64,000 nucleotides of DNA, taken from positions 2,398,001 through 2,462,000 of the forward strand of contig JBAIAA010000008.1 of assembly GCA_037893245.1 (NCBI GenBank). Direction: 5' to 3'. Every line of letters starts with the position of its first letter. Within the stretch, counting starts at the first letter, position 1. A program made the translations under genes and the position numbers. The notes beneath the pieces are model-generated. The model made no database searches, was not told the origin of the DNA, and was given only the letters and a program-made list of their open reading frames with translations. The stretch is from Crossaster papposus (lineage: Eukaryota; Echinodermata; Asteroidea; Velatida; Solasteridae). This document shows positions 1 to 64,000 of the stretch, piece by piece.

Positions 1-1849
1 AATGGTGGCTTTGGTGGTGCGGTGAAGATGGAAACCAAAGGTGCGAATGATTTGCTAGAAGAGGGGCAAACGCTGGGAGGCATGGTGAAAACAGGTTACC
101 AAACCAATAATCATGCAGAATTGTATTCCGGCACTGTCTATGCAGGCGGCAAGGACACCCCATTTGATGTACTGGTCAATATCACTAAGCGCCGCTCTGG
201 CAACATGACAGATGGTGATGGCAATACCTTTAATTATTCTGGCATGAATTTTGTATCCGGCATGACAAAGCGGGGTTACGACATGAATAATGGCAATAAA
301 GTCAGCTTGACACAAATCAATGGCAGTGATGCCAGTCGGGCCCCCTTTGCTTCAAAACGTGGGTTGTTTGATGATTACGAAGGGGATGATTTATTCAAAA
401 AAACAGTTTGGCGTGAGACTGAAGATAGCAACACTATCTTTAAACATGAATACACAAGCCCTTCTGTGGACTGGTTGAATACCAACTTTACGCTATCGTA
501 TACCCAAACAAAGCAGCATGATAAGCGCCCTGAAGGCGTTACCGACATTACAGCGGGAAATATGGGTATTGAAAGCTGGACGACATTCAATATGTGGTTC
601 ACAGAGCTGACAAACAACCAGTTCTTTGATACTGGGGGTTTCTCTCACGACGTATCGTATGGCATACAATTTCAGCAGGAAAAACAGGAAACATTAACCT
701 ATGCCGCCTACAGAGACGACAATGGTGATACCCAGCATGCTACTTTTCAGCCGTACTATATGCCAGATGGGACACAAACAGCCTGGTCAGGGTTTATAGA
801 CGATGCGGTTAGCTGGGGGAAATGGACCGTTACTACAGCACTGCGCTATGATTTTATTACGAATAAAGGGGTAGGCAATCGACTGCCAAAATATAACAAC
901 CCAGAAGCCGGGCATGATTACAGTGCGCAAAGCTATAGCAGCTTTTCGCCAAAGTTCAGTGCATATTATTCAATGACCTCAGAAACATCTGTATTTGCCA
1001 ATGTCTCCTACGGTATTAAAGCACCAACAATCAGAGAGCAGTACTCTGTCAGGGCTTACGCATCAATGGTTACTGTAAAATCTTAATTTCTAGTGGATTT
1101 ACCTAGATATTGATCTGTATTCGTGATTATTATGCACTCTTAACCTTTTTTGAATGACAGTGGCTGTATATTACGGAGGGTTTACATCGAAAAAAAATTG
1201 ATCAATTATTTGGGGTATATGAAAGTCTCTTCTGACACAGGAGCTACAGAAGATAAACCATAGTTCCAATATGATGCGTAAGCCCTGGTACTCTGTTGAA
1301 AGCAGCACGGGAACCAGCCGACATTTAAAGCCTAAAAAAGTGGTTGCGAGCCGAATAGGCGTCTTGACACACTTTTCCGATTTGCTAAGTAAGAATGATC
1401 AGCTACAGCTAAGAGCCATTCTTTTTGATACCCATGTAAAAGATAATATTGCTAGAGCACGATCCAAGTATATTACACGCCCTGAAAAAGTTGCCTATAC
1501 CAACCACCGTGGGTTTGATATTCAGGGGCTTGAGGTTGAATTATATTATGACGCCCCACGCGTTTTTGGCAGCTTAAACCTAACCGCAATGACAAGTACC
1601 TATTACGGTACGATCTATGACCCCCATGGGCCGGATATTCCCGTTAATGATGTTCCCCCGCCTGAAGTGAATATGAGCCTTGGCTACAAACTATATGAAT
1701 ACAATATGCGTTTTGGCTGGAAGGGAAAGTATGCTCATAAAACGGAAGAAACAGCCGAAGACATTGACCCAAAGGCTAAGTACTACACGCTCTATCAACC
1801 CTCGGGCAGTTATATGATTAACAGCCTGTTCTGCAGCCATTCCTGCTAA
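1..1849 (+). pseudogene. TonB-dependent outer-membrane receptor, interrupted by a MITE and truncated at both ends
   Basis: The frame is open from base 1, so the N-terminus and plug start lie outside the window. The opening NGGFGGAV resembles the end of a plug domain, and the rest is barrel sequence with alternating aromatic strands (for example SYGIKAPTIREQYS, ending at 1049, and a LKP motif after 1297). A 238-bp MITE with a 9-bp duplication splits the gene at 1049. Reading from 1049 straight to 1297 keeps the frame, so this insertion alone broke it. The second piece ends at a stop at 1847-1849 after an unrelated-looking tail (FCSHSC), and the last barrel strands with the usual terminal aromatic residue are missing. 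Family knowledge: these receptors import heme, siderophores or similar ligands with TonB energy. The ligand cannot be read here, although a heme-type receptor is possible. Confidence 0.8.
1050..1287 (+). mobile_element. MITE copy 1 (238 bp, 9-bp target duplication)
   Basis: The element begins CAGGGCTTACGCATCA and ends with its exact inverse, TGATGCGTAAGCCCTG. It is flanked by the direct repeat GTACTCTGT (1041-1049 and 1288-1296). It has no open frame of note. Near-identical copies lie at 53838-54074 and 55962-56188. The CAGGG ends and 8-10 bp duplications resemble ISAs1-family elements, so an ISAs1 transposase may move it in trans; that is inference. Confidence 0.88.
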
Positions 1850-1947
1850 ATAACCCAAGCCTTCTGCCACAAGGGTTGCAGGACAGGTAAAAAATATAAA
1901 ATCGTAGACTTTTACAAGCTAAAATTGTGTTTGACATTACTTTTTAA

Positions 1948-3621
1948 CCTAAATCCTGCAAAGGATCTCGAAATAACTGTTGCAATATCCTATGAATAAA
2001 GGGATTAAGTGATGCTTTGGTTTCAATAAAGCATCACTTTTCCCATGAGCAAAAAAAACAAGTCAAAAGCACGTTTGAAACAGCGGAAGGTACGTTTCAT
2101 CCAAGCTAAAAAGCCGCTCACCAGTCAGGCTGGACTGATCCCTGCGTTTCGCTTCCTGAATCGGATGGGGCTGTCCGGCTTACTAAACAAACGGATTAAT
2201 ATTCAACGAGGCTCTAATGCCACTTTCCAACTGTCAGATGTCATTCTGATGGTAACCACCGGCATTCTGGCAGGTGCCAGAAGTCTGATGAAAGTGTGCA
2301 CGGTCTGGCAGGATAGCACTCTTCGAGAATGTACCCAATTTCAACGAATCCCTTGTGACAGTCAATTTGGACGCATTTTAAAGCTGTTTAGTTTTGCCAG
2401 CGTCGTTGAACTGGAAACCGCTGTCCACGAAATGAGGGGCAGGGTTTGGAAACAGGCGTTGCGCTCAGGAACATCTACCATTTATGCACGTAAACAGATC
2501 ACCATTGACCTGGACTCTACGGTAAAAACCTGTTTCGGTTTTCAGGAAGGCGCCAAGAAAGGCTTTAATGAGAAAAAAAGAGGGGCTCTTTCGTACCACC
2601 CGCAATTGGCCTTTTGCGCTCAAACTAAAGAAGTATTGCAAGGCTGGTTACGAAGTGGCGATGCCTACACCGCCAATGGCGCCATAGAGTTTATGAAGCA
2701 ACTGCTGATCACCCTGCCTTCTCATATGAAGATTTTTTTCAGGGCTGACAGTGGCTACTTTGGTGGCCCACTACTGACTTATTTGGATGATCTGGGGCAT
2801 CGTTATCTCATCAAGGTGAAATTGAAGAATCTGCACAAACTGTTAATCCCGCAAGACTGGCAGCCTGTCATAAATCAGCCAGGTTGGGAGCAGTGTGAGT
2901 TTCAACACCGCTGTGGTAGCTGGGACCGGAATCGCTGCTTCGTGGCTGTGCGACAAAGAAAGCCAGGGAAGCCCGAAAATATGCAGGGCGAACTGTTAAA
3001 TCCGCAGCCAGAGTACGACTACTTCTGTTACGTGACGACTGAGTTGTTGAGTCCGTGGGAGATCCATAAAGCGTACGGTAAGCGGGCTACCTGTGAAACT
3101 TGGATTGAAGAGTGCAAAAATCAGATGACCCTTGGACAGATCAAAACCGATCATTTCATGGCAAACAGTGCGCTTATGCAATGTGCAATACTGGCCTACA
3201 ATACGACACGCTGGATGGCTCTGGTCAGTGGAAATCGTCAGCTGATGAAGTGGGAGCCGGAAAGCATTCGCTGCTATATGATACGGGTTGCTGGAAAATT
3301 GGTAACATGTAGCAGACAGTTGACCGTTGCCAGTAACAAAGAGCATCTCTACCAGACGGAGTGGGATGCTTGGCTGGCAGTGGGTGACTGTTTGTAAATA
3401 GCCGTACAACGGATGGTGAGAAAAAACATTCTGCTGATGCGGAAGGTGTTGTTACGCTCTGATATTAGGAATAGGAGTAAGATGAATAAAAATACGATGG
3501 TTCGAGCGATGAAAATCCACTGAAAAGGCCAGTATTTTCTCGACAGCAGGATAATCGGAGTCAGGAGGATTTGATCAATGCGTATGTTTGGCCTGTTGGA
3601 GTTTGTATTGCAGGATTTAGG
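1948..3621 (+). mobile_element. IS1380-family insertion sequence, copy A (variant 2, 1674 bp)
   Basis: The terminal inverted repeat is CCTAAATCCTGCA at 1948 and its inverse ends at 3621. The 5-bp duplication TTTAA lies on both sides (1943-1947 and 3622-3626). The element holds one transposase gene. Together with the fragment at 33750-34229 it forms a sequence variant that differs from the other IS1380 copies in this window, at about one residue in twelve of the transposase. Confidence 0.9.
2045..3397 (+). CDS. IS1380-family transposase, copy A
   Basis: This 450-residue DDE transposase has a Lys/Arg-rich N-terminus (SKKNKSKARLKQRKV). The family blocks are present: TIDLDSTV (first catalytic Asp), YHPQLAF, LRSGDAYTANG, FRADSGYF (second Asp) and a C-terminal ETWIEECKNQ (Glu). 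The length is full and the frame intact, so the element is probably active. It starts 97 bases inside the left end of its IS, and no other gene shares the element. The N-terminal ATG at 2045 gives the same start as all other copies. Confidence 0.92.
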   Translation: MSKKNKSKARLKQRKVRFIQAKKPLTSQAGLIPAFRFLNRMGLSGLLNKRINIQRGSNATFQLSDVILMVTTGILAGARSLMKVCTVWQDSTLRECTQFQRIPCDSQFGRILKLFSFASVVELETAVHEMRGRVWKQALRSGTSTIYARKQITIDLDSTVKTCFGFQEGAKKGFNEKKRGALSYHPQLAFCAQTKEVLQGWLRSGDAYTANGAIEFMKQLLITLPSHMKIFFRADSGYFGGPLLTYLDDLGHRYLIKVKLKNLHKLLIPQDWQPVINQPGWEQCEFQHRCGSWDRNRCFVAVRQRKPGKPENMQGELLNPQPEYDYFCYVTTELLSPWEIHKAYGKRATCETWIEECKNQMTLGQIKTDHFMANSALMQCAILAYNTTRWMALVSGNRQLMKWEPESIRCYMIRVAGKLVTCSRQLTVASNKEHLYQTEWDAWLAVGDCL

Positions 3622-3662
3622 TTTAATATCAAGCTGTTGTAACCGCAATCATGCCAAATCAC

Positions 3663-4764
3663 GGCGTTGTTGAATAAATAAAGCTCAGCCTGATCGAGCC
3701 TGTATCCAGGCCTTTTTCAGCTAGCTTTAACTGATATCGGCATCCCTAAACCGGTCATCCTGTTCAACACGCGAACGGAAACCTCTGCCTCCGTTTTTTG
3801 CTGAGGTAGTTCACGTGCTTGCATCTTTGAGCCGATAATGGTTTTATAGCGCAGCATAGCCAATTCAACCAAGGCTCTCAGGCCGTATCCGGTTAGCCCT
3901 TGCCACGCCATGCGACCTCGCTCTTTTATGAGGGCTCCTGCCTCGTTTCGTGTATTGTGCTGACTACTGTCAGGCACAGCATTTTTAGGTGGTGGAATCA
4001 CGATTTTAGCAGCAGCTTGCTTCTGTTTAATTTGCTGATAAACCTTGTCGCTATCATAGGCTCCATCGGCCATGAAAACCTCAAATCCATCAACTTGATC
4101 CAGCAGATTAGGCAAAACTGAAGTATCACCTATCTCTTTTCCGGTAAGGTCACTTGCAACGACATGATGATTTTCATCGATGGCTAAATGCAGTTTTCGC
4201 CAAGTACGTTTAGGCTTCGTACCGTGTTTTTCCTGATTCCATTCATCCTTGCCATAAACCTTCAATCCTGTGCTATCTACCAGAAAGTGAGAACCAGGCT
4301 CACAGGTATCGATGAGCTTTTGCAATGATAAATTGATGCTTCGCTTACTGAGAGTGCTGTAATCAGGGACTTTAAGCTGTAACCCCATGAGCTTAACCAG
4401 AGATCTAGCAAAACCTTCAGTCTGCCTTAGCGGTAAGCTAAAAACCTGCCTGAGCATAAGGCAGGTCTCAATCGCCAGATCCGAGTATTGTGTCGGCGCA
4501 CCTCGTTTTTGGATGGGCGCTGGCGTCCAGATAGTGATAGCTGCATACGTAAACCAGACGGTAATATCACCTCTTTTTCGCAGTGCGTTATTATAATCAG
4601 ACCAATTCGTCACTTTATAAGTCGATTTTTTGATCTTATGGCGACGAGCTTCGTTGTGTTTGTAAGGCATAGCGAGATGATGTCTGCAAAAAAAGGACAT
4701 TAGGATACGAACCTTAGCCACTTATCGTCAATCAGGGCTATCCGGTGATTTATTCAACAACGCC
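3663..4764 (-). mobile_element. IS5-family (IS903 subgroup) insertion sequence, copy 1 (1102 bp)
   Basis: The ends are GGCGTTGTTGAATAAAT and its inverse, almost the IS903 terminus. The bases TCAC occur directly on both sides (3659-3662 and 4765-4768), which suggests a 4-bp duplication. IS903 itself makes 9 bp, so the duplication length is uncertain. It sits between IS1380 copy A and an ISAzo13 remnant. Confidence 0.85.
3717..4721 (-). CDS. IS5-family (IS903 subgroup) transposase
   Basis: This 334-residue DDE transposase has the subgroup blocks TNWSDYNNALRKRGD, RQTEGFARSLV, VPDYSTLSKRS, HFLVDSTGLKV (catalytic Asp), MADGAYDS (Asp) and RNEAGALIKERG with GRMAW (region of the catalytic Glu). By comparison with IS903 the natural start is probably the internal ATG at 4670 (MPYKHNEARR). 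The first 17 residues of the longer frame have no counterpart in the family. The gene looks intact. Copies lie at 28618-29622 (intact) and 35849-36657 (5'-truncated). Confidence 0.9.
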   Translation of the reverse strand: MAKVRILMSFFCRHHLAMPYKHNEARRHKIKKSTYKVTNWSDYNNALRKRGDITVWFTYAAITIWTPAPIQKRGAPTQYSDLAIETCLMLRQVFSLPLRQTEGFARSLVKLMGLQLKVPDYSTLSKRSINLSLQKLIDTCEPGSHFLVDSTGLKVYGKDEWNQEKHGTKPKRTWRKLHLAIDENHHVVASDLTGKEIGDTSVLPNLLDQVDGFEVFMADGAYDSDKVYQQIKQKQAAAKIVIPPPKNAVPDSSQHNTRNEAGALIKERGRMAWQGLTGYGLRALVELAMLRYKTIIGSKMQARELPQQKTEAEVSVRVLNRMTGLGMPISVKAS

Positions 4765-4825
4765 TCACAGAGTAGAAACCCCGTATACTTCTGGAGGTCG
4801 CACTTGGCTGTTGTTGGTTTTGTTA

Positions 4826-4905
4826 TTTTTCTACGCACGACGACATCCACTGTTTTTTTGCTGATCTAGCAATTTTTTTGGATGTCTGTCAATGCGTAAG
4901 TTCTA
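4826..4905 (-). repeat. 80-bp dispersed repeat, copy 1
   Basis: This stretch is the reverse complement of 47329-47408. It starts exactly where the ISAzo13 remnant to its right loses its 3' end. It contains the inverted motif GACATCCA...TGGATGTC and begins, in the other orientation, TAGAACTTACGC. It may be the end of an unrecognised IS; no coding potential was seen. The neighbouring 4765-4825 contains nothing I recognise. Confidence 0.6.
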
Positions 4906-5641
4906 AAGGATTAATTTTTGCTAACCCAGATTTACAGAGCTTTACACCCTTTTCATAGGTTCTATCCAATAGTGCAACAATAGGACTGATGCATCTCCAC
5001 GTCATGCTTTTTGTCCACTCAATAACCGCTGTTGCTGTATTCAATAAAGCTCCACCCCAGTGATCCTCCAGAAATGCCCAAGACCTTTCAATGGGATTGT
5101 ACTTGCTGTGATAAGGAGGGTAGTAAACAAGGTGAATTTTTAACCCTGTTGCCTGAGCAAACATGACCATTCTGAAAAGAAACTGGGTTCTATGGCTGTT
5201 GTTTTCTGGGCCGTTGTCCGCGTAGATAACCAGCTCATCTATATGTGAGTTGGTCATTGTCCAGATTCAGAATACCAAAAGGAATCATTTTGTCCCTAAA
5301 TCCTGCAATCCAAACCCGAACAGGTCAATCGCAGCAACTGATCAAGCCCTCCTGATTCTGATTATGCTACTATCGAGCAAATATTTACCTTTTCAGTGGA
5401 TTTTAATCACATGAGCCGTCGTGTTTGGTTCATCTTACTGCTATTCCTGATATCAGGGCGCGATAACTCCTTCCGCATTAGCAGAATGTTTTTCTAATCA
5501 TCCATTGTTCGCTATTTACAAACAGTCACCTACTGCTAGCCAAGCATCCCACTCCGTTTGGTAGAGATGCTCTTTGTTACTGGCAACGGTCAACTGCCTG
5601 TTACCTGTCAACAGTTTTCCGGCAACCCGTATCATATAGCA

Positions 5642-7311
5642 CCTAAATCCTGCAAATAATATCGAAATAAAAGTTGCAATCACCCGTGAATAAAGAGATT
5701 AAATGATGTTTTCGTTTCATAAAGCATCACTTTTTCAATGAGCAAAAAAAACAAGTCAAAAGCACGTTTGAAGCAGCGGAAGGTACATTTCACTCAAGCT
5801 AAAAAGCCGCTTACCAGTCAGGCTGGACTGATCCCTGTGTTTCGCTTCCTGAACCGGATGGGGCTGGCCGACCTACTGGACAAACGGATTAATATTCAAC
5901 GAGGCTCTAATGCCACTTTCCAACTGTCAGATGTCATTCTGATGGTAACCACCGGCATTCTGGCAGGTGCCAAAAGTCTGATGAAAGTGTGCACGGTCTG
6001 GCAGGATAGCGTTCTCCGAGAATGCACCCGTTTTCAACGCATTCCTTGTGACAGTCAATTTGGACGCATTTTAAAGCTGTTCCACTTTGCCAGCGTCGTT
6101 GAACTGGAAACCGCTGTCCACGAAATGAGGGAGAGTGTTTGGAAACAGGCACTGCGCTCAGGAACATCTACCGTTTATGCTTTTAAACAGGTCACCATTG
6201 ACCTCGATTCTACGGTAAAAACCTGTTTTGGTTTTCAGGAAGGCGCAAAGAAAGGGTTTAACGAGAAAAAAAGAGGGGCGCTGTCGTACCACCCGCAGCT
6301 GGCCTTTTGCGCGGAAACCAAAGAAGTGCTGCAGGGTTGGTTACGAAGTGGTGATGCCTACACTGCTAATGGCTCCATAGAGTTTATGAAACAGTTGCTG
6401 GTTACTCTGCCTTCCCACATGAAGATTTTTTTCAGGGCTGATAGTGGCTACTTTGGTGGACCATTACTGACCTATCTGGAGGATTTAGGACATCGTTATC
6501 TGGTTAAGGTCAAACTGAAGAATCTACACAAACTGTTAATCCCGCAAGACTGGCAACCTGTCGTGCATCAGCCAGGGTGGGAGTGGTGCGAGTTTCAACA
6601 CTGCTGTGGTGACTGGGACCGGGCTCGTTGCTTCGTGGCTGTCCGGCAAAGAAAGATCGGGAAGCCAGAAAACACCCAGTGCGAATTGTTAGACCCGAAG
6701 CCAGAGTACGACTACTTCTGCTACGTGACTACTGAGTCGTTGAGTCCATGGGAGATCCATAAAGCGTATGGCAAGCGGGCTACCTGCGAAACCTGGATCG
6801 AAGAGTGCAAAAACCAGATGGCTCTCGGGCAGATCAAAACCGATCATTTCATGGCAAACAGTGCGCTTATGCAATGTGCAATACTGGCCTACAATACAAC
6901 ACGTTGGATGGCACTGATGAGTGGGAATCGTCAGTTGATGAAGTGGGAGCCGGAAAGCATTCGCTGCTATATGATACGGGTTGCCGGAAAACTGTTGACA
7001 GGTAACAGGCAGTTGACCGTTGCCAGTAACAAAGAGCATCTCTACCAAACGGAGTGGGATGCTTGGCTAGCAGTAGGTGACTGTTTGTAAATAGCGAACA
7101 ATGGATGATTAGAAAAACATTCTGCTAATGCGGAAGGAGTTATCGCGCCCTGATATCAGGAATAGCAGTAAGATGAACCAAACACGACGGCTCATGTGAT
7201 TAAAATCCACTGAAAAGGTAAATATTTGCTCGATAGTAGCATAATCAGAATCAGGAGGGCTTGATCAGTTGCTGCGATTGACCTGTTCGGGTTTGGATTG
7301 CAGGATTTAGG
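5642..7311 (+). mobile_element. IS1380-family insertion sequence, copy D (1670 bp)
   Basis: This intact copy lies inside copy C in opposite orientation. Terminal repeats CCTAAATCCTGCA are at both ends, and TAGCA is duplicated at 5637-5641 and 7312-7316. It is almost identical to copies E (18274) and F (54212). Confidence 0.92.
5738..7090 (+). CDS. IS1380-family transposase, copy D
   Basis: This is a full-length 450-residue DDE transposase with the variant-1 sequence (NRMGLADLLDKRINIQRG, then TIDLDSTV, LRSGDAYTANGS and FRADSGYFGG). The frame is intact and all catalytic blocks are present. Copies E and F encode the same protein with at most one visible substitution, which points to a recent burst of transposition in this genome. 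Confidence 0.93.
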   Translation: MSKKNKSKARLKQRKVHFTQAKKPLTSQAGLIPVFRFLNRMGLADLLDKRINIQRGSNATFQLSDVILMVTTGILAGAKSLMKVCTVWQDSVLRECTRFQRIPCDSQFGRILKLFHFASVVELETAVHEMRESVWKQALRSGTSTVYAFKQVTIDLDSTVKTCFGFQEGAKKGFNEKKRGALSYHPQLAFCAETKEVLQGWLRSGDAYTANGSIEFMKQLLVTLPSHMKIFFRADSGYFGGPLLTYLEDLGHRYLVKVKLKNLHKLLIPQDWQPVVHQPGWEWCEFQHCCGDWDRARCFVAVRQRKIGKPENTQCELLDPKPEYDYFCYVTTESLSPWEIHKAYGKRATCETWIEECKNQMALGQIKTDHFMANSALMQCAILAYNTTRWMALMSGNRQLMKWEPESIRCYMIRVAGKLLTGNRQLTVASNKEHLYQTEWDAWLAVGDCL

Positions 7312-8543
7312 TAGCAGCGAATGCTTTCCGGCTCCCACTTCATCAACTGACGATTCCCACTCATCAGTGCCATCCAACGTGTTGTATTGTAGGCCAGTAT
7401 TGCACATTGCATAAGCGCACTGTTTGCCATGAAATGATCGGTTTTGATCTGCCCGAGAGCCATCTGGTTTTTGCACTCTTCGATCCAGGTTTCGCAGGTA
7501 GCCCGCTTGCCATACGCTTTATGGATCTCCCATGGACTCAACGACTCAGTAGTCACGTAGCAGAAGTAGTCGTACTCTGGCTTCGGGTCTAACAATTCGC
7601 ACTGGGTGTTTTCTGGCTTCCCGATCTTTCTTTGCCGGACAGCCACGAAGCAACGAGCCCGGTCCCAGTCACCACAGCAGTGTTGAAACTCGCACCACTC
7701 CCACCCTGGCTGATGCACGACAGGTTGCCAGTCTTGCGGGATTAACAGTTTGTGTAGATTCTTCAGTTTGACCTTAACCAGATAACGATGTCCTAAATCC
7801 TCCAGATAGGTCAGTAATGGTCCACCAAAGTAGCCACTATCAGCCCTGAAAAAAATCTTCATGTGGGAAGGCAGAGTAACCAGCAACTGTTTCATAAACT
7901 CTATGGAGCCATTAGCAGTGTAGGCATCACCACTTCGTAACCAACCCTGCAGCACTTCTTTGGTTTCCGCGCAAAAGGCCAGCTGCGGGTGGTACGACAG
8001 CGCCCCTCTTTTTTTCTCGTTAAACCCTTTCTTTGCGCCTTCCTGAAAACCAAAACAGGTTTTTACCGTAGAATCGAGGTCAATGGTGACCTGTTTAAAA
8101 GCATAAACGGTAGATGTTCCTGAGCGCAGTGCCTGTTTCCAAACACTCTCCCTCATTTCGTGGACAGCGGTTTCCAGTTCAACGACGCTGGCAAAGTGGA
8201 ACAGCTTTAAAATGCGTCCAAATTGACTGTCACAAGGAATGCGTTGAAAACGGGTGCATTCTCGGAGAACGCTATCCTGCCAGACCGTGCACACTTTCAT
8301 CAGACTTTTGGCACCTGCCAGAATGCCGGTGGTTACCATCAGAATGACATCTGACAGTTGGAAAGTGGCATTAGAGCCTCGTTGAATATTAATCCGTTTG
8401 TCCAGTAGGTCGGCCAGCCCCATCCGGTTCAGGAAGCGAAACACAGGGATCAGTCCAGCCTGACTGGTAAGCGGCTTTTTAGCTTGAGTGAAATGTACCT
8501 TCCGCTGCTTCAAACGTGCTTTTGACTTGTTTTTTTTGCTCAT
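7251..8543 (-). pseudogene. IS1380 transposase of copy C, C-terminus displaced
   Basis: The first ~409 residues are identical in type to the other IS1380 transposases, including TIDLDSTV, FRADSGYF and ETWIEECKNQ. At residue ~410 (ESIRCY) the frame runs into the right end of copy D and ends in an unrelated 20-residue tail. The true C-terminal 41 codons lie at 5516-5641. The three catalytic positions remain, so partial activity cannot be excluded, but the protein is truncated. Confidence 0.85.
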
Positions 8544-8742
8544 TGAAAAAGTGATGCTTTATGAAACGAAAACATCATTTAATCTCTTTATTCACGGGTG
8601 ATTGCAACTTTTATTTCGATATTATTTGCAGTATTTAGGTTGTCTTTTTTCGCCATATCATGATCCAGCGCCTTGACGGCTGAGGAACCTCTATCTTTTC
8701 CACCCCGAGAAAAATCTCCGAAATTGACCGTTGCTTTGCAGT

Positions 8743-9330
8743 CTATGCTGAGTTGTAAGACATTTTTTCTTTGGTCGGCCTCTTCCCTGACTTTGCGGAT
8801 ATTGGCAAAGATGGCATCGGTTTCCGGAATTTTTTTTCAGGCTTTGTTTTTTCAACCTGACGCAGCTTGTATCCCAAACGATTCAAGATATTATTGATAG
8901 TGCGCACTTGAGGAAGGGAATCGTTATCCCAGTCTTTTTCTTCTATCAGTTGCTGCCGTACACTTTTTGCTGTCACCCGTGTATAGGCAAACGTATTGCG
9001 TAGCTGAGGGTCTGCCTGACTTTCCGGTTCTACAAGGCAGCGAATATCCTCTGCCAATTGTGGCGAGACATCTTCACTCTTTCGCTTCCCGGATGAAGCA
9101 TAGTTTCCGTAACAGATCATCCCTGTGCATTTTTCATGCATACCCAGTTCTACGGTATGACGACCAAAACCAAACTCAGTTTCAGTGAGACGGGGGCTGC
9201 CATAGCAGAGTGTTTCAGCCACCTCAGCCACCTCAGCCACAAACAACCTGCGATCATGGCCTTTCAGTTTCTTTGCGGCGAGCTTAAGAAGACTCTTACA
9301 TTCTGGGGCAACATCAATTGTGGTATTCAT
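8743..9330 (-). pseudogene. ISAzo13 transposase, upstream frame (ORF A) of I1
   Basis: The frame gives the N-terminal half of an ISAzo13-type transposase (CYGSPRLTETEFGFGRHTVE, RVTAKSVRQ, RTINNILNRLGYKL). It then leaves the family alignment after an A8 run (eight T on the plus strand near 8830), where the continuing homology (PETDAIFANIRR) is in the -1 frame. The same run occurs in all copies, so the shift is probably programmed. In this copy a three-residue repeat (AEVAEVAE) is inserted. The rest of the gene is cut off by IS1380 at 8639, so it is non-functional. Confidence 0.75.
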
Positions 9331-9383
9331 AGCGGCAAAGGCGAAAGGGAAGAAAGACTCACCATACTCCGGTAAACTTCTCT

Positions 9384-10067
9384 ATGCCACTCCCCTTACA
9401 ACTCAGCATAGACTGCAAAGCAACGGTCAATCTCGGAGATTTTTCTCGGGGTGGAAAAGATCGAGGTTCCTCAGCCGTCAAGGCGCTGGACCATGATATG
9501 GCGAAAAAAGACAAAATGATTCCTTTTGGTATTCTGAATCTGGACAATGACCAACTCAGCGTATTTTACGGGGTCTCTTATAAAACCAGTGACTTTATCT
9601 GTGATGCTCTGGAGCAGTGGTGGTCGGGCATTAAAGAAAGCTATCAGCATATAGATGAGCTGGTTATTTATGCGGACAACGGCCCAGAAAACAACAGCCA
9701 TAGAACCCAGTTTCTTTTCAGAATGGTCATGTTTGCTCAGGCAACAGGGTTAAAAATTCACCTTGTTTACTACCCTCCTTATCACAGCAAGTACAATCCC
9801 ATTGAAAGGTCTTGGTCATTTCTGGAGGATCACTGGGGTGGAGCTTTATTGAATACAGCAACAGCGGTTATTGAGTGGACAAAAAGCATGACGTGGAGAT
9901 GCATCAGTTCTATTGTTGCACTATTGGATAGAATCTATGAAAAGGGTGTAAAGCTCTGTAAATCTGGGTTAGCAAAAATTAATCTTTATATTCTGCGTAA
10001 CCCAGAGCTGAAAAAATGGAACGTTATGATCGTTTCAAAACTGGTAACTTCTTAATTGCTGCTTCCC
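9384..10067 (+). pseudogene. ISAzo13-family element I2, 3' half only
   Basis: From 9395 the sequence is the second half of an ISAzo13 element (QLSIDCKATVNLGDF, SSAVKALDHDM, YADNGPENN, YYPPYHSKYNPIERSW, TWRCISSIVALLDR), running to the right terminus near 10067 and ending KLVTS. The 5' half is absent: element I1 joins directly in inverted orientation at 9395. This is the only copy in the window with the full ISAzo13 C-terminus uninterrupted in frame. The ATG at 9384 is in I1's terminus and is not a natural start. Confidence 0.82.
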
Positions 10068-10073
10068 TAAGCC

Positions 10074-10740
10074 ATCACAAAAAGTACCCGTGGTATTCAG
10101 CCGTGATGAAATACGCCATGTAATGCGCCATCTGAAGCACCCTTTTTTGCTAATGGTACAGTTACTCTATGGCTCAGGCTTGCGGTTAATGGAAGTGTTG
10201 CGCCTTCGTATAAAAGATATTGATTTTCATCATGCCTGCCTGATTGTTAGAGATGGTAAAGGCCGCAAAGACCGGGTGACTGTCTTACCGGAAACATTAA
10301 TCAACCCCATTCGACAACAAATAACCATCACCCATCATATCTTTCAGCAAGACAAAATCGCCGGCTGCCACGAAGTATGGATGCCTGATGCCTTGGCACG
10401 AAAATACCCCTCAGAGGCTCGGAGCGTTCACTGGTATTATCTGTTCCCCTCAGAAAAAACAGCCATCGATCCTCGCTCACAAAAAGAGCGACGGCATCAC
10501 TATAGCGAATCAGCCCTTCACAAACAGGTAAAATACGCTGTTCGCCAAGCCGGTATTCTAAAGCATGCTTCTTGCCACACCTTTCGTCATAGTTTTGCCA
10601 CACATTTGTTGGAAGACGGCTACGATATTCGTACAGTGCAAGAGCTGCTGGGTCATAAAGACCTACGCACTACACAAATCTACACCCATGTATTAAACCG
10701 TGGTGGCAATGCCGTTAAAAGCCCTTTGCAGCGGTTATAA
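10074..10740 (+). pseudogene. Integron-type tyrosine recombinase, N-terminus lost
   Basis: The C-terminal catalytic domain of a tyrosine recombinase is complete. It shows Arg in [16 protein letters not shown], the [13 protein letters not shown] block (His, Arg), [15 protein letters not shown] (His) and the nucleophile Tyr about 18 residues before the end. Between them lies the insertion typical of integron integrases ([19 protein letters not shown], then [20 protein letters not shown]). The frame is open up to the ISAzo13 I2 right end at 10067, so the SAM-like N-terminal domain of ~100 residues is missing; GTG 10090 is not a true start. Integron integrases recombine attI and attC sites; no convincing attC array follows. 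A non-integron XerC-like enzyme is a less likely alternative. Confidence 0.78.
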
Positions 10741-10774
10741 AAAGAGATCAGGCACGCTACCGCCCAAGGCATCA

Positions 10775-10810
10775 CCTGCGTGATGTACAAACGGTTGTAC
10801 ATCATGCAGG
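10775..10810. repeat. 16-bp inverted repeat (hairpin) after the recombinase
   Basis: The arms CCTGCGTGATGTACAA and TTGTACATCATGCAGG pair over 16 positions with one G-U type mismatch around the loop ACGG. No T-run follows, so a rho-independent terminator is not clear. It lacks recognisable attC core sites. It could be a transcription stop or the remnant of a recombination site. Confidence 0.55.
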
Positions 10811-10951
10811 CAACGCATAAGCCTCTACAGCGCAACCATTTATTTATCGGTAAACGCTACCATAGACAGGGTGTGGTGAGAATGACAAATGCTGTGAATT
10901 CTATGTGCTATAAATCACTGAATAGTCTCTATACGGGGAGTGACTAATCCA

Positions 10952-11914
10952 ATGTCTCGCAAACCTTTTGCCTCATCAAACGACCTGACGCAACAACAGG
11001 AAACCTTGTCTGTGCTGGCAGAAGGTGTCTATGCCTTTACGGCAGAGGGCGACCCGAATATTGGTGCCATAGAGGCCGATGATTTTCGCATTGCCTTTGA
11101 AGCCCGTGCAACACTCAAAGCGGCTAACGACTGGTTAAGTGAGTTGCGCAAGCATACCGGCAAGCCGGTTAAGTATCTGGTGTTGTCACACTACCATGCT
11201 GTTAGAACCTTAGGTGCATCGGCCTTCTCAGCGGAATCGATTATCACCCATGAAAACACAAAGCGGTTGATTGATGAGCGAGGTCAAGAAGACTGGGAAA
11301 GCGAGTTCCGTCGTATGCCACGGTTATTTCGTGAGCCAGAGACGATACCGGGCTTAACGCAGCCAGACATTGTTTTTAATGACTGGCTGGAAATCCCACT
11401 GGGCAAAAACCGCGGAACTCTGGTACTTGAATATTGTGGCAGAGGCCACACGGCGGGTGATATCTGCGTCTGGTTACCACAACAGAAGATTCTTTTTTCC
11501 GGTGATTTAGTCGAAGCCGCAGCCGCCTTATATACCGGCGATGCCTTTCATGTTGACTGGTCTACCACAACGCTGGACAAGGTCAGCGCATACGGCGCAG
11601 AAACATTGGTCGGCGGAAGAGGGCCTGTCGTCAAAGGGCAGGCAGCCGTGAACAATGCCATTAAGTAAAGCCGGCACTTTTTAACCACAATGATAAAACA
11701 GGTAGGCACAGTGCATAAAAACAACGGTAGCGTAAAAGATGCGTTTGCCGCCGCTCATGAGTACTTGGTTGACCAGTACGGTGGCTGGCCCATCTTTTAG
11801 CATTGTCTGCCGTTTAATGTACAACGTTTGTGGGATGAGCTGGACGGCATCGACTGGCCACGCATCTGGACGGCAGAACGTGACCAACAGGTATGGGATG
11901 AATTACAACGTTAA
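10952..11914 (+). pseudogene. MBL-fold metallo-hydrolase with two in-frame stop codons
   Basis: The first 238 codons encode a metallo-beta-lactamase-fold enzyme with the metal-binding LSHYHAVRTLG, GRGHTAGD and FSGDLVE blocks and a late GGRGP. The frame stops at TAA (11666), continues in the same frame as a good family C-terminus (DAFAAAHEYLVDQYGGWPIF), meets TAG at 11798 where relatives have Glu before HCLPFNV, and ends normally at 11912-11914. The two nonsense codons with no frameshift indicate a decaying gene. A GTG at 10940 is an alternative start; the GGGGAG at 10935-10940 suits ATG 10952. Substrate unknown. Its end overlaps the convergent lipA stop by four bases. Confidence 0.82.
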
Positions 11915-12903
11915 GCTAAACCCACATTGTTCTTTTTCAGCACTTGCTCTGCACGGTAGCTGGAGCGGACAAAGGCACCAGAAACCACCTCAAGAAAGCC
12001 TTTATCCAGTCCCCACTGGCGGTATTTTTCAAACTCGTCAGGGGTGACATAGCGCTCAACCGCCAGATGATTGCGTGTAGGCTGCAGGTATTGACCAAAG
12101 GTGACAATATCCACACCGGCTTTGCGCAGGTCGTCCATGGTTTCGATAATTTCGTCTTCGGTTTCACCCAAGCCCAGCATCAGGCTGGTTTTAGTCAGTA
12201 CGTCAGGGCGGTGTTTTTTCGCGTAGGCTAATACATCGAGGGTTTGCTCATAGGTTGCGCGTGGGTCACGCACCGGGTGGGTTAACCGTCTTACGGTTTC
12301 AACGTTTTGTGCAAACACCACAATACCACTATCGACCACGGTTTCTACCGCATCCATAATGCCCAGAAAGTCCGGGGTCAACGCCTCAACGTCCGTATCG
12401 GGGTTCAGTTCTTTTACCCGTTTTACCACGGCCGCATAGTGACCCGCGCCGCCGTCGGGCAGGTCATCGCGGTTAACAGAGGTCAAAACAAGGTACTTCA
12501 GCCCCATGTGTTTCACGGTTTCTGCGGTGCCATCAGGCTCGTTTTCATCCAACCAGCCTTTCGGGTTACCGGTGTTTACCGCACAAAAGCGGCAGGCACG
12601 GGTACAAACACTACCCATCAGCATGATGGTGGCGGTACCAGAGCTCCAGCATTCGTTAATGTTGGGGCACATGGCCTCTTCGCACACGGTGCTTAACTTG
12701 TGCTTGTGAACAACCGCCTTCACCTCTTTATACTGGGTACCATACTGAGGTTTAATTCGCAGCCATTCAGGTTTTCTCTGGATTGGTGCGGTGCTTTTGT
12801 TACTGGCTTTAATGCCATTTTTAATGGCGGTAATGCCATTATCATTAACAAATTTAGCGCCACTCTCAATCTGAACAGCAGGAATAAGGTTTTCGTTACT
12901 CAT
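11911..12903 (-). CDS. lipA: Lipoyl synthase
   Basis: This radical SAM enzyme inserts two sulfurs into the protein-bound octanoyl group to make lipoate for 2-oxoacid dehydrogenases and the glycine cleavage system. Both Fe-S motifs are present: the auxiliary cluster [12 protein letters not shown] (Cys 74, 79, 85) and the radical [11 protein letters not shown] (Cys 100, 104, 107). The C-terminal RSSYR that ligates the auxiliary cluster is also there. At 330 residues it has the usual length. ATG 12903 is preferred over the GTG at 12909. It is downstream of lipB in the usual order, but a 261-bp MITE now lies between them. Confidence 0.97.
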
Positions 12904-12936
12904 GAGCACCAGCCATGCTAAAAGGTGTAAAGTTTA

Positions 12937-13197
12937 GGCTCTGTTGATATATGAATGCAAACTCGCAAAATCCAGAGCTGCTGTGGCTAGGCGTGGTTAC
13001 GCAGGAAGGCTAATGCCTTTCAAGTGAACGCAACGACGTCCACAGTAGCGCTGGGTTTTGCCCTTCAGGTGACATGAAAAGCCGCTTTGTGACGGCGTTA
13101 AGCAGGATTTGACGTAGATGGCTACGTTTGCACCTGCTTGCCTTGCCCAAAACCGCTTTTCATGTCACTGAGATTGCATTGATATATCAACAGAGCC
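12937..13197. mobile_element. TA-flanked MITE between lipB and lipA
   Basis: The 25-base ends match as inverted repeats with one difference: GGCTCTGTTGATATATGAATG at 12937 and the inverse of CATTGATATATCAACAGAGCC at the right end. TA lies on each side. Internal sequence has a second imperfect inverted pair (GTGACATGAAAAGC...GCTTTTCATGTCAC) and no coding frame. TA duplication is typical of IS630/Tc1-type elements. It fills most of the gap between lipB and lipA. Confidence 0.72.
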
Positions 13198-13282
13198 TAA
13201 TACCCGCGAGTATAACCGAACTTTGGTTTGGCGTCTGTTATGCATTCCCGCAGTGCTGTGGGGATGGGTCTACACGTGTCTG

Positions 13283-13933
13283 CTAACGCGGAAGATGGCT
13301 CTCAGCCTGTTCATAGGATGAATAACCCAACGCAGCCAGCAAACAATCCAGCATCGCCTTATTGGTATCGGCCAGGGTCGCGCCAGAGTAGAGAGAGGTC
13401 AGGGTTGTTACGGCCTGACCCGCATAACCACAAGGGTTAATGCGTTGAAAAGGCTCAAGCGACATATCTACATTCAGGCTTAACCCATGGTAAGAGCGAG
13501 CCTTTCTAAAGCGCAGGCCCAGTGCAGCCACCTTGGCATCATCCACATAGACACCTGGCGCATCGGGTTTGGCATACCCTTCAATACCGTGCTGTGCCAG
13601 CAGGCGAACCACACTGTTCTCAAGGGCAGAGACCAGCTCGCGCGGGCCACTGTCTCGTCGGCGCACATCGAGCAACACATAAAAGACCAGCTGCCCCGGG
13701 CCGTGGTAGGTCACCTGCCCACCCCGGTCGACCTTGACCACAGGAATATCACCAGCCGCCAGCACATGCTCAGGCTTGCCAGCCTGCCCCAGCGTAAACA
13801 CCGGGTCATGCTCTACTACCCACAGCTCATCCGGCGTATCGGCATCACGCTGATCCGTGAACGACTTCATGGCCTGCCAGACAGGCGCATAGGGCAGCCT
13901 GCCTAACTGACGGATACGCAGAGGTGCCGTCAT
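13283..13933 (-). CDS. lipB: Lipoyl(octanoyl) transferase
   Basis: LipB moves octanoate from acyl carrier protein to the lipoyl domains, the step before LipA. The signature [12 protein letters not shown] spans residues 70-81. The catalytic Lys 134 (DAKVAALG) and Cys 168 (NPCGYAG) are present. The 216 residues match the family length. The start ATG overlaps the ybeD stop by four bases, so the two are translated as an operon with dacA upstream. Confidence 0.97.
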
Positions 13934-14208
13934 AACACCATCTGCACCCGGCCACTGGCTTTTAGCTCTTTATGCAATGCATCAAGCTGCGGTGTGCCTG
14001 TCGCGGTAATCACCACATGCACCGACTGGTATTTGCCCGTGCGACTGTCTTTCACCTCAGCTTTTCCGTCAAAGTCAGGGGCGTGATTTTTGACCACACG
14101 TACCACAAAGTCTTTAAAGTCGGGCGCCGCCGCCCCCATAATCCGAATAGGATAATCACAGGGGAAGACAATTTTCGGCGCATCCGGGTTATTACTGCTC
14201 TCGGCCAT
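13930..14208 (-). CDS. ybeD: YbeD family (DUF493) protein
   Basis: This small protein of about 92 residues shows the DUF493 pattern: an early [11 protein letters not shown] strand, [14 protein letters not shown], and a terminal [17 protein letters not shown]. It has a ferredoxin-like fold resembling ACT domains in relatives, and its biochemical role is unsettled; its constant place between dacA and lipB suggests a link to lipoate or the cell envelope. ATG 14208, five bases after GAGAG, fits better than the TTG at 14226, which would overlap dacA. Confidence 0.93.
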
Positions 14209-14218
14209 GGCTCTCAAC

Positions 14219-15415
14219 TTATCCAATCAGGCTGGTAAAGAATAGCATGATACTATCCCACAGACGCTTGAAAAAACCACCCTTCTCAACGGCTTGTTGT
14301 GCCAGTAGAGGGACTTCTTTAACGACCTTGTCATCCAGCGTCACTTTCACAGTGCCCACTTGCTGATCCAAAGCAATAGGGGCTGACAGGTTCGGGTCGA
14401 CTTCCATGGTGGCTTTCAGGTTTTTACCGGTGCCACGGGGTACCGTCACTACCATATCTTTGTTGATGCCCAAGGTGATCTCATTCACATCACCCTTCCA
14501 GACTTTCACCGTTTTAAGGGCTTCACCGCCTTTTTTGATATCAACATTTTCAAAGAAACGGAAACCGTAGGTCAGCAATTTCTGTGCTTCAGCGGCACGC
14601 TGTGGTTCACTTTTCGCACCCAGCAATACGGCAATTAACCGGCGGTCATCACGTTTACCTGTGACGGCCAAATGGTAACCGGTGGCTTCAATATGACCGG
14701 TCTTTAAGCCATCAACACCGGGGTTTGTCCACAACAGGTTATTACGGTTTGCCTGACGCGCCAGTGGTTTTCCGGTGCGTTTATCAACACCGTATTGGTA
14801 ATACTTCTGGCTATACAGGTGGTAGTTTTCCGGGTAATCCTTCACGATATGAATGCCGAGCAACGCCAAATCGTAGGCGGTAGAGTAATGCTCTTTGGCA
14901 GGCCAGCCCGCCGCATTCATAAAGTGGGTATCTTTCATGCCCAGTTTTTTTGCGGTGCCATTCATCAGCTGGGCAAAGGCATCTTCACTGCCGGCAATGT
15001 GCTCGGCCATGGCCACACTGGCATCGTTACCCGAGACAATGATAATCCCTTTAAGCAACTCACCGACTGGCACCCTTTCGCCAACTTCCACAAACATGGT
15101 GGAGCCGCCCATGGACCAGGCTTTTTTACTGATCAGCACCTTGTCGTCCATTTTAATATTGCCAGCGGCCAGCTCAGCCTCAGCAATATAAGATGTCATC
15201 ATTTTCGTGACGCTGGCAGGGTGCATGGTTTCATGGGGGTTTTCAGAGGCCAGTACTTCGCCACTGTCGGCATCCATCAGTACATAGCGTTTAACCGCTA
15301 CTTTGGGAGGGGACGGAATCATAGCGGCTTCCGCCTGGGCTAAGCCTGAGCTTACGCAAAGCATCACTGCTATCAGCCCGGCAAACCGGCGTGCGGGTGA
15401 TAAGAATTTAGTCAT
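14219..15415 (-). CDS. dacA: D-alanyl-D-alanine carboxypeptidase (PBP5/6 type)
   Basis: The enzyme trims the terminal D-Ala from peptidoglycan pentapeptides in the periplasm. A signal peptide covers about residues 1-29 (LIAVMLCVSSGLAQAEA). The penicillin-binding motifs are SVTK (68-71), SGN (128-130) and KTG (238-240). A C-terminal beta-domain follows, and the protein ends with an amphipathic helix (FFKRLWDSIMLFFTSLIG) that anchors it to the inner membrane. The 398 residues are typical. It heads the dacA-ybeD-lipB set; the rlpA gene often found upstream is absent, and an IS630 remnant begins 195 bases away. Confidence 0.97.
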   Translation of the reverse strand: MTKFLSPARRFAGLIAVMLCVSSGLAQAEAAMIPSPPKVAVKRYVLMDADSGEVLASENPHETMHPASVTKMMTSYIAEAELAAGNIKMDDKVLISKKAWSMGGSTMFVEVGERVPVGELLKGIIIVSGNDASVAMAEHIAGSEDAFAQLMNGTAKKLGMKDTHFMNAAGWPAKEHYSTAYDLALLGIHIVKDYPENYHLYSQKYYQYGVDKRTGKPLARQANRNNLLWTNPGVDGLKTGHIEATGYHLAVTGKRDDRRLIAVLLGAKSEPQRAAEAQKLLTYGFRFFENVDIKKGGEALKTVKVWKGDVNEITLGINKDMVVTVPRGTGKNLKATMEVDPNLSAPIALDQQVGTVKVTLDDKVVKEVPLLAQQAVEKGGFFKRLWDSIMLFFTSLIG

Positions 15416-15609
15416 CCAGCTGTATTTCTCTCTAATTCAGTCACTGTGATTAGAAATAATAAGGTTTTATTGAGAGCGGCGCTATGTCGTTTGGACGGTA
15501 TGTCGCAAAAATTTACAATGTTGGTGGCCTGACGGCTAGTTATCCTTCGGAGTGGGGCTGAAATGGATGGCTCAGTAAAAACCTTCCTGGATCTCACTCT
15601 ATAGAACTA

Positions 15610-16909
15610 GTACTCCATCCGACACCATTTGATAACCACAGATAACCGATCGGTCAGCTGTTTGTGTAAATGGTCGACAATGGTTAGCCGTCCTGTTATT
15701 TTGTTATTTGAGTCAATTTTGAGTGGCAGGACAAAAAAATGGGTTATTTCACGCAAAGTGCCCCATTTCCCAATTTTTCATGGGAAAAAGTGCTGCTCTA
15801 ATAGCCTGGTTTATGTTCTATGGAGGCTCTCAATCTACTCTGTATTATCAAGCTCTGGCATCTTTGGATACAGTCTCTTAAGTTTTATCCGAGCGTCTTC
15901 AGTGGTAAAACGCCACTGTGTAGTCACTTTTCTTGCGTTGCGCTTCTCCTCCCAGGCTTTGACTTCTCTCCGGAGAATATCTTGGGTAGGGATACGCCGA
16001 TCCAGACATTGGCGACTCAGTATACTCAGCTCAATTTCGGCCATATCCAGCCAACTGCCATGCTTTGGGGTGTAATGAAACTCAAGCTTATCAATCATTC
16101 TGCGGGCTTCTTCTGGGGAAAAAGCTTTATAAAGTGATGCGGGAGAATGCGTGTTCAAGTTGTCTCCAACCAGTATAACTTTCTCTGCATCTTTGTGGCG
16201 AACATCGACCAGAAACTTGATTTGATGAGCCCAATCAATCGCTGATCCTACGATCAGTCACCTCAACATGCCGCCAACCTGTCAAGGGTTCAAACATCAT
16301 GAACAGATTGCTGACGCCATTACGTGCATACTCTGTGTCATAACGCTCCGGTTTTCCAGGCTCAACAGGCATTGGATTAACGACTTCTTTAACATGCTGC
16401 TTGCTACTTTCATCAAGGCAAACAAGCGGACGCCTTGGATCAAGAGGACGTTTATAGACTTCAAGAATATCCTCCATCGCACTCACAAAGTTGGCGCTTT
16501 CTTCCGCAGGTATACACCATTCCTTTTTTTGCCAGGGCTTAAGCTCATTTTTTTTAGCCCCTCATGTACTGTGCTTCTGGAAATCGATTCGACGTATCTG
16601 AGCTCAATCATGCGACCTGTCAGTAAGTTTAGCGTCCATCGGCTGGCTCCTTCCGGTGGTGGTGAGCAGGTAAGGGCAATAAGGTGAGCTTCGGCTTCGC
16701 CATCGAGTTTACGTACCCGACCGTGGCTGCTTAGTTTTCCATTGACAGCGACATCAAGCCCTTCTTCAACAAATCGTTGCCTGAGGCGAGTGATAGTAAG
16801 CGGCCTAACATGGAAAGCTTTGGCTACCTGATCATGCTGCAGTGGATCATGGTTTTCATCGATAGCCAGACGGATATTGGCTTTACGTTTTTTGTGTTGT
16901 GCAACTTTG
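15610..16909 (-). mobile_element. IS630-family insertion sequence J1, 5'-truncated
   Basis: The right terminus GTACTCCATCCG is at 15610 after TA. The element runs on the minus strand to about 16909, where an unclassified IS (GGCATGG...) cuts it. Compared with the intact copy at 58721-60164 it lacks about 25 N-terminal codons and the left end. The GGC at the junction fits both elements. Confidence 0.85.
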
Positions 16910-16914
16910 GGCAT
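15835..16914 (-). pseudogene. IS630 transposase of J1, truncated and with an extra frameshift
   Basis: Three frames together cover an IS630 transposase. An upstream HTH part (16914-16483; HDQVAKAFHVRPLTITRLRQRF) is followed, after the usual A8 shift site, by DDE parts at 16486-16235 (VCLDESSKQHVKEVV) and 16158-15835 (LEFHYTPKHGSWLDMAEIE). Relative to the intact copy, a small deletion near 16247 (AGGACAGCG reduced) breaks ORF B between TDR and WAHQIKF. The N-terminus is also missing, so this copy is dead. Confidence 0.8.
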
Positions 16915-18273
16915 GGTTCAAATCAAGTGAACACTTTCATGTCTATGGAGGCCATCAGTACAGCACATTTTCAGCAGGTTGATTATAATGCCAGGTTACT
17001 CAGCCTATCCTGTTATTTTGATCAACTTTAGAGCCTGTACATGCAAAGACGTTTATCCCCTGAATGCAATAAATCTATTGGCCTACAGGCTATTTTCGAA
17101 AATAACATATCTCATATTGCCAGGCTGCATCAGGTGTGCAGAAACACTGTCTACACGCAAAAACAACTCACTCAATCGGCAGTCAATGAAGCCTTCATGG
17201 ATCAAGATCCAGATGATCAGACTCTATTCCATCTACCGGTCACCAAAGCCTTCCTTCACCAAGTGGTACTGGGAATCTTATTGATCTGCAAGGGAAGTTA
17301 TCGCAGTGCGCAGATGTTCCTACATGACCTGTTTGACACGGATATGTGTATCGGAACCATTTTCAACATCCACAACCATGCTTGTCATAAAGCGTCTGAG
17401 ATTAACGCCTCCTACGATCTTGGCTCAATCAGACAGAGCGCCTCTGATGAAATATATCACCGTAATAAGCCTCATTTAGCAGTCGTTGATATCGAAAGCC
17501 GTTACTGTGCGAGCCTTACACGAGAAGATAGCCGTGACGCAGAAACCTGGGCTATTCACCTCCTGGTGTTTACAGAGCAAGGCTTTCATCCCAAGGTTAA
17601 TATCAGCGATCAAGCGCTCGGGCTGAGCAATGCATTCCAAGAGATACTGCCAGACACTGAGCATCGTTTTGACCACTTCCACCTGATCAAAGCAGGGAAG
17701 GAACTGGTCAGGTACCTAAAAAACAAAAGAGAATCAGCAATAACGGCCCATATTAAGCTGCTTGAAAAAATGGAACGAGCAAAGAAAAAAAGTAAGGGGC
17801 ACACTCTTTCAACGAAGCTCGCCCTGGTCAATAGAAATACGACACAGGCAGAGGCTATCTATCGTCATGTTTCCACACTGAATGTCTGGCTCCAGCATGA
17901 TATTTTACAGCTGCCAGGGCACAACCCCGTTGATAGAGAAAAGCTCTTTGATTTCGTACTGGAGGAGCTGTCTGCAGTGGCTGACACCTCTCCACGTATC
18001 ATGGCCTTTGTGATATCCCTGACTCACCAAAAGGACAACCTATTGGCCGCCAGTCATGTGTTGAATAGAGAGTTCCAACAGATTGCAGCCCGCTACGCTA
18101 TTGCTGCGCAAGACGTCTGGGATATATGCTATGTGACCCGATACGATATACAAGCACCGAGCTACCACAAAAAAGCCGACGTATTGGCATCACGGATGGG
18201 GCCGATCTTCGAGCCCATCGAAGATGAGGTGCTGAAGGTAATCGCCGAAACCCCTCGGTGCAGCTCAATGGTA

Positions 18274-19943
18274 CCTAAATCCTGCAAATAATATCGAAAT
18301 AAAAGTTGCAATCACCCGTGAATAAAGAGATTAAATGATGTTTTCGTTTCATAAAGCATCACTTTTTCAATGAGCAAAAAAAACAAGTCAAAAGCACGTT
18401 TGAAGCAGCGGAAGGTACATTTCACTCAAGCTAAAAAGCCGCTTACCAGTCAGGCTGGACTTATCCCTGTGTTTCGCTTCCTGAACCGGATGGGGCTGGC
18501 CGACCTACTGGACAAACGGATTAATATTCAACGAGGCTCTAATGCCACTTTCCAACTGTCAGATGTCATTCTGATGGTAACCACCGGCATTCTGGCAGGT
18601 GCCAAAAGTCTGATGAAAGTGTGCACGGTCTGGCAGGATAGCGTTCTCCGAGAATGCACCCGTTTTCAACGCATTCCTTGTGACAGTCAATTTGGACGCA
18701 TTTTAAAGCTGTTCCACTTTGCCAGCGTCGTTGAACTGGAAACCGCTGTCCACGAAATGAGGGAGAGTGTTTGGAAACAGGCACTGCGCTCAGGAACATC
18801 TACCGTTTATGCTTTTAAACAGGTCACCATTGACCTCGATTCTACGGTAAAAACCTGTTTTGGTTTTCAGGAAGGCGCAAAGAAAGGGTTTAACGAGAAA
18901 AAAAGAGGGGCGCTGTCGTACCACCCGCAGCTGGCCTTTTGCGCGGAAACCAAAGAAGTGCTGCAGGGTTGGTTACGAAGTGGTGATGCCTACACTGCTA
19001 ATGGCTCCATAGAGTTTATGAAACAGTTGCTGGTTACTCTGCCTTCCCACATGAAGATTTTTTTCAGGGCTGATAGTGGCTACTTTGGTGGACCATTACT
19101 GACCTATCTGGAGGATTTAGGACATCGTTATCTGGTTAAGGTCAAACTGAAGAATCTACACAAACTGTTAATCCCGCAAGACTGGCAACCTGTCGTGCAT
19201 CAGCCAGGGTGGGAGTGGTGCGAGTTTCAACACTGCTGTGGTGACTGGGACCGGGCTCGTTGCTTCGTGGCTGTCCGGCAAAGAAAGATCGGGAAGCCAG
19301 AAAACACCCAGTGCGAATTGTTAGACCCGAAGCCAGAGTACGACTACTTCTGCTACGTGACTACTGAGTCGTTGAGTCCATGGGAGATCCATAAAGCGTA
19401 TGGCAAGCGGGCTACCTGCGAAACCTGGATCGAAGAGTGCAAAAACCAGATGGCTCTCGGGCAGATCAAAACCGATCATTTCATGGCAAACAGTGCGCTT
19501 ATGCAATGTGCAATACTGGCCTACAATACAACACGTTGGATGGCACTGATGAGTGGGAATCGTCAGTTGATGAAGTGGGAGCCGGAAAGCATTCGCTGCT
19601 ATATGATACGGGTTGCCGGAAAACTGTTGACAGGTAACAGGCAGTTGACCGTTGCCAGTAACAAAGAGCATCTCTACCAAACGGAGTGGGATGCTTGGCT
19701 AGCAGTAGGTGACTGTTTGTAAATAGCGAACAATGGATGATTAGAAAAACATTCTGCTAATGCGGAAGGAGTTATCGCGCCCTGATATCAGGCATAGCAG
19801 TAAGATGAACCAAACACGACGGCTCATGTGATTAAAATCCACTGAAAAGGTAAATATTTGCTCGATAGTAGCATAATCAGAATCAGGATGGCTTGATCAG
19901 TTGCTGCGATTGACCTGTTCGGGTTTGGATTGCAGGATTTAGG
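18274..19943 (+). mobile_element. IS1380-family insertion sequence, copy E (1670 bp)
   Basis: Intact terminal repeats (CCTAAATCCTGCA and inverse) and duplication TGGTA at 18269-18273 and 19944-19948. It has jumped into the transposase gene of N1 between the codons for SSMV and ENFN. Confidence 0.92.
18370..19722 (+). CDS. IS1380-family transposase, copy E
   Basis: The 450-residue transposase has the same amino-acid sequence as copy D at 5738-7090, with catalytic blocks TIDLDSTV, FRADSGYF and ETWIEECKNQ intact. The gene is alone in its IS. Identity to copy D with only scattered base differences (for example in the flanking tail near 19793) shows recent spread. Confidence 0.93.
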   Translation: MSKKNKSKARLKQRKVHFTQAKKPLTSQAGLIPVFRFLNRMGLADLLDKRINIQRGSNATFQLSDVILMVTTGILAGAKSLMKVCTVWQDSVLRECTRFQRIPCDSQFGRILKLFHFASVVELETAVHEMRESVWKQALRSGTSTVYAFKQVTIDLDSTVKTCFGFQEGAKKGFNEKKRGALSYHPQLAFCAETKEVLQGWLRSGDAYTANGSIEFMKQLLVTLPSHMKIFFRADSGYFGGPLLTYLEDLGHRYLVKVKLKNLHKLLIPQDWQPVVHQPGWEWCEFQHCCGDWDRARCFVAVRQRKIGKPENTQCELLDPKPEYDYFCYVTTESLSPWEIHKAYGKRATCETWIEECKNQMALGQIKTDHFMANSALMQCAILAYNTTRWMALMSGNRQLMKWEPESIRCYMIRVAGKLLTGNRQLTVASNKEHLYQTEWDAWLAVGDCL

Positions 19944-20314
19944 TGGTAGAGAATTTCAACAGCAGACTCAGGCCCTATCTGGACTCCCGTAAACAAATTA
20001 CCTCTGAGAGCCTCAATCTAATCCGGTTCTATCTGACTCATCACGTGTTTCTCCGGAGTAAGCATGCGTACATGCAAGGAAAAACACCAGCCGAGGTGAT
20101 GACCGGCAATCCTCATCCCAATTGGCTGGAAATACTGGGGTTCCAGCGCTTCAGAAAAGCTGCATAAACTAACTCTCTTGTTGAGTCATTTCTATACCAG
20201 TCTCTGGTAGGGTTATGTTTGTTTGGTGTTCACTAAAAACAGCTGTTTTTGAACCATGCCGGATTTAGGTGGTATTATACTTTGTTTCGTTTAAAACAAT
20301 GGTGCGGACAAGGT

Positions 20315-20935
20315 ATGCATAGATTTAAAGGCCTTTACGGTATTACTGACAGTCAGTTGCAATCTGATGATCAAACCCTCCTGAGTACGGTAGAAGCGGC
20401 ATTGATTGGCGGGATGAAGGTGCTTCAATACCGTGATAAAAGTGATCATACGGCCCAGAGGTTGAGGCAGGCGGGCAGCTTGAAAGCCCTTTGTCACCAG
20501 TATCAGGCACTGCTTCTTATTAACGATGATGTTCAGTTGGCCGTTGATGTAGAAGCCGATGGTGTTCATTTAGGGCAGCAGGACACCTCGATTGCAGAGG
20601 CTCGGGAGCGGCTGGGCCGCTACGGCATTATCGGTATCAGTGCAGAAAATTCGTTGGCACAAGCGCAGTCAGCCATTGAGCAGGGTGCAGACTATGTTGC
20701 CTTTGGCCGTTTTTTTCCGTCGAATACCAAGCCTGATGCCAAGCCGGCTGAGTTATCCCTTTTAAAAGAGGCCGGTCAACGCTTTGATCACCCTATAGTA
20801 GCCATTGGTGGTATTACTGTGGATAATGCTCCAAAGCTGATAGCTGCGAGCGCTGACATGGTGGCGGTGGTACACAGTCTGTTTGCGGCACCGGATATTC
20901 AATACCGTGCCCGTGAGTTTAGTCAATTATTTTAG
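20315..20935 (+). CDS. thiE: Thiamine-phosphate synthase
   Basis: ThiE couples HMP-pyrophosphate with the thiazole phosphate to give thiamine phosphate. Family blocks are FKGLYGITD at the start, VLQYRDKS (pyrophosphate-binding Gln/Arg), LLINDDVQLAV, DGVHLGQQD, GISAENS, ADYVAFGRFFPSNTK and PIVAIGGIT. ATG 20315 (MHRFKGLYG) follows AAGG and gives 206 residues, the usual size; a longer frame from 20249 would read through the transposon edge. IS DNA ends only about 45 bases upstream, so the native promoter is probably lost or replaced. hemL follows 20 bases later. Confidence 0.95.
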   Translation: MHRFKGLYGITDSQLQSDDQTLLSTVEAALIGGMKVLQYRDKSDHTAQRLRQAGSLKALCHQYQALLLINDDVQLAVDVEADGVHLGQQDTSIAEARERLGRYGIIGISAENSLAQAQSAIEQGADYVAFGRFFPSNTKPDAKPAELSLLKEAGQRFDHPIVAIGGITVDNAPKLIAASADMVAVVHSLFAAPDIQYRAREFSQLF

Positions 20936-20955
20936 GCCTATGACGAGGAAGTACT

Positions 20956-22239
20956 ATGTCCCGTTCTGTCGAGCTATTTGCGCAAGCACAGAAAGTGATT
21001 CCTGGGGGTGTGAATTCACCTGTTCGTGCCTTTCGGGGGGTAGGTGGACAGCCGGTATTTTTCAAAAATGCACATGGTGCCTGGTTGGTCGATGAAGATG
21101 ATCACAAGCTGATTGATTATGTCGGCTCCTGGGGGCCGATGATTTTGGGGCATAACCACCCCGATGTTGTGGAAGCTGTGCGCGCTCAGGCGCTGAAAGG
21201 GTTGAGTTTTGGTGCCCCCACGCAGCGTGAAACCGAGTTGGCCTGTTTGGTGAGAGATATCGTGCCATCCATGGAACTGTTACGCATGGTGAATTCGGGC
21301 ACAGAGGCCACTATGAGTGCTATACGTCTGGCCAGAGGTTATACCGGGCGTGACCATATTGTGAAGTGTGAGGGGTGTTACCACGGTCATTCTGATTCGT
21401 TACTGGTTAAGGCGGGTTCCGGGGCATTGACGCTGGGCGTGCCTAGTTCTCCGGGGGTGCCGGATGCGCTGGCAGAGCATACGATAACGCTGACGTACAA
21501 TAATCTTGAAAGTGTGGAAACTATTTTTAGGGATATGGGGTCTAAGGTAGCCTGTATCATCGTTGAGCCAGTGGCAGGGAATATGAACTGTATTCCACCG
21601 ACGTCTGGTTTTCTCGAAGGCTTGCGTCGTATTTGTGATCAATACGGCACAATGCTGATATTTGATGAAGTCATGACCGGGTTCCGGGTAGCCTTAGGCG
21701 GGGCTCAGCAGTATTACGGTGTTACGCCGGATCTGACAACGCTGGGGAAAATCATCGGTGGTGGTTTACCGGTGGGCGCTTTTGGTGGTCGAAAAGCCAT
21801 TATGGAGCATCTGGCCCCGTTAGGTCCTGTGTATCAGGCAGGCACATTGTCAGGTAATCCACTGGCTATGGTCGCCGGGCTGGCAACACTCAAGAACCTG
21901 TTAGCGCCCGGCTTTCACGATGCACTGGCAGAGAAAGTCAGAACATTGCTGGCAGGGGTGCAGGACAAAGCAGATAAGGCAGGTATTCCCTTCATCACCT
22001 CTCAGGTCGGCGGGATGTTTGGTTTATTCTTTACCGAACAACAACAGGTCGAGCGGTTTGATCAGGTAATGGCGTGTGATACCGAACGCTACGGTCACTT
22101 CTTTCAGGCGATGCTAAAAGAAGGTGTTTATCTGGCACCTTCAGCATTTGAGGCAGGGTTTATGTCTATTGCCCATGGTGACTGTGAAATTGAAACAACC
22201 ATTAATGCAGCGGAAAGGGCATTTGCCTCATTACGGTGA
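20956..22239 (+). CDS. hemL: Glutamate-1-semialdehyde 2,1-aminomutase
   Basis: This PLP enzyme converts glutamate-1-semialdehyde to 5-aminolevulinate in the C5 route to heme. It opens with [23 protein letters not shown] and has [20 protein letters not shown] and YHGHSD. The PLP-binding lysine is in [17 protein letters not shown], and EPVAGNMN and FDEVMTGFR are also present. At 427 residues it is full length. It follows thiE closely and is probably co-transcribed with it. Confidence 0.97.
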
Positions 22240-22251
22240 AAATAAGAGTCA

Positions 22252-22884
22252 ATGATAAGTTCTTTAGCAATTTCTGATGCGATGCTGGCCTTTGCCAGTA
22301 TCTTTTCCGTCTTTTTGATGGCGCAGCAAAGAATACTGGCGCAGGTGCATCGACTGTCTGGCAGTATGGCCATGTTGGGCTTTTTACTGATGGCGGTGGC
22401 AGCCACTCTGGGGTGTTTGCGTTATGCGTTTTTAAGTGACTGGGCTGATGCGCATGATCTGGTGACGAATATTGCCACCTATCTATCGCCACCGCTGCTG
22501 GGGGTTGCTCTGTGTCTGGGGTTGTCTGCAAAAGCATGGAGTAAAATGGCTTGGGGAAGTTTGGTAGGTGTTGTCTGTTTATTGTATGAGATTGCGCGCT
22601 GGTACGGGGTGGAAGGCTTATACCGTGATAGTCAGTTAGCGGTGGCATTAACAGTAACACTGTATTGTCTACTTAAATCCCAAATGGATATTGGCCCAAG
22701 GCTGATGATCGTCACGGCCATGGTCAGTTATTTTATGGGTGGGCTGATTATTGGTAATCAGGGGATGCTGTTAGGCTATCTTCGACTGGATTTATTCCGG
22801 TATTTTATCGGACTGGGCAATTTGCTGTTGAGTAGCGGGATGTATCTGGCGTGGCGGGTGTCTTATCCGCAGCTGGAGAGATAA
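22252..22884 (+). CDS. Multi-pass membrane protein of unknown function
   Basis: The 210-residue product has about six hydrophobic segments (for example AMLAFASIFSVFLMA, MAMLGFLLMAVAATLG, YLSPPLLGVALCLGLS, LVGVVCLLYEIARW, LMIVTAMVSYFMGGLII) and ends with the charged SYPQLER. I recognise no family. It begins 13 bases after hemL and probably belongs to the same transcript, which ends at the hairpin just downstream. Confidence 0.75.
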   Translation: MISSLAISDAMLAFASIFSVFLMAQQRILAQVHRLSGSMAMLGFLLMAVAATLGCLRYAFLSDWADAHDLVTNIATYLSPPLLGVALCLGLSAKAWSKMAWGSLVGVVCLLYEIARWYGVEGLYRDSQLAVALTVTLYCLLKSQMDIGPRLMIVTAMVSYFMGGLIIGNQGMLLGYLRLDLFRYFIGLGNLLLSSGMYLAWRVSYPQLER

Positions 22885-22891
22885 TTAAAAG

Positions 22892-22914
22892 GAACCCATG
22901 CTTTGCATGGGTTC
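22892..22914 (+). terminator. Hairpin after the thiE-hemL-membrane protein genes
   Basis: GAACCCATGC and GCATGGGTTC pair perfectly over ten bases around a TTT loop, eight bases after the membrane-protein stop. The tail TAAATATG is only weakly T-rich. It may also serve the convergent lipase remnant. Confidence 0.65.
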
Positions 22915-22928
22915 TAAATATGTGGAAG

Positions 22929-23573
22929 TTACATTTCGTTGATGATGGTTTCCTTAAGCTTGTGTGCAATGACAGAGTGAACCTGAGAAGTTGGATGCAC
23001 GGCGTCTTCAAAGAACCGGTTTTTAGGTGGGTTGGCCAACTGAATTGGTTCACCGCTGGGGTCAACACCCACTTCAGGGTTACAGGTCAATGCAGATAGA
23101 CTTGTTCCTGCTGCTAGTGCCTGAAGATCAATTGTACCTGTTGGGCTCAGCGCGAATGGGAACTCTTTATATTGATCGCCTAGTCAGAGAGGCTGACAGG
23201 CTTGTTTTGTAAAGTTTTCTATATCGAAGTGGAATGTTTTTCCATCTGTTGTATAAAAGCCATCATTTGCTACTATTGATTCCATTTCACGATCAATGGT
23301 CATGATCTGGAAGTTTGAACCATTCAACGCCTCGAAAACATCACCATTGAGCAAAGTATGAAACCCTTTTGTCGCTTCATTCAGTACACCTTTAATGTCC
23401 TGAAAGTCAAAGTTACTGGCATAGGTACCATTTGGCTTTTGATAATCATGAACTAACTGATCAGACATGGGAGTCATATCAAGTCTGGGCATGTTGATAA
23501 CGATGAAGTTATTAGCGCCAGGGCTACGTAGTTGTGAAATATCGGAAGCTATGCTTTTGATCGCAGCATTAAC
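22929..23573 (-). pseudogene. GDSL/SGNH-type lipase or esterase, N-terminus lost and one in-frame TGA
   Basis: On the minus strand the frame enters at the IS edge (23573) with the SGNH block-V-like GANNFIVINMPRLDMTP. It meets TGA at 23184-23186, then continues in the same frame (KEFPFALSPTG, CNPEVGVDPSGEP) to the catalytic Asp/His block FFEDAVHPTSQVH and a stop at 22929. The N-terminal part with the GDS nucleophile is missing, removed at the unclassified IS. Such enzymes are secreted or surface esterases; the substrate is unknown. Both the truncation and the nonsense codon make it inactive. Confidence 0.78.
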
Positions 23574-23740
23574 GGCATGGTTCAAATCAAGTGAACACTG
23601 TCATGTCTATGGAGGCCATCAGTACAGCACATTTTCAGCAGGTTGATTATAATGCCAGGTTACTCAGCCTATCCTGTTATTTTGATCAACTTTAGAACCT
23701 GTACATGCAAAGACGTTTATCCCCTGAATGCAAGAAATCT
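23574..23740 (+). mobile_element. Left-end fragment of the unclassified IS (N2)
   Basis: The first 167 bases of the element (GGCATGGTTCAAATCAAGTG to GCAAGAAATCT) stand directly before the complete copy N3, in the same orientation. No matching right part is found beyond N3, so this is a truncated tandem neighbour and not a nested insertion. Confidence 0.85.
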
Positions 23741-25416
23741 GGCATGGTTCAAATCAAGTGAACACTTTCATGTCTATGGAGGCCATCAGTACAGCACATT
23801 TTCAGCAGGTTGATTATAATGCCAGGTTACTCAGCCTATCCTGTTATTTTGATCAACTTTAGAGCCTGTACATGCAAAGACGTTTATCTCCTGAATGCAA
23901 GAAATCTATTGGCCTACAGGCTATTTTCGAAAATAACATATCTCATATTGCCAGGCTGCATCAGGTGTGCAGAAACACTGTCTACACGCAAAAACAACTC
24001 ACTCAATCGGCAGTCAATGAAGCCTTCATGGATCAAGATCCAGATGATCAGACTCTATTCCATCTACCGGTCACCAAAGCCTTCCTTCACCAGGTGGTAC
24101 TGGGAATCTTATTGATCTGCAAGGGAAGTTATCGCAGTGCGCAGATGTTCCTACATGACCTGTTTGACACGGATATGTGTATCGGAACCATTTTCAACAT
24201 CCACAACCATGCTTGTCATAAAGCGTCTGAGATTAACGCCTCCTACGATCTTGGCTCAATCAGACAGAGCGCCTCTGATGAAATATATCACCGTAATAAG
24301 CCTCATTTAGCAGTCGTTGATATCGAAAGCCGTTACTGTGCGAGCCTTACACGAGAAGATAGCCGTGACGCAGAAACCTGGGCTATTCACCTCCTGGAGC
24401 TTACAGAGCAAGGCTTTCATCCCAAGGTTAATATCAGCGATCAAGCGCTCGGGATGAGCAATGCATTCAAAGAGATACTGCCAGACACTGAGCATCGTTT
24501 TGACCACTTCCACCTGATCAAAGCAGGGAAGGAACTGGTCAGGTACCTAAAAAACAAAAGAGAATCAGCAATAACGGCCCATATTAAGCTGCTTGAAAAA
24601 ATGGAACGAGCAAAGAAAAAAAGTAAGGGGCACACTCTTTCAACGAAGCTCGCCCTGGTCAATAGAAATACGACACAGGCAGAGGCTATCTATCGTCATG
24701 TTTCCACACTGAATGCCTGGCTCCAGCATGATATTTTACAGCTGCCAGGGCACAACCCTGTTGATAGAGAAAAGCTCTTTGATTTCGTACTGGAGGAGCT
24801 GTCTGCAGTGGCTGACACCTCTCCACGTATCATGGCCTTTGTGATATCCCTGACTCACCAAAAGGACAACCTATTGGCCGCCAGTCATGTGTTGAATAGA
24901 GAGTTCCAACAGATTGCAGCCCGCTACGCTATTGCTGCGCAAGACGTCTGGGATATATGCTATGTGACCCGATACGATATACAAGCACCGAGCTACCACA
25001 AAAAAGCCGACGTATTGGCATCACGGATGGGGCCGATCTTCGAGCCCATCGAAGATGAGGTGCTGAAGGTAATCGCCGAAACCCCTCGGTGCAGCTCAAT
25101 GGTAGAGAATTTCAACAGCAGACTCAGGCCCTATCTGGACTCCCGTAAACAAATTACCTCTGAGAGCCTCAATCTAATCAGGTTCTATCTGAATCATCAC
25201 GTGTTTCTCCGGAGTAAGCATGCTTACATGCAAGGAAAAACACCAGCCGAGGTGATGACCGGCAATCCTCATCCCAATTGGCTGGAAATACTGGGGTTCC
25301 AGCGCTTCAGAAAAGCTGCATAAACTAACTCTCTTGTTGAGTCATTTCTATACCAGTCTCTGGTAGGGTTATGTTTGTTTGGTGTTCACTAAAAACAGCT
25401 GTTTTTGAACCATGCC
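23741..25416 (+). mobile_element. Unclassified insertion sequence N3, complete (1676 bp)
   Basis: Complete copy with ends GGCATGGTTCAAA and TTTGAACCATGCC and one long transposase gene. No target duplication is visible (left AAATCT, right CGAATG). It lies between a lipase remnant and an oxidase remnant, both cut at its borders, which implies a deletion beside the element. Confidence 0.85.
23872..25323 (+). CDS. Transposase of unclassified IS (N3), full length
   Basis: The 483-residue protein is a DDE-type transposase by context and motif order. An N-terminal HTH-like stretch (ISHIARLHQVCRNTVYTQKQ) is followed by VVDIESRY (possible first Asp), KVNISDQALGMSNAF, HRFDHFHLIKAGKEL (possible second Asp) and SSMVENFNSRLRPYLDSRK (possible Glu). 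The middle has a Lys-rich segment (MERAKKKSKG). I cannot place it in a named IS family with confidence; ISNCY or an ISL3-like group are candidates. Four copies or fragments in this window show it is mobile. Confidence 0.8.
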   Translation: MQRRLSPECKKSIGLQAIFENNISHIARLHQVCRNTVYTQKQLTQSAVNEAFMDQDPDDQTLFHLPVTKAFLHQVVLGILLICKGSYRSAQMFLHDLFDTDMCIGTIFNIHNHACHKASEINASYDLGSIRQSASDEIYHRNKPHLAVVDIESRYCASLTREDSRDAETWAIHLLELTEQGFHPKVNISDQALGMSNAFKEILPDTEHRFDHFHLIKAGKELVRYLKNKRESAITAHIKLLEKMERAKKKSKGHTLSTKLALVNRNTTQAEAIYRHVSTLNAWLQHDILQLPGHNPVDREKLFDFVLEELSAVADTSPRIMAFVISLTHQKDNLLAASHVLNREFQQIAARYAIAAQDVWDICYVTRYDIQAPSYHKKADVLASRMGPIFEPIEDEVLKVIAETPRCSSMVENFNSRLRPYLDSRKQITSESLNLIRFYLNHHVFLRSKHAYMQGKTPAEVMTGNPHPNWLEILGFQRFRKAA

Positions 25417-25764
25417 CGAATGACTCGCATGTTTGTCGCCTTCGAAGGGAATCCGCTGATTTTGCGTCTCTACGGCCATGCAAACGTGGTTCACCGTACC
25501 GACAAAGCATGGGATAAACTATTGGCGCTGTTTAACCCTCTGCCGGGCACCCGGCAACTTTTTGATGTGACCATTGATCTCGTGCAAACATCCTGTGGTA
25601 TGTCTGTCCCTTACTTCGACTACGTAGAAGACAGGGAACTGTTGAATCGCTGGGCCGGTAAAAAAGGATCAGAAGGGATTGAAAGCTACTGGAAAGAAAA
25701 GAATCAAAGGAGTCTGGATGGCAAGCCAACACATATCATGCGCAAAAATGGTATTGAGCAATAG
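25417..25764 (+). pseudogene. Pyridoxamine 5'-phosphate oxidase-like FMN protein, N-terminus lost
   Basis: The remaining 115 residues match the C-terminal part of a PNPOx-like split-barrel family: FVAFEGNPLILRLYG, QLFDVTIDLVQTSCGMSVP and a SYWKEKNQRSLDGKPTH end. Roughly the first 75 residues, including the start, were replaced by the IS N3 right end; the frame's ATG at 25405 lies in the IS. These proteins bind FMN and act on varied substrates. It is followed after 5 bases by the DUF523 gene, so the two were probably one operon. Confidence 0.75.
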
Positions 25765-25769
25765 AAACA

Positions 25770-26291
25770 ATGATTGAAAAAATTTTTGTGAGTGCCTGTT
25801 TGCTGGGCAAACCTGTCCGCTATAACGGACAAGATGTACCAACCGACTCCGCAATACTGCAACAATGGCAAAACGAAGGACGTATTATATCGCTGTGCCC
25901 TGAAGTGGCCGCAGGGTTACCGATACCAAGCCCACCGGCTGAGATCCAGCAAGGCAACGGGTTCGCTGTCTTAAAAGAGCAGGCTCATGTTATTACAACA
26001 TGCGGCTTAACGCTGACAGAGTCTTTCATTGAAGGGGCCGAGTTGGCACTATCACTTTGTCAACAATACAATATTCGAGTGGCCGTACTGACAGAATTCA
26101 GCCCATCCTGTGGTAGCCAAATGATTTACAACGGGCAGTTCTCAGGCGAGAAAATACACGGTTCAGGCGTCACAGCAGCACTGCTAAAACAACACAATAT
26201 TCACATATACAGCCAACACCAATTGGCGCAAGCTGAACGCTATTTAAGCGAATCACTCACCCATGAGTCAGCAAACCTTTGTTGGATGTAG
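25770..26291 (+). CDS. DUF523 family protein (YbbK-like)
   Basis: The 173-residue protein has the family pattern KIFVSACLLGKPVRYNG, ISLCPEVAAGLPIPSPPAEI, VAVLTEFSPSCGSQMIYNGQFSG and GSGVTAALLKQ. Conserved cysteines in SACLLG, LCPE and SPSCG suggest metal or cluster binding. The function is not established. ATG 25770 follows closely on the upstream remnant. Confidence 0.92.
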   Translation: MIEKIFVSACLLGKPVRYNGQDVPTDSAILQQWQNEGRIISLCPEVAAGLPIPSPPAEIQQGNGFAVLKEQAHVITTCGLTLTESFIEGAELALSLCQQYNIRVAVLTEFSPSCGSQMIYNGQFSGEKIHGSGVTAALLKQHNIHIYSQHQLAQAERYLSESLTHESANLCWM

Positions 26292-26350
26292 AGTGATTGA
26301 TGTCACGCCCAAACCCTGTATAACGTACAGGCTCTATAAAGGGCCCGTGC

Positions 26351-26833
26351 TTAATCCCTAAAGTTTGTATACTGCAGGGGCATCTCCAACTCAGCCTCTT
26401 TCAACAGAGCAATAGCCGCTTGTAAATCATCTCTTTTCTTACCGGTAATTCGAACCTGCTCACCCTGAATCGCCGGCTGCACTTTCAGCTTGGCATCTTT
26501 AATCATTTTGGTGATTTTTTTTGCCTGTTCTTTATCCAGCCCCTGACGCACAATAACTTCTTGCTTGATCTGTTTACCTGAGGGGTAAAAATCTTTGACC
26601 TCCAGACACTTCACATCAATATTGCGCTTTACCATCTTGATTTTTAACATTTCCAGCATCTGGTTAAGCTGAAAATCCGCATCTGCTGTCATCGTAATGT
26701 CAGTCTCTTTCTTGCTAAAACTGGCATCGACCCCTCTAAAGTCATAACGCGTGGTAATTTCCTTATTGGCCTGATCAACAGCATTAGTGAGTTCATGAAG
26801 GTCTATCTCAGACACAACATCAAAAGATGGCAT
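26351..26833 (-). CDS. yajQ: YajQ family cyclic di-GMP / nucleotide-binding protein
   Basis: The 160 residues have the typical start [26 protein letters not shown], the middle [15 protein letters not shown] and the end LQYTNFRD. Two ferredoxin-like domains form the fold in relatives. Some YajQ proteins bind cyclic di-GMP and affect transcription and virulence; whether this one does is unknown. It has its own upstream region and converges on the DUF523 gene. Confidence 0.95.
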
Positions 26834-26912
26834 GCTTTTATCTCCGTAGTGAGTGAATCCTGCATTGTATCTGATCTACCTGACCGCTTCTAATGCACAG
26901 GTAGCCTTCTCA

Positions 26913-27128
26913 CTACGTCTCCTTTTCACTTAAACGAAACCCAATGCGCAATGTCACCTGAAAGTGAGCGATCTCTCCGTCTGCAATATGCCCTCGATGA
27001 CTCACCACTTCGTACCAACCTAAATGATCATGACTTAAACTGGCGGCAGCAATGGCGTTACGAATAGCATCATCACTACTGACTGTTGAAGACCCCACGT
27101 ATTCAGCTATTTTATAAACATGACTCAT
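26913..27128 (-). CDS. Dodecin family flavin-binding protein
   Basis: About 71 residues: SHVYKIAEYVGSSTVSSDDA, LGWYEVVSHRGHI and HFQVTLRIGFRL match dodecin. Dodecins are dodecamers that store flavins or CoA; the Trp in LGWYEV stacks with flavin. The third Met (27128, MSHVYK) is the likely start, as in the family. Confidence 0.92.
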   Translation of the reverse strand: MSHVYKIAEYVGSSTVSSDDAIRNAIAAASLSHDHLGWYEVVSHRGHIADGEIAHFQVTLRIGFRLSEKET

Positions 27129-27272
27129 AAGCAAACCATCCGTAAATGACTAGGACACAGGTACTATCACGCAACCAATCGCTTCATGTCAATACTGCAT
27201 CCAATGCAAGTAGCGTAGTAAAGTATAGTCCGGAATACAGTGGTTTAACCAAACAATACGCTAGGAGCAACC

Positions 27273-28202
27273 ATGGGCAATATAGGCATTATTGGGACTG
27301 GTAGTATCGGTTGCCTTTGGGCGGCAAAGCTGAGTCAGTCCGGTCATTCCCCTACCCTGATTCTTCGTAATGAACGCTATAAACAACTTGCTAAACAATC
27401 CATAGATTTGGTATTGACCGACATAAAAGGCCACTCTCACAGCTACGAAGTGCCCGTCACTGATGCCGGTAGTATCGACAGCTCTTTTGATGGCGTCATC
27501 GTCTGCACAAAAGCACAGCAAGCAAAAGCTGCCGTAACCGCTCTGCCCAACCGAGCTTTTACAACGCACACACACCTGTTACTGCTCCAAAATGGGTTAG
27601 GAAGCCAGCACGAGATTGCTCAAGCATATCCTTCTCTAGCCGTTTGGGCTGGATCAATCACTGATGGTGCTTATCTGGAAGATGCATTCCATGTACGGCA
27701 TGCAGGGGTCGGGAAAACCTGGATTGGGCCTCTCAACCCTTTATTCAATAGCGAGACTATGTTCACCAAAATACTCAATACATTGTCTCTGGATATTCAA
27801 TTTACTCCGGACATTGTATCAAAACTGTGGGAAAAACTGGCGCTTAACTGCTGTATTAATGGGCTAACCGCCTTATATAACTGCAAAAATGGGGCATTGC
27901 TCGACAATGCTGCCCGAGAACAGCATCTCAATAAACTCATCGAAGAAACGGATCACTGCCTTACTCGCCTTGGCAGAAAGCTCCCGTTTTTTCTGAATGA
28001 TACTGTCAAGCAGGTATGCCGACAAACAGCGTCCAATATTTCATCCACCTGTCAGGATTTTCGGGCGAACAAACCCTCTGAGCTCAGCTATATTAATCAA
28101 TTTCTTATACAGGAAGCAGAGAAGCACTGTATTCCTCTGCATACCCATACGCAGCTCCTATTAACGCTCAATGAACCGCTGACACTCAGCAACCAACAAT
28201 GA
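27273..28202 (+). CDS. panE: 2-dehydropantoate 2-reductase-like protein
   Basis: The 309 residues begin with a Rossmann NADP-binding motif IGIIGTGSIGCLWAAKL. Next come the VIVCTKAQQ strand, LLLLQNGLG, AGSITDGAY, KLWEKLALNCCINGLTALYN with the catalytic-type Lys and Asn, and a C-terminal helix pair with ELSYINQFLI. Ketopantoate reductase makes pantoate for coenzyme A. Several paralogues exist in gammaproteobacteria, so the assignment to pantothenate synthesis is probable, not certain. The stop overlaps the next start in ATGA. Confidence 0.9.
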   Translation: MGNIGIIGTGSIGCLWAAKLSQSGHSPTLILRNERYKQLAKQSIDLVLTDIKGHSHSYEVPVTDAGSIDSSFDGVIVCTKAQQAKAAVTALPNRAFTTHTHLLLLQNGLGSQHEIAQAYPSLAVWAGSITDGAYLEDAFHVRHAGVGKTWIGPLNPLFNSETMFTKILNTLSLDIQFTPDIVSKLWEKLALNCCINGLTALYNCKNGALLDNAAREQHLNKLIEETDHCLTRLGRKLPFFLNDTVKQVCRQTASNISSTCQDFRANKPSELSYINQFLIQEAEKHCIPLHTHTQLLLTLNEPLTLSNQQ

Positions 28203-28563
28203 TAAAAAAGTCTATATTTTCCATTGTATTTATACTGACTCTGATATCAGTTAATCGATCAGAGGCTACCTATATAGTACAAAAGCAACCTTTGATTAGT
28301 CAGCAGATACTTGAACAAATGAGCAAGTCAGCCATTCGGAAGAAATACCCTTTTGGTATTATTGTCTCACAGAAAAACCTGCCTCCACCGTTAAAAGAAA
28401 AACTCTCTGTACTGGAAAAATCGGGGTATTGCATTAAGTGGGATCAAGCCAATAAAGAGCGGCTTCAGGAATATGCACAATATGTCACTCGTCGTCATGG
28501 GTTACACAGTTATCTCAGCAAAATACTTGATCAAAATGCTGGGTGCTCAAGTTACTTACACGA
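28199..28563 (+). pseudogene. Small secreted protein of unknown function, 3' end cut by IS903
   Basis: The start overlaps the panE stop. A signal peptide is visible (KKSIFSIVFILTLISVNRSEA). The mature part, about 100 residues long (IRKKYPFGIIVSQKNLPPP, SGYCIKWDQANKER, HSYLSKILDQNAGCSSYLH), has two cysteines and no family I know. The frame ends in the IS903 terminus at 28564, so the natural C-terminus is missing. Confidence 0.7.
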
Positions 28564-29665
28564 GGCGTTGTTGCATAAATAAAGCTCAGCCTGATCGAGC
28601 CTGTATCCAGGCCTTTTTCAGCTAGCTTTAACTGATATCGGCATCCCTAAACCGGTCATCCTGTTCAACACGCGAACGGAAACCTCTGCCTCCGTTTTTT
28701 GCTGAGGTAGTTCACGTGCTTTCATCTTTGAGCCGATAATGGTTTTATAGCGAAGCATAGCCAATTCAACCAAGGCTCTCAGGCCGTATCCGGTTAGCCC
28801 TTGCCACGCCATGCGACCTCGCTCTTTTATGAGGGCTACTGCCTCGTTTCGTGTATTGTGCTGACTACTGTCAGGCACAGCATTTTTAGGTGGTGGAATC
28901 ACGATTTTAGCAGCAGCTTGCTTCTGTTTAATTTGCTGATAAACCTTGTCGCTATCATAGGCTCCATCGGCCATGAAAACCTCAAATCCATCAACTTGAT
29001 CCAGCAGATTAGGCAAAACTGAAGTATCACCTATCTCTTTTCCGGTAAGGTCACTTGCAACGACATGATGATTTTCATCGATGGCTAAATGCAGTTTTCG
29101 CCAAGTACGTTTAGGCTTCGTACCGTGTTTTTCCTGATTCCATTCATCCTTGCCATAAACCTTCAATCCTGTGCTATCTACCAGAAAGTGAGAACCAGGC
29201 TCACAGGTATCGATGAGCGTTTGCAATGATAAATTGATGCTTCGCTTACTGAGAGTGCTGTAATCAGGGACTTTAAGCTGTAACCCCATGAGCTTAACCA
29301 GAGATCTAGCAAAACCTTCAGTCTGCCTTAGCGGTAAGCTAAAAACCTGCCTGAGCATAAGGCAGGTCTCAATCGCCAGATCCGAGTATTGTGTCGGCGC
29401 ACCTCGTTTTTGGATGGGCGCTGGCGTCCAGATAGTGATAGCTGCATCCGTAAACCAGACGGTAATATCACCTCTTTTTCGCAGTGCGTTATTATAATCA
29501 GACCAATTCGTCACTTTATAAGTCGATTTTTTGATCTTATGGCGACGAGCTTCGTTGTGTTTGTAAGGCATAGCGAGATGATGTCTGCAAAAAAAGGACA
29601 TTAGGATACGAACCTTAGCCACTTATCGTCAATCAGGGCTATCCGGTGATTTATTCAACAACGCC
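28564..29665 (-). mobile_element. IS903-type insertion sequence, copy 2 (1102 bp)
   Basis: Both terminal repeats are present (one G-to-C change in GGCGTTGTTGCATAAAT on the left). There is no target duplication: the left flank is the secreted-protein gene, and on the right the group II intron reverse-transcriptase gene starts at its ATG. This shows a deletion at the right edge. Confidence 0.88.
28618..29622 (-). CDS. IS5-family (IS903 subgroup) transposase, copy 2
   Basis: The 334-residue frame equals copy 1 except for a few substitutions (for example Asp for Tyr in WFTDAAI, Thr for Lys in LQTLID, Val for Gly in RNEAVALI). All DDE blocks (FLVDSTGLKV, MADGAYDS, GRMAW) are present. As in copy 1 the natural start is probably the internal Met 18. 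Confidence 0.9.
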   Translation of the reverse strand: MAKVRILMSFFCRHHLAMPYKHNEARRHKIKKSTYKVTNWSDYNNALRKRGDITVWFTDAAITIWTPAPIQKRGAPTQYSDLAIETCLMLRQVFSLPLRQTEGFARSLVKLMGLQLKVPDYSTLSKRSINLSLQTLIDTCEPGSHFLVDSTGLKVYGKDEWNQEKHGTKPKRTWRKLHLAIDENHHVVASDLTGKEIGDTSVLPNLLDQVDGFEVFMADGAYDSDKVYQQIKQKQAAAKIVIPPPKNAVPDSSQHNTRNEAVALIKERGRMAWQGLTGYGLRALVELAMLRYKTIIGSKMKARELPQQKTEAEVSVRVLNRMTGLGMPISVKAS

Positions 29666-30940
29666 ATGGCAATGCATGATTACGAAAACCCGACCATGGG
29701 TTGCAATGATCGCATCATGGATCGTATTGCAGCCAGTAGTAATCTTAATCGAGCCTATCAACGGGTTAAACGTAACCAGGGAGCACCGGGAGTCGATGGA
29801 ATGACGACTCAAGCTCTTCATGACTATTTAAAGAACTACGGAAGAACCGTTACAACCCTGCTTAAAGACGGTCTTTGGAGGCCTCAACCGGTAAGGCGGG
29901 TAGTGATACCAAAACCGCAGGGAGGGGAACGGAATATGGGAATACCGACGGTACTGGATCGTTTAGTCCAGCAAGCCATTCAACAAGTACTGCAAACCGA
30001 CTGGGAACCCCGTTTTTCAGCGTATAGCTACGGATTCAGGCCGGGAAGGTCTGGGCACCAAACGATTAGGCAAGCCCAGCGATACATTCAGTCTGGTTAT
30101 GACTGGGTGGTGGATATCGACTTATCGAAATTCTTTGATAGGGTAAACCATGATCGTCTGATGGCGAAGCTGGCGGCCTACATGGACGACAAGGATATAT
30201 TAAGGCTGATTCGGCGGTTTCTCAATGCTGGTGTCATGGAGAATGGTGTTATCCACTATCGACGGGAAGGAACACCGCAAGGTGGGCCGCTCTCGCCAGT
30301 ATTGTCCAATATTGTGTTGGATGAATTGGATAAAGAGCTGGACAAGCGAGGTCTGCGGTACGTCAGGTATGCTGACGACTGTCGTGTTTTTGTTAAAAGC
30401 CGACGGGCAGCGCAGCGAGTCATGAATAGTCTGGTGAGGTTTATTGAAACCCGGATGAAGCTGAAAGTGAATCCAGATAAAAGTGCGGTAGCGCGGCCTT
30501 GGGAACGAACATTTCTGGGCTTCTCATTCACGCCAGCAGGAAAACTTGAACTTGCTGACAACAGCAAACGGCGTTTTAAGGTTGCTGTGAGGACGTTAAC
30601 CAGAAAATCAGGGCGGTCGTTCAAGCAACGATTAACAGCCCTGAATCGTTACCTTCGTGGATGGCGGCAGTATTTTGGAATAACGGATACACAGGGACAA
30701 TTAAGCTCGCTGGAGGCTTGGGTAAGAAGGCGTTTAAGATGTCTGATATGGTATCAGTGGAAAACGGCAAAACGACGTTTTAAAGGATTAAGGCGACTTG
30801 GAGTGTCGATCGCTTCAGCCAGTAAAGCCGTGGTATCAAGGAAGAAGTATTGGCGCATGAGTGCCTCACCTGCTCTGAGCAAAGCGTTTACTATTAAGCG
30901 TTTTGATCTGCTGGGACTGGAAAGATTACGTGTGGTTTAA
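29666..30940 (+). CDS. ltrA: Group II intron reverse transcriptase/maturase, copy L1
   Basis: The 424-residue protein has RT blocks IPKPQGGERNMGIPT, YGFRPGRSGHQTI, WVVDIDLSKFFDRVNHDRL, GTPQGGPLSPVLSNIVLDELD and the catalytic RYADDCRVF (YADD). A thumb/maturase X domain follows (LNRYLRGWRQYFG, WVRRRLRCLIWYQWK). There is no C-terminal endonuclease domain, as in class C introns. The frame is intact even though its own intron has lost its 5' part, so the enzyme could act in trans on L2. Confidence 0.93.
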   Translation: MAMHDYENPTMGCNDRIMDRIAASSNLNRAYQRVKRNQGAPGVDGMTTQALHDYLKNYGRTVTTLLKDGLWRPQPVRRVVIPKPQGGERNMGIPTVLDRLVQQAIQQVLQTDWEPRFSAYSYGFRPGRSGHQTIRQAQRYIQSGYDWVVDIDLSKFFDRVNHDRLMAKLAAYMDDKDILRLIRRFLNAGVMENGVIHYRREGTPQGGPLSPVLSNIVLDELDKELDKRGLRYVRYADDCRVFVKSRRAAQRVMNSLVRFIETRMKLKVNPDKSAVARPWERTFLGFSFTPAGKLELADNSKRRFKVAVRTLTRKSGRSFKQRLTALNRYLRGWRQYFGITDTQGQLSSLEAWVRRRLRCLIWYQWKTAKRRFKGLRRLGVSIASASKAVVSRKKYWRMSASPALSKAFTIKRFDLLGLERLRVV

Positions 30941-31020
30941 CTGGCCGAACCGCCCAGTGCGGACCCGCATGCTGGGTGGTGTGGGAGGAGTGGAGTCGCG
31001 AGGCTCCACCCTATCCCGAT
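29666..31020 (+). mobile_element. Group II intron L1, 5' ribozyme part deleted
   Basis: This copy begins exactly at the reverse-transcriptase ATG against IS903 copy 2, whereas the full copy (56567-58434) has about 510 further bases of ribozyme upstream. Domain V/VI are present at 30941-31020 (GAACCGCCCAG...CTGGGTGGT, then the GAGTGGAG...CTCCACCC stem) and end in CCCGAT. Without domains I-III it cannot splice. It is in antisense orientation to the 902-codon gene it truncated. Confidence 0.85.
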
Positions 31021-33719
31021 CCAGAGAGTGGTTTCGATAAACTCAGTTTAAAGCGACCGTCTTCAATCAGAGTGCTTCTCGAAAGAATGCCAAATTGAGG
31101 GGTATCAAGGCCAAACGCCGAACTTGCTGCCTTTGCAATGACAGCAGCTTTTAGGGAATCACTGCCATCCTGCTGTATCGCTTCGATGTATGCCTTTTGC
31201 ATGGTGTTATAAACATCGATGACTGTATTGAATGTATTGGCTTTTCTCAATGCTTTATCTTTACTCTGTCGCTTTACCATCATGGTGCCAGCTGTTGCAA
31301 TTTTTGCAGCGTCTTCAACACTATTTCTGGCAAGTTTACCGGCGAGAGGTACTACGTCTGTGCCTACTTTTGCAACACCGGACACGGTATGAATGCCCCC
31401 CATAGCCCGGCTGGATTTCTTCTTTAAGCTGATGTGACTTTCTTTCACTTCCCTGACATTGCTTAAGCTCTGGGTTAATTGATCAAAGTCGCTTTCACCC
31501 AGTGTGGCTTTATTCGCTTTAAGCAGTTTTTTTGTGTCATCGATACGTGTATTCATGGTCTTCTTGTTTTTTTTGCAATACCGAGCTTCCCTGAAATAAC
31601 CGCCAGCCCGTAGTCCTTCATCCAGGGGAATCAATGGAATGACGCTGGTGACAGATGCAGCTGCCTTGATAGCCGCATCACCGGTTACTTGTTTTTTCTT
31701 CCAGTGATCGTATCTTCTTAGCTGGTATAACGCCTCAATTTTTTCGGTGTTATTTTCAATAGTTGCAGTAATTGTGCTTCTCTCTGGTAGAGCGTTTGCT
31801 GCTTGTAGCTTCTGGAATAGCCTGTTTTTATCAATGGTTGTTTTATGCATACCAACAGGTAACAACATTTTTGTGTATTTTTTTCTTCTGATCTTATGCG
31901 CTCTTTTCTTCAAGCGGTTTTTGATGACCTTGGTTATCGTCCCTATGGACTTGTATTCCATGGTGATGCCATAGGCTCTAAGTGCTGGTTTTAATGTGTA
32001 TTTTATATAAGCAGGGTCTGAGAAATTCTCAAGGCTAATCACCTTGGGAATGCTGGCATCGTTAGGGAATATTGAGCGTAATGTTGTCAGTAAGCCATTA
32101 AGCTCGTCTCTGGGCTGATAACTTTTATGGCAGTGCCATAGTTTGGTAGCGTTATCTAGTATGACATTTCCTGACTCTCCCTGTATCAGGTGACTGACTC
32201 GGCCTAGGTCTTTAAAGGTGCTGAGGTTCATAGGTTCTGAAGTGTTATATCTATCAGAAAAAAGCTGCGTTTTTTCTTGTACATGGTGGGCTTGCTTGAT
32301 GCAATTTGCGCGCCTCACAATTTTGTGCCGTTTATAAACGGCCACGAGTGTCGCAAGTAGCGCACCACCGCCAGCGGCGGCAAAGTTGGTAGCGAGCGCT
32401 TCAGGGAGTTCTTCAAAGGGAGCAAGCCAGGTATCTGCCGCATCGAAACTGCTGGCAGGCACTTCCAGACTATCACTTGCGGTTTTAGTCGTAGTACCTG
32501 CTGTCATTACTTGTGTACCAAATAACTGTTCTAGGAGTGGACGGTTAACCTCAACGAGGTCCTCTTCCCCTATGGTTAATAGTCCAAGGCATTCAGTACT
32601 CATAAGTAGTCGCATATACTCTTGTAGTTGCATTGCTTCTGTAGGGGCTGACTGACTTGTTGGTGAAACTGAATTACTTGATTTAAGAGTTAGGGATTCA
32701 GAAGCAAGAGCTTGCGAAGCTGCACCTGTGTTCCGCGGCTCAACCGGGAATTGAGGGTTCATCTCATCGCTGAAAGTTTGAAATGATATAAGGGCATGCT
32801 GAGCAATGGCTGAGGTGCTTGGAGTATAACCTGCAAAACCAAGATTGGTATATTCTGTGGTGGCGGGCTTTACAACCAATGAGACATGAAGGCCTCTTTC
32901 TTTGGATGCTGCATACTCTGCTGTCCTGAGAGCAAGTTCTACATACTTCTTAGCTTCTTCAGTTGCAGTCTCTACGGGGTTTGTTACTTCTTTATAGCTG
33001 TCTGAAAATGTGAGAGGTGGCATTAGGAAGATAAGGTGTGTTAGATCAGGATTTTTCTCAAGGTGCGCTGGAACCATTGCGAGGAGTGTATTGAAGCCAT
33101 CTTGTGTTACTGTGTAGCTATAGAAGAGATGCTGATCTTCCTTAGCTCGCGCACTATTTTCTAGGGTAAAGGTTGGTATGCCTTCAGCCCTGAATACCAA
33201 ACCTTGCATACGATCATGAGTAAGTCCTGAAAAATCTACATGATCGTTTTTAGCGGCCTTACTGAGCGCCTCAAAGGAGTAGGAGAAAACCGGTTTAAGG
33301 CGGCTATCCAATCCACGGTGTTTATGAAACGATCTAACTGATTGATCAAAAAACAAATAAAAACTTCTGGCAACTACTGGTAATTTACTTTTTGGTGAGT
33401 TTTCAGTTGGCGCTGTTGCCACGAAAGCAGCCTGTGCATCAGTGTTGCTTTTTAATGCCTCAACAGTGTCCTTCCATACCTCTGAGGAGTTGTGTAAAGC
33501 AGGAAAGTATTGTGTCTTATTTGGTTGGCTACTGTTAGGAAACTTCCTTTTGTCTACAGTCAATGCATCATCATCATATATATTCAGAATTACTTCTGGT
33601 TTTCCTTCACCACTGATGTCAAAAGATGCCAGAGGGGCAGCAGCAACATAACTTTGATAAAGTAAGCAAGAGGAAATGGCAGCGTAAAGGGCTCGCAGGG
33701 GGAATGGGCTTCGTTTCAT
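31021..33719 (-). pseudogene. Large secreted protein of unknown function, 3' end cut by group II intron
   Basis: About 899 codons remain. A signal peptide is clear (residues 1-27, RALYAAISSCLLYQSYVAAA). Residues ~30-350 include FDQSVRSFHKHRG and GLTHDRMQGLVFRAEGIPTF. A hydrophobic segment lies near residue 450 (AAAGGGALLATLVAVY). The C-terminal half is very Lys/Arg-rich (KNRLKKRAHKIRRKKYTK) and ends with helical AMGGIHTVSGVAKVGTDVVPLAG. I recognise no domain. The final three codons before TAG come from the intron end (31011-31020), so the native C-terminus is missing. Surface or secreted interaction protein is a guess. Confidence 0.7.
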
Positions 33720-33749
33720 TATTTCACCTGTTCGATGGTTTCAATATTA

Positions 33750-34229
33750 CCTAAATCCTGCAAGACAAACTCCAACAGGTCAAACATACGCATTGATCAA
33801 ATCCTCCTGACTCCGATTATCCTGCTGTCGAGAAAATACTGGCCTTTTCAGTGGATTTTCATCGCCCGAACCATCGTATTTTTATTCATCTTACTCCTAT
33901 TCCTAATATCAGAGCGTAACAACACCTTCCGCATCAGCAGAATGTTTTTTCTAACCATCCGTTGTACGGCTATTTACAAACAGTCACCCACTGCCAGCCA
34001 AGCATCCCACTCCGTCTGGTAGAGATGCTCTTTGTTACTGGCAACGGTCAACTGTCTGCTACATGTTAACAATTTTCCAGCAACCCGTATCATATAGCAG
34101 CGAATGCTTTCCGGCTCCCACTTCATCAGCTGACGATTTCCACTGACCAGAGCCATCCAGCGTGTCGTATTGTAGGCCAGTATTGCACATTGCATAAGCG
34201 CACTGTTTGCCATGAAATGATCGGTTTTG
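33750..34229 (-). mobile_element. IS1380-family fragment H (variant 2, right end)
   Basis: Right terminus CCTAAATCCTGCAAG at 33750; the fragment covers the last ~85 transposase codons (TDHFMANSALMQCAILAYN to AVGDCL, minus strand, stop at 33974). At 34229 the unclassified IS N4 replaces the rest. Its sequence follows copy A (1948-3621), not the common variant. Confidence 0.85.
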
Positions 34230-34978
34230 GGCATGGTTCAAATCAAGTGAACACTTTCATGTCTATGGAGGCCATCAGTACAGCACATTTTCAGCAGGTT
34301 GATTATAATGCCAGGTTACTCAGCCTATCCTGTTATTTTGATCAACTTTAGAGCCTGTACATGCAAAGACGTTTATCCCCTGAATGCAAGAAATCTATTG
34401 GCCTACAGGCTATTTCCGAAAATAACATATCTCATATTGCCAGGCTGCATCAGGTGTGCAGAAACACTGTCTACACGCAAAAACAACTCACTCAATCGGC
34501 AGTCAATGAAGCCTTCATGGATCAAGATCCAGATGATCAGACTCTATTCCATCTACCGGTCACCAAAGCCTTCCTTCACCAGGTGGTACTGGGAATCTTA
34601 TGGATCTGCAAGGGAAGTTATCGCAGTGCGCAGATGTTCCTACATGACCTGTTTGACACGGATATGTGTATCGGAACCATTTTCAACATCCACAACCATG
34701 CTTGTCATAAAGCGTCTGAGATTAACGCCTCCTACGATCTTGGCTCAATCAGACAGAGCGCCTCTGATGAAATATATCACCGTAATAAGCCTCATTTAGC
34801 AGTCGTTGATATCGAAAGCCGTTACTGTGCGAGCCTTACACGAGAAGATAGCCGTGACGCAGAAACCTGGGCTATTCACCTCCTGGAGCTTACAGAGCAA
34901 GGCTTTCATCCCAAGGTTAATATCAGCGATCAAGCGCTCGGGATGAGTAATGCATTCAAAGAGATACTGCCAGACACT
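34230..34978 (+). mobile_element. Unclassified IS copy N4, left half
   Basis: Left end GGCATGGTTCAAATC at 34230. The transposase frame (from 34361) is identical in type to N3 for about 205 codons, up to EILPDTG, and is cut at 34978 by an IS903 end. The 3' half is absent. Confidence 0.85.
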
Positions 34979-35034
34979 GGCGTTGTTGCATAAATAAAGC
35001 TCAGCCTGATCGAGCCTGTATCCAGGCCTTTTTC
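34979..35034 (-). mobile_element. 56-bp IS903-type terminal fragment
   Basis: GGCGTTGTTGCATAAATAAAG through CCAGGCCTTTTTC matches the 3' terminus of the minus-strand IS903 copies. It is cut by IS6 copy 1 at 35035. The change G-to-C in TTGCATAAAT is shared with IS903 copy 2. Confidence 0.85.
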
Positions 35035-35848
35035 GGTTGTGTTGCAAACTGACACCAGCTGATGAAGGTGCTACTCTCTGATTCAAATTTTGCCGTTCAG
35101 CTGAGCTTTATTCCATGGATTTTTCCGGTCGCCACTATCCTGAGCATCTCATTCTCCAAACCATCCGTTGGTATTTACGCTACAGCCTGAGCTACCGGGA
35201 TCTGGAAGAAATATTGGAAGAGCGTGGCGTTGAGATTGATCACACGACACCTTATCGCTGGGTGCAGAAGTATGCGCCTCAACTAGAAGCGGAACATCGT
35301 AAGCGTCGCAATCCCTGCGGGAAGTCGTGGCGGATGGATGAAACCTATATCAAGATCAAAGGGGAATGGGTCTATCTCTACCGAGCCGTTGATACTGAAG
35401 GCAATACCGTTGATTTTCTACTGACGAAGTACCGGGATAAGAAAGCGGCTACCCGCTTTTTCAAAAAGGCCATTCGTCTCAATGGTCAGCCAGAGAAGGT
35501 CTCCATCGATAAGAGCGGCTCCAATACCTTTGCGCTGAAGGATATCAATACCGCCCTGAAAGAAGAGAAGAAAAAGCAGATAGAGATTCGACAGAGCAAG
35601 TACCTGAATAACCTGGTAGAGCAAGATCACAGGGGTATTAAGCGCCTGACAAAACCAATGATGGGCTTTCACAGCTTCAAAACAGCCAAAAATACGCTGA
35701 AGGGTATAGAGCTATGCCATATGATCAGGAAAGGCCAATATAAGAAAACGGAAGCAGCGAATGACTGGGAGTATTTCTACTCCCTGGCAGTCTAACTATG
35801 TCCAGAGAATAGCTCCGCTCAACTGTCTCCCGTAGATGCAACACAACC
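35035..35848 (+). mobile_element. IS6-family insertion sequence, copy 1 (814 bp)
   Basis: The terminal repeat is GGTTGTGTTGCA at the left and its inverse at the right. The 8-base flanks differ (CCTTTTTC and CGCCAGCG). Left of it is an IS903 end in minus orientation, and right of it a plus-orientation IS903 body, so it marks an inversion or deletion junction. Confidence 0.9.
35115..35795 (+). CDS. IS6-family transposase, copy 1
   Basis: The 226-residue DDE transposase has the IS26/IS6 blocks FSGRHYPEHLILQTIRWYLRY, YRDLEEILEERGVEIDHTT, WRMDETYIKIKGEW (first Asp), VSIDKSGSN (second Asp) and NNLVEQDHRGIKRLTKPMMGF (Glu). IS6 transposases act by replicative transposition and leave cointegrates or inversions. 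All three copies in the window encode the same protein. Confidence 0.93.
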   Translation: MDFSGRHYPEHLILQTIRWYLRYSLSYRDLEEILEERGVEIDHTTPYRWVQKYAPQLEAEHRKRRNPCGKSWRMDETYIKIKGEWVYLYRAVDTEGNTVDFLLTKYRDKKAATRFFKKAIRLNGQPEKVSIDKSGSNTFALKDINTALKEEKKKQIEIRQSKYLNNLVEQDHRGIKRLTKPMMGFHSFKTAKNTLKGIELCHMIRKGQYKKTEAANDWEYFYSLAV

Positions 35849-36711
35849 CGCCAGCGCCCATCCAAAAACGAGGTGCGCCGACACAATACTCGGATCTGGC
35901 GATTGAGACCTGCCTTATGCTCAGGCAGGTTTTTAGCTTACCGCTAAGGCAGACTGAAGGTTTTGCTAGATCTCTGGTTAAGCTCATGGGGTTACAGCTT
36001 AAAGTCCCTGATTACAGCACTCTCAGTAAGCGAAGCATCAAGTTATCATTGCAAAAGCTCATCGATACCTGTGAGCCTGGTTCTCACTTTCTGGTAGATA
36101 GCACAGGATTGAAGGTTTATGGCAAGGATGAATGGAATCAGGAAAAACACGGTACGAAGCCTAAACGTACTTGGCGAAAACTGCATTTAGCCATCGATGA
36201 AAATCATCATGTCGTTGCAAGTGACCTTACCGGAAAAGAGATAGGTGATACTTCAGTTTTGCCTAATCTGCTGGATCAAGTTGATGGATTTGAGGTTTTC
36301 ATGGCCGATGGAGCCTATGATAGCGACAAGGTTTATCAGCAAATTAAACAGAAGCAAGCTGCTGCTAAAATCGTGATTCCACCACCTAAAAATGCTGTGC
36401 CTGACAGTAGTCAGCACAATACACGAAACGAGGCAGTAGCCCTCATAAAAGAGCGAGGTCGCATGGCGTGGCAAGGGCTAACCGGATACGGCCTGAGAGC
36501 CTTGGTTGAATTGGCTATGCTTCGCTATAAAACCATTATCGGCTCAAAGATGAAAGCACGTGAACTACCTCAGCAAAAAACGGAGGCAGAGGTTTCCGTT
36601 CGCGTGTTGAACAGGATGACCGGTTTAGGGATGCCGATATCAGTTAAAGCTAGCTGAAAAAGGCCTGGATACAGGCTCGATCAGGCTGAGCTTTATTTAT
36701 TCAACAACGCC
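35849..36711 (+). pseudogene. IS903-type element, 5' end lost (copy 4)
   Basis: The frame from IS903 codon ~68 (APIQKRGAPTQYSDL) to the natural end (GMPISVKAS, stop at 36657) is intact, with FLVDSTGLKV and MADGAYDS. The N-terminal DNA-binding part and left end were removed at IS6 copy 1. The right terminus ends at 36711 (TTCAACAACGCC). Confidence 0.85.
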
Positions 36712-36749
36712 CATTCCTTCCAGGAATCAAGTGAATGCCAAAATGAACG

Positions 36750-36781
36750 TTTGCTACTGAAGCACACGCTTCAGTAGCAAA
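36750..36781. terminator. Hairpin downstream of hldE
   Basis: TTTGCTACTGAAGC and GCTTCAGTAGCAAA pair perfectly over 14 bases around ACAC, six bases after the hldE stop on the minus strand. The stem ends in A/T runs and can serve as a terminator, although a long T-tail is not seen. Confidence 0.75.
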
Positions 36782-36787
36782 TTCTAT

Positions 36788-38257
36788 TTACGAAGTGACA
36801 TCAGCCGTATGCTGCATTTTTACCTTTTTGTGCTCTGCCTTGATCTTTTCCACAATCGCCGTGGTCGAGCAGTTATCTAAAAATGACAGCACTTTAACCT
36901 CACCGCCGTAGGCATGCACAATAGGTGCACCCACGACTTCATCAAGGGAATAGTCACCGCCTTTCACCAATACTTCTGGCTGAATCTGACGGATCAAATT
37001 CTCTGGCGTATCTTCCTCAAAGCTCACCACCCAATCCACCGCTTCCAACCCGGCTAAAACCGCTTGGCGTTTATCAACAGGATTAATGGGTCGACCACTG
37101 CCTTTAAGGCGTTTCACCGAAGCATCGCTATTGACAGCCAACACCAAACGGTTACCCTGCTTGCGTGCCTGTTCAAGATAACCCACATGCCCTGCATGAA
37201 TAATATCAAAGCAGCCATTGGTAAAGACAATGCGCTCGCCATGGCTACGGGCATCTTCTATAGCGACTAGCAACTGCTCCGGTGTCAACACGCCGCGCTC
37301 AGCCCCTCGCTCACGATTCACCTCACGGCGTAATTCCGGCATGCTGACTGTCGACGTGCCCAACTTGCCCACAACAATACCGGCCGCAATATTGGCCAAT
37401 GCAGCAGCCTGCGCCAAAGAACTGCCTGCCGCCAGTGCTGCCGACAAAACAGAAATAACGGTATCGCCAGCACCCGTGACATCGAATACTTCACGCGCCC
37501 GCGCCGGAAAGTGCAACTCACTGCCTGTTTTTTGGATCAGCGTCATACCGTGCTCACTGCGGGTAATCAGCAACGCTTCCAGATCAAGCTCCTGCAGGAG
37601 TTTTTTGCCTTTTTCCACCAACACCTGCTCACTTTCACAGTGACCGACAACGGCTTCAAATTCCCCCAGATTGGGTGTAATGACTGTTGCGCCATGATAA
37701 CGGCTAAAATTTTTGCCTTTCGGGTCCGCCAAGACGGGAATCCCTTTTTCACGGGCCAAAGCAATAAGCTGAGGCAGGTTCTGAAGGGTGCCCTTATTGT
37801 AATCAGACAATACCAACGCCCCCACACCGTCCATTAAGGCTGCCGCTTTGGTCTCAATAATATCCCGGCTCAGTGTTTTGAAAGGCGCTTCATGATCAAG
37901 GCGCATCAATTGCTGATGCTGACTGATGACGCGCAGTTTGGTAATCGTTGGGGCATCCGATACCTCGGCAAAATCACAGTACACGCCTGCTGCTTTCAAC
38001 CGTGCCTCCAAACTTTCAGCGGCCTCATCGGCACCCGTAGCACCCACTAACCAGGCCGGTGAGCCCAGTGCAGCGATGCTCAATGCAACGTTGCCTGCAC
38101 CGCCTGGACGGTCTTCAATCTGCCCAATACGCACCACAGGCACGGGGGCTTCTGGTGAGATACGCGATGTGGCTCCATGCCAGTAACGGTCAAGCATCAC
38201 ATCGCCTACCACGAGCACCTTTGCATGATCAAAACGGGGCAGGGTTAATGTTGTCAT
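36788..38257 (-). CDS. hldE: Bifunctional D-glycero-beta-D-manno-heptose-7-phosphate kinase / 1-phosphate adenylyltransferase
   Basis: HldE makes ADP-heptose for the lipopolysaccharide inner core. The N-terminal ribokinase-like domain (about 1-325) has VLVVGDVMLDRYWHG, RPGGAGNVALSIAALG, VLADPKGKNFSRYHG and the catalytic FDVTGAGDT. The C-terminal nucleotidyltransferase domain (about 345-480) has FTNGCFDIIHAGHVGYLEQA and VKGGDYS. The 489 residues are slightly longer than usual because of a 15-residue tail. Its start overlaps the msbA stop (ATGA), which gives translational coupling. Confidence 0.97.
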   Translation of the reverse strand: MTTLTLPRFDHAKVLVVGDVMLDRYWHGATSRISPEAPVPVVRIGQIEDRPGGAGNVALSIAALGSPAWLVGATGADEAAESLEARLKAAGVYCDFAEVSDAPTITKLRVISQHQQLMRLDHEAPFKTLSRDIIETKAAALMDGVGALVLSDYNKGTLQNLPQLIALAREKGIPVLADPKGKNFSRYHGATVITPNLGEFEAVVGHCESEQVLVEKGKKLLQELDLEALLITRSEHGMTLIQKTGSELHFPARAREVFDVTGAGDTVISVLSAALAAGSSLAQAAALANIAAGIVVGKLGTSTVSMPELRREVNRERGAERGVLTPEQLLVAIEDARSHGERIVFTNGCFDIIHAGHVGYLEQARKQGNRLVLAVNSDASVKRLKGSGRPINPVDKRQAVLAGLEAVDWVVSFEEDTPENLIRQIQPEVLVKGGDYSLDEVVGAPIVHAYGGEVKVLSFLDNCSTTAIVEKIKAEHKKVKMQHTADVTS

Positions 38258-40053
38258 GCGTCCACTTCCTCCAGAATGACAGCTTCTTCAGCCTTTTCTT
38301 CTTTAAATTGCAGCTTGTGCAGTTTGGCGTAATGGCCGCCGTTTTTCAGCAGCTCACTGTGATGCCCGCTTTCAACGATGCGTCCGTGATCCATCACAAT
38401 GATCTTGTCAGCGTTTTCAATGGTCGACAGACGGTGTGCAATCACCAGCGTAGTACGACCTTTCATTACTTCGTCCAGCGCCGCCTGAATATGACGCTCG
38501 GACTCGGTATCCAGTGCTGAGGTCGCTTCATCCAGAATCAAAATAGGCGCATCTTTCAAAATAGCACGAGCAATGGCCAGACGCTGTCGCTGACCACCAG
38601 AAAGCAGCACCCCATCTTCCCCAACTAAAGTATGCATGCCTTCAGGCAAGTCCTTGATAAACTCGGTGGCATGAGCAGCTTTCGCAGCCAGACGAACATC
38701 TTCTTCCGCCCGATCACCCAACGCACCATACGCAATATTGCGGGCAATGGTGTCGTTGAACAGTGTCACACTTTGATTGACCAGTGCGATATGGCGACGG
38801 ATGTTTTTCAGGTTGTAGTGATTAAGGGATTCACCGTCTACCTGAATATCACCTTCTGTGTAATTATAAAAACGCGGCAGCAAACTGGCCAGAGTGGTTT
38901 TTCCCGAGCCGGATTTACCCACCAGAGCAACCGTCTGCCCTGGCTCTATGGTGAAGCTGATGTCTTTCAGCGCCGGTTTCTCAGCATTGGTGTAAGTGAA
39001 GCTCACATGGCGAAATTCTACCTTGCCTTCAACACGCTCAACAGCCAGATCACCCGTGTCTTTCTCTGACGCCTCATCCACCATTTCAAAGATGCTTTCT
39101 GCCGCTGCAATCCCTTTTTGAATATTAGAGTTCACTTCACTGAGCTGGCGGACGGGTTTAGGCAACAGAAAAGCCGCAGTAATAAACCCAATCAACGAGG
39201 CCGTTGTTGCATCGCCGCGCATCCACAACACAACGTACAGCAAGACCGCCAGAGCGCAGGAAACCAGAAATTGCAGGGTCGGCGTATGCACCGCAGAAGC
39301 ACGGGTCATTTTCAGATTCTGCCGGGTATTTTGTTCACTGACATCCAGGAAACGGCCTGTCTCATAGGACTCGCCCCCAAACCCCCTAACGACCCGATAC
39401 CCCTTAATGGTCTCCGACGTCACATGGGTTAAATCCCCCATGGAGTTCTGCACTTTCTTACTCAAGCCACGAAACTTTTTACTGGCCGTACTCACCACAA
39501 TCGCAATCAGTGGTGTAACGCCAATAAAAATCAGCGTTAACTGCCAGTTGGTGTAAAATAAAAAGCCCATAGTAAAAATAACGGTCAGGCCTTCTCGAAT
39601 CACCACTTTGATGGCATCCGTTGCAGCACCGGTGACCATGGTGACATTGTAGGTAATGCGAGCAATTAAGTGCCCTGAGTTACTGTTGTCATAATAACTG
39701 TTGGGGAGCCCCACCATATGATTAAACATCAGGCAGCGCAGGTCATGCACCACAGACATCGATACCTTCGCCAGATAGTAGTTTCCCAGAAAAGAGCCTA
39801 TACCCCGCACGAGAGCAACACACAGCATGGCTATGGGTACCCAGTAAATCGCTAAATCACTGGTACCATCAAGGACTTCAACAAAATATTCCAGCAGTTT
39901 AGCAACGGCAGGCTGGGAGGCGGCAAACAATACATAACCCACGATACTGACAGCAAACAGCCCCCAGTAAGGCTTTACATAGCCCAGCAGGCGCATATAA
40001 ATGTGCAGCCCACTGCTATTGCTATTGGTATTGGTATTGGTAGATTCAGACAT
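38254..40053 (-). CDS. msbA: Lipid A export permease/ATP-binding protein MsbA
   Basis: MsbA is a homodimeric inner-membrane ABC exporter that flips lipid A-core. The membrane domain (about 1-320) is followed by an ATPase domain with Walker A LVGKSGSGKTTLAS, signature LLSGGQRQRLAIARAIL, Walker B ILILDEATSALD and His-loop IAHRLSTIENAD. ATG 40053 (MSESTNTN) fits the family start; a GTG at 40122 would add 23 residues with no homologous match. No strong ribosome site precedes either. The Asn/Thr/Ser-rich start is unusual. Operon with hldE fits lipopolysaccharide assembly. Confidence 0.96.
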   Translation of the reverse strand: MSESTNTNTNSNSSGLHIYMRLLGYVKPYWGLFAVSIVGYVLFAASQPAVAKLLEYFVEVLDGTSDLAIYWVPIAMLCVALVRGIGSFLGNYYLAKVSMSVVHDLRCLMFNHMVGLPNSYYDNSNSGHLIARITYNVTMVTGAATDAIKVVIREGLTVIFTMGFLFYTNWQLTLIFIGVTPLIAIVVSTASKKFRGLSKKVQNSMGDLTHVTSETIKGYRVVRGFGGESYETGRFLDVSEQNTRQNLKMTRASAVHTPTLQFLVSCALAVLLYVVLWMRGDATTASLIGFITAAFLLPKPVRQLSEVNSNIQKGIAAAESIFEMVDEASEKDTGDLAVERVEGKVEFRHVSFTYTNAEKPALKDISFTIEPGQTVALVGKSGSGKTTLASLLPRFYNYTEGDIQVDGESLNHYNLKNIRRHIALVNQSVTLFNDTIARNIAYGALGDRAEEDVRLAAKAAHATEFIKDLPEGMHTLVGEDGVLLSGGQRQRLAIARAILKDAPILILDEATSALDTESERHIQAALDEVMKGRTTLVIAHRLSTIENADKIIVMDHGRIVESGHHSELLKNGGHYAKLHKLQFKEEKAEEAVILEEVDA

Positions 40054-40324
40054 AATCGATAATTTATACAATCCGAAGAGCCGGTGTGACACACGCTGTC
40101 TGCGCATAAAACCGGCAGACACGAGGAACGACAGCTCTGTTAAATGGGCGAAAGATGCATTCTAGCATATTGGTTTTTTTCTGTATGGGGTAAGATTGGC
40201 GGCCTTTAAGGGGGCAACAGCTTCTGGCTGTAGATACAACCCGCAACATAGCTTCTAAAAGCGACTATCCTATTCGTACTCCCACGAACAGCGTCAGTCC
40301 AGATACCGAATTGAGAGAACGCAA

Positions 40325-42139
40325 GTGATTGAAAAACTAAGAGACGTAGCAATTATTGCTCATGTTGACCACGGTAAAACCACTCTGGTGGATAAACTGC
40401 TGCAGCAATCCGGTACTCTGGGGCGTAAAGACCAGGGAGCCGAACGGATCATGGATTCCAATGATCAGGAGAAAGAGCGCGGCATTACCATTCTGGCGAA
40501 AAACACCGCCATCAACTGGCAAGACTACCACATTAACATTGTGGACACCCCGGGACACGCCGACTTCGGCGGTGAGGTAGAGCGAGTACTGTCCATGGTG
40601 GATTCCGTACTGCTGCTGGTTGATGCCGTTGACGGTCCTATGCCACAAACCCGTTTTGTCACCCAAAAAGCCTTTGAGCAGGGTCTGAAGCCCATTGTTG
40701 TTATCAACAAAATTGACCGTCCGGGCGCCCGTCCTGACTGGGTGATGGACGAAGTGTTTGACTTGTTTGACCGTCTCGGTGCGACCGACGAACAGCTGGA
40801 CTTCCCAGTAATTTACGCTTCTGCCCTGAACGGCATTGCCGGTCATGACCCGGATGAAATGGCGGACGATATGACCCCGCTATTTGAAATGATCACTGAG
40901 CGTGTACCCGCCCCTAAGGTCGATGTGGATGGTCCTTTCCAGATGCAGATCAGTGCACTGGACTATAACAGCTACCTCGGCATTATCGGTATTGGTCGTG
41001 TCACCCGCGGTATCCTGAAACCAGGCACACCCATTAGGCTGATCGATAGCGAAGGAAAAGAGCGCAACGCCAAGGTTCAGAAAGTGATGGGACACCTCGG
41101 CCTCGAACGCGTTGAAGTTGAAGAAGCCAAAGCTGGCGATATCATCTGCATTACCGGTATCGACAAGCTGAATATCTCTGATACCCTCTGCGACCCTGCC
41201 AAGGTCGAAGCGCTACCTCCTCTGACTGTTGACGAACCCACAGTGAGCATGACCTTTCAGGTCAATGATTCACCTTTTGCTGGCCTTGATGGTAAGTATG
41301 TCACCTCCCGTAATATTCGGGATCGTTTGGACAAGGAACTGCTGCACAACGTTGCACTACGTGTTGAACAAGGTGCTGATGCTGACAAATTCAAAGTGTC
41401 CGGTCGTGGTGAGTTGCACCTGTCTGTATTGATTGAAACCATGCGTCGCGAAGGCTTTGAACTGGCCGTATCTCGCCCACAAGTGGTTGTGAAAGAAGTC
41501 GATGGCGTAAAACAAGAGCCTTACGAGCATGTGGTTATCGATATCGAAGACCAGCACCAAGGGTCTGTGATGGAAGAAATCGGTAAGCGTAAAGGTGACC
41601 TGAATAACATGGTACCTGACGGTAAGGGCCGTGTACGTCTAGATTACGTGATGCCTGCTCGCGGTTTGATTGGCTTCCGTTCACAGTTTCTGACCATGAC
41701 CTCTGGCAGTGGTATTTTAACCAATGTGTTTGACCACTACGGTGTCGTGAAAGGCGGCGAAGTTTCTCACCGCCAAAACGGTGTGATGATTACCATGGTG
41801 ACCGGCAAAGTCTTAGGATACGCCCTGTGGAACTTACAGGAGCGAGGCCGCATATTTCTGGAGCCTAACGTTGAAGTGTACGAAGGACAGATCATTGGCC
41901 TGCACAGTCGTGATAACGACCTGACAGTGAACCCCACTAAAGGGAAGCAGCTGACCAACGTACGTGCGTCCGGTACCGATGAAAACATTATGCTGACACC
42001 TCCCGTACGTCACACACTGGAGCAGGCACTGGAGTTTATCGACGATGATGAGCTGGTTGAAGTCACACCCAATAATGTTCGTCTGCGTAAAAAGTTTCTG
42101 AAAGAAAGCGACCGTAAGCGAGCAAGCCGCAGCAAGTAA
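40325..42139 (+). CDS. typA: Ribosome-associated GTPase TypA/BipA
   Basis: This is a translational GTPase of the EF-G type that helps 50S assembly and stress growth. It starts at GTG 40325 ([20 protein letters not shown]). G-domain motifs are [37 protein letters not shown] and the SAL region. C-terminal blocks are [31 protein letters not shown] and the BipA-specific [16 protein letters not shown], followed by a basic tail ([13 protein letters not shown]). At 604 residues it is full length. It is divergent from msbA with about 270 bases between, and is followed by a strong terminator. Confidence 0.97.
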
Positions 42140-42161
42140 CGTTATGTAGCTTTTACTACAG

Positions 42162-42203
42162 CCTCGAAATCAGTCAATTGAGACGGTTTTCGAGGTTTTT
42201 TTT
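42162..42203 (+). terminator. Rho-independent terminator of typA
   Basis: CCTCGAAA pairs with TTTCGAGG, followed directly by eight T. It lies 22 bases after the typA stop. Confidence 0.88.
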
Positions 42204-42442
42204 ACAGTGATTGCTATACACCACAGCCCCTCGATCAGGTTAAATCTCTGCTATTTTATCCTTACAATGGTTAATAATAGTGACTTTCATCAATTTATTA
42301 TCATTTATAATATGCAATCATGCAGAGAATTAGTAAATTTAGCTTATTTAGCACTTTTGAGTAGTAGGTAGCTGTCTTTTATCCAACCCAGAAAAAAAAC
42401 AGCCGCCTCTGACAACAATACAGCCACTATCTGGAGTGTAAG

Positions 42443-43564
42443 ATGTACATTGGTATCCCAAAAGAAATCAAAAACCACGAATACCGTGTGGGTCTGACAC
42501 CAGCCTCTGCCTATGAGCTGGTTGCCCACGGTCATAAAGTCTTTGTAGAAACCCATGCAGGAGAAGGCATAGGTTTTAGTGATAATGATTATCGCTCTGC
42601 AGGTGTAGAAGTGCTTGCATCGGCTAGTGAAGTCTTTGAAAAAGCAGAGATGATTGTCAAAGTAAAAGAACCTCAGGCCATTGAGCGCGCTCGCCTGAAA
42701 CCTCATCATACACTGTTCACTTATTTGCATCTGGCCCCGGATGCAGAACAAACGCACGACTTGATCAAATCAGGTGCAACCTGCATAGCTTATGAAACAG
42801 TCACTGATGTTAATGGTGGTCTGCCTCTACTTGCGCCTATGTCCGCAGTGGCAGGTCGTATGTCCATTCAGGCCGGTGCCAGTGCCCTTGAAAAATCCAA
42901 AGGTGGCCGAGCCGTTCTGATGGGTGGCGTTCCAGGTGTGGAACCCGCAAAGGTCGTCATTATCGGCGGTGGCGTCGTTGGCGAAAACGCCGCTGAAATG
43001 GCGATTGGTATGGGTGCAGAAGTTGTTATTCTTGATCGTTCTTTAGACGTTCTTAGCCGCTTATCCAAGCGTTTTGACAACCGTATTATAACGGTTTATT
43101 CCACAGCAATCGCACTGGCTGATCATGTTGCAGCTGCCGACCTGGTTATTGGTGCTGTTTTATTACCCGGTGCTGCTGCACCAAAACTCATTACTCGCAA
43201 GCTCATCAGCTCTATGAAAAAAGGCGCTGTCATCGTTGATGTGGCGATTGATCAGGGCGGGTGTGCTGAAACCTCAAAAGCAACAACACATGCAGAACCC
43301 ACGTATATCGTTGATGAGGTCGTGCACTACTGTGTGGCTAATATGCCAGGTGCCGTAGCTCGCACATCTACCATGGCATTAAACAATGCGACGCTGCCTT
43401 GTGTAATAGCCCTCGCAGAAAAGGGGACTAAAAAAGCACTGGAAGAAAATCAGCACCTTCGCAATGGTTTGAATGTGTGCAAAGGCCGTGTGACGTGTGA
43501 AGATGTATCTGTCGCACTTAACCTGCCTTACGTCCCCGCTCAGGATATGATTTCAGAGCTATAA
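42443..43564 (+). CDS. ald: Alanine dehydrogenase
   Basis: The enzyme catalyses the reversible NAD-dependent deamination of L-alanine to pyruvate and ammonia. It opens with MYIGIPKEIKNHEYRVGLTP and has KVKEPQAIE (Lys), FTYLHLAPD (His) and GASALEKSKGG. The Rossmann motif is VIIGGGVVGENAAEMAIGMGA, followed by VDVAIDQGGCAETS and NMPGAVARTSTMALNNATLP. At 373 residues it is full length. The 300 bases upstream (42140-42442) hold the typA terminator and an AT-rich stretch (TTATTATCATTTATAATATGC) likely to include the promoter. Confidence 0.96.
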   Translation: MYIGIPKEIKNHEYRVGLTPASAYELVAHGHKVFVETHAGEGIGFSDNDYRSAGVEVLASASEVFEKAEMIVKVKEPQAIERARLKPHHTLFTYLHLAPDAEQTHDLIKSGATCIAYETVTDVNGGLPLLAPMSAVAGRMSIQAGASALEKSKGGRAVLMGGVPGVEPAKVVIIGGGVVGENAAEMAIGMGAEVVILDRSLDVLSRLSKRFDNRIITVYSTAIALADHVAAADLVIGAVLLPGAAAPKLITRKLISSMKKGAVIVDVAIDQGGCAETSKATTHAEPTYIVDEVVHYCVANMPGAVARTSTMALNNATLPCVIALAEKGTKKALEENQHLRNGLNVCKGRVTCEDVSVALNLPYVPAQDMISEL

Positions 43565-43684
43565 CACCACGGATACGCATCGCTCCTGCTTTCACAAGGG
43601 GCATCGTTTTATCCACATAGTCTCCAAATTTACAGCGGGTACCTGCAATAAGAGTGCCCCCTGTGTTTACCCTCTCCCTATCCA

Positions 43685-43945
43685 TTAAATAACAGCCGCC
43701 ATGATATAAGCACCAATGCAAACAACACCAACAATGATAGCCAGAGCATCAGTACTAGAAGCATAACGTTGCAACTTGGGTGTTTTTCGAATGGCATACA
43801 CGGGCATAATATAAAGAATAACAGCCATCAACGGTGCGGCAATAGCCCCCATAATATCAATCACACCCCAGTTCAAATAACCCACCAGCCATAGCACCAC
43901 AATATAAAAAATATTGATCGAACGATTGAGGCGATGCTTGCTCGG
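43685..43945 (-). pseudogene. Amino-acid permease (HAAAP/SdaC-like), C-terminal fragment
   Basis: The last ~87 residues of a membrane transporter remain, with three hydrophobic helices (INIFYIVVLWLVGYLNWG, AIAAPLMAVILYIMPVYAI, ALAIIVGVVCIGAYIMAAV) and the loop RKTPKLQRYASS. These match serine/aromatic amino-acid:proton symporters. IS6 copy 2 removed everything upstream at 43946. The 120 bases between ald and this fragment show nothing else. Confidence 0.78.
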
Positions 43946-44759
43946 GGTTGTGTTGCAAACTGACACCAGCTGATGAAGGTGCTACTCTCTGATTCAAATT
44001 TTGCCGTTCAGCTGAGCTTTATTCCATGGATTTTTCCGGTCGCCACTATCCTGAGCATCTCATTCTCCAAACCATCCGTTGGTATTTACGCTACAGCCTG
44101 AGCTACCGGGATCTGGAAGAAATATTGGAAGAGCGTGGCGTTGAGATTGATCACACGACACCTTATCGCTGGGTGCAGAAGTATGCGCCTCAACTAGAAG
44201 CGGAACATCGTAAGCGTCGCAATCCCTGCGGGAAGTCGTGGCGGATGGATGAAACCTATATCAAGATCAAAGGGGAATGGGTCTATCTCTACCGAGCCGT
44301 TGATACTGAAGGCAATACCGTTGATTTTCTACTGACGAAGTACCGGGATAAGAAAGCGGCTACCCGCTTTTTCAAAAAGGCCATTCGTCTCAATGGTCAG
44401 CCAGAGAAGGTCTCCATCGATAAGAGCGGCTCCAATACCTTTGCGCTGAAGGATATCAATACCGCCCTGAAAGAAGAGAAGAAAAAGCAGATAGAGATTC
44501 GACAGAGCAAGTACCTGAATAACCTGGTAGAGCAAGATCACAGGGGTATTAAGCGCCTGACAAAACCAATGATGGGCTTTCACAGCTTCAAAACAGCCAA
44601 AAATACGCTGAAGGGTATAGAGCTATGCCATATGATCAGGAAAGGCCAATATAAGAAAACGGAAGCAGCGAATGACTGGGAGTATTTCTACTCCCTGGCA
44701 GTCTAACTATGTCCAGAGAATAGCTCCGCTCAACTGTCTCCCGTAGATGCAACACAACC
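43946..44759 (+). mobile_element. IS6-family insertion sequence, copy 2 (814 bp)
   Basis: GGTTGTGTTGCA ends at both sides. Flanks TTGCTCGG and CGCTGTCA differ, so no target duplication remains. It truncates the permease gene on the left. Confidence 0.9.
44026..44706 (+). CDS. IS6-family transposase, copy 2
   Basis: The 226-residue protein is identical to copy 1, with WRMDETYIK, VSIDKSGSN and NNLVEQDHR. The gene is intact and alone in the element. Confidence 0.93.
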   Translation: MDFSGRHYPEHLILQTIRWYLRYSLSYRDLEEILEERGVEIDHTTPYRWVQKYAPQLEAEHRKRRNPCGKSWRMDETYIKIKGEWVYLYRAVDTEGNTVDFLLTKYRDKKAATRFFKKAIRLNGQPEKVSIDKSGSNTFALKDINTALKEEKKKQIEIRQSKYLNNLVEQDHRGIKRLTKPMMGFHSFKTAKNTLKGIELCHMIRKGQYKKTEAANDWEYFYSLAV

Positions 44760-44766
44760 CGCTGTC

Positions 44767-44943
44767 ATGGCACGAGACCATAAAATGGAAAAAGACTTTC
44801 TTTTGGATGACGGCATTCAAAAAGAAAATCTGCATGAAAAAGGCTCTAAAAGAGCACTCCAGATTCGTAGAGCCCTGGAAGATAGAGAAGAAACCCGTCG
44901 TTTAAGCTCTATATGTGGTGATGATTATTGGGAAAATGTTTAA
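44767..44943 (+). CDS. Small charged protein, possibly PA3496-like, perhaps 5'-truncated
   Basis: From ATG 44767 the frame codes 58 residues: MARDHKMEKDFLLDDG, then SKRALQIRRALEDREETRRLSS and the end GDDYWENV. The RRALEDREETRRL part resembles the small PA3496-type putative envelope proteins of gammaproteobacteria. There is no ribosome site because IS6 ends seven bases upstream, so the real start may have been lost. Function unknown. Confidence 0.45.
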   Translation: MARDHKMEKDFLLDDGIQKENLHEKGSKRALQIRRALEDREETRRLSSICGDDYWENV

Positions 44944-45273
44944 TTGCCACCCTGATTAAAGATTCTGAAAAAGAGTATTAAGAAATACGTAAAGCCCTGA
45001 CCAATAGCCCGATTGGTTGGGGATTTGTTTGTTAGCAACCCTGATTGTTTTTGATTGACTGCTTCTTTAAAATCCGCGTCCTACTATACTCTCCTCATCA
45101 TACCACTGCTTTGCTTACGCCTTCCGCGCTGCGGACGATAATATACATATAATGATGTAGCCAGCAAAAGCTATAGAGGGGATGGCAGTTTTTATTAACT
45201 CAACGTTTAACGGATTCCTACACAGCGCTTTAACGGCAGCTATGTGGTGGTGAGCGTCTTTTGGAGAACAACC
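44944..45273. other. Intergenic region upstream of the SulP gene
   Basis: No gene was recognised. ACCAAT...ATTGGT near 45000 forms a short stem followed by a T-rich stretch and may end the small upstream gene. AT-rich ATAATATACATATAATGATG near 45140 could hold a promoter for the transporter. Confidence 0.4.
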
Positions 45274-46833
45274 TTGTTCGATTTACAGGCAAATAAAGTG
45301 GCAAGTCTTAAAAATGACTTGTTATCGGGGCTGACAGTGGCTCTGGCCCTTGTGCCCGAAGCAGTGGCATTCGCTTTTGTGGCCGGTGTTGAGCCATTGG
45401 TGGGGTTATACGCTGCCTTTATGGTTGGGCTGATCACAGCAGCGATTGGTGGGCGTCCCGGTATGATTTCAGGGGCCACAGGGGCGTTAGCTGTTGTCAT
45501 GGTGTCGTTGGTTGCCCAGCACGGTGTTGAGTATCTTTTTGCCACTGTTGTGCTCATGGGTATTTTCCAAATGCTGGCGGGTGTCCTTAAATTGGGTAAA
45601 TTTATCCGGATGGTGCCTCACCCTGTCATGCTCGGGTTTGTGAATGGGTTGGCCATTGTTATTTTTCTGGCACAATTGGGGCAGTTTGGCACTCATGGAG
45701 AGGCCGGTTGGTTAACAGGCACATTCATGGAAGGCAGTGTTATTGATGTTGCCTGGATGAAAGGTGAGTCGTTGTACCTTATGTTGGGGCTGGTGGCAGT
45801 CACTATGGCTATTATCCACTTTCTGCCACTTTTGACGAAAGTGGTTCCCTCCTCGCTGGCAGCCATCGTCGCGGTGAGTGTGGCTGTGTTGGCACTGGGG
45901 CTTGATACCCGTACTGTCGGTGATGTGGCAAAAATTGCAGGTGGGTTGCCGACCTTCCATATACCCAGTGTGCCTTTTACGCTTGAAACATTGTGGATTA
46001 TTTTACCTTACTCCCTGATTCTCGCCGCTATTGGTTTGATTGAGTCTTTACTTACACTGCGAATGATTGATGAAATTACAGAAACGCACGGTAGCAGCAA
46101 TAGGGAGTGCATGGGGCAGGGAACAGCCAATATTGTGACCGGCTTTTTCGGCGGTATGGGCGGTTGTGCGATGATTGGTCAAAGCATGATCAATGTAAAC
46201 TCTGGTGGGCGAGGCCGCTTGTCAGGGATCACAGCGGCACTTTGTTTATTAGCCTTTATTCTGTTTGCATCCTCATTAATAGAAAGCATTCCGGTTGCTG
46301 CGCTGGTGGGTGTTATGTTGATTGTTGTGCTGGGAACTTTTGAGTGGACCAGTTTCCGTATTCTACGCAGAGTCCCTAAAGGTGATGCCTTTGTTTTGGT
46401 GCTGGTTTCTGCGGTGACGGTGTTCACTGATCTGGCCATTGCCGTTATTGTTGGCGTTATTGTGTCTGCGCTGGTTTTTGCCTGGAAGCATGCCAAGCAT
46501 ATCCGGGTGGAACAGCGAGAAGATGATAATGGCTCTACAGTATATACCGTGCATGGCCCATTGTTTTTCGGGGCAACCAGTAACTTTCTTGAGCAGTTCA
46601 ATCCTAAAGATGACAATAAAGATGTGATTGTTGATTTTGCGGACTCCCGTGTTTGTGACCATTCTGGCTTGGAAGCTGTGGACTCGTTAGCAGAACGTTA
46701 CCTTAATAGCGGAAGAGTATTGCATTTCCGTCATTTAAGCCCTGATTGCCGCCAGCTGTTAAAGAAGGCTGGGGGGTTGGTAGAAGTGAATGTGATCGAA
46801 GAGCCAAAAGACTTTGTTGCCACCAATAATTAA
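45274..46833 (+). CDS. SulP family inorganic anion transporter (sulfate/bicarbonate type)
   Basis: This integral membrane transporter has the SulP N-terminus [37 protein letters not shown]. Many helices follow, with [12 protein letters not shown] (anion-site region), [33 protein letters not shown] and a C-terminal STAS domain ([35 protein letters not shown]). TTG 45274, ten bases after GGAG, matches the family start LFDLQ; GTG 45244 is also open. The substrate could be sulfate, bicarbonate or another anion; close relatives without sulfate genes nearby are often bicarbonate transporters. Confidence 0.92.
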
Positions 46834-46857
46834 GGGCCTGCTCTTTCCAAGTATTTT

Positions 46858-46884
46858 ATAGCCGTGTTCACTGAGCACGGCTAT
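46858..46884 (+). terminator. Hairpin after the SulP gene
   Basis: ATAGCCGTG and CACGGCTAT pair over nine bases around a 9-base loop, 25 bases after the stop. The following TCTGAAC is not T-rich, so termination strength is uncertain. Confidence 0.55.
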
Positions 46885-46940
46885 TCTGAACATTATCAAA
46901 CTGTGTGTGTTTCTGTTCTGTCTCGTCAAAGGAGCCACCC

Positions 46941-47201
46941 ATGCCAGAAGAACTTCGCCTTCGTATCCAAAGCTTGCATGACATGCTGGAAGGCCAGCCT
47001 GTTGATGAGTGCACGGCTGGGTCTTTAAAACAAATCACCAGTGATATTCAACTTGCCCTGGCTCAGGCTGAGGGCGATATCCCTCTACAGAGGTACAATG
47101 CGCAGCTTGAACAGGAAGCTATCCGGTTTGGCCAGGATCACCCTGCCTTATCACAAGCGATAAAGCAGATTATTACCTCTTTGGGCAGTATGGGCATATG
47201 A
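46941..47201 (+). CDS. DUF4404 family protein
   Basis: The 86 residues (PEELRLRIQSLHDMLEGQP, then AIRFGQDHPALSQAIKQI and ITSLGSMGI) match the DUF4404 pattern of a helical protein with a terminal LxxMGI. ATG 46941 follows AAAGGAG by six bases, which decides the start over the ATG at 46905. Function unknown. Confidence 0.9.
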   Translation: MPEELRLRIQSLHDMLEGQPVDECTAGSLKQITSDIQLALAQAEGDIPLQRYNAQLEQEAIRFGQDHPALSQAIKQIITSLGSMGI

Positions 47202-47328
47202 GCGGAGACTGCTTACTCATCGTTTTGTTGATGGGGTTGACCGATACTGGCTGAAAAAACAGCTTCTATCTTTCTTGATCTGTTACCATTGGTTTCAGGC
47301 TGCCAGCTCGACGCCTCTTTTATCAATC

Positions 47329-47408
47329 TAGAACTTACGCATTGACAGACATCCAAAAAAATTGCTAGATCAGCAAAAAAACAGTGGATGTCGTCGTGCG
47401 TAGAAAAA
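47329..47408 (+). repeat. 80-bp dispersed repeat, copy 2
   Basis: TAGAACTTACGCATTGACAG to GTGCGTAGAAAAA equals the reverse complement of 4826-4905. Here it is cut directly by IS6 copy 3. The preceding 47202-47328 may be a further piece of the same element (reading RYWLKKQLLSFLICYHWFQ in one frame), but I cannot name it. Confidence 0.6.
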
Positions 47409-48222
47409 GGTTGTGTTGCATCTACGGGAGACAGTTGAGCGGAGCTATTCTCTGGACATAGTTAGACTGCCAGGGAGTAGAAATACTCCCAGTCATTCGC
47501 TGCTTCCGTTTTCTTATATTGGCCTTTCCTGATCATATGGCATAGCTCTATACCCTTCAGCGTATTTTTGGCTGTTTTGAAGCTGTGAAAGCCCATCATT
47601 GGTTTTGTCAGGCGCTTAATACCCCTGTGATCTTGCTCTACCAGGTTATTCAGGTACTTGCTCTGTCGAATCTCTATCTGCTTTTTCTTCTCTTCTTTCA
47701 GGGCGGTATTGATATCCTTCAGCGCAAAGGTATTGGAGCCGCTCTTATCGATGGAGACCTTCTCTGGCTGACCATTGAGACGAATGGCCTTTTTGAAAAA
47801 GCGGGTAGCCGCTTTCTTATCCCGGTACTTCGTCAGTAGAAAATCAACGGTATTGCCTTCAGTATCAACGGCTCGGTAGAGATAGACCCATTCCCCTTTG
47901 ATCTTGATATAGGTTTCATCCATCCGCCACGACTTCCCGCAGGGATTGCGACGCTTACGATGTTCCGCTTCTAGTTGAGGCGCATACTTCTGCACCCAGC
48001 GATAAGGTGTCGTGTGATCAATCTCAACGCCACGCTCTTCCAATATTTCTTCCAGATCCCGGTAGCTCAGGCTGTAGCGTAAATACCAACGGATGGTTTG
48101 GAGAATGAGATGCTCAGGATAGTGGCGACCGGAAAAATCCATGGAATAAAGCTCAGCTGAACGGCAAAATTTGAATCAGAGAGTAGCACCTTCATCAGCT
48201 GGTGTCAGTTTGCAACACAACC
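47409..48222 (-). mobile_element. IS6-family insertion sequence, copy 3 (814 bp)
   Basis: GGTTGTGTTGCA ends on both sides, minus orientation. Flanks TAGAAAAA and TCGCGGCA differ. It truncates the FadL-like gene on its right. Confidence 0.9.
47462..48142 (-). CDS. IS6-family transposase, copy 3
   Basis: Identical 226-residue transposase with all three catalytic blocks; see copy 1. It is in opposite orientation to copies 1 and 2, so recombination between copies 2 and 3 would invert 44760-47408 with the SulP gene. Confidence 0.93.
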   Translation of the reverse strand: MDFSGRHYPEHLILQTIRWYLRYSLSYRDLEEILEERGVEIDHTTPYRWVQKYAPQLEAEHRKRRNPCGKSWRMDETYIKIKGEWVYLYRAVDTEGNTVDFLLTKYRDKKAATRFFKKAIRLNGQPEKVSIDKSGSNTFALKDINTALKEEKKKQIEIRQSKYLNNLVEQDHRGIKRLTKPMMGFHSFKTAKNTLKGIELCHMIRKGQYKKTEAANDWEYFYSLAV

Positions 48223-48533
48223 TCGCGGCAGAATACTCTGGTATCGAAAACTGGAAGCTGCGTGCTGGTTCTATCTATACAACGAATGTTGTGCCAGAAG
48301 AATATGCATCGCCCACTTTCTCTACACCTGCTATCGCTCACACATTCAGTATGGGTGCAGGTACAACGATTATGAATGATCAGGTTGATCTGGACTTTGC
48401 TGTTGTTTATGACACAGTAAGTGCCGATGATGCAAAAGGTGGTGGTGAACTCGTCGATGGAACGCCTTCTACACCGGGTAAATACGAGTCCGAAGCCTAC
48501 GCATTCCATATGACTGCACGTTACCGTTTTTAA
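48223..48533 (+). pseudogene. FadL/OmpP1-type outer-membrane protein, C-terminal fragment
   Basis: The last ~103 residues read AAEYSGIENWKLRAGSIYT, EYASPTFSTPAIAHTFSMG, NDQVDLDFAVVYDT and end FHMTARYRF, with the terminal Phe of outer-membrane barrels. The SPTFSTPAIAH motif and the alternating strands match long-chain fatty-acid porins. IS6 copy 3 removed the N-terminal majority, including the start. Confidence 0.8.
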
Positions 48534-48557
48534 TAACGCAGCGGATCTAACGCTTTG

Positions 48558-48638
48558 AACCACGGAGGCACTAAGACACGGAGGAAAAGCGTTTTTAAAA
48601 AAGCCTAAAAAACTCCGTGCCTTTGTGCCTCCGTGGTT
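48558..48638. terminator. Long inverted repeat between convergent genes
   Basis: AACCACGGAGGCAC pairs with GTGCCTCCGTGGTT, and inside it CACGGAG pairs with CTCCGTG. The structure lies between the FadL-like fragment and the convergent hydroxylase gene and could end both transcripts; it also resembles a dispersed palindromic unit. Confidence 0.65.
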
Positions 48639-48669
48639 AAAAAAATTGAGAGTAAACCCAGCAGTGTTG

Positions 48670-49938
48670 TCACTGGGATGAGAGCGGTAAACCCTTTGCC
48701 AGACGAGGCTGCTTGCCAGAAAGACCCATTGCATACTTCATCACCTGCTTAACCCCAGGGGTAAAGCGGCCAGCCAGTGTTAAGCCAATATTGCGGATCA
48801 CCTTCAGTGGTAAGTGGTCATTGCTAAAGGCATGATAGAAACCATCCATAATCGTCATCATGCGCTGATTGTCGGGTCGTCGGATTTTCTCGTAGCGCGC
48901 TAACACATCAGGGCTGCCAATAGGCTCATTGGCTTGATGGGCCTGAACGAGTATCTCTGCCAGCCAGGCAATATCCTGAAACCCCAGATTAACGCCTTGC
49001 CCTGCCAGCGGGTTAATCGTGTGAGCGGCATCGCCAGCCAGCACGACGCCTTGTTTGTAGTAAGTCTGTGCATGCCTGCGCGCTAAAGGGAAAGATGCCC
49101 GCTGGTGAAGCGCTTTTATGGGCGGCAGGTCGACAGGAAAGGTTTTCGCTAAGGTGTTGATAAATGCTTGGGGAGGCAAAGACTTTACATGTGCAATCTT
49201 GTCCGGATGGTTATACCAAACAATCGAAGCATAGTTTTTCCCTGCAATGGTTGGCAACGGCAGGAATGATTCAGGCCCAGACGGGGTAAACGCCTGCCAG
49301 GTAATGGTTTGGGGAGGACCGTCAATTTCAACCGTAGCCACTAAACACTGTTGCTCATAATCTTGCTGATTAAGGCCAATGTGGGCGGTTTGTCTTACCA
49401 TGGAATTGGCTCCATCAGCCCCAACGAGTAGCTTACCGGTAAAACGGCGGCCATCGCTCAGTGTGATTGACGGTGACTCAGGGTGGGGCGTGAAGGTTTC
49501 AATGGTAGATGGGCAAAAAGCCTGTACTGTTTGGTGTTTGCCCATGGCGTGGCGTAAGCCAAGGGTGGTAATGTTGTTTTCAACAATAAAGCCCAGTTGA
49601 GGGTGTTGTATATCAGCGGCATCAAAAAGGGTTATATTCGGCTTTTTAGTGCCATGGCCAAATGGCCCTTGCAACTTCTCCCAGACCGCCATTTGCTGGT
49701 AAGGGCACATACGCGCTGCCTGCATAGTCTCCCAGGCACCGAGCTGTTTCAGAATTTGCTCAGAGCCATAGCTGAGGGCAGAGACACGCAAGTCGGGTAA
49801 TGAAACGGGGTCAAATGCTATGGGGGCCTGCTGATCAAACAGAGCGACAGTGATATTGGCACTGCCCAGTGCTGTCGCCAGTGCACTGCCCACCATGCCG
49901 GCACCGACAATCAATACATCAAACTGCTGCTCTTTCAT
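48670..49938 (-). CDS. FAD-dependent UbiH/UbiF/VisC family hydroxylase
   Basis: The 422-residue flavoprotein monooxygenase acts in ubiquinone ring hydroxylation. It has the N-terminal FAD motif DVLIVGAGMVGSALATAL, DLRVSALSYGS, the second motif KLLVGADGANSMVRQ and the FAD/ribityl motif GVVLAGDAAHTINPLAGQGVNLGFQD. The PYQQMAVWEKL region is most like UbiF (C6 hydroxylation), but UbiH or UbiI cannot be excluded. The C-terminal 120 residues are helical. It stands alone, convergent to the FadL-like fragment. Confidence 0.92.
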   Translation of the reverse strand: MKEQQFDVLIVGAGMVGSALATALGSANITVALFDQQAPIAFDPVSLPDLRVSALSYGSEQILKQLGAWETMQAARMCPYQQMAVWEKLQGPFGHGTKKPNITLFDAADIQHPQLGFIVENNITTLGLRHAMGKHQTVQAFCPSTIETFTPHPESPSITLSDGRRFTGKLLVGADGANSMVRQTAHIGLNQQDYEQQCLVATVEIDGPPQTITWQAFTPSGPESFLPLPTIAGKNYASIVWYNHPDKIAHVKSLPPQAFINTLAKTFPVDLPPIKALHQRASFPLARRHAQTYYKQGVVLAGDAAHTINPLAGQGVNLGFQDIAWLAEILVQAHQANEPIGSPDVLARYEKIRRPDNQRMMTIMDGFYHAFSNDHLPLKVIRNIGLTLAGRFTPGVKQVMKYAMGLSGKQPRLAKGLPLSSQ

Positions 49939-50023
49939 GGCTGACCCTGCCTGTACGTTGGCAGCTATCTAATCATAGAGTAACCTGACACTCAATGAAG
50001 CCCGCTGCAGAAGGTAGAGGTTG

Positions 50024-50335
50024 ATGTATAAACTCTGTTTTTATGTGCCAGCGTCATACGCTGAACAGGTCAAACGGGCGCTATTTGACGCCGGTGCAGG
50101 TTGTATAGGGGATTATGAACACTACGCATGGGAAACAGCGGGTACTGGCCAGTTTCGGCCCATGACCGGCAGCACGCCTTTCATTGGCAGTGAAAGTACA
50201 CTGGAAAAGCTGCCTGAACTAAAGGTAGAGATGGTGTGTGCGGATACCTGTATTCAGGTAGCCGTTGATGCTCTGCGGCAGGCGCACCCTTACGAAACAC
50301 CTGCTTTTGAGGTCTGGAAGGTCGAGCGCTTCTAG
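50024..50335 (+). CDS. NIF3/YqfO-type small protein (CutA-like fold)
   Basis: The 103 residues (YKLCFYVPASYAEQVKRALFDAG, CIGDYEHYAWETAGTGQF, VDALRQAHPYETPAFEVWK) match the stand-alone version of the insert domain of NIF3/YqfO proteins, with the conserved HPYETP. The function is uncertain; metal binding is likely. ATG 50024 is preferred over the TTG just before it. Confidence 0.9.
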   Translation: MYKLCFYVPASYAEQVKRALFDAGAGCIGDYEHYAWETAGTGQFRPMTGSTPFIGSESTLEKLPELKVEMVCADTCIQVAVDALRQAHPYETPAFEVWKVERF

Positions 50336-50368
50336 AGCGAAAAGAAGGACTTCTGCCCTTAACCGCCC

Positions 50369-50704
50369 TTAAGCACCACAACACTTTTTATATTTTTTGC
50401 CACTGTTGCAGACACACGGGTCATTACGGGACGGTGTTTTATCATTCACCTGTGTTTCGGTCTTTTTCAGCAGCGTGTCCAGCTCAACGGTATGTTCTGG
50501 CTGCTCTTCAGTAATAGCCACTTCAATAAAGATATCATGGGCTTTGGCAAGGGCCAGCAGCTCAGTACTGCGCTCTTCAGTCTGAACCGTTACCTGTACT
50601 GGGTTAGTTTCTGTGCCCGGACGCAGGACTTTTTTGGTTTTATACCCAACACTGCGGGTATCGGGCATATTGGTACGACCGCCTTTATAGAAGAATTTGG
50701 ACAT
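50369..50704 (-). CDS. SEC-C motif protein, PBPRA1643 type
   Basis: The 111 residues open with KFFYKGGRTNMPDTRSVGYK and end in a zinc-binding SEC-C motif SRNDPCVCNSGKKYKKCCG. The family is small and uncharacterised, common in marine gammaproteobacteria. The stop at 50369 lies near the convergent NIF3-like gene. Confidence 0.92.
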   Translation of the reverse strand: MSKFFYKGGRTNMPDTRSVGYKTKKVLRPGTETNPVQVTVQTEERSTELLALAKAHDIFIEVAITEEQPEHTVELDTLLKKTETQVNDKTPSRNDPCVCNSGKKYKKCCGA

Positions 50705-50907
50705 AAATCAGAACCACCTTAAAAATGAGAATCAGGACAGTATAAAGGAATTCTTGCTGGACTGCTTGTGGGGCTGATAGGTTGGTAAAGAAACACCAAA
50801 GGTTAAGTTACTATGGATGGAGCAGGCTCAAAACCACCTTCAGGCTCATCAACACCTAGAGAGAGGACTGATTCTGAGGGCTCAGGAAAGGGGCGGGGCT
50901 GCACTAA

Positions 50908-52206
50908 GGGGAGTGGCATAGAAAAGTTTACCGGAGTATGGTGAGTCTTTCTTCCCTTTCGCCTTTGCCGCTATGAATACCACAATTGATGTTGCCCCAG
51001 AATGTAAGAGTCTTCTTAAGCTCGCCGCAAAGAAACTGAAAGGCCATGATCGCAGGTTGTTTGTGGCTGAGGTGGCTGCAACACTCTGCTATGGCAGCCC
51101 CCGTCTCACTGAAACTGAGTTTGGTTTTGGTCGTCATACCGTAGAACTGGGTATGCATGAAAAATGCACAGGGATGATCTGTTACGGAAACTATGCTTCA
51201 TCCGGGCAGCGAAAGAGTGAAGATGTCTCGCCACAATTGGCAGAGGATATTCGCTGCCTTGTAGAACCGGAAAGTCAGGCAGACCCTCAGCTACGCAATA
51301 CGTTTGCCTATACACGGGTGACCGCAAAAAGTGTACGGCAGAAACTGATAGAAGAAAAAGACTGGGATAACGATTCCCTTCCTCAAGTGCGCACTATCAA
51401 TAATATCTTGAATCGTTTGGGATACAAGCTGCGTAAGGTTGCAAAAACAAAGCCTGAAAAAAAATTCCGGAAACCGATGCCATCTTTGCCAATATCCGCA
51501 GAGTCAGGGAAGAGGCCGACCAAAGAAAAAATGTCTTACAACTCAGCATAGACTGCAAAGCAACGGTCAATCTCGGAGATTGTTCTCGGGGTGGAAAAGA
51601 TAGAGGTTCCTCAGCCGTCAAGGCGCTGGATCATGATATGGCGAAAAAAGACAAAATGATTCCTTTTGGTATTCTGAATCTGGACAATGACCAACTCAGC
51701 GTATTTTACGGGGTCTCTTATAAAACCAGTGACTTTATCTGTGATGCTCTGGAGCAGTGGTGGTCGGACATTAAAGAAAGCTATCAGCATATAGATGAGC
51801 TGGTTATCTACGCGGACAACGGCCCAGCAAACAACAGCCATAGAACCCAGTTTCTTTTCAGAATGGTCATGTTTGCTCAGGCAACAGGGTTAAAAATTCA
51901 CCTTGTTTACTACCCTCCTTATCACAGCAAGTACAATCCCATTGAAAGGTCTTGGGCATTTCTGGAGGATCACTGGGGTGGAGCTTTATTGAATACAGCA
52001 ACAGCGGTTATTGAGTGGACAAAAAGCATGACGTGAGATGCATCAGTCCTATTGTTGCACTATTGGATAGAACCTATGAAAAGGGTGTAAAGCTCTGTAA
52101 ATCTGAGTTAGCAAAAATTAATCCTTATATTCTGCGTAACCCAGAGCTGAAAAAATGGAACGTTATGATCGTTCCAAAACTGGTAACTTCTTAATTGCTG
52201 CTTCCC
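50908..52206 (+). mobile_element. ISAzo13-family element I3 (about 1299 bp)
   Basis: The left end GGGGAGTGGCATAG is at 50908 after TAA (50905-50907), and the right end GCTGCTTCCC at 52206. It is in tandem with I4, separated by TTA. The pair is flanked by TAA on both sides (50905-50907 and 53511-53513), which shows a 3-bp duplication for the pair as one unit. Confidence 0.85.
50973..52180 (+). pseudogene. ISAzo13 transposase of I3, two frames plus a late frameshift
   Basis: ORF A (50973-51551) gives the N-terminal half (CYGSPRLTETEFGFGRHTVE, RTINNILNRLGYKL). After GAA AAA AAA the homology continues in the -1 frame (PETDAIFANIRR, LSIDCKATVNLGD, ALDHDM, YADNGPANN). ORF B then stops at 52036 after KSMT because one base is missing in TGGAGATG. 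The following CISPIVALLDR and EKGVKLCKS remain out of frame. The A8 site looks programmed, while the late break is a defect specific to this copy. Confidence 0.78.
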
Positions 52207-52209
52207 TTA

Positions 52210-53510
52210 GGGGAGTGGCATAGAGAAGTTTACCGGAGTATGGTGAGTCTTTCTTCCCTTTCGCCTTTGCCGCTATGAATACCACAATTGATGTTGCCCC
52301 AGAATGTAAGAGTCTTCTTAAGCTCGCCGCAAAGAAACTGAAAGGCCATGATCGCAGGTTGTTTGTGGCTGAGGTGGCTGAAACACTCTGCTATGGCAGC
52401 CCCCGTCTCACTGAAACTGAGTTTGGTTTTGGTCGTCATACCGTATGAACTGGGTATGCATGAAAAATGCACAGGGATGATCTGTTACGGAAACTATGCT
52501 TCATCCGGGAAGCGAAAGAGTGAAGATGTCTCGCCACAATTGGCAGAGGATATTCGCTGCCTTGTAGAACCGGAAAGGCAGGCAGACCCTCAGCTACGCA
52601 ATACGTTTGCCTATACACGGGTGACAGCAAAAAGTGTACGACAGAAACTGATAGAAGAAAAAGACTGGGATAACGATTCCCTTCCTCAAGTGCGCACTAT
52701 CAATAATATCTTGAATCGTTTGGGATACAAGCTGCGTAAGGTTGAAAAAACAAAGCCTGAAAAAAAATTCCGGAAACCGATGCCATCTTTGCCAATATCC
52801 GCAGAGTCAGGGAAGAGGCCGACCAAAGAAAAAATGTCTTACAACTCAGCATAGACTGCAAAGCAACGGTCAATCTCGGAGATTTTTCTCGGGGTGGAAA
52901 AGATAGAGGTTCCTCAGCCGTCAAGGCGCTGGATCATGATATGGCGAAAAAAGACAAAATGATTCCTTGTGGTATTCTGAATCTGGACAATGACCAACTC
53001 AGCGTATTTTACGGGGTCTCTTATAAAACCAGTGACTTTATCTGTGATGCTCTGGAGCAGTGGTGGTCGGGCATTAAAGAAAGCTATCAGCATATAGATG
53101 AGCTGGTTATCTACGCGGACAACGGCCCAGAAAACAACAGCCATAGAACCCAGTTTCTGTTCAGCATGGTCATGTTTGCTCAGGCAACAGGGTTAAAAAT
53201 TCACCTTGTTTACTACCCTCCTTATCACAGCAAGTACAATCCCATTGAAAGGTCTTGGGCATTTCTGGAGGATCACTGGGGTGGAGCTTTATTGAATACA
53301 GCAACAGCGGTTATTGAGTGGACAAAAAGCATGACGTAGAGATGCATCAGTCCTATTGTTGCACTATTGGATAGAACCTATGAAAAGGGTGTAAAGCTCT
53401 GTAAATCTGGGTTAGCAAAAATTAATCCTTATATTCTGCGTAACCCAGAGCTGAAAAAATGGAACGTTATGATCGTTCCAAAACTGGTAACTTCTTAATT
53501 GCTGCTTCCC
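52210..53510 (+). mobile_element. ISAzo13-family element I4 (about 1301 bp)
   Basis: Second member of the tandem pair, left end at 52210 and right end GCTGCTTCCC at 53510, then TAA. It is almost identical to I3. Confidence 0.85.
52275..53487 (+). pseudogene. ISAzo13 transposase of I4, inactivated twice
   Basis: An extra T in ACCGTATGAAC (near 52445) shifts ORF A after FGRHTV. The A8 run and -1 continuation are as in I3. Near its end, the Trp codon in MTWRC has become TAG (53337), so ORF B stops at 53339. Conserved blocks YADNGPENN and YYPPYHSKYNPIE are intact between the defects. This copy is dead. Confidence 0.78.
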
Positions 53511-53670
53511 TAAGTCGGGAGCTAGGCGATTTCCACTTGATCCGCGTTTACTGTTATCCGCGCTAGCGCCAAGGAAAAGAGATCATTCTACTGGTTCTAC
53601 TCCTTCACCATCACCCTCTCATAGTATTCGAGAGAAAAGTGTAAAAGTATACGATGGAATAGATCGTCTA

Positions 53671-53712
53671 TATCCTGAAGATATAATAGAATATCCTGAA
53701 GATATAATAGAG
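53671..53712 (+). repeat. 21-bp tandem duplication inside the shredded gene
   Basis: TATCCTGAAGATATAATAGA is repeated head to tail (53671-53691 and 53692-53712), giving YPEDIIE twice in the encoded protein and keeping the frame. Confidence 0.85.
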
Positions 53713-53837
53713 AAGCTGGACGTACTTAATTCAGATAATTTTGCTGCGTTCCAAGCTTGGCTTAAAGAAAAAAGAAATCACTGTCTGGAGCCATTAATAG
53801 AATATGAAAATTTGACTAACTTCAGGGATTCATTAAG

Positions 53838-54074
53838 CAGGGCTTACGCATCAATGGTTACTGTAAAATCTTAATTTCTAGTGGATTTACCTAGATATTG
53901 ATCTGTATTCGTGATTATTATGCACTCTTAACCTTTTTGAATGACAGTGGCTGTATATTACGGAGGGTTTACATCGAAAAAAAATTGATCAATTATTTGG
54001 GGTATATGAAAGTCTCTTCTGACACAGGAACTACAGAAGATAAACCATAGTTCCAATATGATGCGTAAGCCCTG
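53838..54074 (+). mobile_element. MITE copy 2 (237 bp)
   Basis: Ends CAGGGCTTACGCATCA and TGATGCGTAAGCCCTG; duplication TTCATTAAG at 53829-53837 and 54075-54083. Same family as 1050-1287. Confidence 0.9.
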
Positions 54075-54211
54075 TTCATTAAGTCAGTTGGATTTTTTGG
54101 GGGATCCCGAAAGTAAACTATCAGATGCAGAAAAAGAGACATCTAATACAAGACGCCAACAGGAGATGATTTCAGTAAAAAAGCGGATTAAAGATACTAG
54201 GATAAATAGTA

Positions 54212-55881
54212 CCTAAATCCTGCAAATAATATCGAAATAAAAGTTGCAATCACCCGTGAATAAAGAGATTAAATGATGTTTTCGTTTCATAAAGCATCAC
54301 TTTTTCAATGAGCAAAAAAAACAAGTCAAAAGCACGTTTGAAGCAGCGGAAGGTACATTTCACTCAAGCTAAAAAGCCGCTTACCAGTCAGGCTGGACTT
54401 ATCCCTGTGTTGCGCTTCCTGAACCGGATGGGGCTGGCCGACCTACTGGACAAACGGATTAATATTCAACGAGGCTCTAATGCCACTTTCCAACTGTCAG
54501 ATGTCATTCTGATGGTAACCACCGGCATTCTGGCAGGTGCCAAAAGTCTGATGAAAGTGTGCACGGTCTGGCAGGATAGCGTTCTCCGAGAATGCACCCG
54601 TTTTCAACGCATTCCTTGTGACAGTCAATTTGGACGCATTTTAAAGCTGTTCCACTTTGCCAGCGTCGTTGAACTGGAAACCGCTGTCCACGAAATGAGG
54701 GAGAGTGTTTGGAAACAGGCACTGCGCTCAGGAACATCTACCGTTTATGCTTTTAAACAGGTCACCATTGACCTCGATTCTACGGTAAAAACCTGTTTTG
54801 GTTTTCAGGAAGGCGCAAAGAAAGGGTTTAACGAGAAAAAAAGAGGGGCGCTGTCGTACCACCCGCAGCTGGCCTTTTGCGCGGAAACCAAAGAAGTGCT
54901 GCAGGGTTGGTTACGAAGTGGTGATGCCTACACTGCTAATGGCTCCATAGAGTTTATGAAACAGTTGCTGGTTACTCTGCCTTCCCACATGAAGATTTTT
55001 TTCAGGGCTGATAGTGGCTACTTTGGTGGACCATTACTGACCTATCTGGAGGATTTAGGACATCGTTATCTGGTTAAGGTCAAACTGAAGAATCTACACA
55101 AACTGTTAATCCCGCAAGACTGGCAACCTGTCGTGCATCAGCCAGGGTGGGAGTGGTGCGAGTTTCAACACTGCTGTGGTGACTGGGACCGGGCTCGTTG
55201 CTTCGTGGCTGTCCGGCAAAGAAAGATCGGGAAGCCAGAAAACACCCAGTGCGAATTGTTAGACCCGAAGCCAGAGTACGACTACTTCTGCTACGTGACT
55301 ACTGAGTCGTTGAGTCCATGGGAGATCCATAAAGCGTATGGCAAGCGGGCTACCTGCGAAACCTGGATCGAAGAGTGCAAAAACCAGATGGCTCTCGGGC
55401 AGATCAAAACCGATCATTTCATGGCAAACAGTGCGCTTATGCAATGTGCAATACTGGCCTACAATACAACACGTTGGATGGCACTGATGAGTGGGAATCG
55501 TCAGTTGATGAAGTGGGAGCCGGAAAGCATTCGCTGCTATATGATACGGGTTGCCGGAAAACTGTTGACAGGTAACAGGCAGTTGACCGTTGCCAGTAAC
55601 AAAGAGCATCTCTACCAAACGGAGTGGGATGCTTGGCTAGCAGTAGGTGACTGTTTGTAAATAGCGAACAATGGATGATTAGAAAAACATTCTGCTAATG
55701 CGGAAGGAGTTATCGCGCCCTGATATCAGGAATAGCAGTAAGATGAACCAAACACGACGGCTCATGTGATTAAAATCCACTGAAAAGGTAAATATTTGCT
55801 CGATAGTAGCATAATCAGAATCAGGAGGGCTTGATCAGTTGCTGCGATTGACCTGTTCGGGTTTGGATTGCAGGATTTAGG
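54212..55881 (+). mobile_element. IS1380-family insertion sequence, copy F (1670 bp)
   Basis: Terminal repeats CCTAAATCCTGCA; duplication TAGTA at 54207-54211 and 55882-55886. Intact copy inside the shredded gene. Confidence 0.92.
54308..55660 (+). CDS. IS1380-family transposase, copy F
   Basis: The 450 residues are the same as copies D and E except for a Leu in place of Phe in LIPVLRFLNRMG. Catalytic blocks TIDLDSTV, FRADSGYF and ETWIEECKNQ are complete. Confidence 0.93.
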   Translation: MSKKNKSKARLKQRKVHFTQAKKPLTSQAGLIPVLRFLNRMGLADLLDKRINIQRGSNATFQLSDVILMVTTGILAGAKSLMKVCTVWQDSVLRECTRFQRIPCDSQFGRILKLFHFASVVELETAVHEMRESVWKQALRSGTSTVYAFKQVTIDLDSTVKTCFGFQEGAKKGFNEKKRGALSYHPQLAFCAETKEVLQGWLRSGDAYTANGSIEFMKQLLVTLPSHMKIFFRADSGYFGGPLLTYLEDLGHRYLVKVKLKNLHKLLIPQDWQPVVHQPGWEWCEFQHCCGDWDRARCFVAVRQRKIGKPENTQCELLDPKPEYDYFCYVTTESLSPWEIHKAYGKRATCETWIEECKNQMALGQIKTDHFMANSALMQCAILAYNTTRWMALMSGNRQLMKWEPESIRCYMIRVAGKLLTGNRQLTVASNKEHLYQTEWDAWLAVGDCL

Positions 55882-55961
55882 TAGTATAAGTAATAGTGAA
55901 ATAGAAACTATTGTTAGTAGTTATCAGGGCGGGGAAAATGATCATAAAGAAGCATTGATGC

Positions 55962-56188
55962 CAGGGCTTACGCATCCATGGTTACTGTAAAATCTTAATT
56001 TACCTAGATATTGATCTGTATTCGTGATTATTATGCACTCTTAACCTTTTTTGAATGACAGTGGCTGTATATTACGGAGGGTTTACATCGAAAAAAAATG
56101 GATCAATTATTTGGGGCATATGAAAGTCTCTTCTGACACAGGAGCTACAGAAGATAAACCATAGTTCCAATATGATGCGTAAGCCCTG
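55962..56188 (+). mobile_element. MITE copy 3 (227 bp)
   Basis: Ends CAGGGCTTACGCATC and TGATGCGTAAGCCCTG, with a 10-bp duplication GCATTGATGC at 55952-55961 and 56189-56198. Compared with copy 1 it has a short internal deletion near 55998 (TTTCTAGTGGA missing). Confidence 0.9.
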
Positions 56189-56566
56189 GCATTGATGCAT
56201 AGTATCGTTAATGCCAGAAATGAGCAGAGGCAAAAGGTAGTAGATATTTGGGGTAGTCTGAAGGCTCCAGATGAAAAAAAAGAAGATCCTAAGACATGGC
56301 AGAAAATTGTTGTGACTTTGGATATGAAAGCAAATTGTTTTTATGCTTTTTGTCAGTTTTCTACAGGTGATATTAGATATTTATTACAGTTAAATCAGTT
56401 AAAAGAAAAAAGTGATCCTGCAATTTTAGGGTTGAGAATAAAAATTAGTGATGACATTGCAAGAGCATCCTTAACTTTTCCAGGTAGAGCAAAGGAGATT
56501 ATAGGGTGGGACACAGAACAGAAAGCTGAAGCCATCAAGGCTAGAGGTTCGTACTTATTAGACAGC

Positions 56567-58434
56567 ATCGGGATAGGGTGGAGCCTCGCGACTCCACTCC
56601 TCCCACACCACCCAGCATGCGGGTCCGCACTGGGCGGTTCGGCCAGTTAAACCACACGTAATCTTTCCAGTCCCAGCAGATCAAAACGCTTAATAGTAAA
56701 CGCTTTGCTCAGAGCAGGTGAGGCACTCATGCGCCAATACTTCTTCCTTGATACCACGGCTTTACTGGCTGAAGCGATCGACACTCCAAGTCGCCTTAAT
56801 CCTTTAAAACGTCGTTTTGCCGTTTTCCACTGATACCATATCAGACATCTTAAACGCCTTCTTACCCAAGCCTCCAGCGAGCTTAATTGTCCCTGTGTAT
56901 CCGTTATTCCAAAATACTGCCGCCATCCACGAAGGTAACGATTCAGGGCTGTTAATCGTTGCTTGCACGACCGCCCTGATTTTCTGGTTAACGTCCTCAC
57001 AGCAACCTTAAAACGCCGTTTGCTGTTGTCAGCAAGTTCAAGTTTTCCTTCTGGCGTGAATGAGAAGCCCAGAAATGTTCGTTCCCAAGGCCGCGCTACC
57101 GCACTTTTATCTCGATTCACTTTCAGCTTCATCCGGGTTTCAATAAACCTCACCAGACTATTCATGACTCGCTGCGCTGCCCGTCGGCTTTTAACAAAAA
57201 CACGACAGTCGTCAGCATACCTGACGTACCGCAGACCTCGCTTGTCCAGCTCTTTATCCAATTCATCCAACACAATATTGGACAATACTGGCGAGAGCGG
57301 CCCACCTTGCGGTGTTCCTTCCCGTCGATAGTGGATAACACCATTCTCCATGACACCAGCATTGAGAAACCGCCGAATCAGCCTTAATATATCCTTGTCG
57401 TCCATGTAGGCCGCCAGCTTCGCCATCAGACGATCATGGTTTACCCTATCAAAGAATTTCGATAAGTCGATATCCACCACCCAGTCATAACCAGACTGCA
57501 TGTATCGCTGGGCTTGCCTAATCGTTTGGTGCCCAGACCTTCCCGGCCTGAATCCGTAGCTATACGCTGAAAAACGGGGTTCCCAGTCGGTTTGCAGTAC
57601 TTGTTGAATGGCTTGCTGGACTAAACGATCCAGTACCGTCGGTATTCCCAGATTCCGTTCCCCTCCCTGCGGTTTTGGTATCACTACCCGCCTTACCGGT
57701 TGAGGCCTCCAAAGACCGTCTTTAAGCAGGGTTGTAACGGTTCTTCCGTAGTTCTTTAAATAGTCATGAAGAGCTTGAGTCGTCATTCCATCGACTCCCG
57801 GTGCTCCCTGGTTACGTTTAACCCGTTGATAGGCTCGATTAAGATTACTACTGGCTGCAATACGATCCATGATGCGCTCATTGCAACCCATGGTCGGGTT
57901 TTCGTAATCATGCATTGCCATCAGATCCTCGACTACCTGAGTGAATATCAGCCGGTTCCGCCGGAGTCCATCGACTCAGGTCTCGGTGTTTGCCGAGTGT
58001 CAGTCTCTCGGACTGAGTGAAATACATAAACTACTCGCCTCTCTGTACCGTTCGGGCCTTCGCAAACACTAACTCTTTGCTACTATGCCCTCTGCTGACT
58101 TCTGTGTAGCGGTCAAATCACCTTACGATAATCTCAGTCCAATACTCTGGACACCACACAGACCTCCCGGGGTAAGACACACCACTTTCCCTGCACAACT
58201 GCCAGATATACTGCTCAAGCTTCCGAGTGAGTAGAGGGCTTTGTTTTGCTTGGCAAACTCGCCCCTACTTGAACAGCCTCGTATCTGATTTCTGTTCGTC
58301 AGCTCGCAGATTTGTTCCACGCTTCTTTCAGCCTATACCTCACGATATAAACCTTGCGCTTCGCTAGTCCTTCGCCCTCACTAGGCTGGACAGGGGACTT
58401 TCACCCCATAAGTGGTGTGCCGTGCCCGGCACAC
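56567..58434 (-). mobile_element. Group II intron L2, complete (1868 bp, class C-like)
   Basis: On the minus strand the intron starts GTGTGCCGGGCACGGCACAC at 58434, soon followed by GGGGTGAAAGTCCCC. It encodes the RT in the middle and ends with domain V (GAACCGCCCAG...CTGGGTGGT) and domain VI closing in CCCGAT at 56567. The 5' exon on that strand contains the hairpin AGCCT-GTGA-AGGCT just before the insertion site, as expected for class C introns, which insert after stem-loops. It interrupts the unknown gene in antisense orientation without a target duplication. Confidence 0.85.
56647..57921 (-). CDS. ltrA: Group II intron reverse transcriptase/maturase, copy L2
   Basis: The 424-residue RT/maturase has YADD in RYADDCRVF, GTPQGGPLSP, WVVDIDLSKFFDRVNHDRL and the maturase domain WVRRRLRCLIWYQWK. 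It differs from L1 in a few residues (for example CNERIMD, RNLGIPT, VNRDKSAVA, FTPEGK). No endonuclease domain is present. Its intron is structurally complete, so this copy may still be mobile. Confidence 0.94.
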   Translation of the reverse strand: MAMHDYENPTMGCNERIMDRIAASSNLNRAYQRVKRNQGAPGVDGMTTQALHDYLKNYGRTVTTLLKDGLWRPQPVRRVVIPKPQGGERNLGIPTVLDRLVQQAIQQVLQTDWEPRFSAYSYGFRPGRSGHQTIRQAQRYMQSGYDWVVDIDLSKFFDRVNHDRLMAKLAAYMDDKDILRLIRRFLNAGVMENGVIHYRREGTPQGGPLSPVLSNIVLDELDKELDKRGLRYVRYADDCRVFVKSRRAAQRVMNSLVRFIETRMKLKVNRDKSAVARPWERTFLGFSFTPEGKLELADNSKRRFKVAVRTLTRKSGRSCKQRLTALNRYLRGWRQYFGITDTQGQLSSLEAWVRRRLRCLIWYQWKTAKRRFKGLRRLGVSIASASKAVVSRKKYWRMSASPALSKAFTIKRFDLLGLERLRVV

Positions 58435-58796
58435 CAAGAAGAGCCTTCACAGGCTGATAAATTGTTGGGAGATGTTACAACTATTTTTTCAAGATCGCTT
58501 GGTATTAAGCATGATCTTGAAGCGTTAAAACGGCACTTAGGCAAGCTGCATACGTATAGTTATGAAAAAAAAGAAGAAGCAGCGTTAGAAAAACGCATTA
58601 CTAAAGCTACTGGTGAACAGAAGAGCCTATTGGAATGGAATCATTTTGCTACTGAAATAAAAGATAACTTGTCAAAATTACCCGTTTTTCAAGGAGATGA
58701 CTTTTTGCGTTATTGGCCTAGTACTCCGTCCGGCAGAAGATGATAGTTTACTGAAGGCTATTCTAATAACTCCGAGTTCATAACACCGGAGTTATT

Positions 58797-59300
58797 ATGA
58801 CCATCAAATATCATGTTCGACTCAGCGAGGAAGAACGATCAATACTTGAACGGCTTATCAAGCAGGAAAAGCCCAAAGTTGCACAACACAAAAAACGTAA
58901 AGCCAATATCCTTCTGGCTATCGATGAAAACCATGATCCACTGCAGCATGATCAGGTAGCCAAAGCTTTCCATGTTAGGCCGCTTACTATCACTCGCCTC
59001 AGGCAACGATTTGTTGAAGAAGGGCTTGATGTCGCTGTCAATGGAAAACTAAGCAGCCACGGTCGGGTACGTAAACTCGATGGCGAAGCCGAAGCTCACC
59101 TTATTGCCCTTACCTGCTCACCACCACCGGAAGGAGCCAGCCGATGGACGCTAAACTTACTGACAGATCGCATGATTGAGCTCAGATACGTCGAATCGAT
59201 TTCCAGAAGCACAGTACATGAGGGGCTAAAAAAAATGAGCTTAAGCCCTGGCAAAAAAAGGAATGGTGTATACCTGCGGAAGAAAGCGCCAACTTTGTGA
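58797..59300 (+). CDS. IS630 transposase, ORF A (HTH part)
   Basis: The 167 residues include the N-terminal YHVRLSEEERSILERLIKQ and two helix-turn-helix stretches (HDQVAKAFHVRPLTITRLRQ, CSPPPEGASRWTLNLL). At GGG CTA AAA AAA ATG (eight A at 59228-59235) the family homology passes to the -1 frame (NELKPWQKKEWC), so residues after ~147 of this frame are not native. A fused product by -1 frameshifting is expected. Confidence 0.85.
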   Translation: MTIKYHVRLSEEERSILERLIKQEKPKVAQHKKRKANILLAIDENHDPLQHDQVAKAFHVRPLTITRLRQRFVEEGLDVAVNGKLSSHGRVRKLDGEAEAHLIALTCSPPPEGASRWTLNLLTDRMIELRYVESISRSTVHEGLKKMSLSPGKKRNGVYLRKKAPTL

Positions 59301-59947
59301 GTGCGATGGAGGATATTCTTGAAGTCTATAAACGTCCTCTTGATCCAAGGCGTCCGCTTGTTTGCCTTGATGAAAGTAGCAAGCAGCATGTTAAAGAAGT
59401 CGTTAATCCAATGCCTGTTGAGCCTGGAAAACCGGAGCGTTATGACACAGAGTATGAACGTAATGGCGTCAGCAATCTGTTCATGATGTTTGAACCCTTG
59501 ACAGGTTGGCGGCATGTTGAGGTGACTGATCGTAGGACAGCGATTGATTGGGCTCATCAAATCAAGTTTCTGGTCGATGTTCGCCACAAAGATGCAGAGA
59601 AAGTTATACTGGTTGGAGACAACTTGAACACGCATTCTCCCGCATCACTTGATAAAGCTTTTTCCCCAGAAGAAGCCCGCAGAATGATTGATAAGCTTGA
59701 GTTTCATTACACCCCAAAGCATGGCAGTTGGCTGGATATGGCCGAAATTGAGCTGAGTATACTGAGTCGCCAATGTCTGGATCGGCGTATCCCTACCCAA
59801 GATATTCTCCGGAGAGAAGTCAAAGCCTGGGAGGAGAAGCGCAACGCAAGAAAAGTGACTACACAGTGGCGTTTTACCACTGAAGACGCTCGGATAAAAC
59901 TTAAGAGACTGTATCCAAAGATGCCAGAGCTTGATAATACAGAGTAG
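59226..59947 (+). CDS. IS630 transposase, ORF B (DDE part, reached by -1 frameshift)
   Basis: The frame opens at the A8 run and continues NELKPWQKKEWC, SANFVSAMEDILEVYKRPLD. DDE blocks follow: VCLDESSKQH (Asp), VILVGDNLNTHSP (Asp) and LEFHYTPKHGSWLDMAEIE (Glu). The first in-frame start codon listed by size would be near 59297 and would miss part of the domain. Catalytic residues are complete, so the element is probably active if frameshifting occurs. Confidence 0.85.
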
Positions 59948-60321
59948 ATTGAGAGCCTCCATAGAACATAAACCAGACTATTAGAGCAGCACTTTTTCCC
60001 ATGAAAAATTGGGAAATGGGGCACTTTGCGTGAAATAACCCATTTTTTTGTCCTGCCACTCAAAATTGACTCAAATAACAGGACGGCTAACCATTGTCGA
60101 CCATTTACACAAAAAGCTGACCGATCGGTTATCTGTGATTATCAAATGGTGTCGGATGGAGTACTAGTATATATGCAGGATTTATGACACCTCGAAGTAG
60201 CACGCCTATTTCGACACCACGTAGCGGTACACCTAATCCACCAGAGGCACAAAGGGGATCCAATGATGATACAATGGAATAACGTTTGCACTGTGCGTAG
60301 CTGGAACATTGGAGCACTCTA

Positions 60322-61359
60322 ATGATACAAATCGGCGTAGTAGGCTTTGGCCTGTCCGCAACCATCTTTCACTTACCTTTCATTACTGCATCAAGCGACT
60401 ATGAGTTGGTAGCCATCAGTTCCAGCCAGCGTGCAAAAATAAGAGACGAGTACCCCTTCGTTGAGTGCTTCACCTGCGCAGAAACATTGATTGAACAATC
60501 ACAGGCAGAACTGGTCATTATTACAGCCCCAAACGAGGTGCATTACCATCTGGCTAGGCGTTGTCTGGAGCAAGGCAAGCATGTGGTGCTAGAAAAACCG
60601 ATGGTGGTGAATAGTGAAGAAGCAGACAAACTAAACCAGTTAGCAGAAGAAAAAGGTTTGGTACTTTCTGTGTACCATAACCGTCGTTGGGACGGTGACT
60701 TCCTGACGGTTAAAAAGCTCATTGAGAATCAACAGCTCGGTCAACTGCATTATTTTGAATCTCATTTTGACCGTTTTCGCCCGGTAGTGCGTGACCGTTG
60801 GCGCGAACAACCAGGTGTTGGTACAGGGATGTTATTTGATTTAGGTTCTCACCTGATCGATCAGGCATTGGTGCTTTTCGGGCTCCCGCCGTCTGTGACA
60901 GGCCAGTGTTTAGCGTTGCGAGAAGGCTCAAATACAACAGATTACTTTCATGTACTGATGCACTATCAAGGTTTGGAAGTGATATTACATGCCAGCCCTT
61001 TTTGCGCAGAGCCTAATCAACGGTTTCAGCTTCAGGGCAGTCAAGGGACTTACAGTAAATGTGGGTTAGACCCTCAGGAAGATCAGCTCAGGCAGGGTAT
61101 GACGCCTGACGCTAAAGGTTTTGGTGTTGACACAAAAGACAACGATGGAATGCTATTCAGAGAAAATCTGTTAGAACGGATAGCCACAGCAAAAGGATGT
61201 TATTCCACTTATTATGAGCAACTGGCTAAAGCGATATTGCACGCAGAACCTGTGCCGGTAACAGGGGCCGATGGTGCGAATGTTATTAAGCTGTTGGCGT
61301 TGGCCGAACGCAGTAGCAACGAAGGAAAAACACTGCCTGTTGCTCTTCAGATAAAATAA
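60322..61359 (+). CDS. Gfo/Idh/MocA family NAD(P)-dependent oxidoreductase
   Basis: The 345 residues start with a Rossmann motif IGVVGFGLSATIFHLPFI and have VIITAPNEVHYHLARRCLEQGKHVVLEKPM (the conserved EKP lysine), SVYHNRRWDGDFLTVK and GTGMLFDLGSHLIDQALVLFG. These enzymes act on sugars or inositol-like compounds; the closest pattern is the YdgJ/YhhX-type subgroup. The substrate is unknown. It starts 40 bases after the end of the shredded gene. Confidence 0.93.
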   Translation: MIQIGVVGFGLSATIFHLPFITASSDYELVAISSSQRAKIRDEYPFVECFTCAETLIEQSQAELVIITAPNEVHYHLARRCLEQGKHVVLEKPMVVNSEEADKLNQLAEEKGLVLSVYHNRRWDGDFLTVKKLIENQQLGQLHYFESHFDRFRPVVRDRWREQPGVGTGMLFDLGSHLIDQALVLFGLPPSVTGQCLALREGSNTTDYFHVLMHYQGLEVILHASPFCAEPNQRFQLQGSQGTYSKCGLDPQEDQLRQGMTPDAKGFGVDTKDNDGMLFRENLLERIATAKGCYSTYYEQLAKAILHAEPVPVTGADGANVIKLLALAERSSNEGKTLPVALQIK

Positions 61360-61500
61360 ACACATGCTATCAATAAACCCCATTCCTTGTCATATGTATT
61401 CCCTGCATTGACCCATAACATTAATGCGGTATGACGTTGTAGATTGGGTTGATAGCATGAGCGGCCATCATGATAACAACGAAGAAGTAAGGTGTTTTCT

Positions 61501-62274
61501 ATGCTGTCGTCCATCGCAGGTCAAACCGTCATTGTTACCGGTGGTAGTAAAGGGATTGGTAAGGGCATCGCACAGGTGTTTGCCCGTCAGGGAGCTAATG
61601 TACTGATTGTCTCTCGAGGTGAATCGGATGCGAAAAAAACCGTAGAGGATATCAGAAATGAAGGTGGAGCAGCCGAGTACTGTCTGGCCGATATCAGTCA
61701 GTGGGAAGGTGCTCAATTGATGACAAAAACGGCCCTTGAGGTCTTTGGCCGTATTGATATTTTGTGTGCCAATGCCGGTATTTTCCCTCAGGTGCGAATT
61801 GCTGATATGAATCCCGAAGACTGGGATCATGTGATGGACACTAACCTGAAAAGCCTGTTTCTTTGCGTAAAAGCCGTAACGCCTGCAATGAAGGATAACG
61901 GTAAGGGACGTATCGTGATGACATCATCGATTACTGGCCCTGTAACAGGTTTCCCGGGCTGGTCACATTACGGTGCTTCTAAAGCCGGGCAGCTGGGTTT
62001 TTTGCGCACAGCGGCTATTGAACTTGCCAGTGCCAATATCACCATTAATGCAGTGATGCCTGGCAATATTGATACGGAAGGGTTACAGGATTTGGGGCAG
62101 GAATACCTCGATACCATGGCGGCTTCGATTCCATTGAAACGCCTAGGTGATATTCATGACATTGGTAACGCTGCATTGTTTTTTGCCTCTGATGAAGCCG
62201 GCTTTATTACCGGTCAAAGCATCGTGGTTGATGGAGGACAAATACTGCCAGAGTCACTGGAAGCCATCGATTAA
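61501..62274 (+). CDS. Short-chain dehydrogenase/reductase (FabG-like)
   Basis: The 257-residue SDR has the cofactor motif VTGGSKGIGKGIAQ, the NAG motif LCANAGIFPQ, the catalytic Ser in MTSSITGP and Tyr-Lys in HYGASKAGQ, and the end GFITGQSIVVDGGQILPES. These features are typical of NADP(H)-dependent 3-oxoacyl reductases and related sugar or steroid dehydrogenases; the substrate is unknown. ATG 61501 with AAGG upstream is preferred over GTG 61492. Confidence 0.93.
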   Translation: MLSSIAGQTVIVTGGSKGIGKGIAQVFARQGANVLIVSRGESDAKKTVEDIRNEGGAAEYCLADISQWEGAQLMTKTALEVFGRIDILCANAGIFPQVRIADMNPEDWDHVMDTNLKSLFLCVKAVTPAMKDNGKGRIVMTSSITGPVTGFPGWSHYGASKAGQLGFLRTAAIELASANITINAVMPGNIDTEGLQDLGQEYLDTMAASIPLKRLGDIHDIGNAALFFASDEAGFITGQSIVVDGGQILPESLEAID

Positions 62275-62312
62275 CAGAATGCCCATTGGACTACCGCTGT
62301 TTTTTTGAAATG

Positions 62313-62344
62313 ATACTCGCTGCAAACAGCGATTTCAGCGAGTA
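62313..62344. repeat. Inverted repeat after the SDR gene
   Basis: TACTCGCTG and CAGCGAGTA pair over nine bases, 40 bases after the SDR stop. It may be a terminator; the T-run CTGTTTTTTTG precedes it instead of following it, which would suit a minus-strand transcript. Confidence 0.4.
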
Positions 62345-62355
62345 TAAAAACAGCA

Positions 62356-62843
62356 ATGACCGATGTCACCACGTTCTACCTTGAAATGACCAGCCCTGAA
62401 GACCTAATCGAAAAGCAAGCACCTGATAGGCTGGTTATTCGTGAAGTTCGTACCCTTTCAATCGATTTCTCTAGCAGTTTGTAGGAAAGCCCTGGCAGTG
62501 GACGGACAAGTTGTCACAGACAGATGAGCAGTGGCAAGCGTACGCAGAAAGTGAACACGTAAGCACCTGGGTGGCTTATTATCAGGGCGCTATTGCCGGT
62601 TATTTTGAGTTGCAAAAACAACCGGGAGGCAATGTTGAGATTGTCTATTTTGGGTTGGCTGAAGGCTTTATTGGAAAAGGGTTTGGTGGCTATTTGTTGT
62701 CACGTGCTATTGATGAGGCTTGGGACTGGGAAGGCACTGAGCGTGTTTGGGTACATACGTGCACGCTTGATCACCCGTCAGCGTTGAATAATTACTTAGC
62801 GCGTGGTTTGAGTGTTTATCATGAAGACGTTGCAACGTTATAG
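62356..62843 (+). pseudogene. GNAT-family acetyltransferase with a frameshift
   Basis: An N-terminal piece from ATG 62356 (TDVTTFYLEMTSPEDLIEKQ, VIREVRTLSIDFS) stops at TAG 62481. The homology continues in another frame from about 62483 (GKPWQWTDKLSQTDEQW) into the acetyl-CoA-binding core (VEIVYFGLAEGFIGKGFGGYLLSRAID) and the end LSVYHEDVATL. A short deletion near 62480 explains the break. Relatives acetylate small molecules or proteins. Confidence 0.75.
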
Positions 62844-62852
62844 GAGATTCCC

Positions 62853-63270
62853 ATGACTACCTGGGACGCAAACCAGTACTGTTTATTTGAGCAAGAGCGC
62901 ACGCAACCGGTGTATGACTTATTGCACCGTGTGCAGGTGAGTGATGTTCAGCAGATAATCGATTTGGGGTGTGGCCCGGGTAACAGTACGGTTGTTGTAA
63001 AACAGCAGTGGCCTGATGCAACAGTGTATGGTTTGGATAGCTCAGCACCCATGCTGGCAAAAGCCAGAGAAGATCATAGTCATATTCATTGGCAGGAAGG
63101 GGATATTCAGCACTGGCAGGAAACAGGCTTTGACGTGATTGTTGCCAATGCTTCTTTGCAGTGGCTGCCTGATCATGAAACGCTACTGCCGCGTTTATTG
63201 TCGTCTCTAAACAAGGGTGGGGCACTGGCTGTGCAAATGCCAGCACGTTACGCTTCAGAGATTCATACTA
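62853..63270 (+). pseudogene. tam: Trans-aconitate 2-methyltransferase (Tam-like), 3' end cut by IS1380
   Basis: The first 139 codons encode a SAM methyltransferase with the family start TTWDANQYCLFEQERTQPVY, motif I IIDLGCGPGNST, VYGLDSSAPMLAKARE and FDVIVANASLQWLPDHE. These match Tam, which methylates trans-aconitate. IS1380 copy G at 63271 removes the C-terminal half. The gene follows the GNAT remnant by nine bases with a GGAG ribosome site. Confidence 0.85.
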
Positions 63271-64000
63271 CCTAAATCCTGCAATCCAAACCCGAACAGG
63301 TCAATCGCAGCAACTGATCAAGCCCTCCTGATTCTGATTATGCTACTATCGAGCAAATATTTACCTTTTCAGTGGATTTTAATCACATGAGCCGTCGTGT
63401 TTGGTTCATCTTACTGCTATTCCTGATATCAGGGCGCGATAACTCCTTCCGCATTAGCAGAATGTTTTTCTAATCATCCATTGTTCGCTATTTACAAACA
63501 GTCACCTACTGCTAGCCAAGCATCCCACTCCGTTTGGTAGAGATGCTCTTTGTTACTGGCAACGGTCAACTGCCTGTTACCTGTCAACAGTTTTCCGGCA
63601 ACCCGTATCATATAGCAGCGAATGCTTTCCGGCTCCCACTTCATCAACTGACGATTCCCACTCATCAGTGCCATCCAACGTGTTGTATTGTAGGCCAGTA
63701 TTGCACATTGCATAAGCGCACTGTTTGCCATGAAATGATCGGTTTTGATCTGCCCGAGAGCCATCTGGTTTTTGCACTCTTCGATCCAGGTTTCGCAGGT
63801 AGCCCGCTTGCCATACGCTTTATGGATCTCCCATGGACTCAACGACTCAGTAGTCACGTAGCAGAAGTAGTCGTACTCTGGCTTCGGGTCTAACAATTCG
63901 CACTGGGTGTTTTCTGGCTTCCCGATCTTTCTTTGCCGGACAGCCACGAAGCAACGAGCCCGGTCCCAGTCACCACAGCAGTGTTGAAACTCGCACCACT
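63271..64000 (-). mobile_element. IS1380-family insertion sequence, copy G, continuing past the window
   Basis: Right terminus CCTAAATCCTGCAATCC at 63271. The preceding TACTA (63266-63270) reads TAGTA in the orientation of the element and is probably one half of its target duplication. The sequence follows the common variant. Confidence 0.9.
63492..64000 (-). CDS. IS1380-family transposase, copy G (partial, C-terminal part)
   Basis: The last ~170 residues are present (FVAVRQRKIGKPENTQCEL, ETWIEECKNQ, MIRVAGKLLTGNRQL, to AVGDCL), identical to copies D-F. The N-terminal part lies beyond base 64000. Confidence 0.92.
   Translation of the reverse strand, partial: WCEFQHCCGDWDRARCFVAVRQRKIGKPENTQCELLDPKPEYDYFCYVTTESLSPWEIHKAYGKRATCETWIEECKNQMALGQIKTDHFMANSALMQCAILAYNTTRWMALMSGNRQLMKWEPESIRCYMIRVAGKLLTGNRQLTVASNKEHLYQTEWDAWLAVGDCL

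What the first reader, a model, noticed from the sequence alone, without database searches (positions are those of the whole stretch)
50813..60282. One 463-codon gene shredded by seven mobile elements at six sites, perfectly reconstructable
Seven short stretches of non-mobile sequence lie between I3/I4, MITE 2, IS1380 F, MITE 3, intron L2 and IS630 J2. With one copy of each duplication set aside (TAA, TTCATTAAG, TAGTA, GCATTGATGC, none for the intron, TA) they total 1392 bases, a multiple of three, and read as one frame with no other stop. A gene with this many clean insertions and no decay in the remaining sequence was hit in quick succession, or is a preferred landing site. The encoded protein is Ser/Pro/Thr-rich at both ends and has no known domain.
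Basis: partly seen in the sequence, partly recalled or inferred. Interest (0 to 1): 0.9.

Follow-up and report, generated by a model that had tools for sequence, protein, structure and literature searches.

The report
Orphan gene shredded by mobile elements

Summary
Seven pieces (95, 324, 128, 75, 368, 286, 116 nt) total 1392 nt, 463 codons plus stop; all six junctions keep phase and no internal stop occurs. Simulated pieces had a mean of 33 stops, never zero in 3000 runs. The inserts are an ISAzo13-type tandem dimer, two MITEs, an IS1380, an antisense group II intron and an IS630. Exact duplications at five of six sites show that the flanks were contiguous. The window lies in a 5.30-Mb bacterial contig of a 1.02-Gb assembly. 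The same families occur in all nine spaced 10-kb stretches, 25 elements, and the MITE has at least 40 near-full copies. Of 23 other MITE sites with a duplication, 15 keep open, in-phase flanks. At this density a six-site cluster is expected somewhere if about half of the non-mobile DNA tolerates insertions. No homologue of pieces 2, 5 or 6 was found. Best reading: a dispensable, AT-rich orphan gene killed in a recent genome-wide insertion burst. Order of hits and function are unresolved. The pieces were not read through as one protein.

The parts
50813..50907 (+). piece 1 of the broken gene: start codon, Ser/Pro/Thr-rich; ends with one TAA copy
50908..53510 (+). ISAzo13-type tandem dimer (units 50908-52206 and 52210-53510, TTA between), flanked by TAA
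   Evidence: PF07592; ends
53514..53837 (+). piece 2; ends with one TTCATTAAG copy
53838..54074 (+). MITE 2, duplication TTCATTAAG
54084..54211 (+). piece 3; ends with one TAGTA copy
54212..55881 (+). IS1380 element F (transposase 54308-55660), duplication TAGTA
   Evidence: PF13701; 7 of 7 full copies with a 5-bp duplication
55887..55961 (+). piece 4; ends with one GCATTGATGC copy
55962..56188 (+). MITE 3, duplication GCATTGATGC
56199..56566 (+). piece 5
56567..58434 (-). group II intron with reverse transcriptase/maturase (56647-57921), antisense to the gene, no duplication
   Evidence: RF02001, RF01998; PF00078, PF08388; ends from four copies
58435..58720 (+). piece 6; ends with one TA copy
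58721..60164 (+). IS630 element J2, duplication TA
   Evidence: PF13565, PF13358
60167..60282 (+). piece 7: Ser/Pro/Thr-rich end and stop codon

Best explanation
The locus is the remains of a single 463-codon gene that this bacterium no longer needs. Shown: one gene split at six sites by seven elements, in a chromosome where the same families are frequent and their copies highly similar. Inferred: transposons expanded recently, probably under relaxed selection in a bacterium living with a host. A first hit killed the gene; later hits were neutral and piled up before point mutations could break the frame. The gene's low G+C may have raised the hit rate, since the MITEs at least sit in AT-rich neighbourhoods. 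The intron lies antisense, so splicing of the gene's own transcript could not remove it.
For: Exact duplications at five of six sites, phase kept at all six, no internal stop. Family-typical duplications in other copies: IS1380 5 bp in 7 of 7 full copies; MITE 8-10 bp at 24 of 28 distinct sites. Elements in 9 of 9 spaced stretches, 25 in 66.6 kb of non-mobile DNA; window 32. MITE at least 40 near-full copies, 98-100% identical (capped). MITE sites with a duplication, this gene's left out: 15 of 23 have 40 or more open codons on both sides in kept phase; the same test on all 24 sites gave 16, against 2 and 4 with the phase shifted. Positive control: TonB receptor of this window cut by a MITE, its halves matching successive parts of PF00593. 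Six-site clusters expected per genome: 0.28 if all non-mobile DNA is insertable, 4.1 if half is. MITE neighbourhoods mean G+C 0.395; 11 fetched stretches 0.45-0.49.
Against: If insertions were uniform over all non-mobile DNA the cluster would be unusual: P about 0.23 for a 1392-bp window and 0.10 for the actual 1181-bp span. The density rests on 25 elements of nine families. Several inserts are about 1% from the nearest fetched copy; with assumed mutation rates an unbroken frame has P 0.12 at 1% and 0.015 at 2% neutral divergence, so the hits need not be one burst. No homologue or strain shows the uninterrupted gene. Codon usage supports the frame weakly. Host association is inferred from the assembly alone.
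Confidence: 0.85

Rival explanations
1. The gene is a preferred landing site: something in its sequence or chromosomal position draws elements of several unrelated families.
For: Seven elements at six sites in 1.39 kb against 0.38 per kb over nine spaced stretches; AT-rich pieces and AT-rich MITE neighbourhoods.
Against: Five mechanistically different kinds of element with different targets took part; at this density a six-site cluster is expected somewhere if about half of the non-mobile DNA is insertable; the window holds a second dense pile-up at 1948-10067.
Confidence: 0.1
2. Loss of the gene is favoured in the host, so insertions were selected rather than tolerated.
For: Only that the gene is an orphan with Ser/Pro/Thr-rich ends, single copy where tested.
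Against: Selection would explain the first hit but not five further ones in a gene already dead.
Confidence: 0.03
3. The pieces were never one gene; the joined frame is chance or an assembly artefact.
For: No homologue found; codon usage weak.
Against: Exact duplications at five sites, phase kept at six, zero stops where about 33 are expected; element ends match other copies.
Confidence: 0.02

Closest known systems
Transposon-expanded symbiont genomes, e.g. ceratioid anglerfish symbionts (PMC6020299; passages read)
   Same: Massive transposon expansion; pseudogenes adjacent to or interrupted by transposase sequence
   Different: Those genomes are reduced to 2.1 and 2.6 Mb and all their transposases were classed as pseudogenes; here the contig has 5.3 Mb and at least the IS1380 transposase frame is open
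Amoebophilus asiaticus IS-rich genome (PMC3196728; start of abstract and three passages seen)
   Same: Very high transposase content in a host-associated bacterium
   Different: Its title reports no evidence of recent transposition; here near-identical copies suggest recent activity
Endozoicomonas genomes (PMC5240137; passages read)
   Same: Transposase enrichment in genomes of about 2.8 to 6.3 Mb from bacteria of marine animals
   Different: Whether the present bacterium belongs there was not tested
Haloquadratum walsbyi mobile-element conglomerates (PMC3119063; passages read)
   Same: MITEs and transposons with elements frequently targeted by other elements
   Different: The passages concern elements inside elements; here un-nested hits in one gene

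Membership tests
IS1380 (element F) | IS1380-type DDE transposase | tested here: met
   PF13701 3.2e-44 for F; NCBIfam IS1380 transposase model 1.5e-81 for the partial copy at 7251-8543, whose DNA is 99.8% identical to F
IS1380 (element F) | terminal inverted repeats and a short duplication of fixed length | tested here: met
   CCTAAATCCTGCAA at both ends; 5-bp duplication in 7 of 7 full copies, one of them an 88% variant
IS630 (element J2) | DDE_3 transposase and TA duplication | tested here: met
   PF13565 and PF13358 in two adjoining frames; TA on both sides in 3 of 3 full copies
ISAzo13 (units I3, I4) | ISAzo13-type DDE domain | tested here: met
   PF07592, split over two frames
ISAzo13 (units I3, I4) | duplication of fixed length | tested here: inconclusive
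   dimer flanked by TAA on both sides, single copy L009 by TTA and TAA
Group II intron (L2) | intron RNA domains and reverse transcriptase/maturase | tested here: met
   RF02001 147.8 bits and RF01998 57.7 bits; PF00078 and PF08388; splicing not testable
MITE (2 and 3) | short, inverted-repeat ends, duplication, many copies | tested here: met
   237 and 227 nt, inverted arms, duplications, at least 40 copies; the transposase that moves it was not identified
Injected effector of a host-associated bacterium (the broken gene) | secretion signal, injection machinery, host target | not tested
   Ser/Pro/Thr-rich ends only; the search for a type III secretion family did not complete

The most novel reading that the evidence does not exclude
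This gene is a true multi-family insertion hot spot, or its loss is favoured in the host, so that transposons of three families, MITEs and a retrotransposing intron converge on one short gene.
Probability: 0.12. Interest if true: 0.5.

Novelty: new member of a known kind. Interest (0 to 1): 0.25.

Why it matters
It is a clear snapshot of gene death: the insertion scars are exact and the frame is still readable, so with other strains the locus could order and time an insertion burst in a probably host-associated bacterium. It also warns that gene calling would list several short false genes here. It does not show a new mechanism.

Tried and rejected
Homologue searches by separate pieces found nothing: p5 in genome contigs and viral contigs; p5, p6 and p2 in the protein collection. 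The collections' answers warn that records very near the window's genome may be left out. The neighbouring oxidoreductase brought three distant loci (two Rheinheimera, 51%; one Flavobacterium MAG, 28%); none of the seven pieces matches them at E up to 1. A fold of p5 alone had mean pLDDT 37.9 and was not used. A scan for similar Ser/Pro/Thr-rich tails in 44 sequences, 277.5 kb with the window, found no convincing relative. IS1380 relatives in plasmids are all under 60% identical and do not name the organism. Not searched in the protein collection: p1, p3, p4, p7; not scanned against families: p1, p4, p7. The p3, p5 and p6 ranges used overran my final boundaries by a few residues where they touch an insert. 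Literature searches for one gene with many independent insertions listed no plainly equivalent case; listings only, apart from the papers named, so I do not claim that none is in print.

Full report
What is there. Between a SEC-C-motif gene (50369-50704, minus strand) and an oxidoreductase gene (60322-61359) lie seven stretches of non-mobile DNA separated by mobile elements. In order the inserts are a tandem dimer of an ISAzo13-type element (50908-53510), MITE 2 (53838-54074), an IS1380 element (54212-55881), MITE 3 (55962-56188), a group II intron on the minus strand (56567-58434) and an IS630 element (58721-60164). Five of the six sites carry an exact duplication. The intron carries none, as expected from general knowledge of group II introns.

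My first intron boundary gave 1398 nt. Four intron copies, three full and one 5'-truncated, all end in the same six bases, so those belong to the intron, and the pieces total 1392 nt, 463 codons plus stop. Each piece was read on its own in the phase inherited from the one before. There is no internal stop; 3000 simulated sets of the same dinucleotide make-up had a mean of 33.1 stops, a minimum of 15 and never zero. G+C at codon position 3 is 0.27, against 0.50 in twelve non-mobile window genes. A codon-usage score prefers the predicted frame in the sum, but in only 4 of 7 pieces one by one. So the stops and the phase carry the case; codon usage adds little and says that the gene's composition differs from its neighbours'.

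Where it is. The window is C8:2398001-2462000 of an assembly of 1,023,315,904 bases in 1841 contigs; C8 has 5,301,754 bases. Its genes (HldE, MsbA, TypA, a UbiH-type hydroxylase) are by my own knowledge those of a gammaproteobacterium. It is therefore most likely a bacterial chromosome sequenced along with a larger organism. Neither genus nor host was determined; a likeness to Endozoicomonas in size and G+C is recalled, not tested.

How ordinary it is. In nine 10-kb stretches spaced along C8 (L008-L016; L006 and L007, which adjoin the window, left out) nine element families taken from the window account for 25 elements and 23.4 of 90 kb, or 0.38 per kb of non-mobile DNA. Each of the nine holds at least one. 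The window has 32, or 0.95 per kb; the gene has seven in 1.39 kb. The MITE search scored 40 of 100 first-look candidates and listed 40 near-full copies at 98-100%, one of them on another contig, C1027. The 30 loci returned hold 33 full-length copies at 28 distinct sites: 24 with a duplication (18 of 10 bp, 5 of 9, 1 of 8) and 4 without. The mean G+C of their 400-bp neighbourhoods, other elements included, is 0.395; the 11 fetched stretches have 0.45-0.49. Of the 24 sites with a duplication, 16 keep at least 40 open codons on both sides in phase, against 2 and 4 when the right flank is shifted by one or two bases; at 60 codons it is 12 against 1 and 2. Two of the 16 lie in the window, this gene and the TonB receptor; without this gene it is 15 of 23. 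Some of these frames may be transposase genes. Genes freshly cut by these elements are thus common here. Seven of the 30 MITE loci hold three or more elements within about 1.5 kb on either side, one of them being this gene's.

Is six sites in one gene too many? The density extrapolates to about 1470 elements. Simulation yields 0.28 six-site clusters of gene size per genome if all non-mobile DNA can be hit, 4.1 if half can and 18 if a third can. For the actual 1181-bp span the values are 0.10, 2.3 and 11. Since essential genes cannot be hit, a cluster like this is expected somewhere without target preference, though in the uniform case it would be mildly unusual. The fraction that is insertable was assumed, not measured.

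Timing. IS1380 F and MITE 2 each differ from another fetched copy by one base, IS630 J2 by 5, the intron by 11 and a 5-base gap, the ISAzo13 units by 14 and 11 with a one-base gap each, MITE 3 by 3 and an 11-base gap. Under assumed rates of stop and indel mutation the chance of an unbroken frame is 0.66 at 0.2% neutral divergence, 0.35 at 0.5%, 0.12 at 1% and 0.015 at 2%. So the gene died recently, but one single burst is not shown. The six inserts are not nested in one another, so one chromosome does not give their order. The ISAzo13 dimer may have entered as one unit, since its outer flanks match while the triplet between the units differs; that is inference.

What the protein was. Pieces 2, 5 and 6 have no relative among about 5.8 billion proteins at the sensitivity of that search. 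Protein pieces 2 and 6 match only their own place in the assembly, apart from one chance-level hit for piece 2 (E 3.7), and so does the DNA of piece 5. Family scans of p2, p3, p5 and p6 gave nothing significant. It is an orphan with Ser/Pro/Thr-rich ends. A role at the interface with a host is a guess.

Verdict. It is best explained as a dispensable orphan gene dying in a genome-wide insertion burst, a known kind of event in host-associated bacteria (PMC6020299, PMC5240137; passages read). A hot spot or selected loss is not excluded.

Noticed in passing
22-1849: TonB-dependent receptor gene cut by a MITE (1050-1287, duplication GTACTCTGT); the halves match successive parts of PF00593.
   Followed up: partly
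1948-10067: Pile-up of eight matches to IS1380-, IS5- and ISAzo13-type elements, whole and in fragments.
   Followed up: partly
31011-33719: 902-aa protein without a Pfam hit at 1e-5 or an NCBIfam hit at 1e-10; its start looks like a signal peptide (by eye); it ends beside a 5'-truncated intron copy.
   Followed up: no
50908-53510: Head-to-tail ISAzo13-type dimer with TTA between the units and TAA outside.
   Followed up: partly
L016:2045-5790: Two copies of the same group II intron directly head to tail.
   Followed up: no
L028 (G000:C1027:106594-106831): One MITE copy on a contig other than C8, perhaps a plasmid or a second bacterial contig.
   Followed up: no
G000:C8:1641764-1642249: By coordinates, a MITE copy inserted in another MITE copy of opposite orientation.
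   Followed up: no
17041-18291, 23872-25323, 34361-34993: Near-identical repeated protein without a Pfam hit at 1e-5, probably the transposase of an element not classified here; one copy is cut by IS1380 and one lies beside an IS1380 fragment.
   Followed up: no
58797-59947 and 50973-52036: The IS630 and ISAzo13 transposases are each split over two frames, with runs of A in the sequence (by eye); programmed frameshifting not tested.
   Followed up: no
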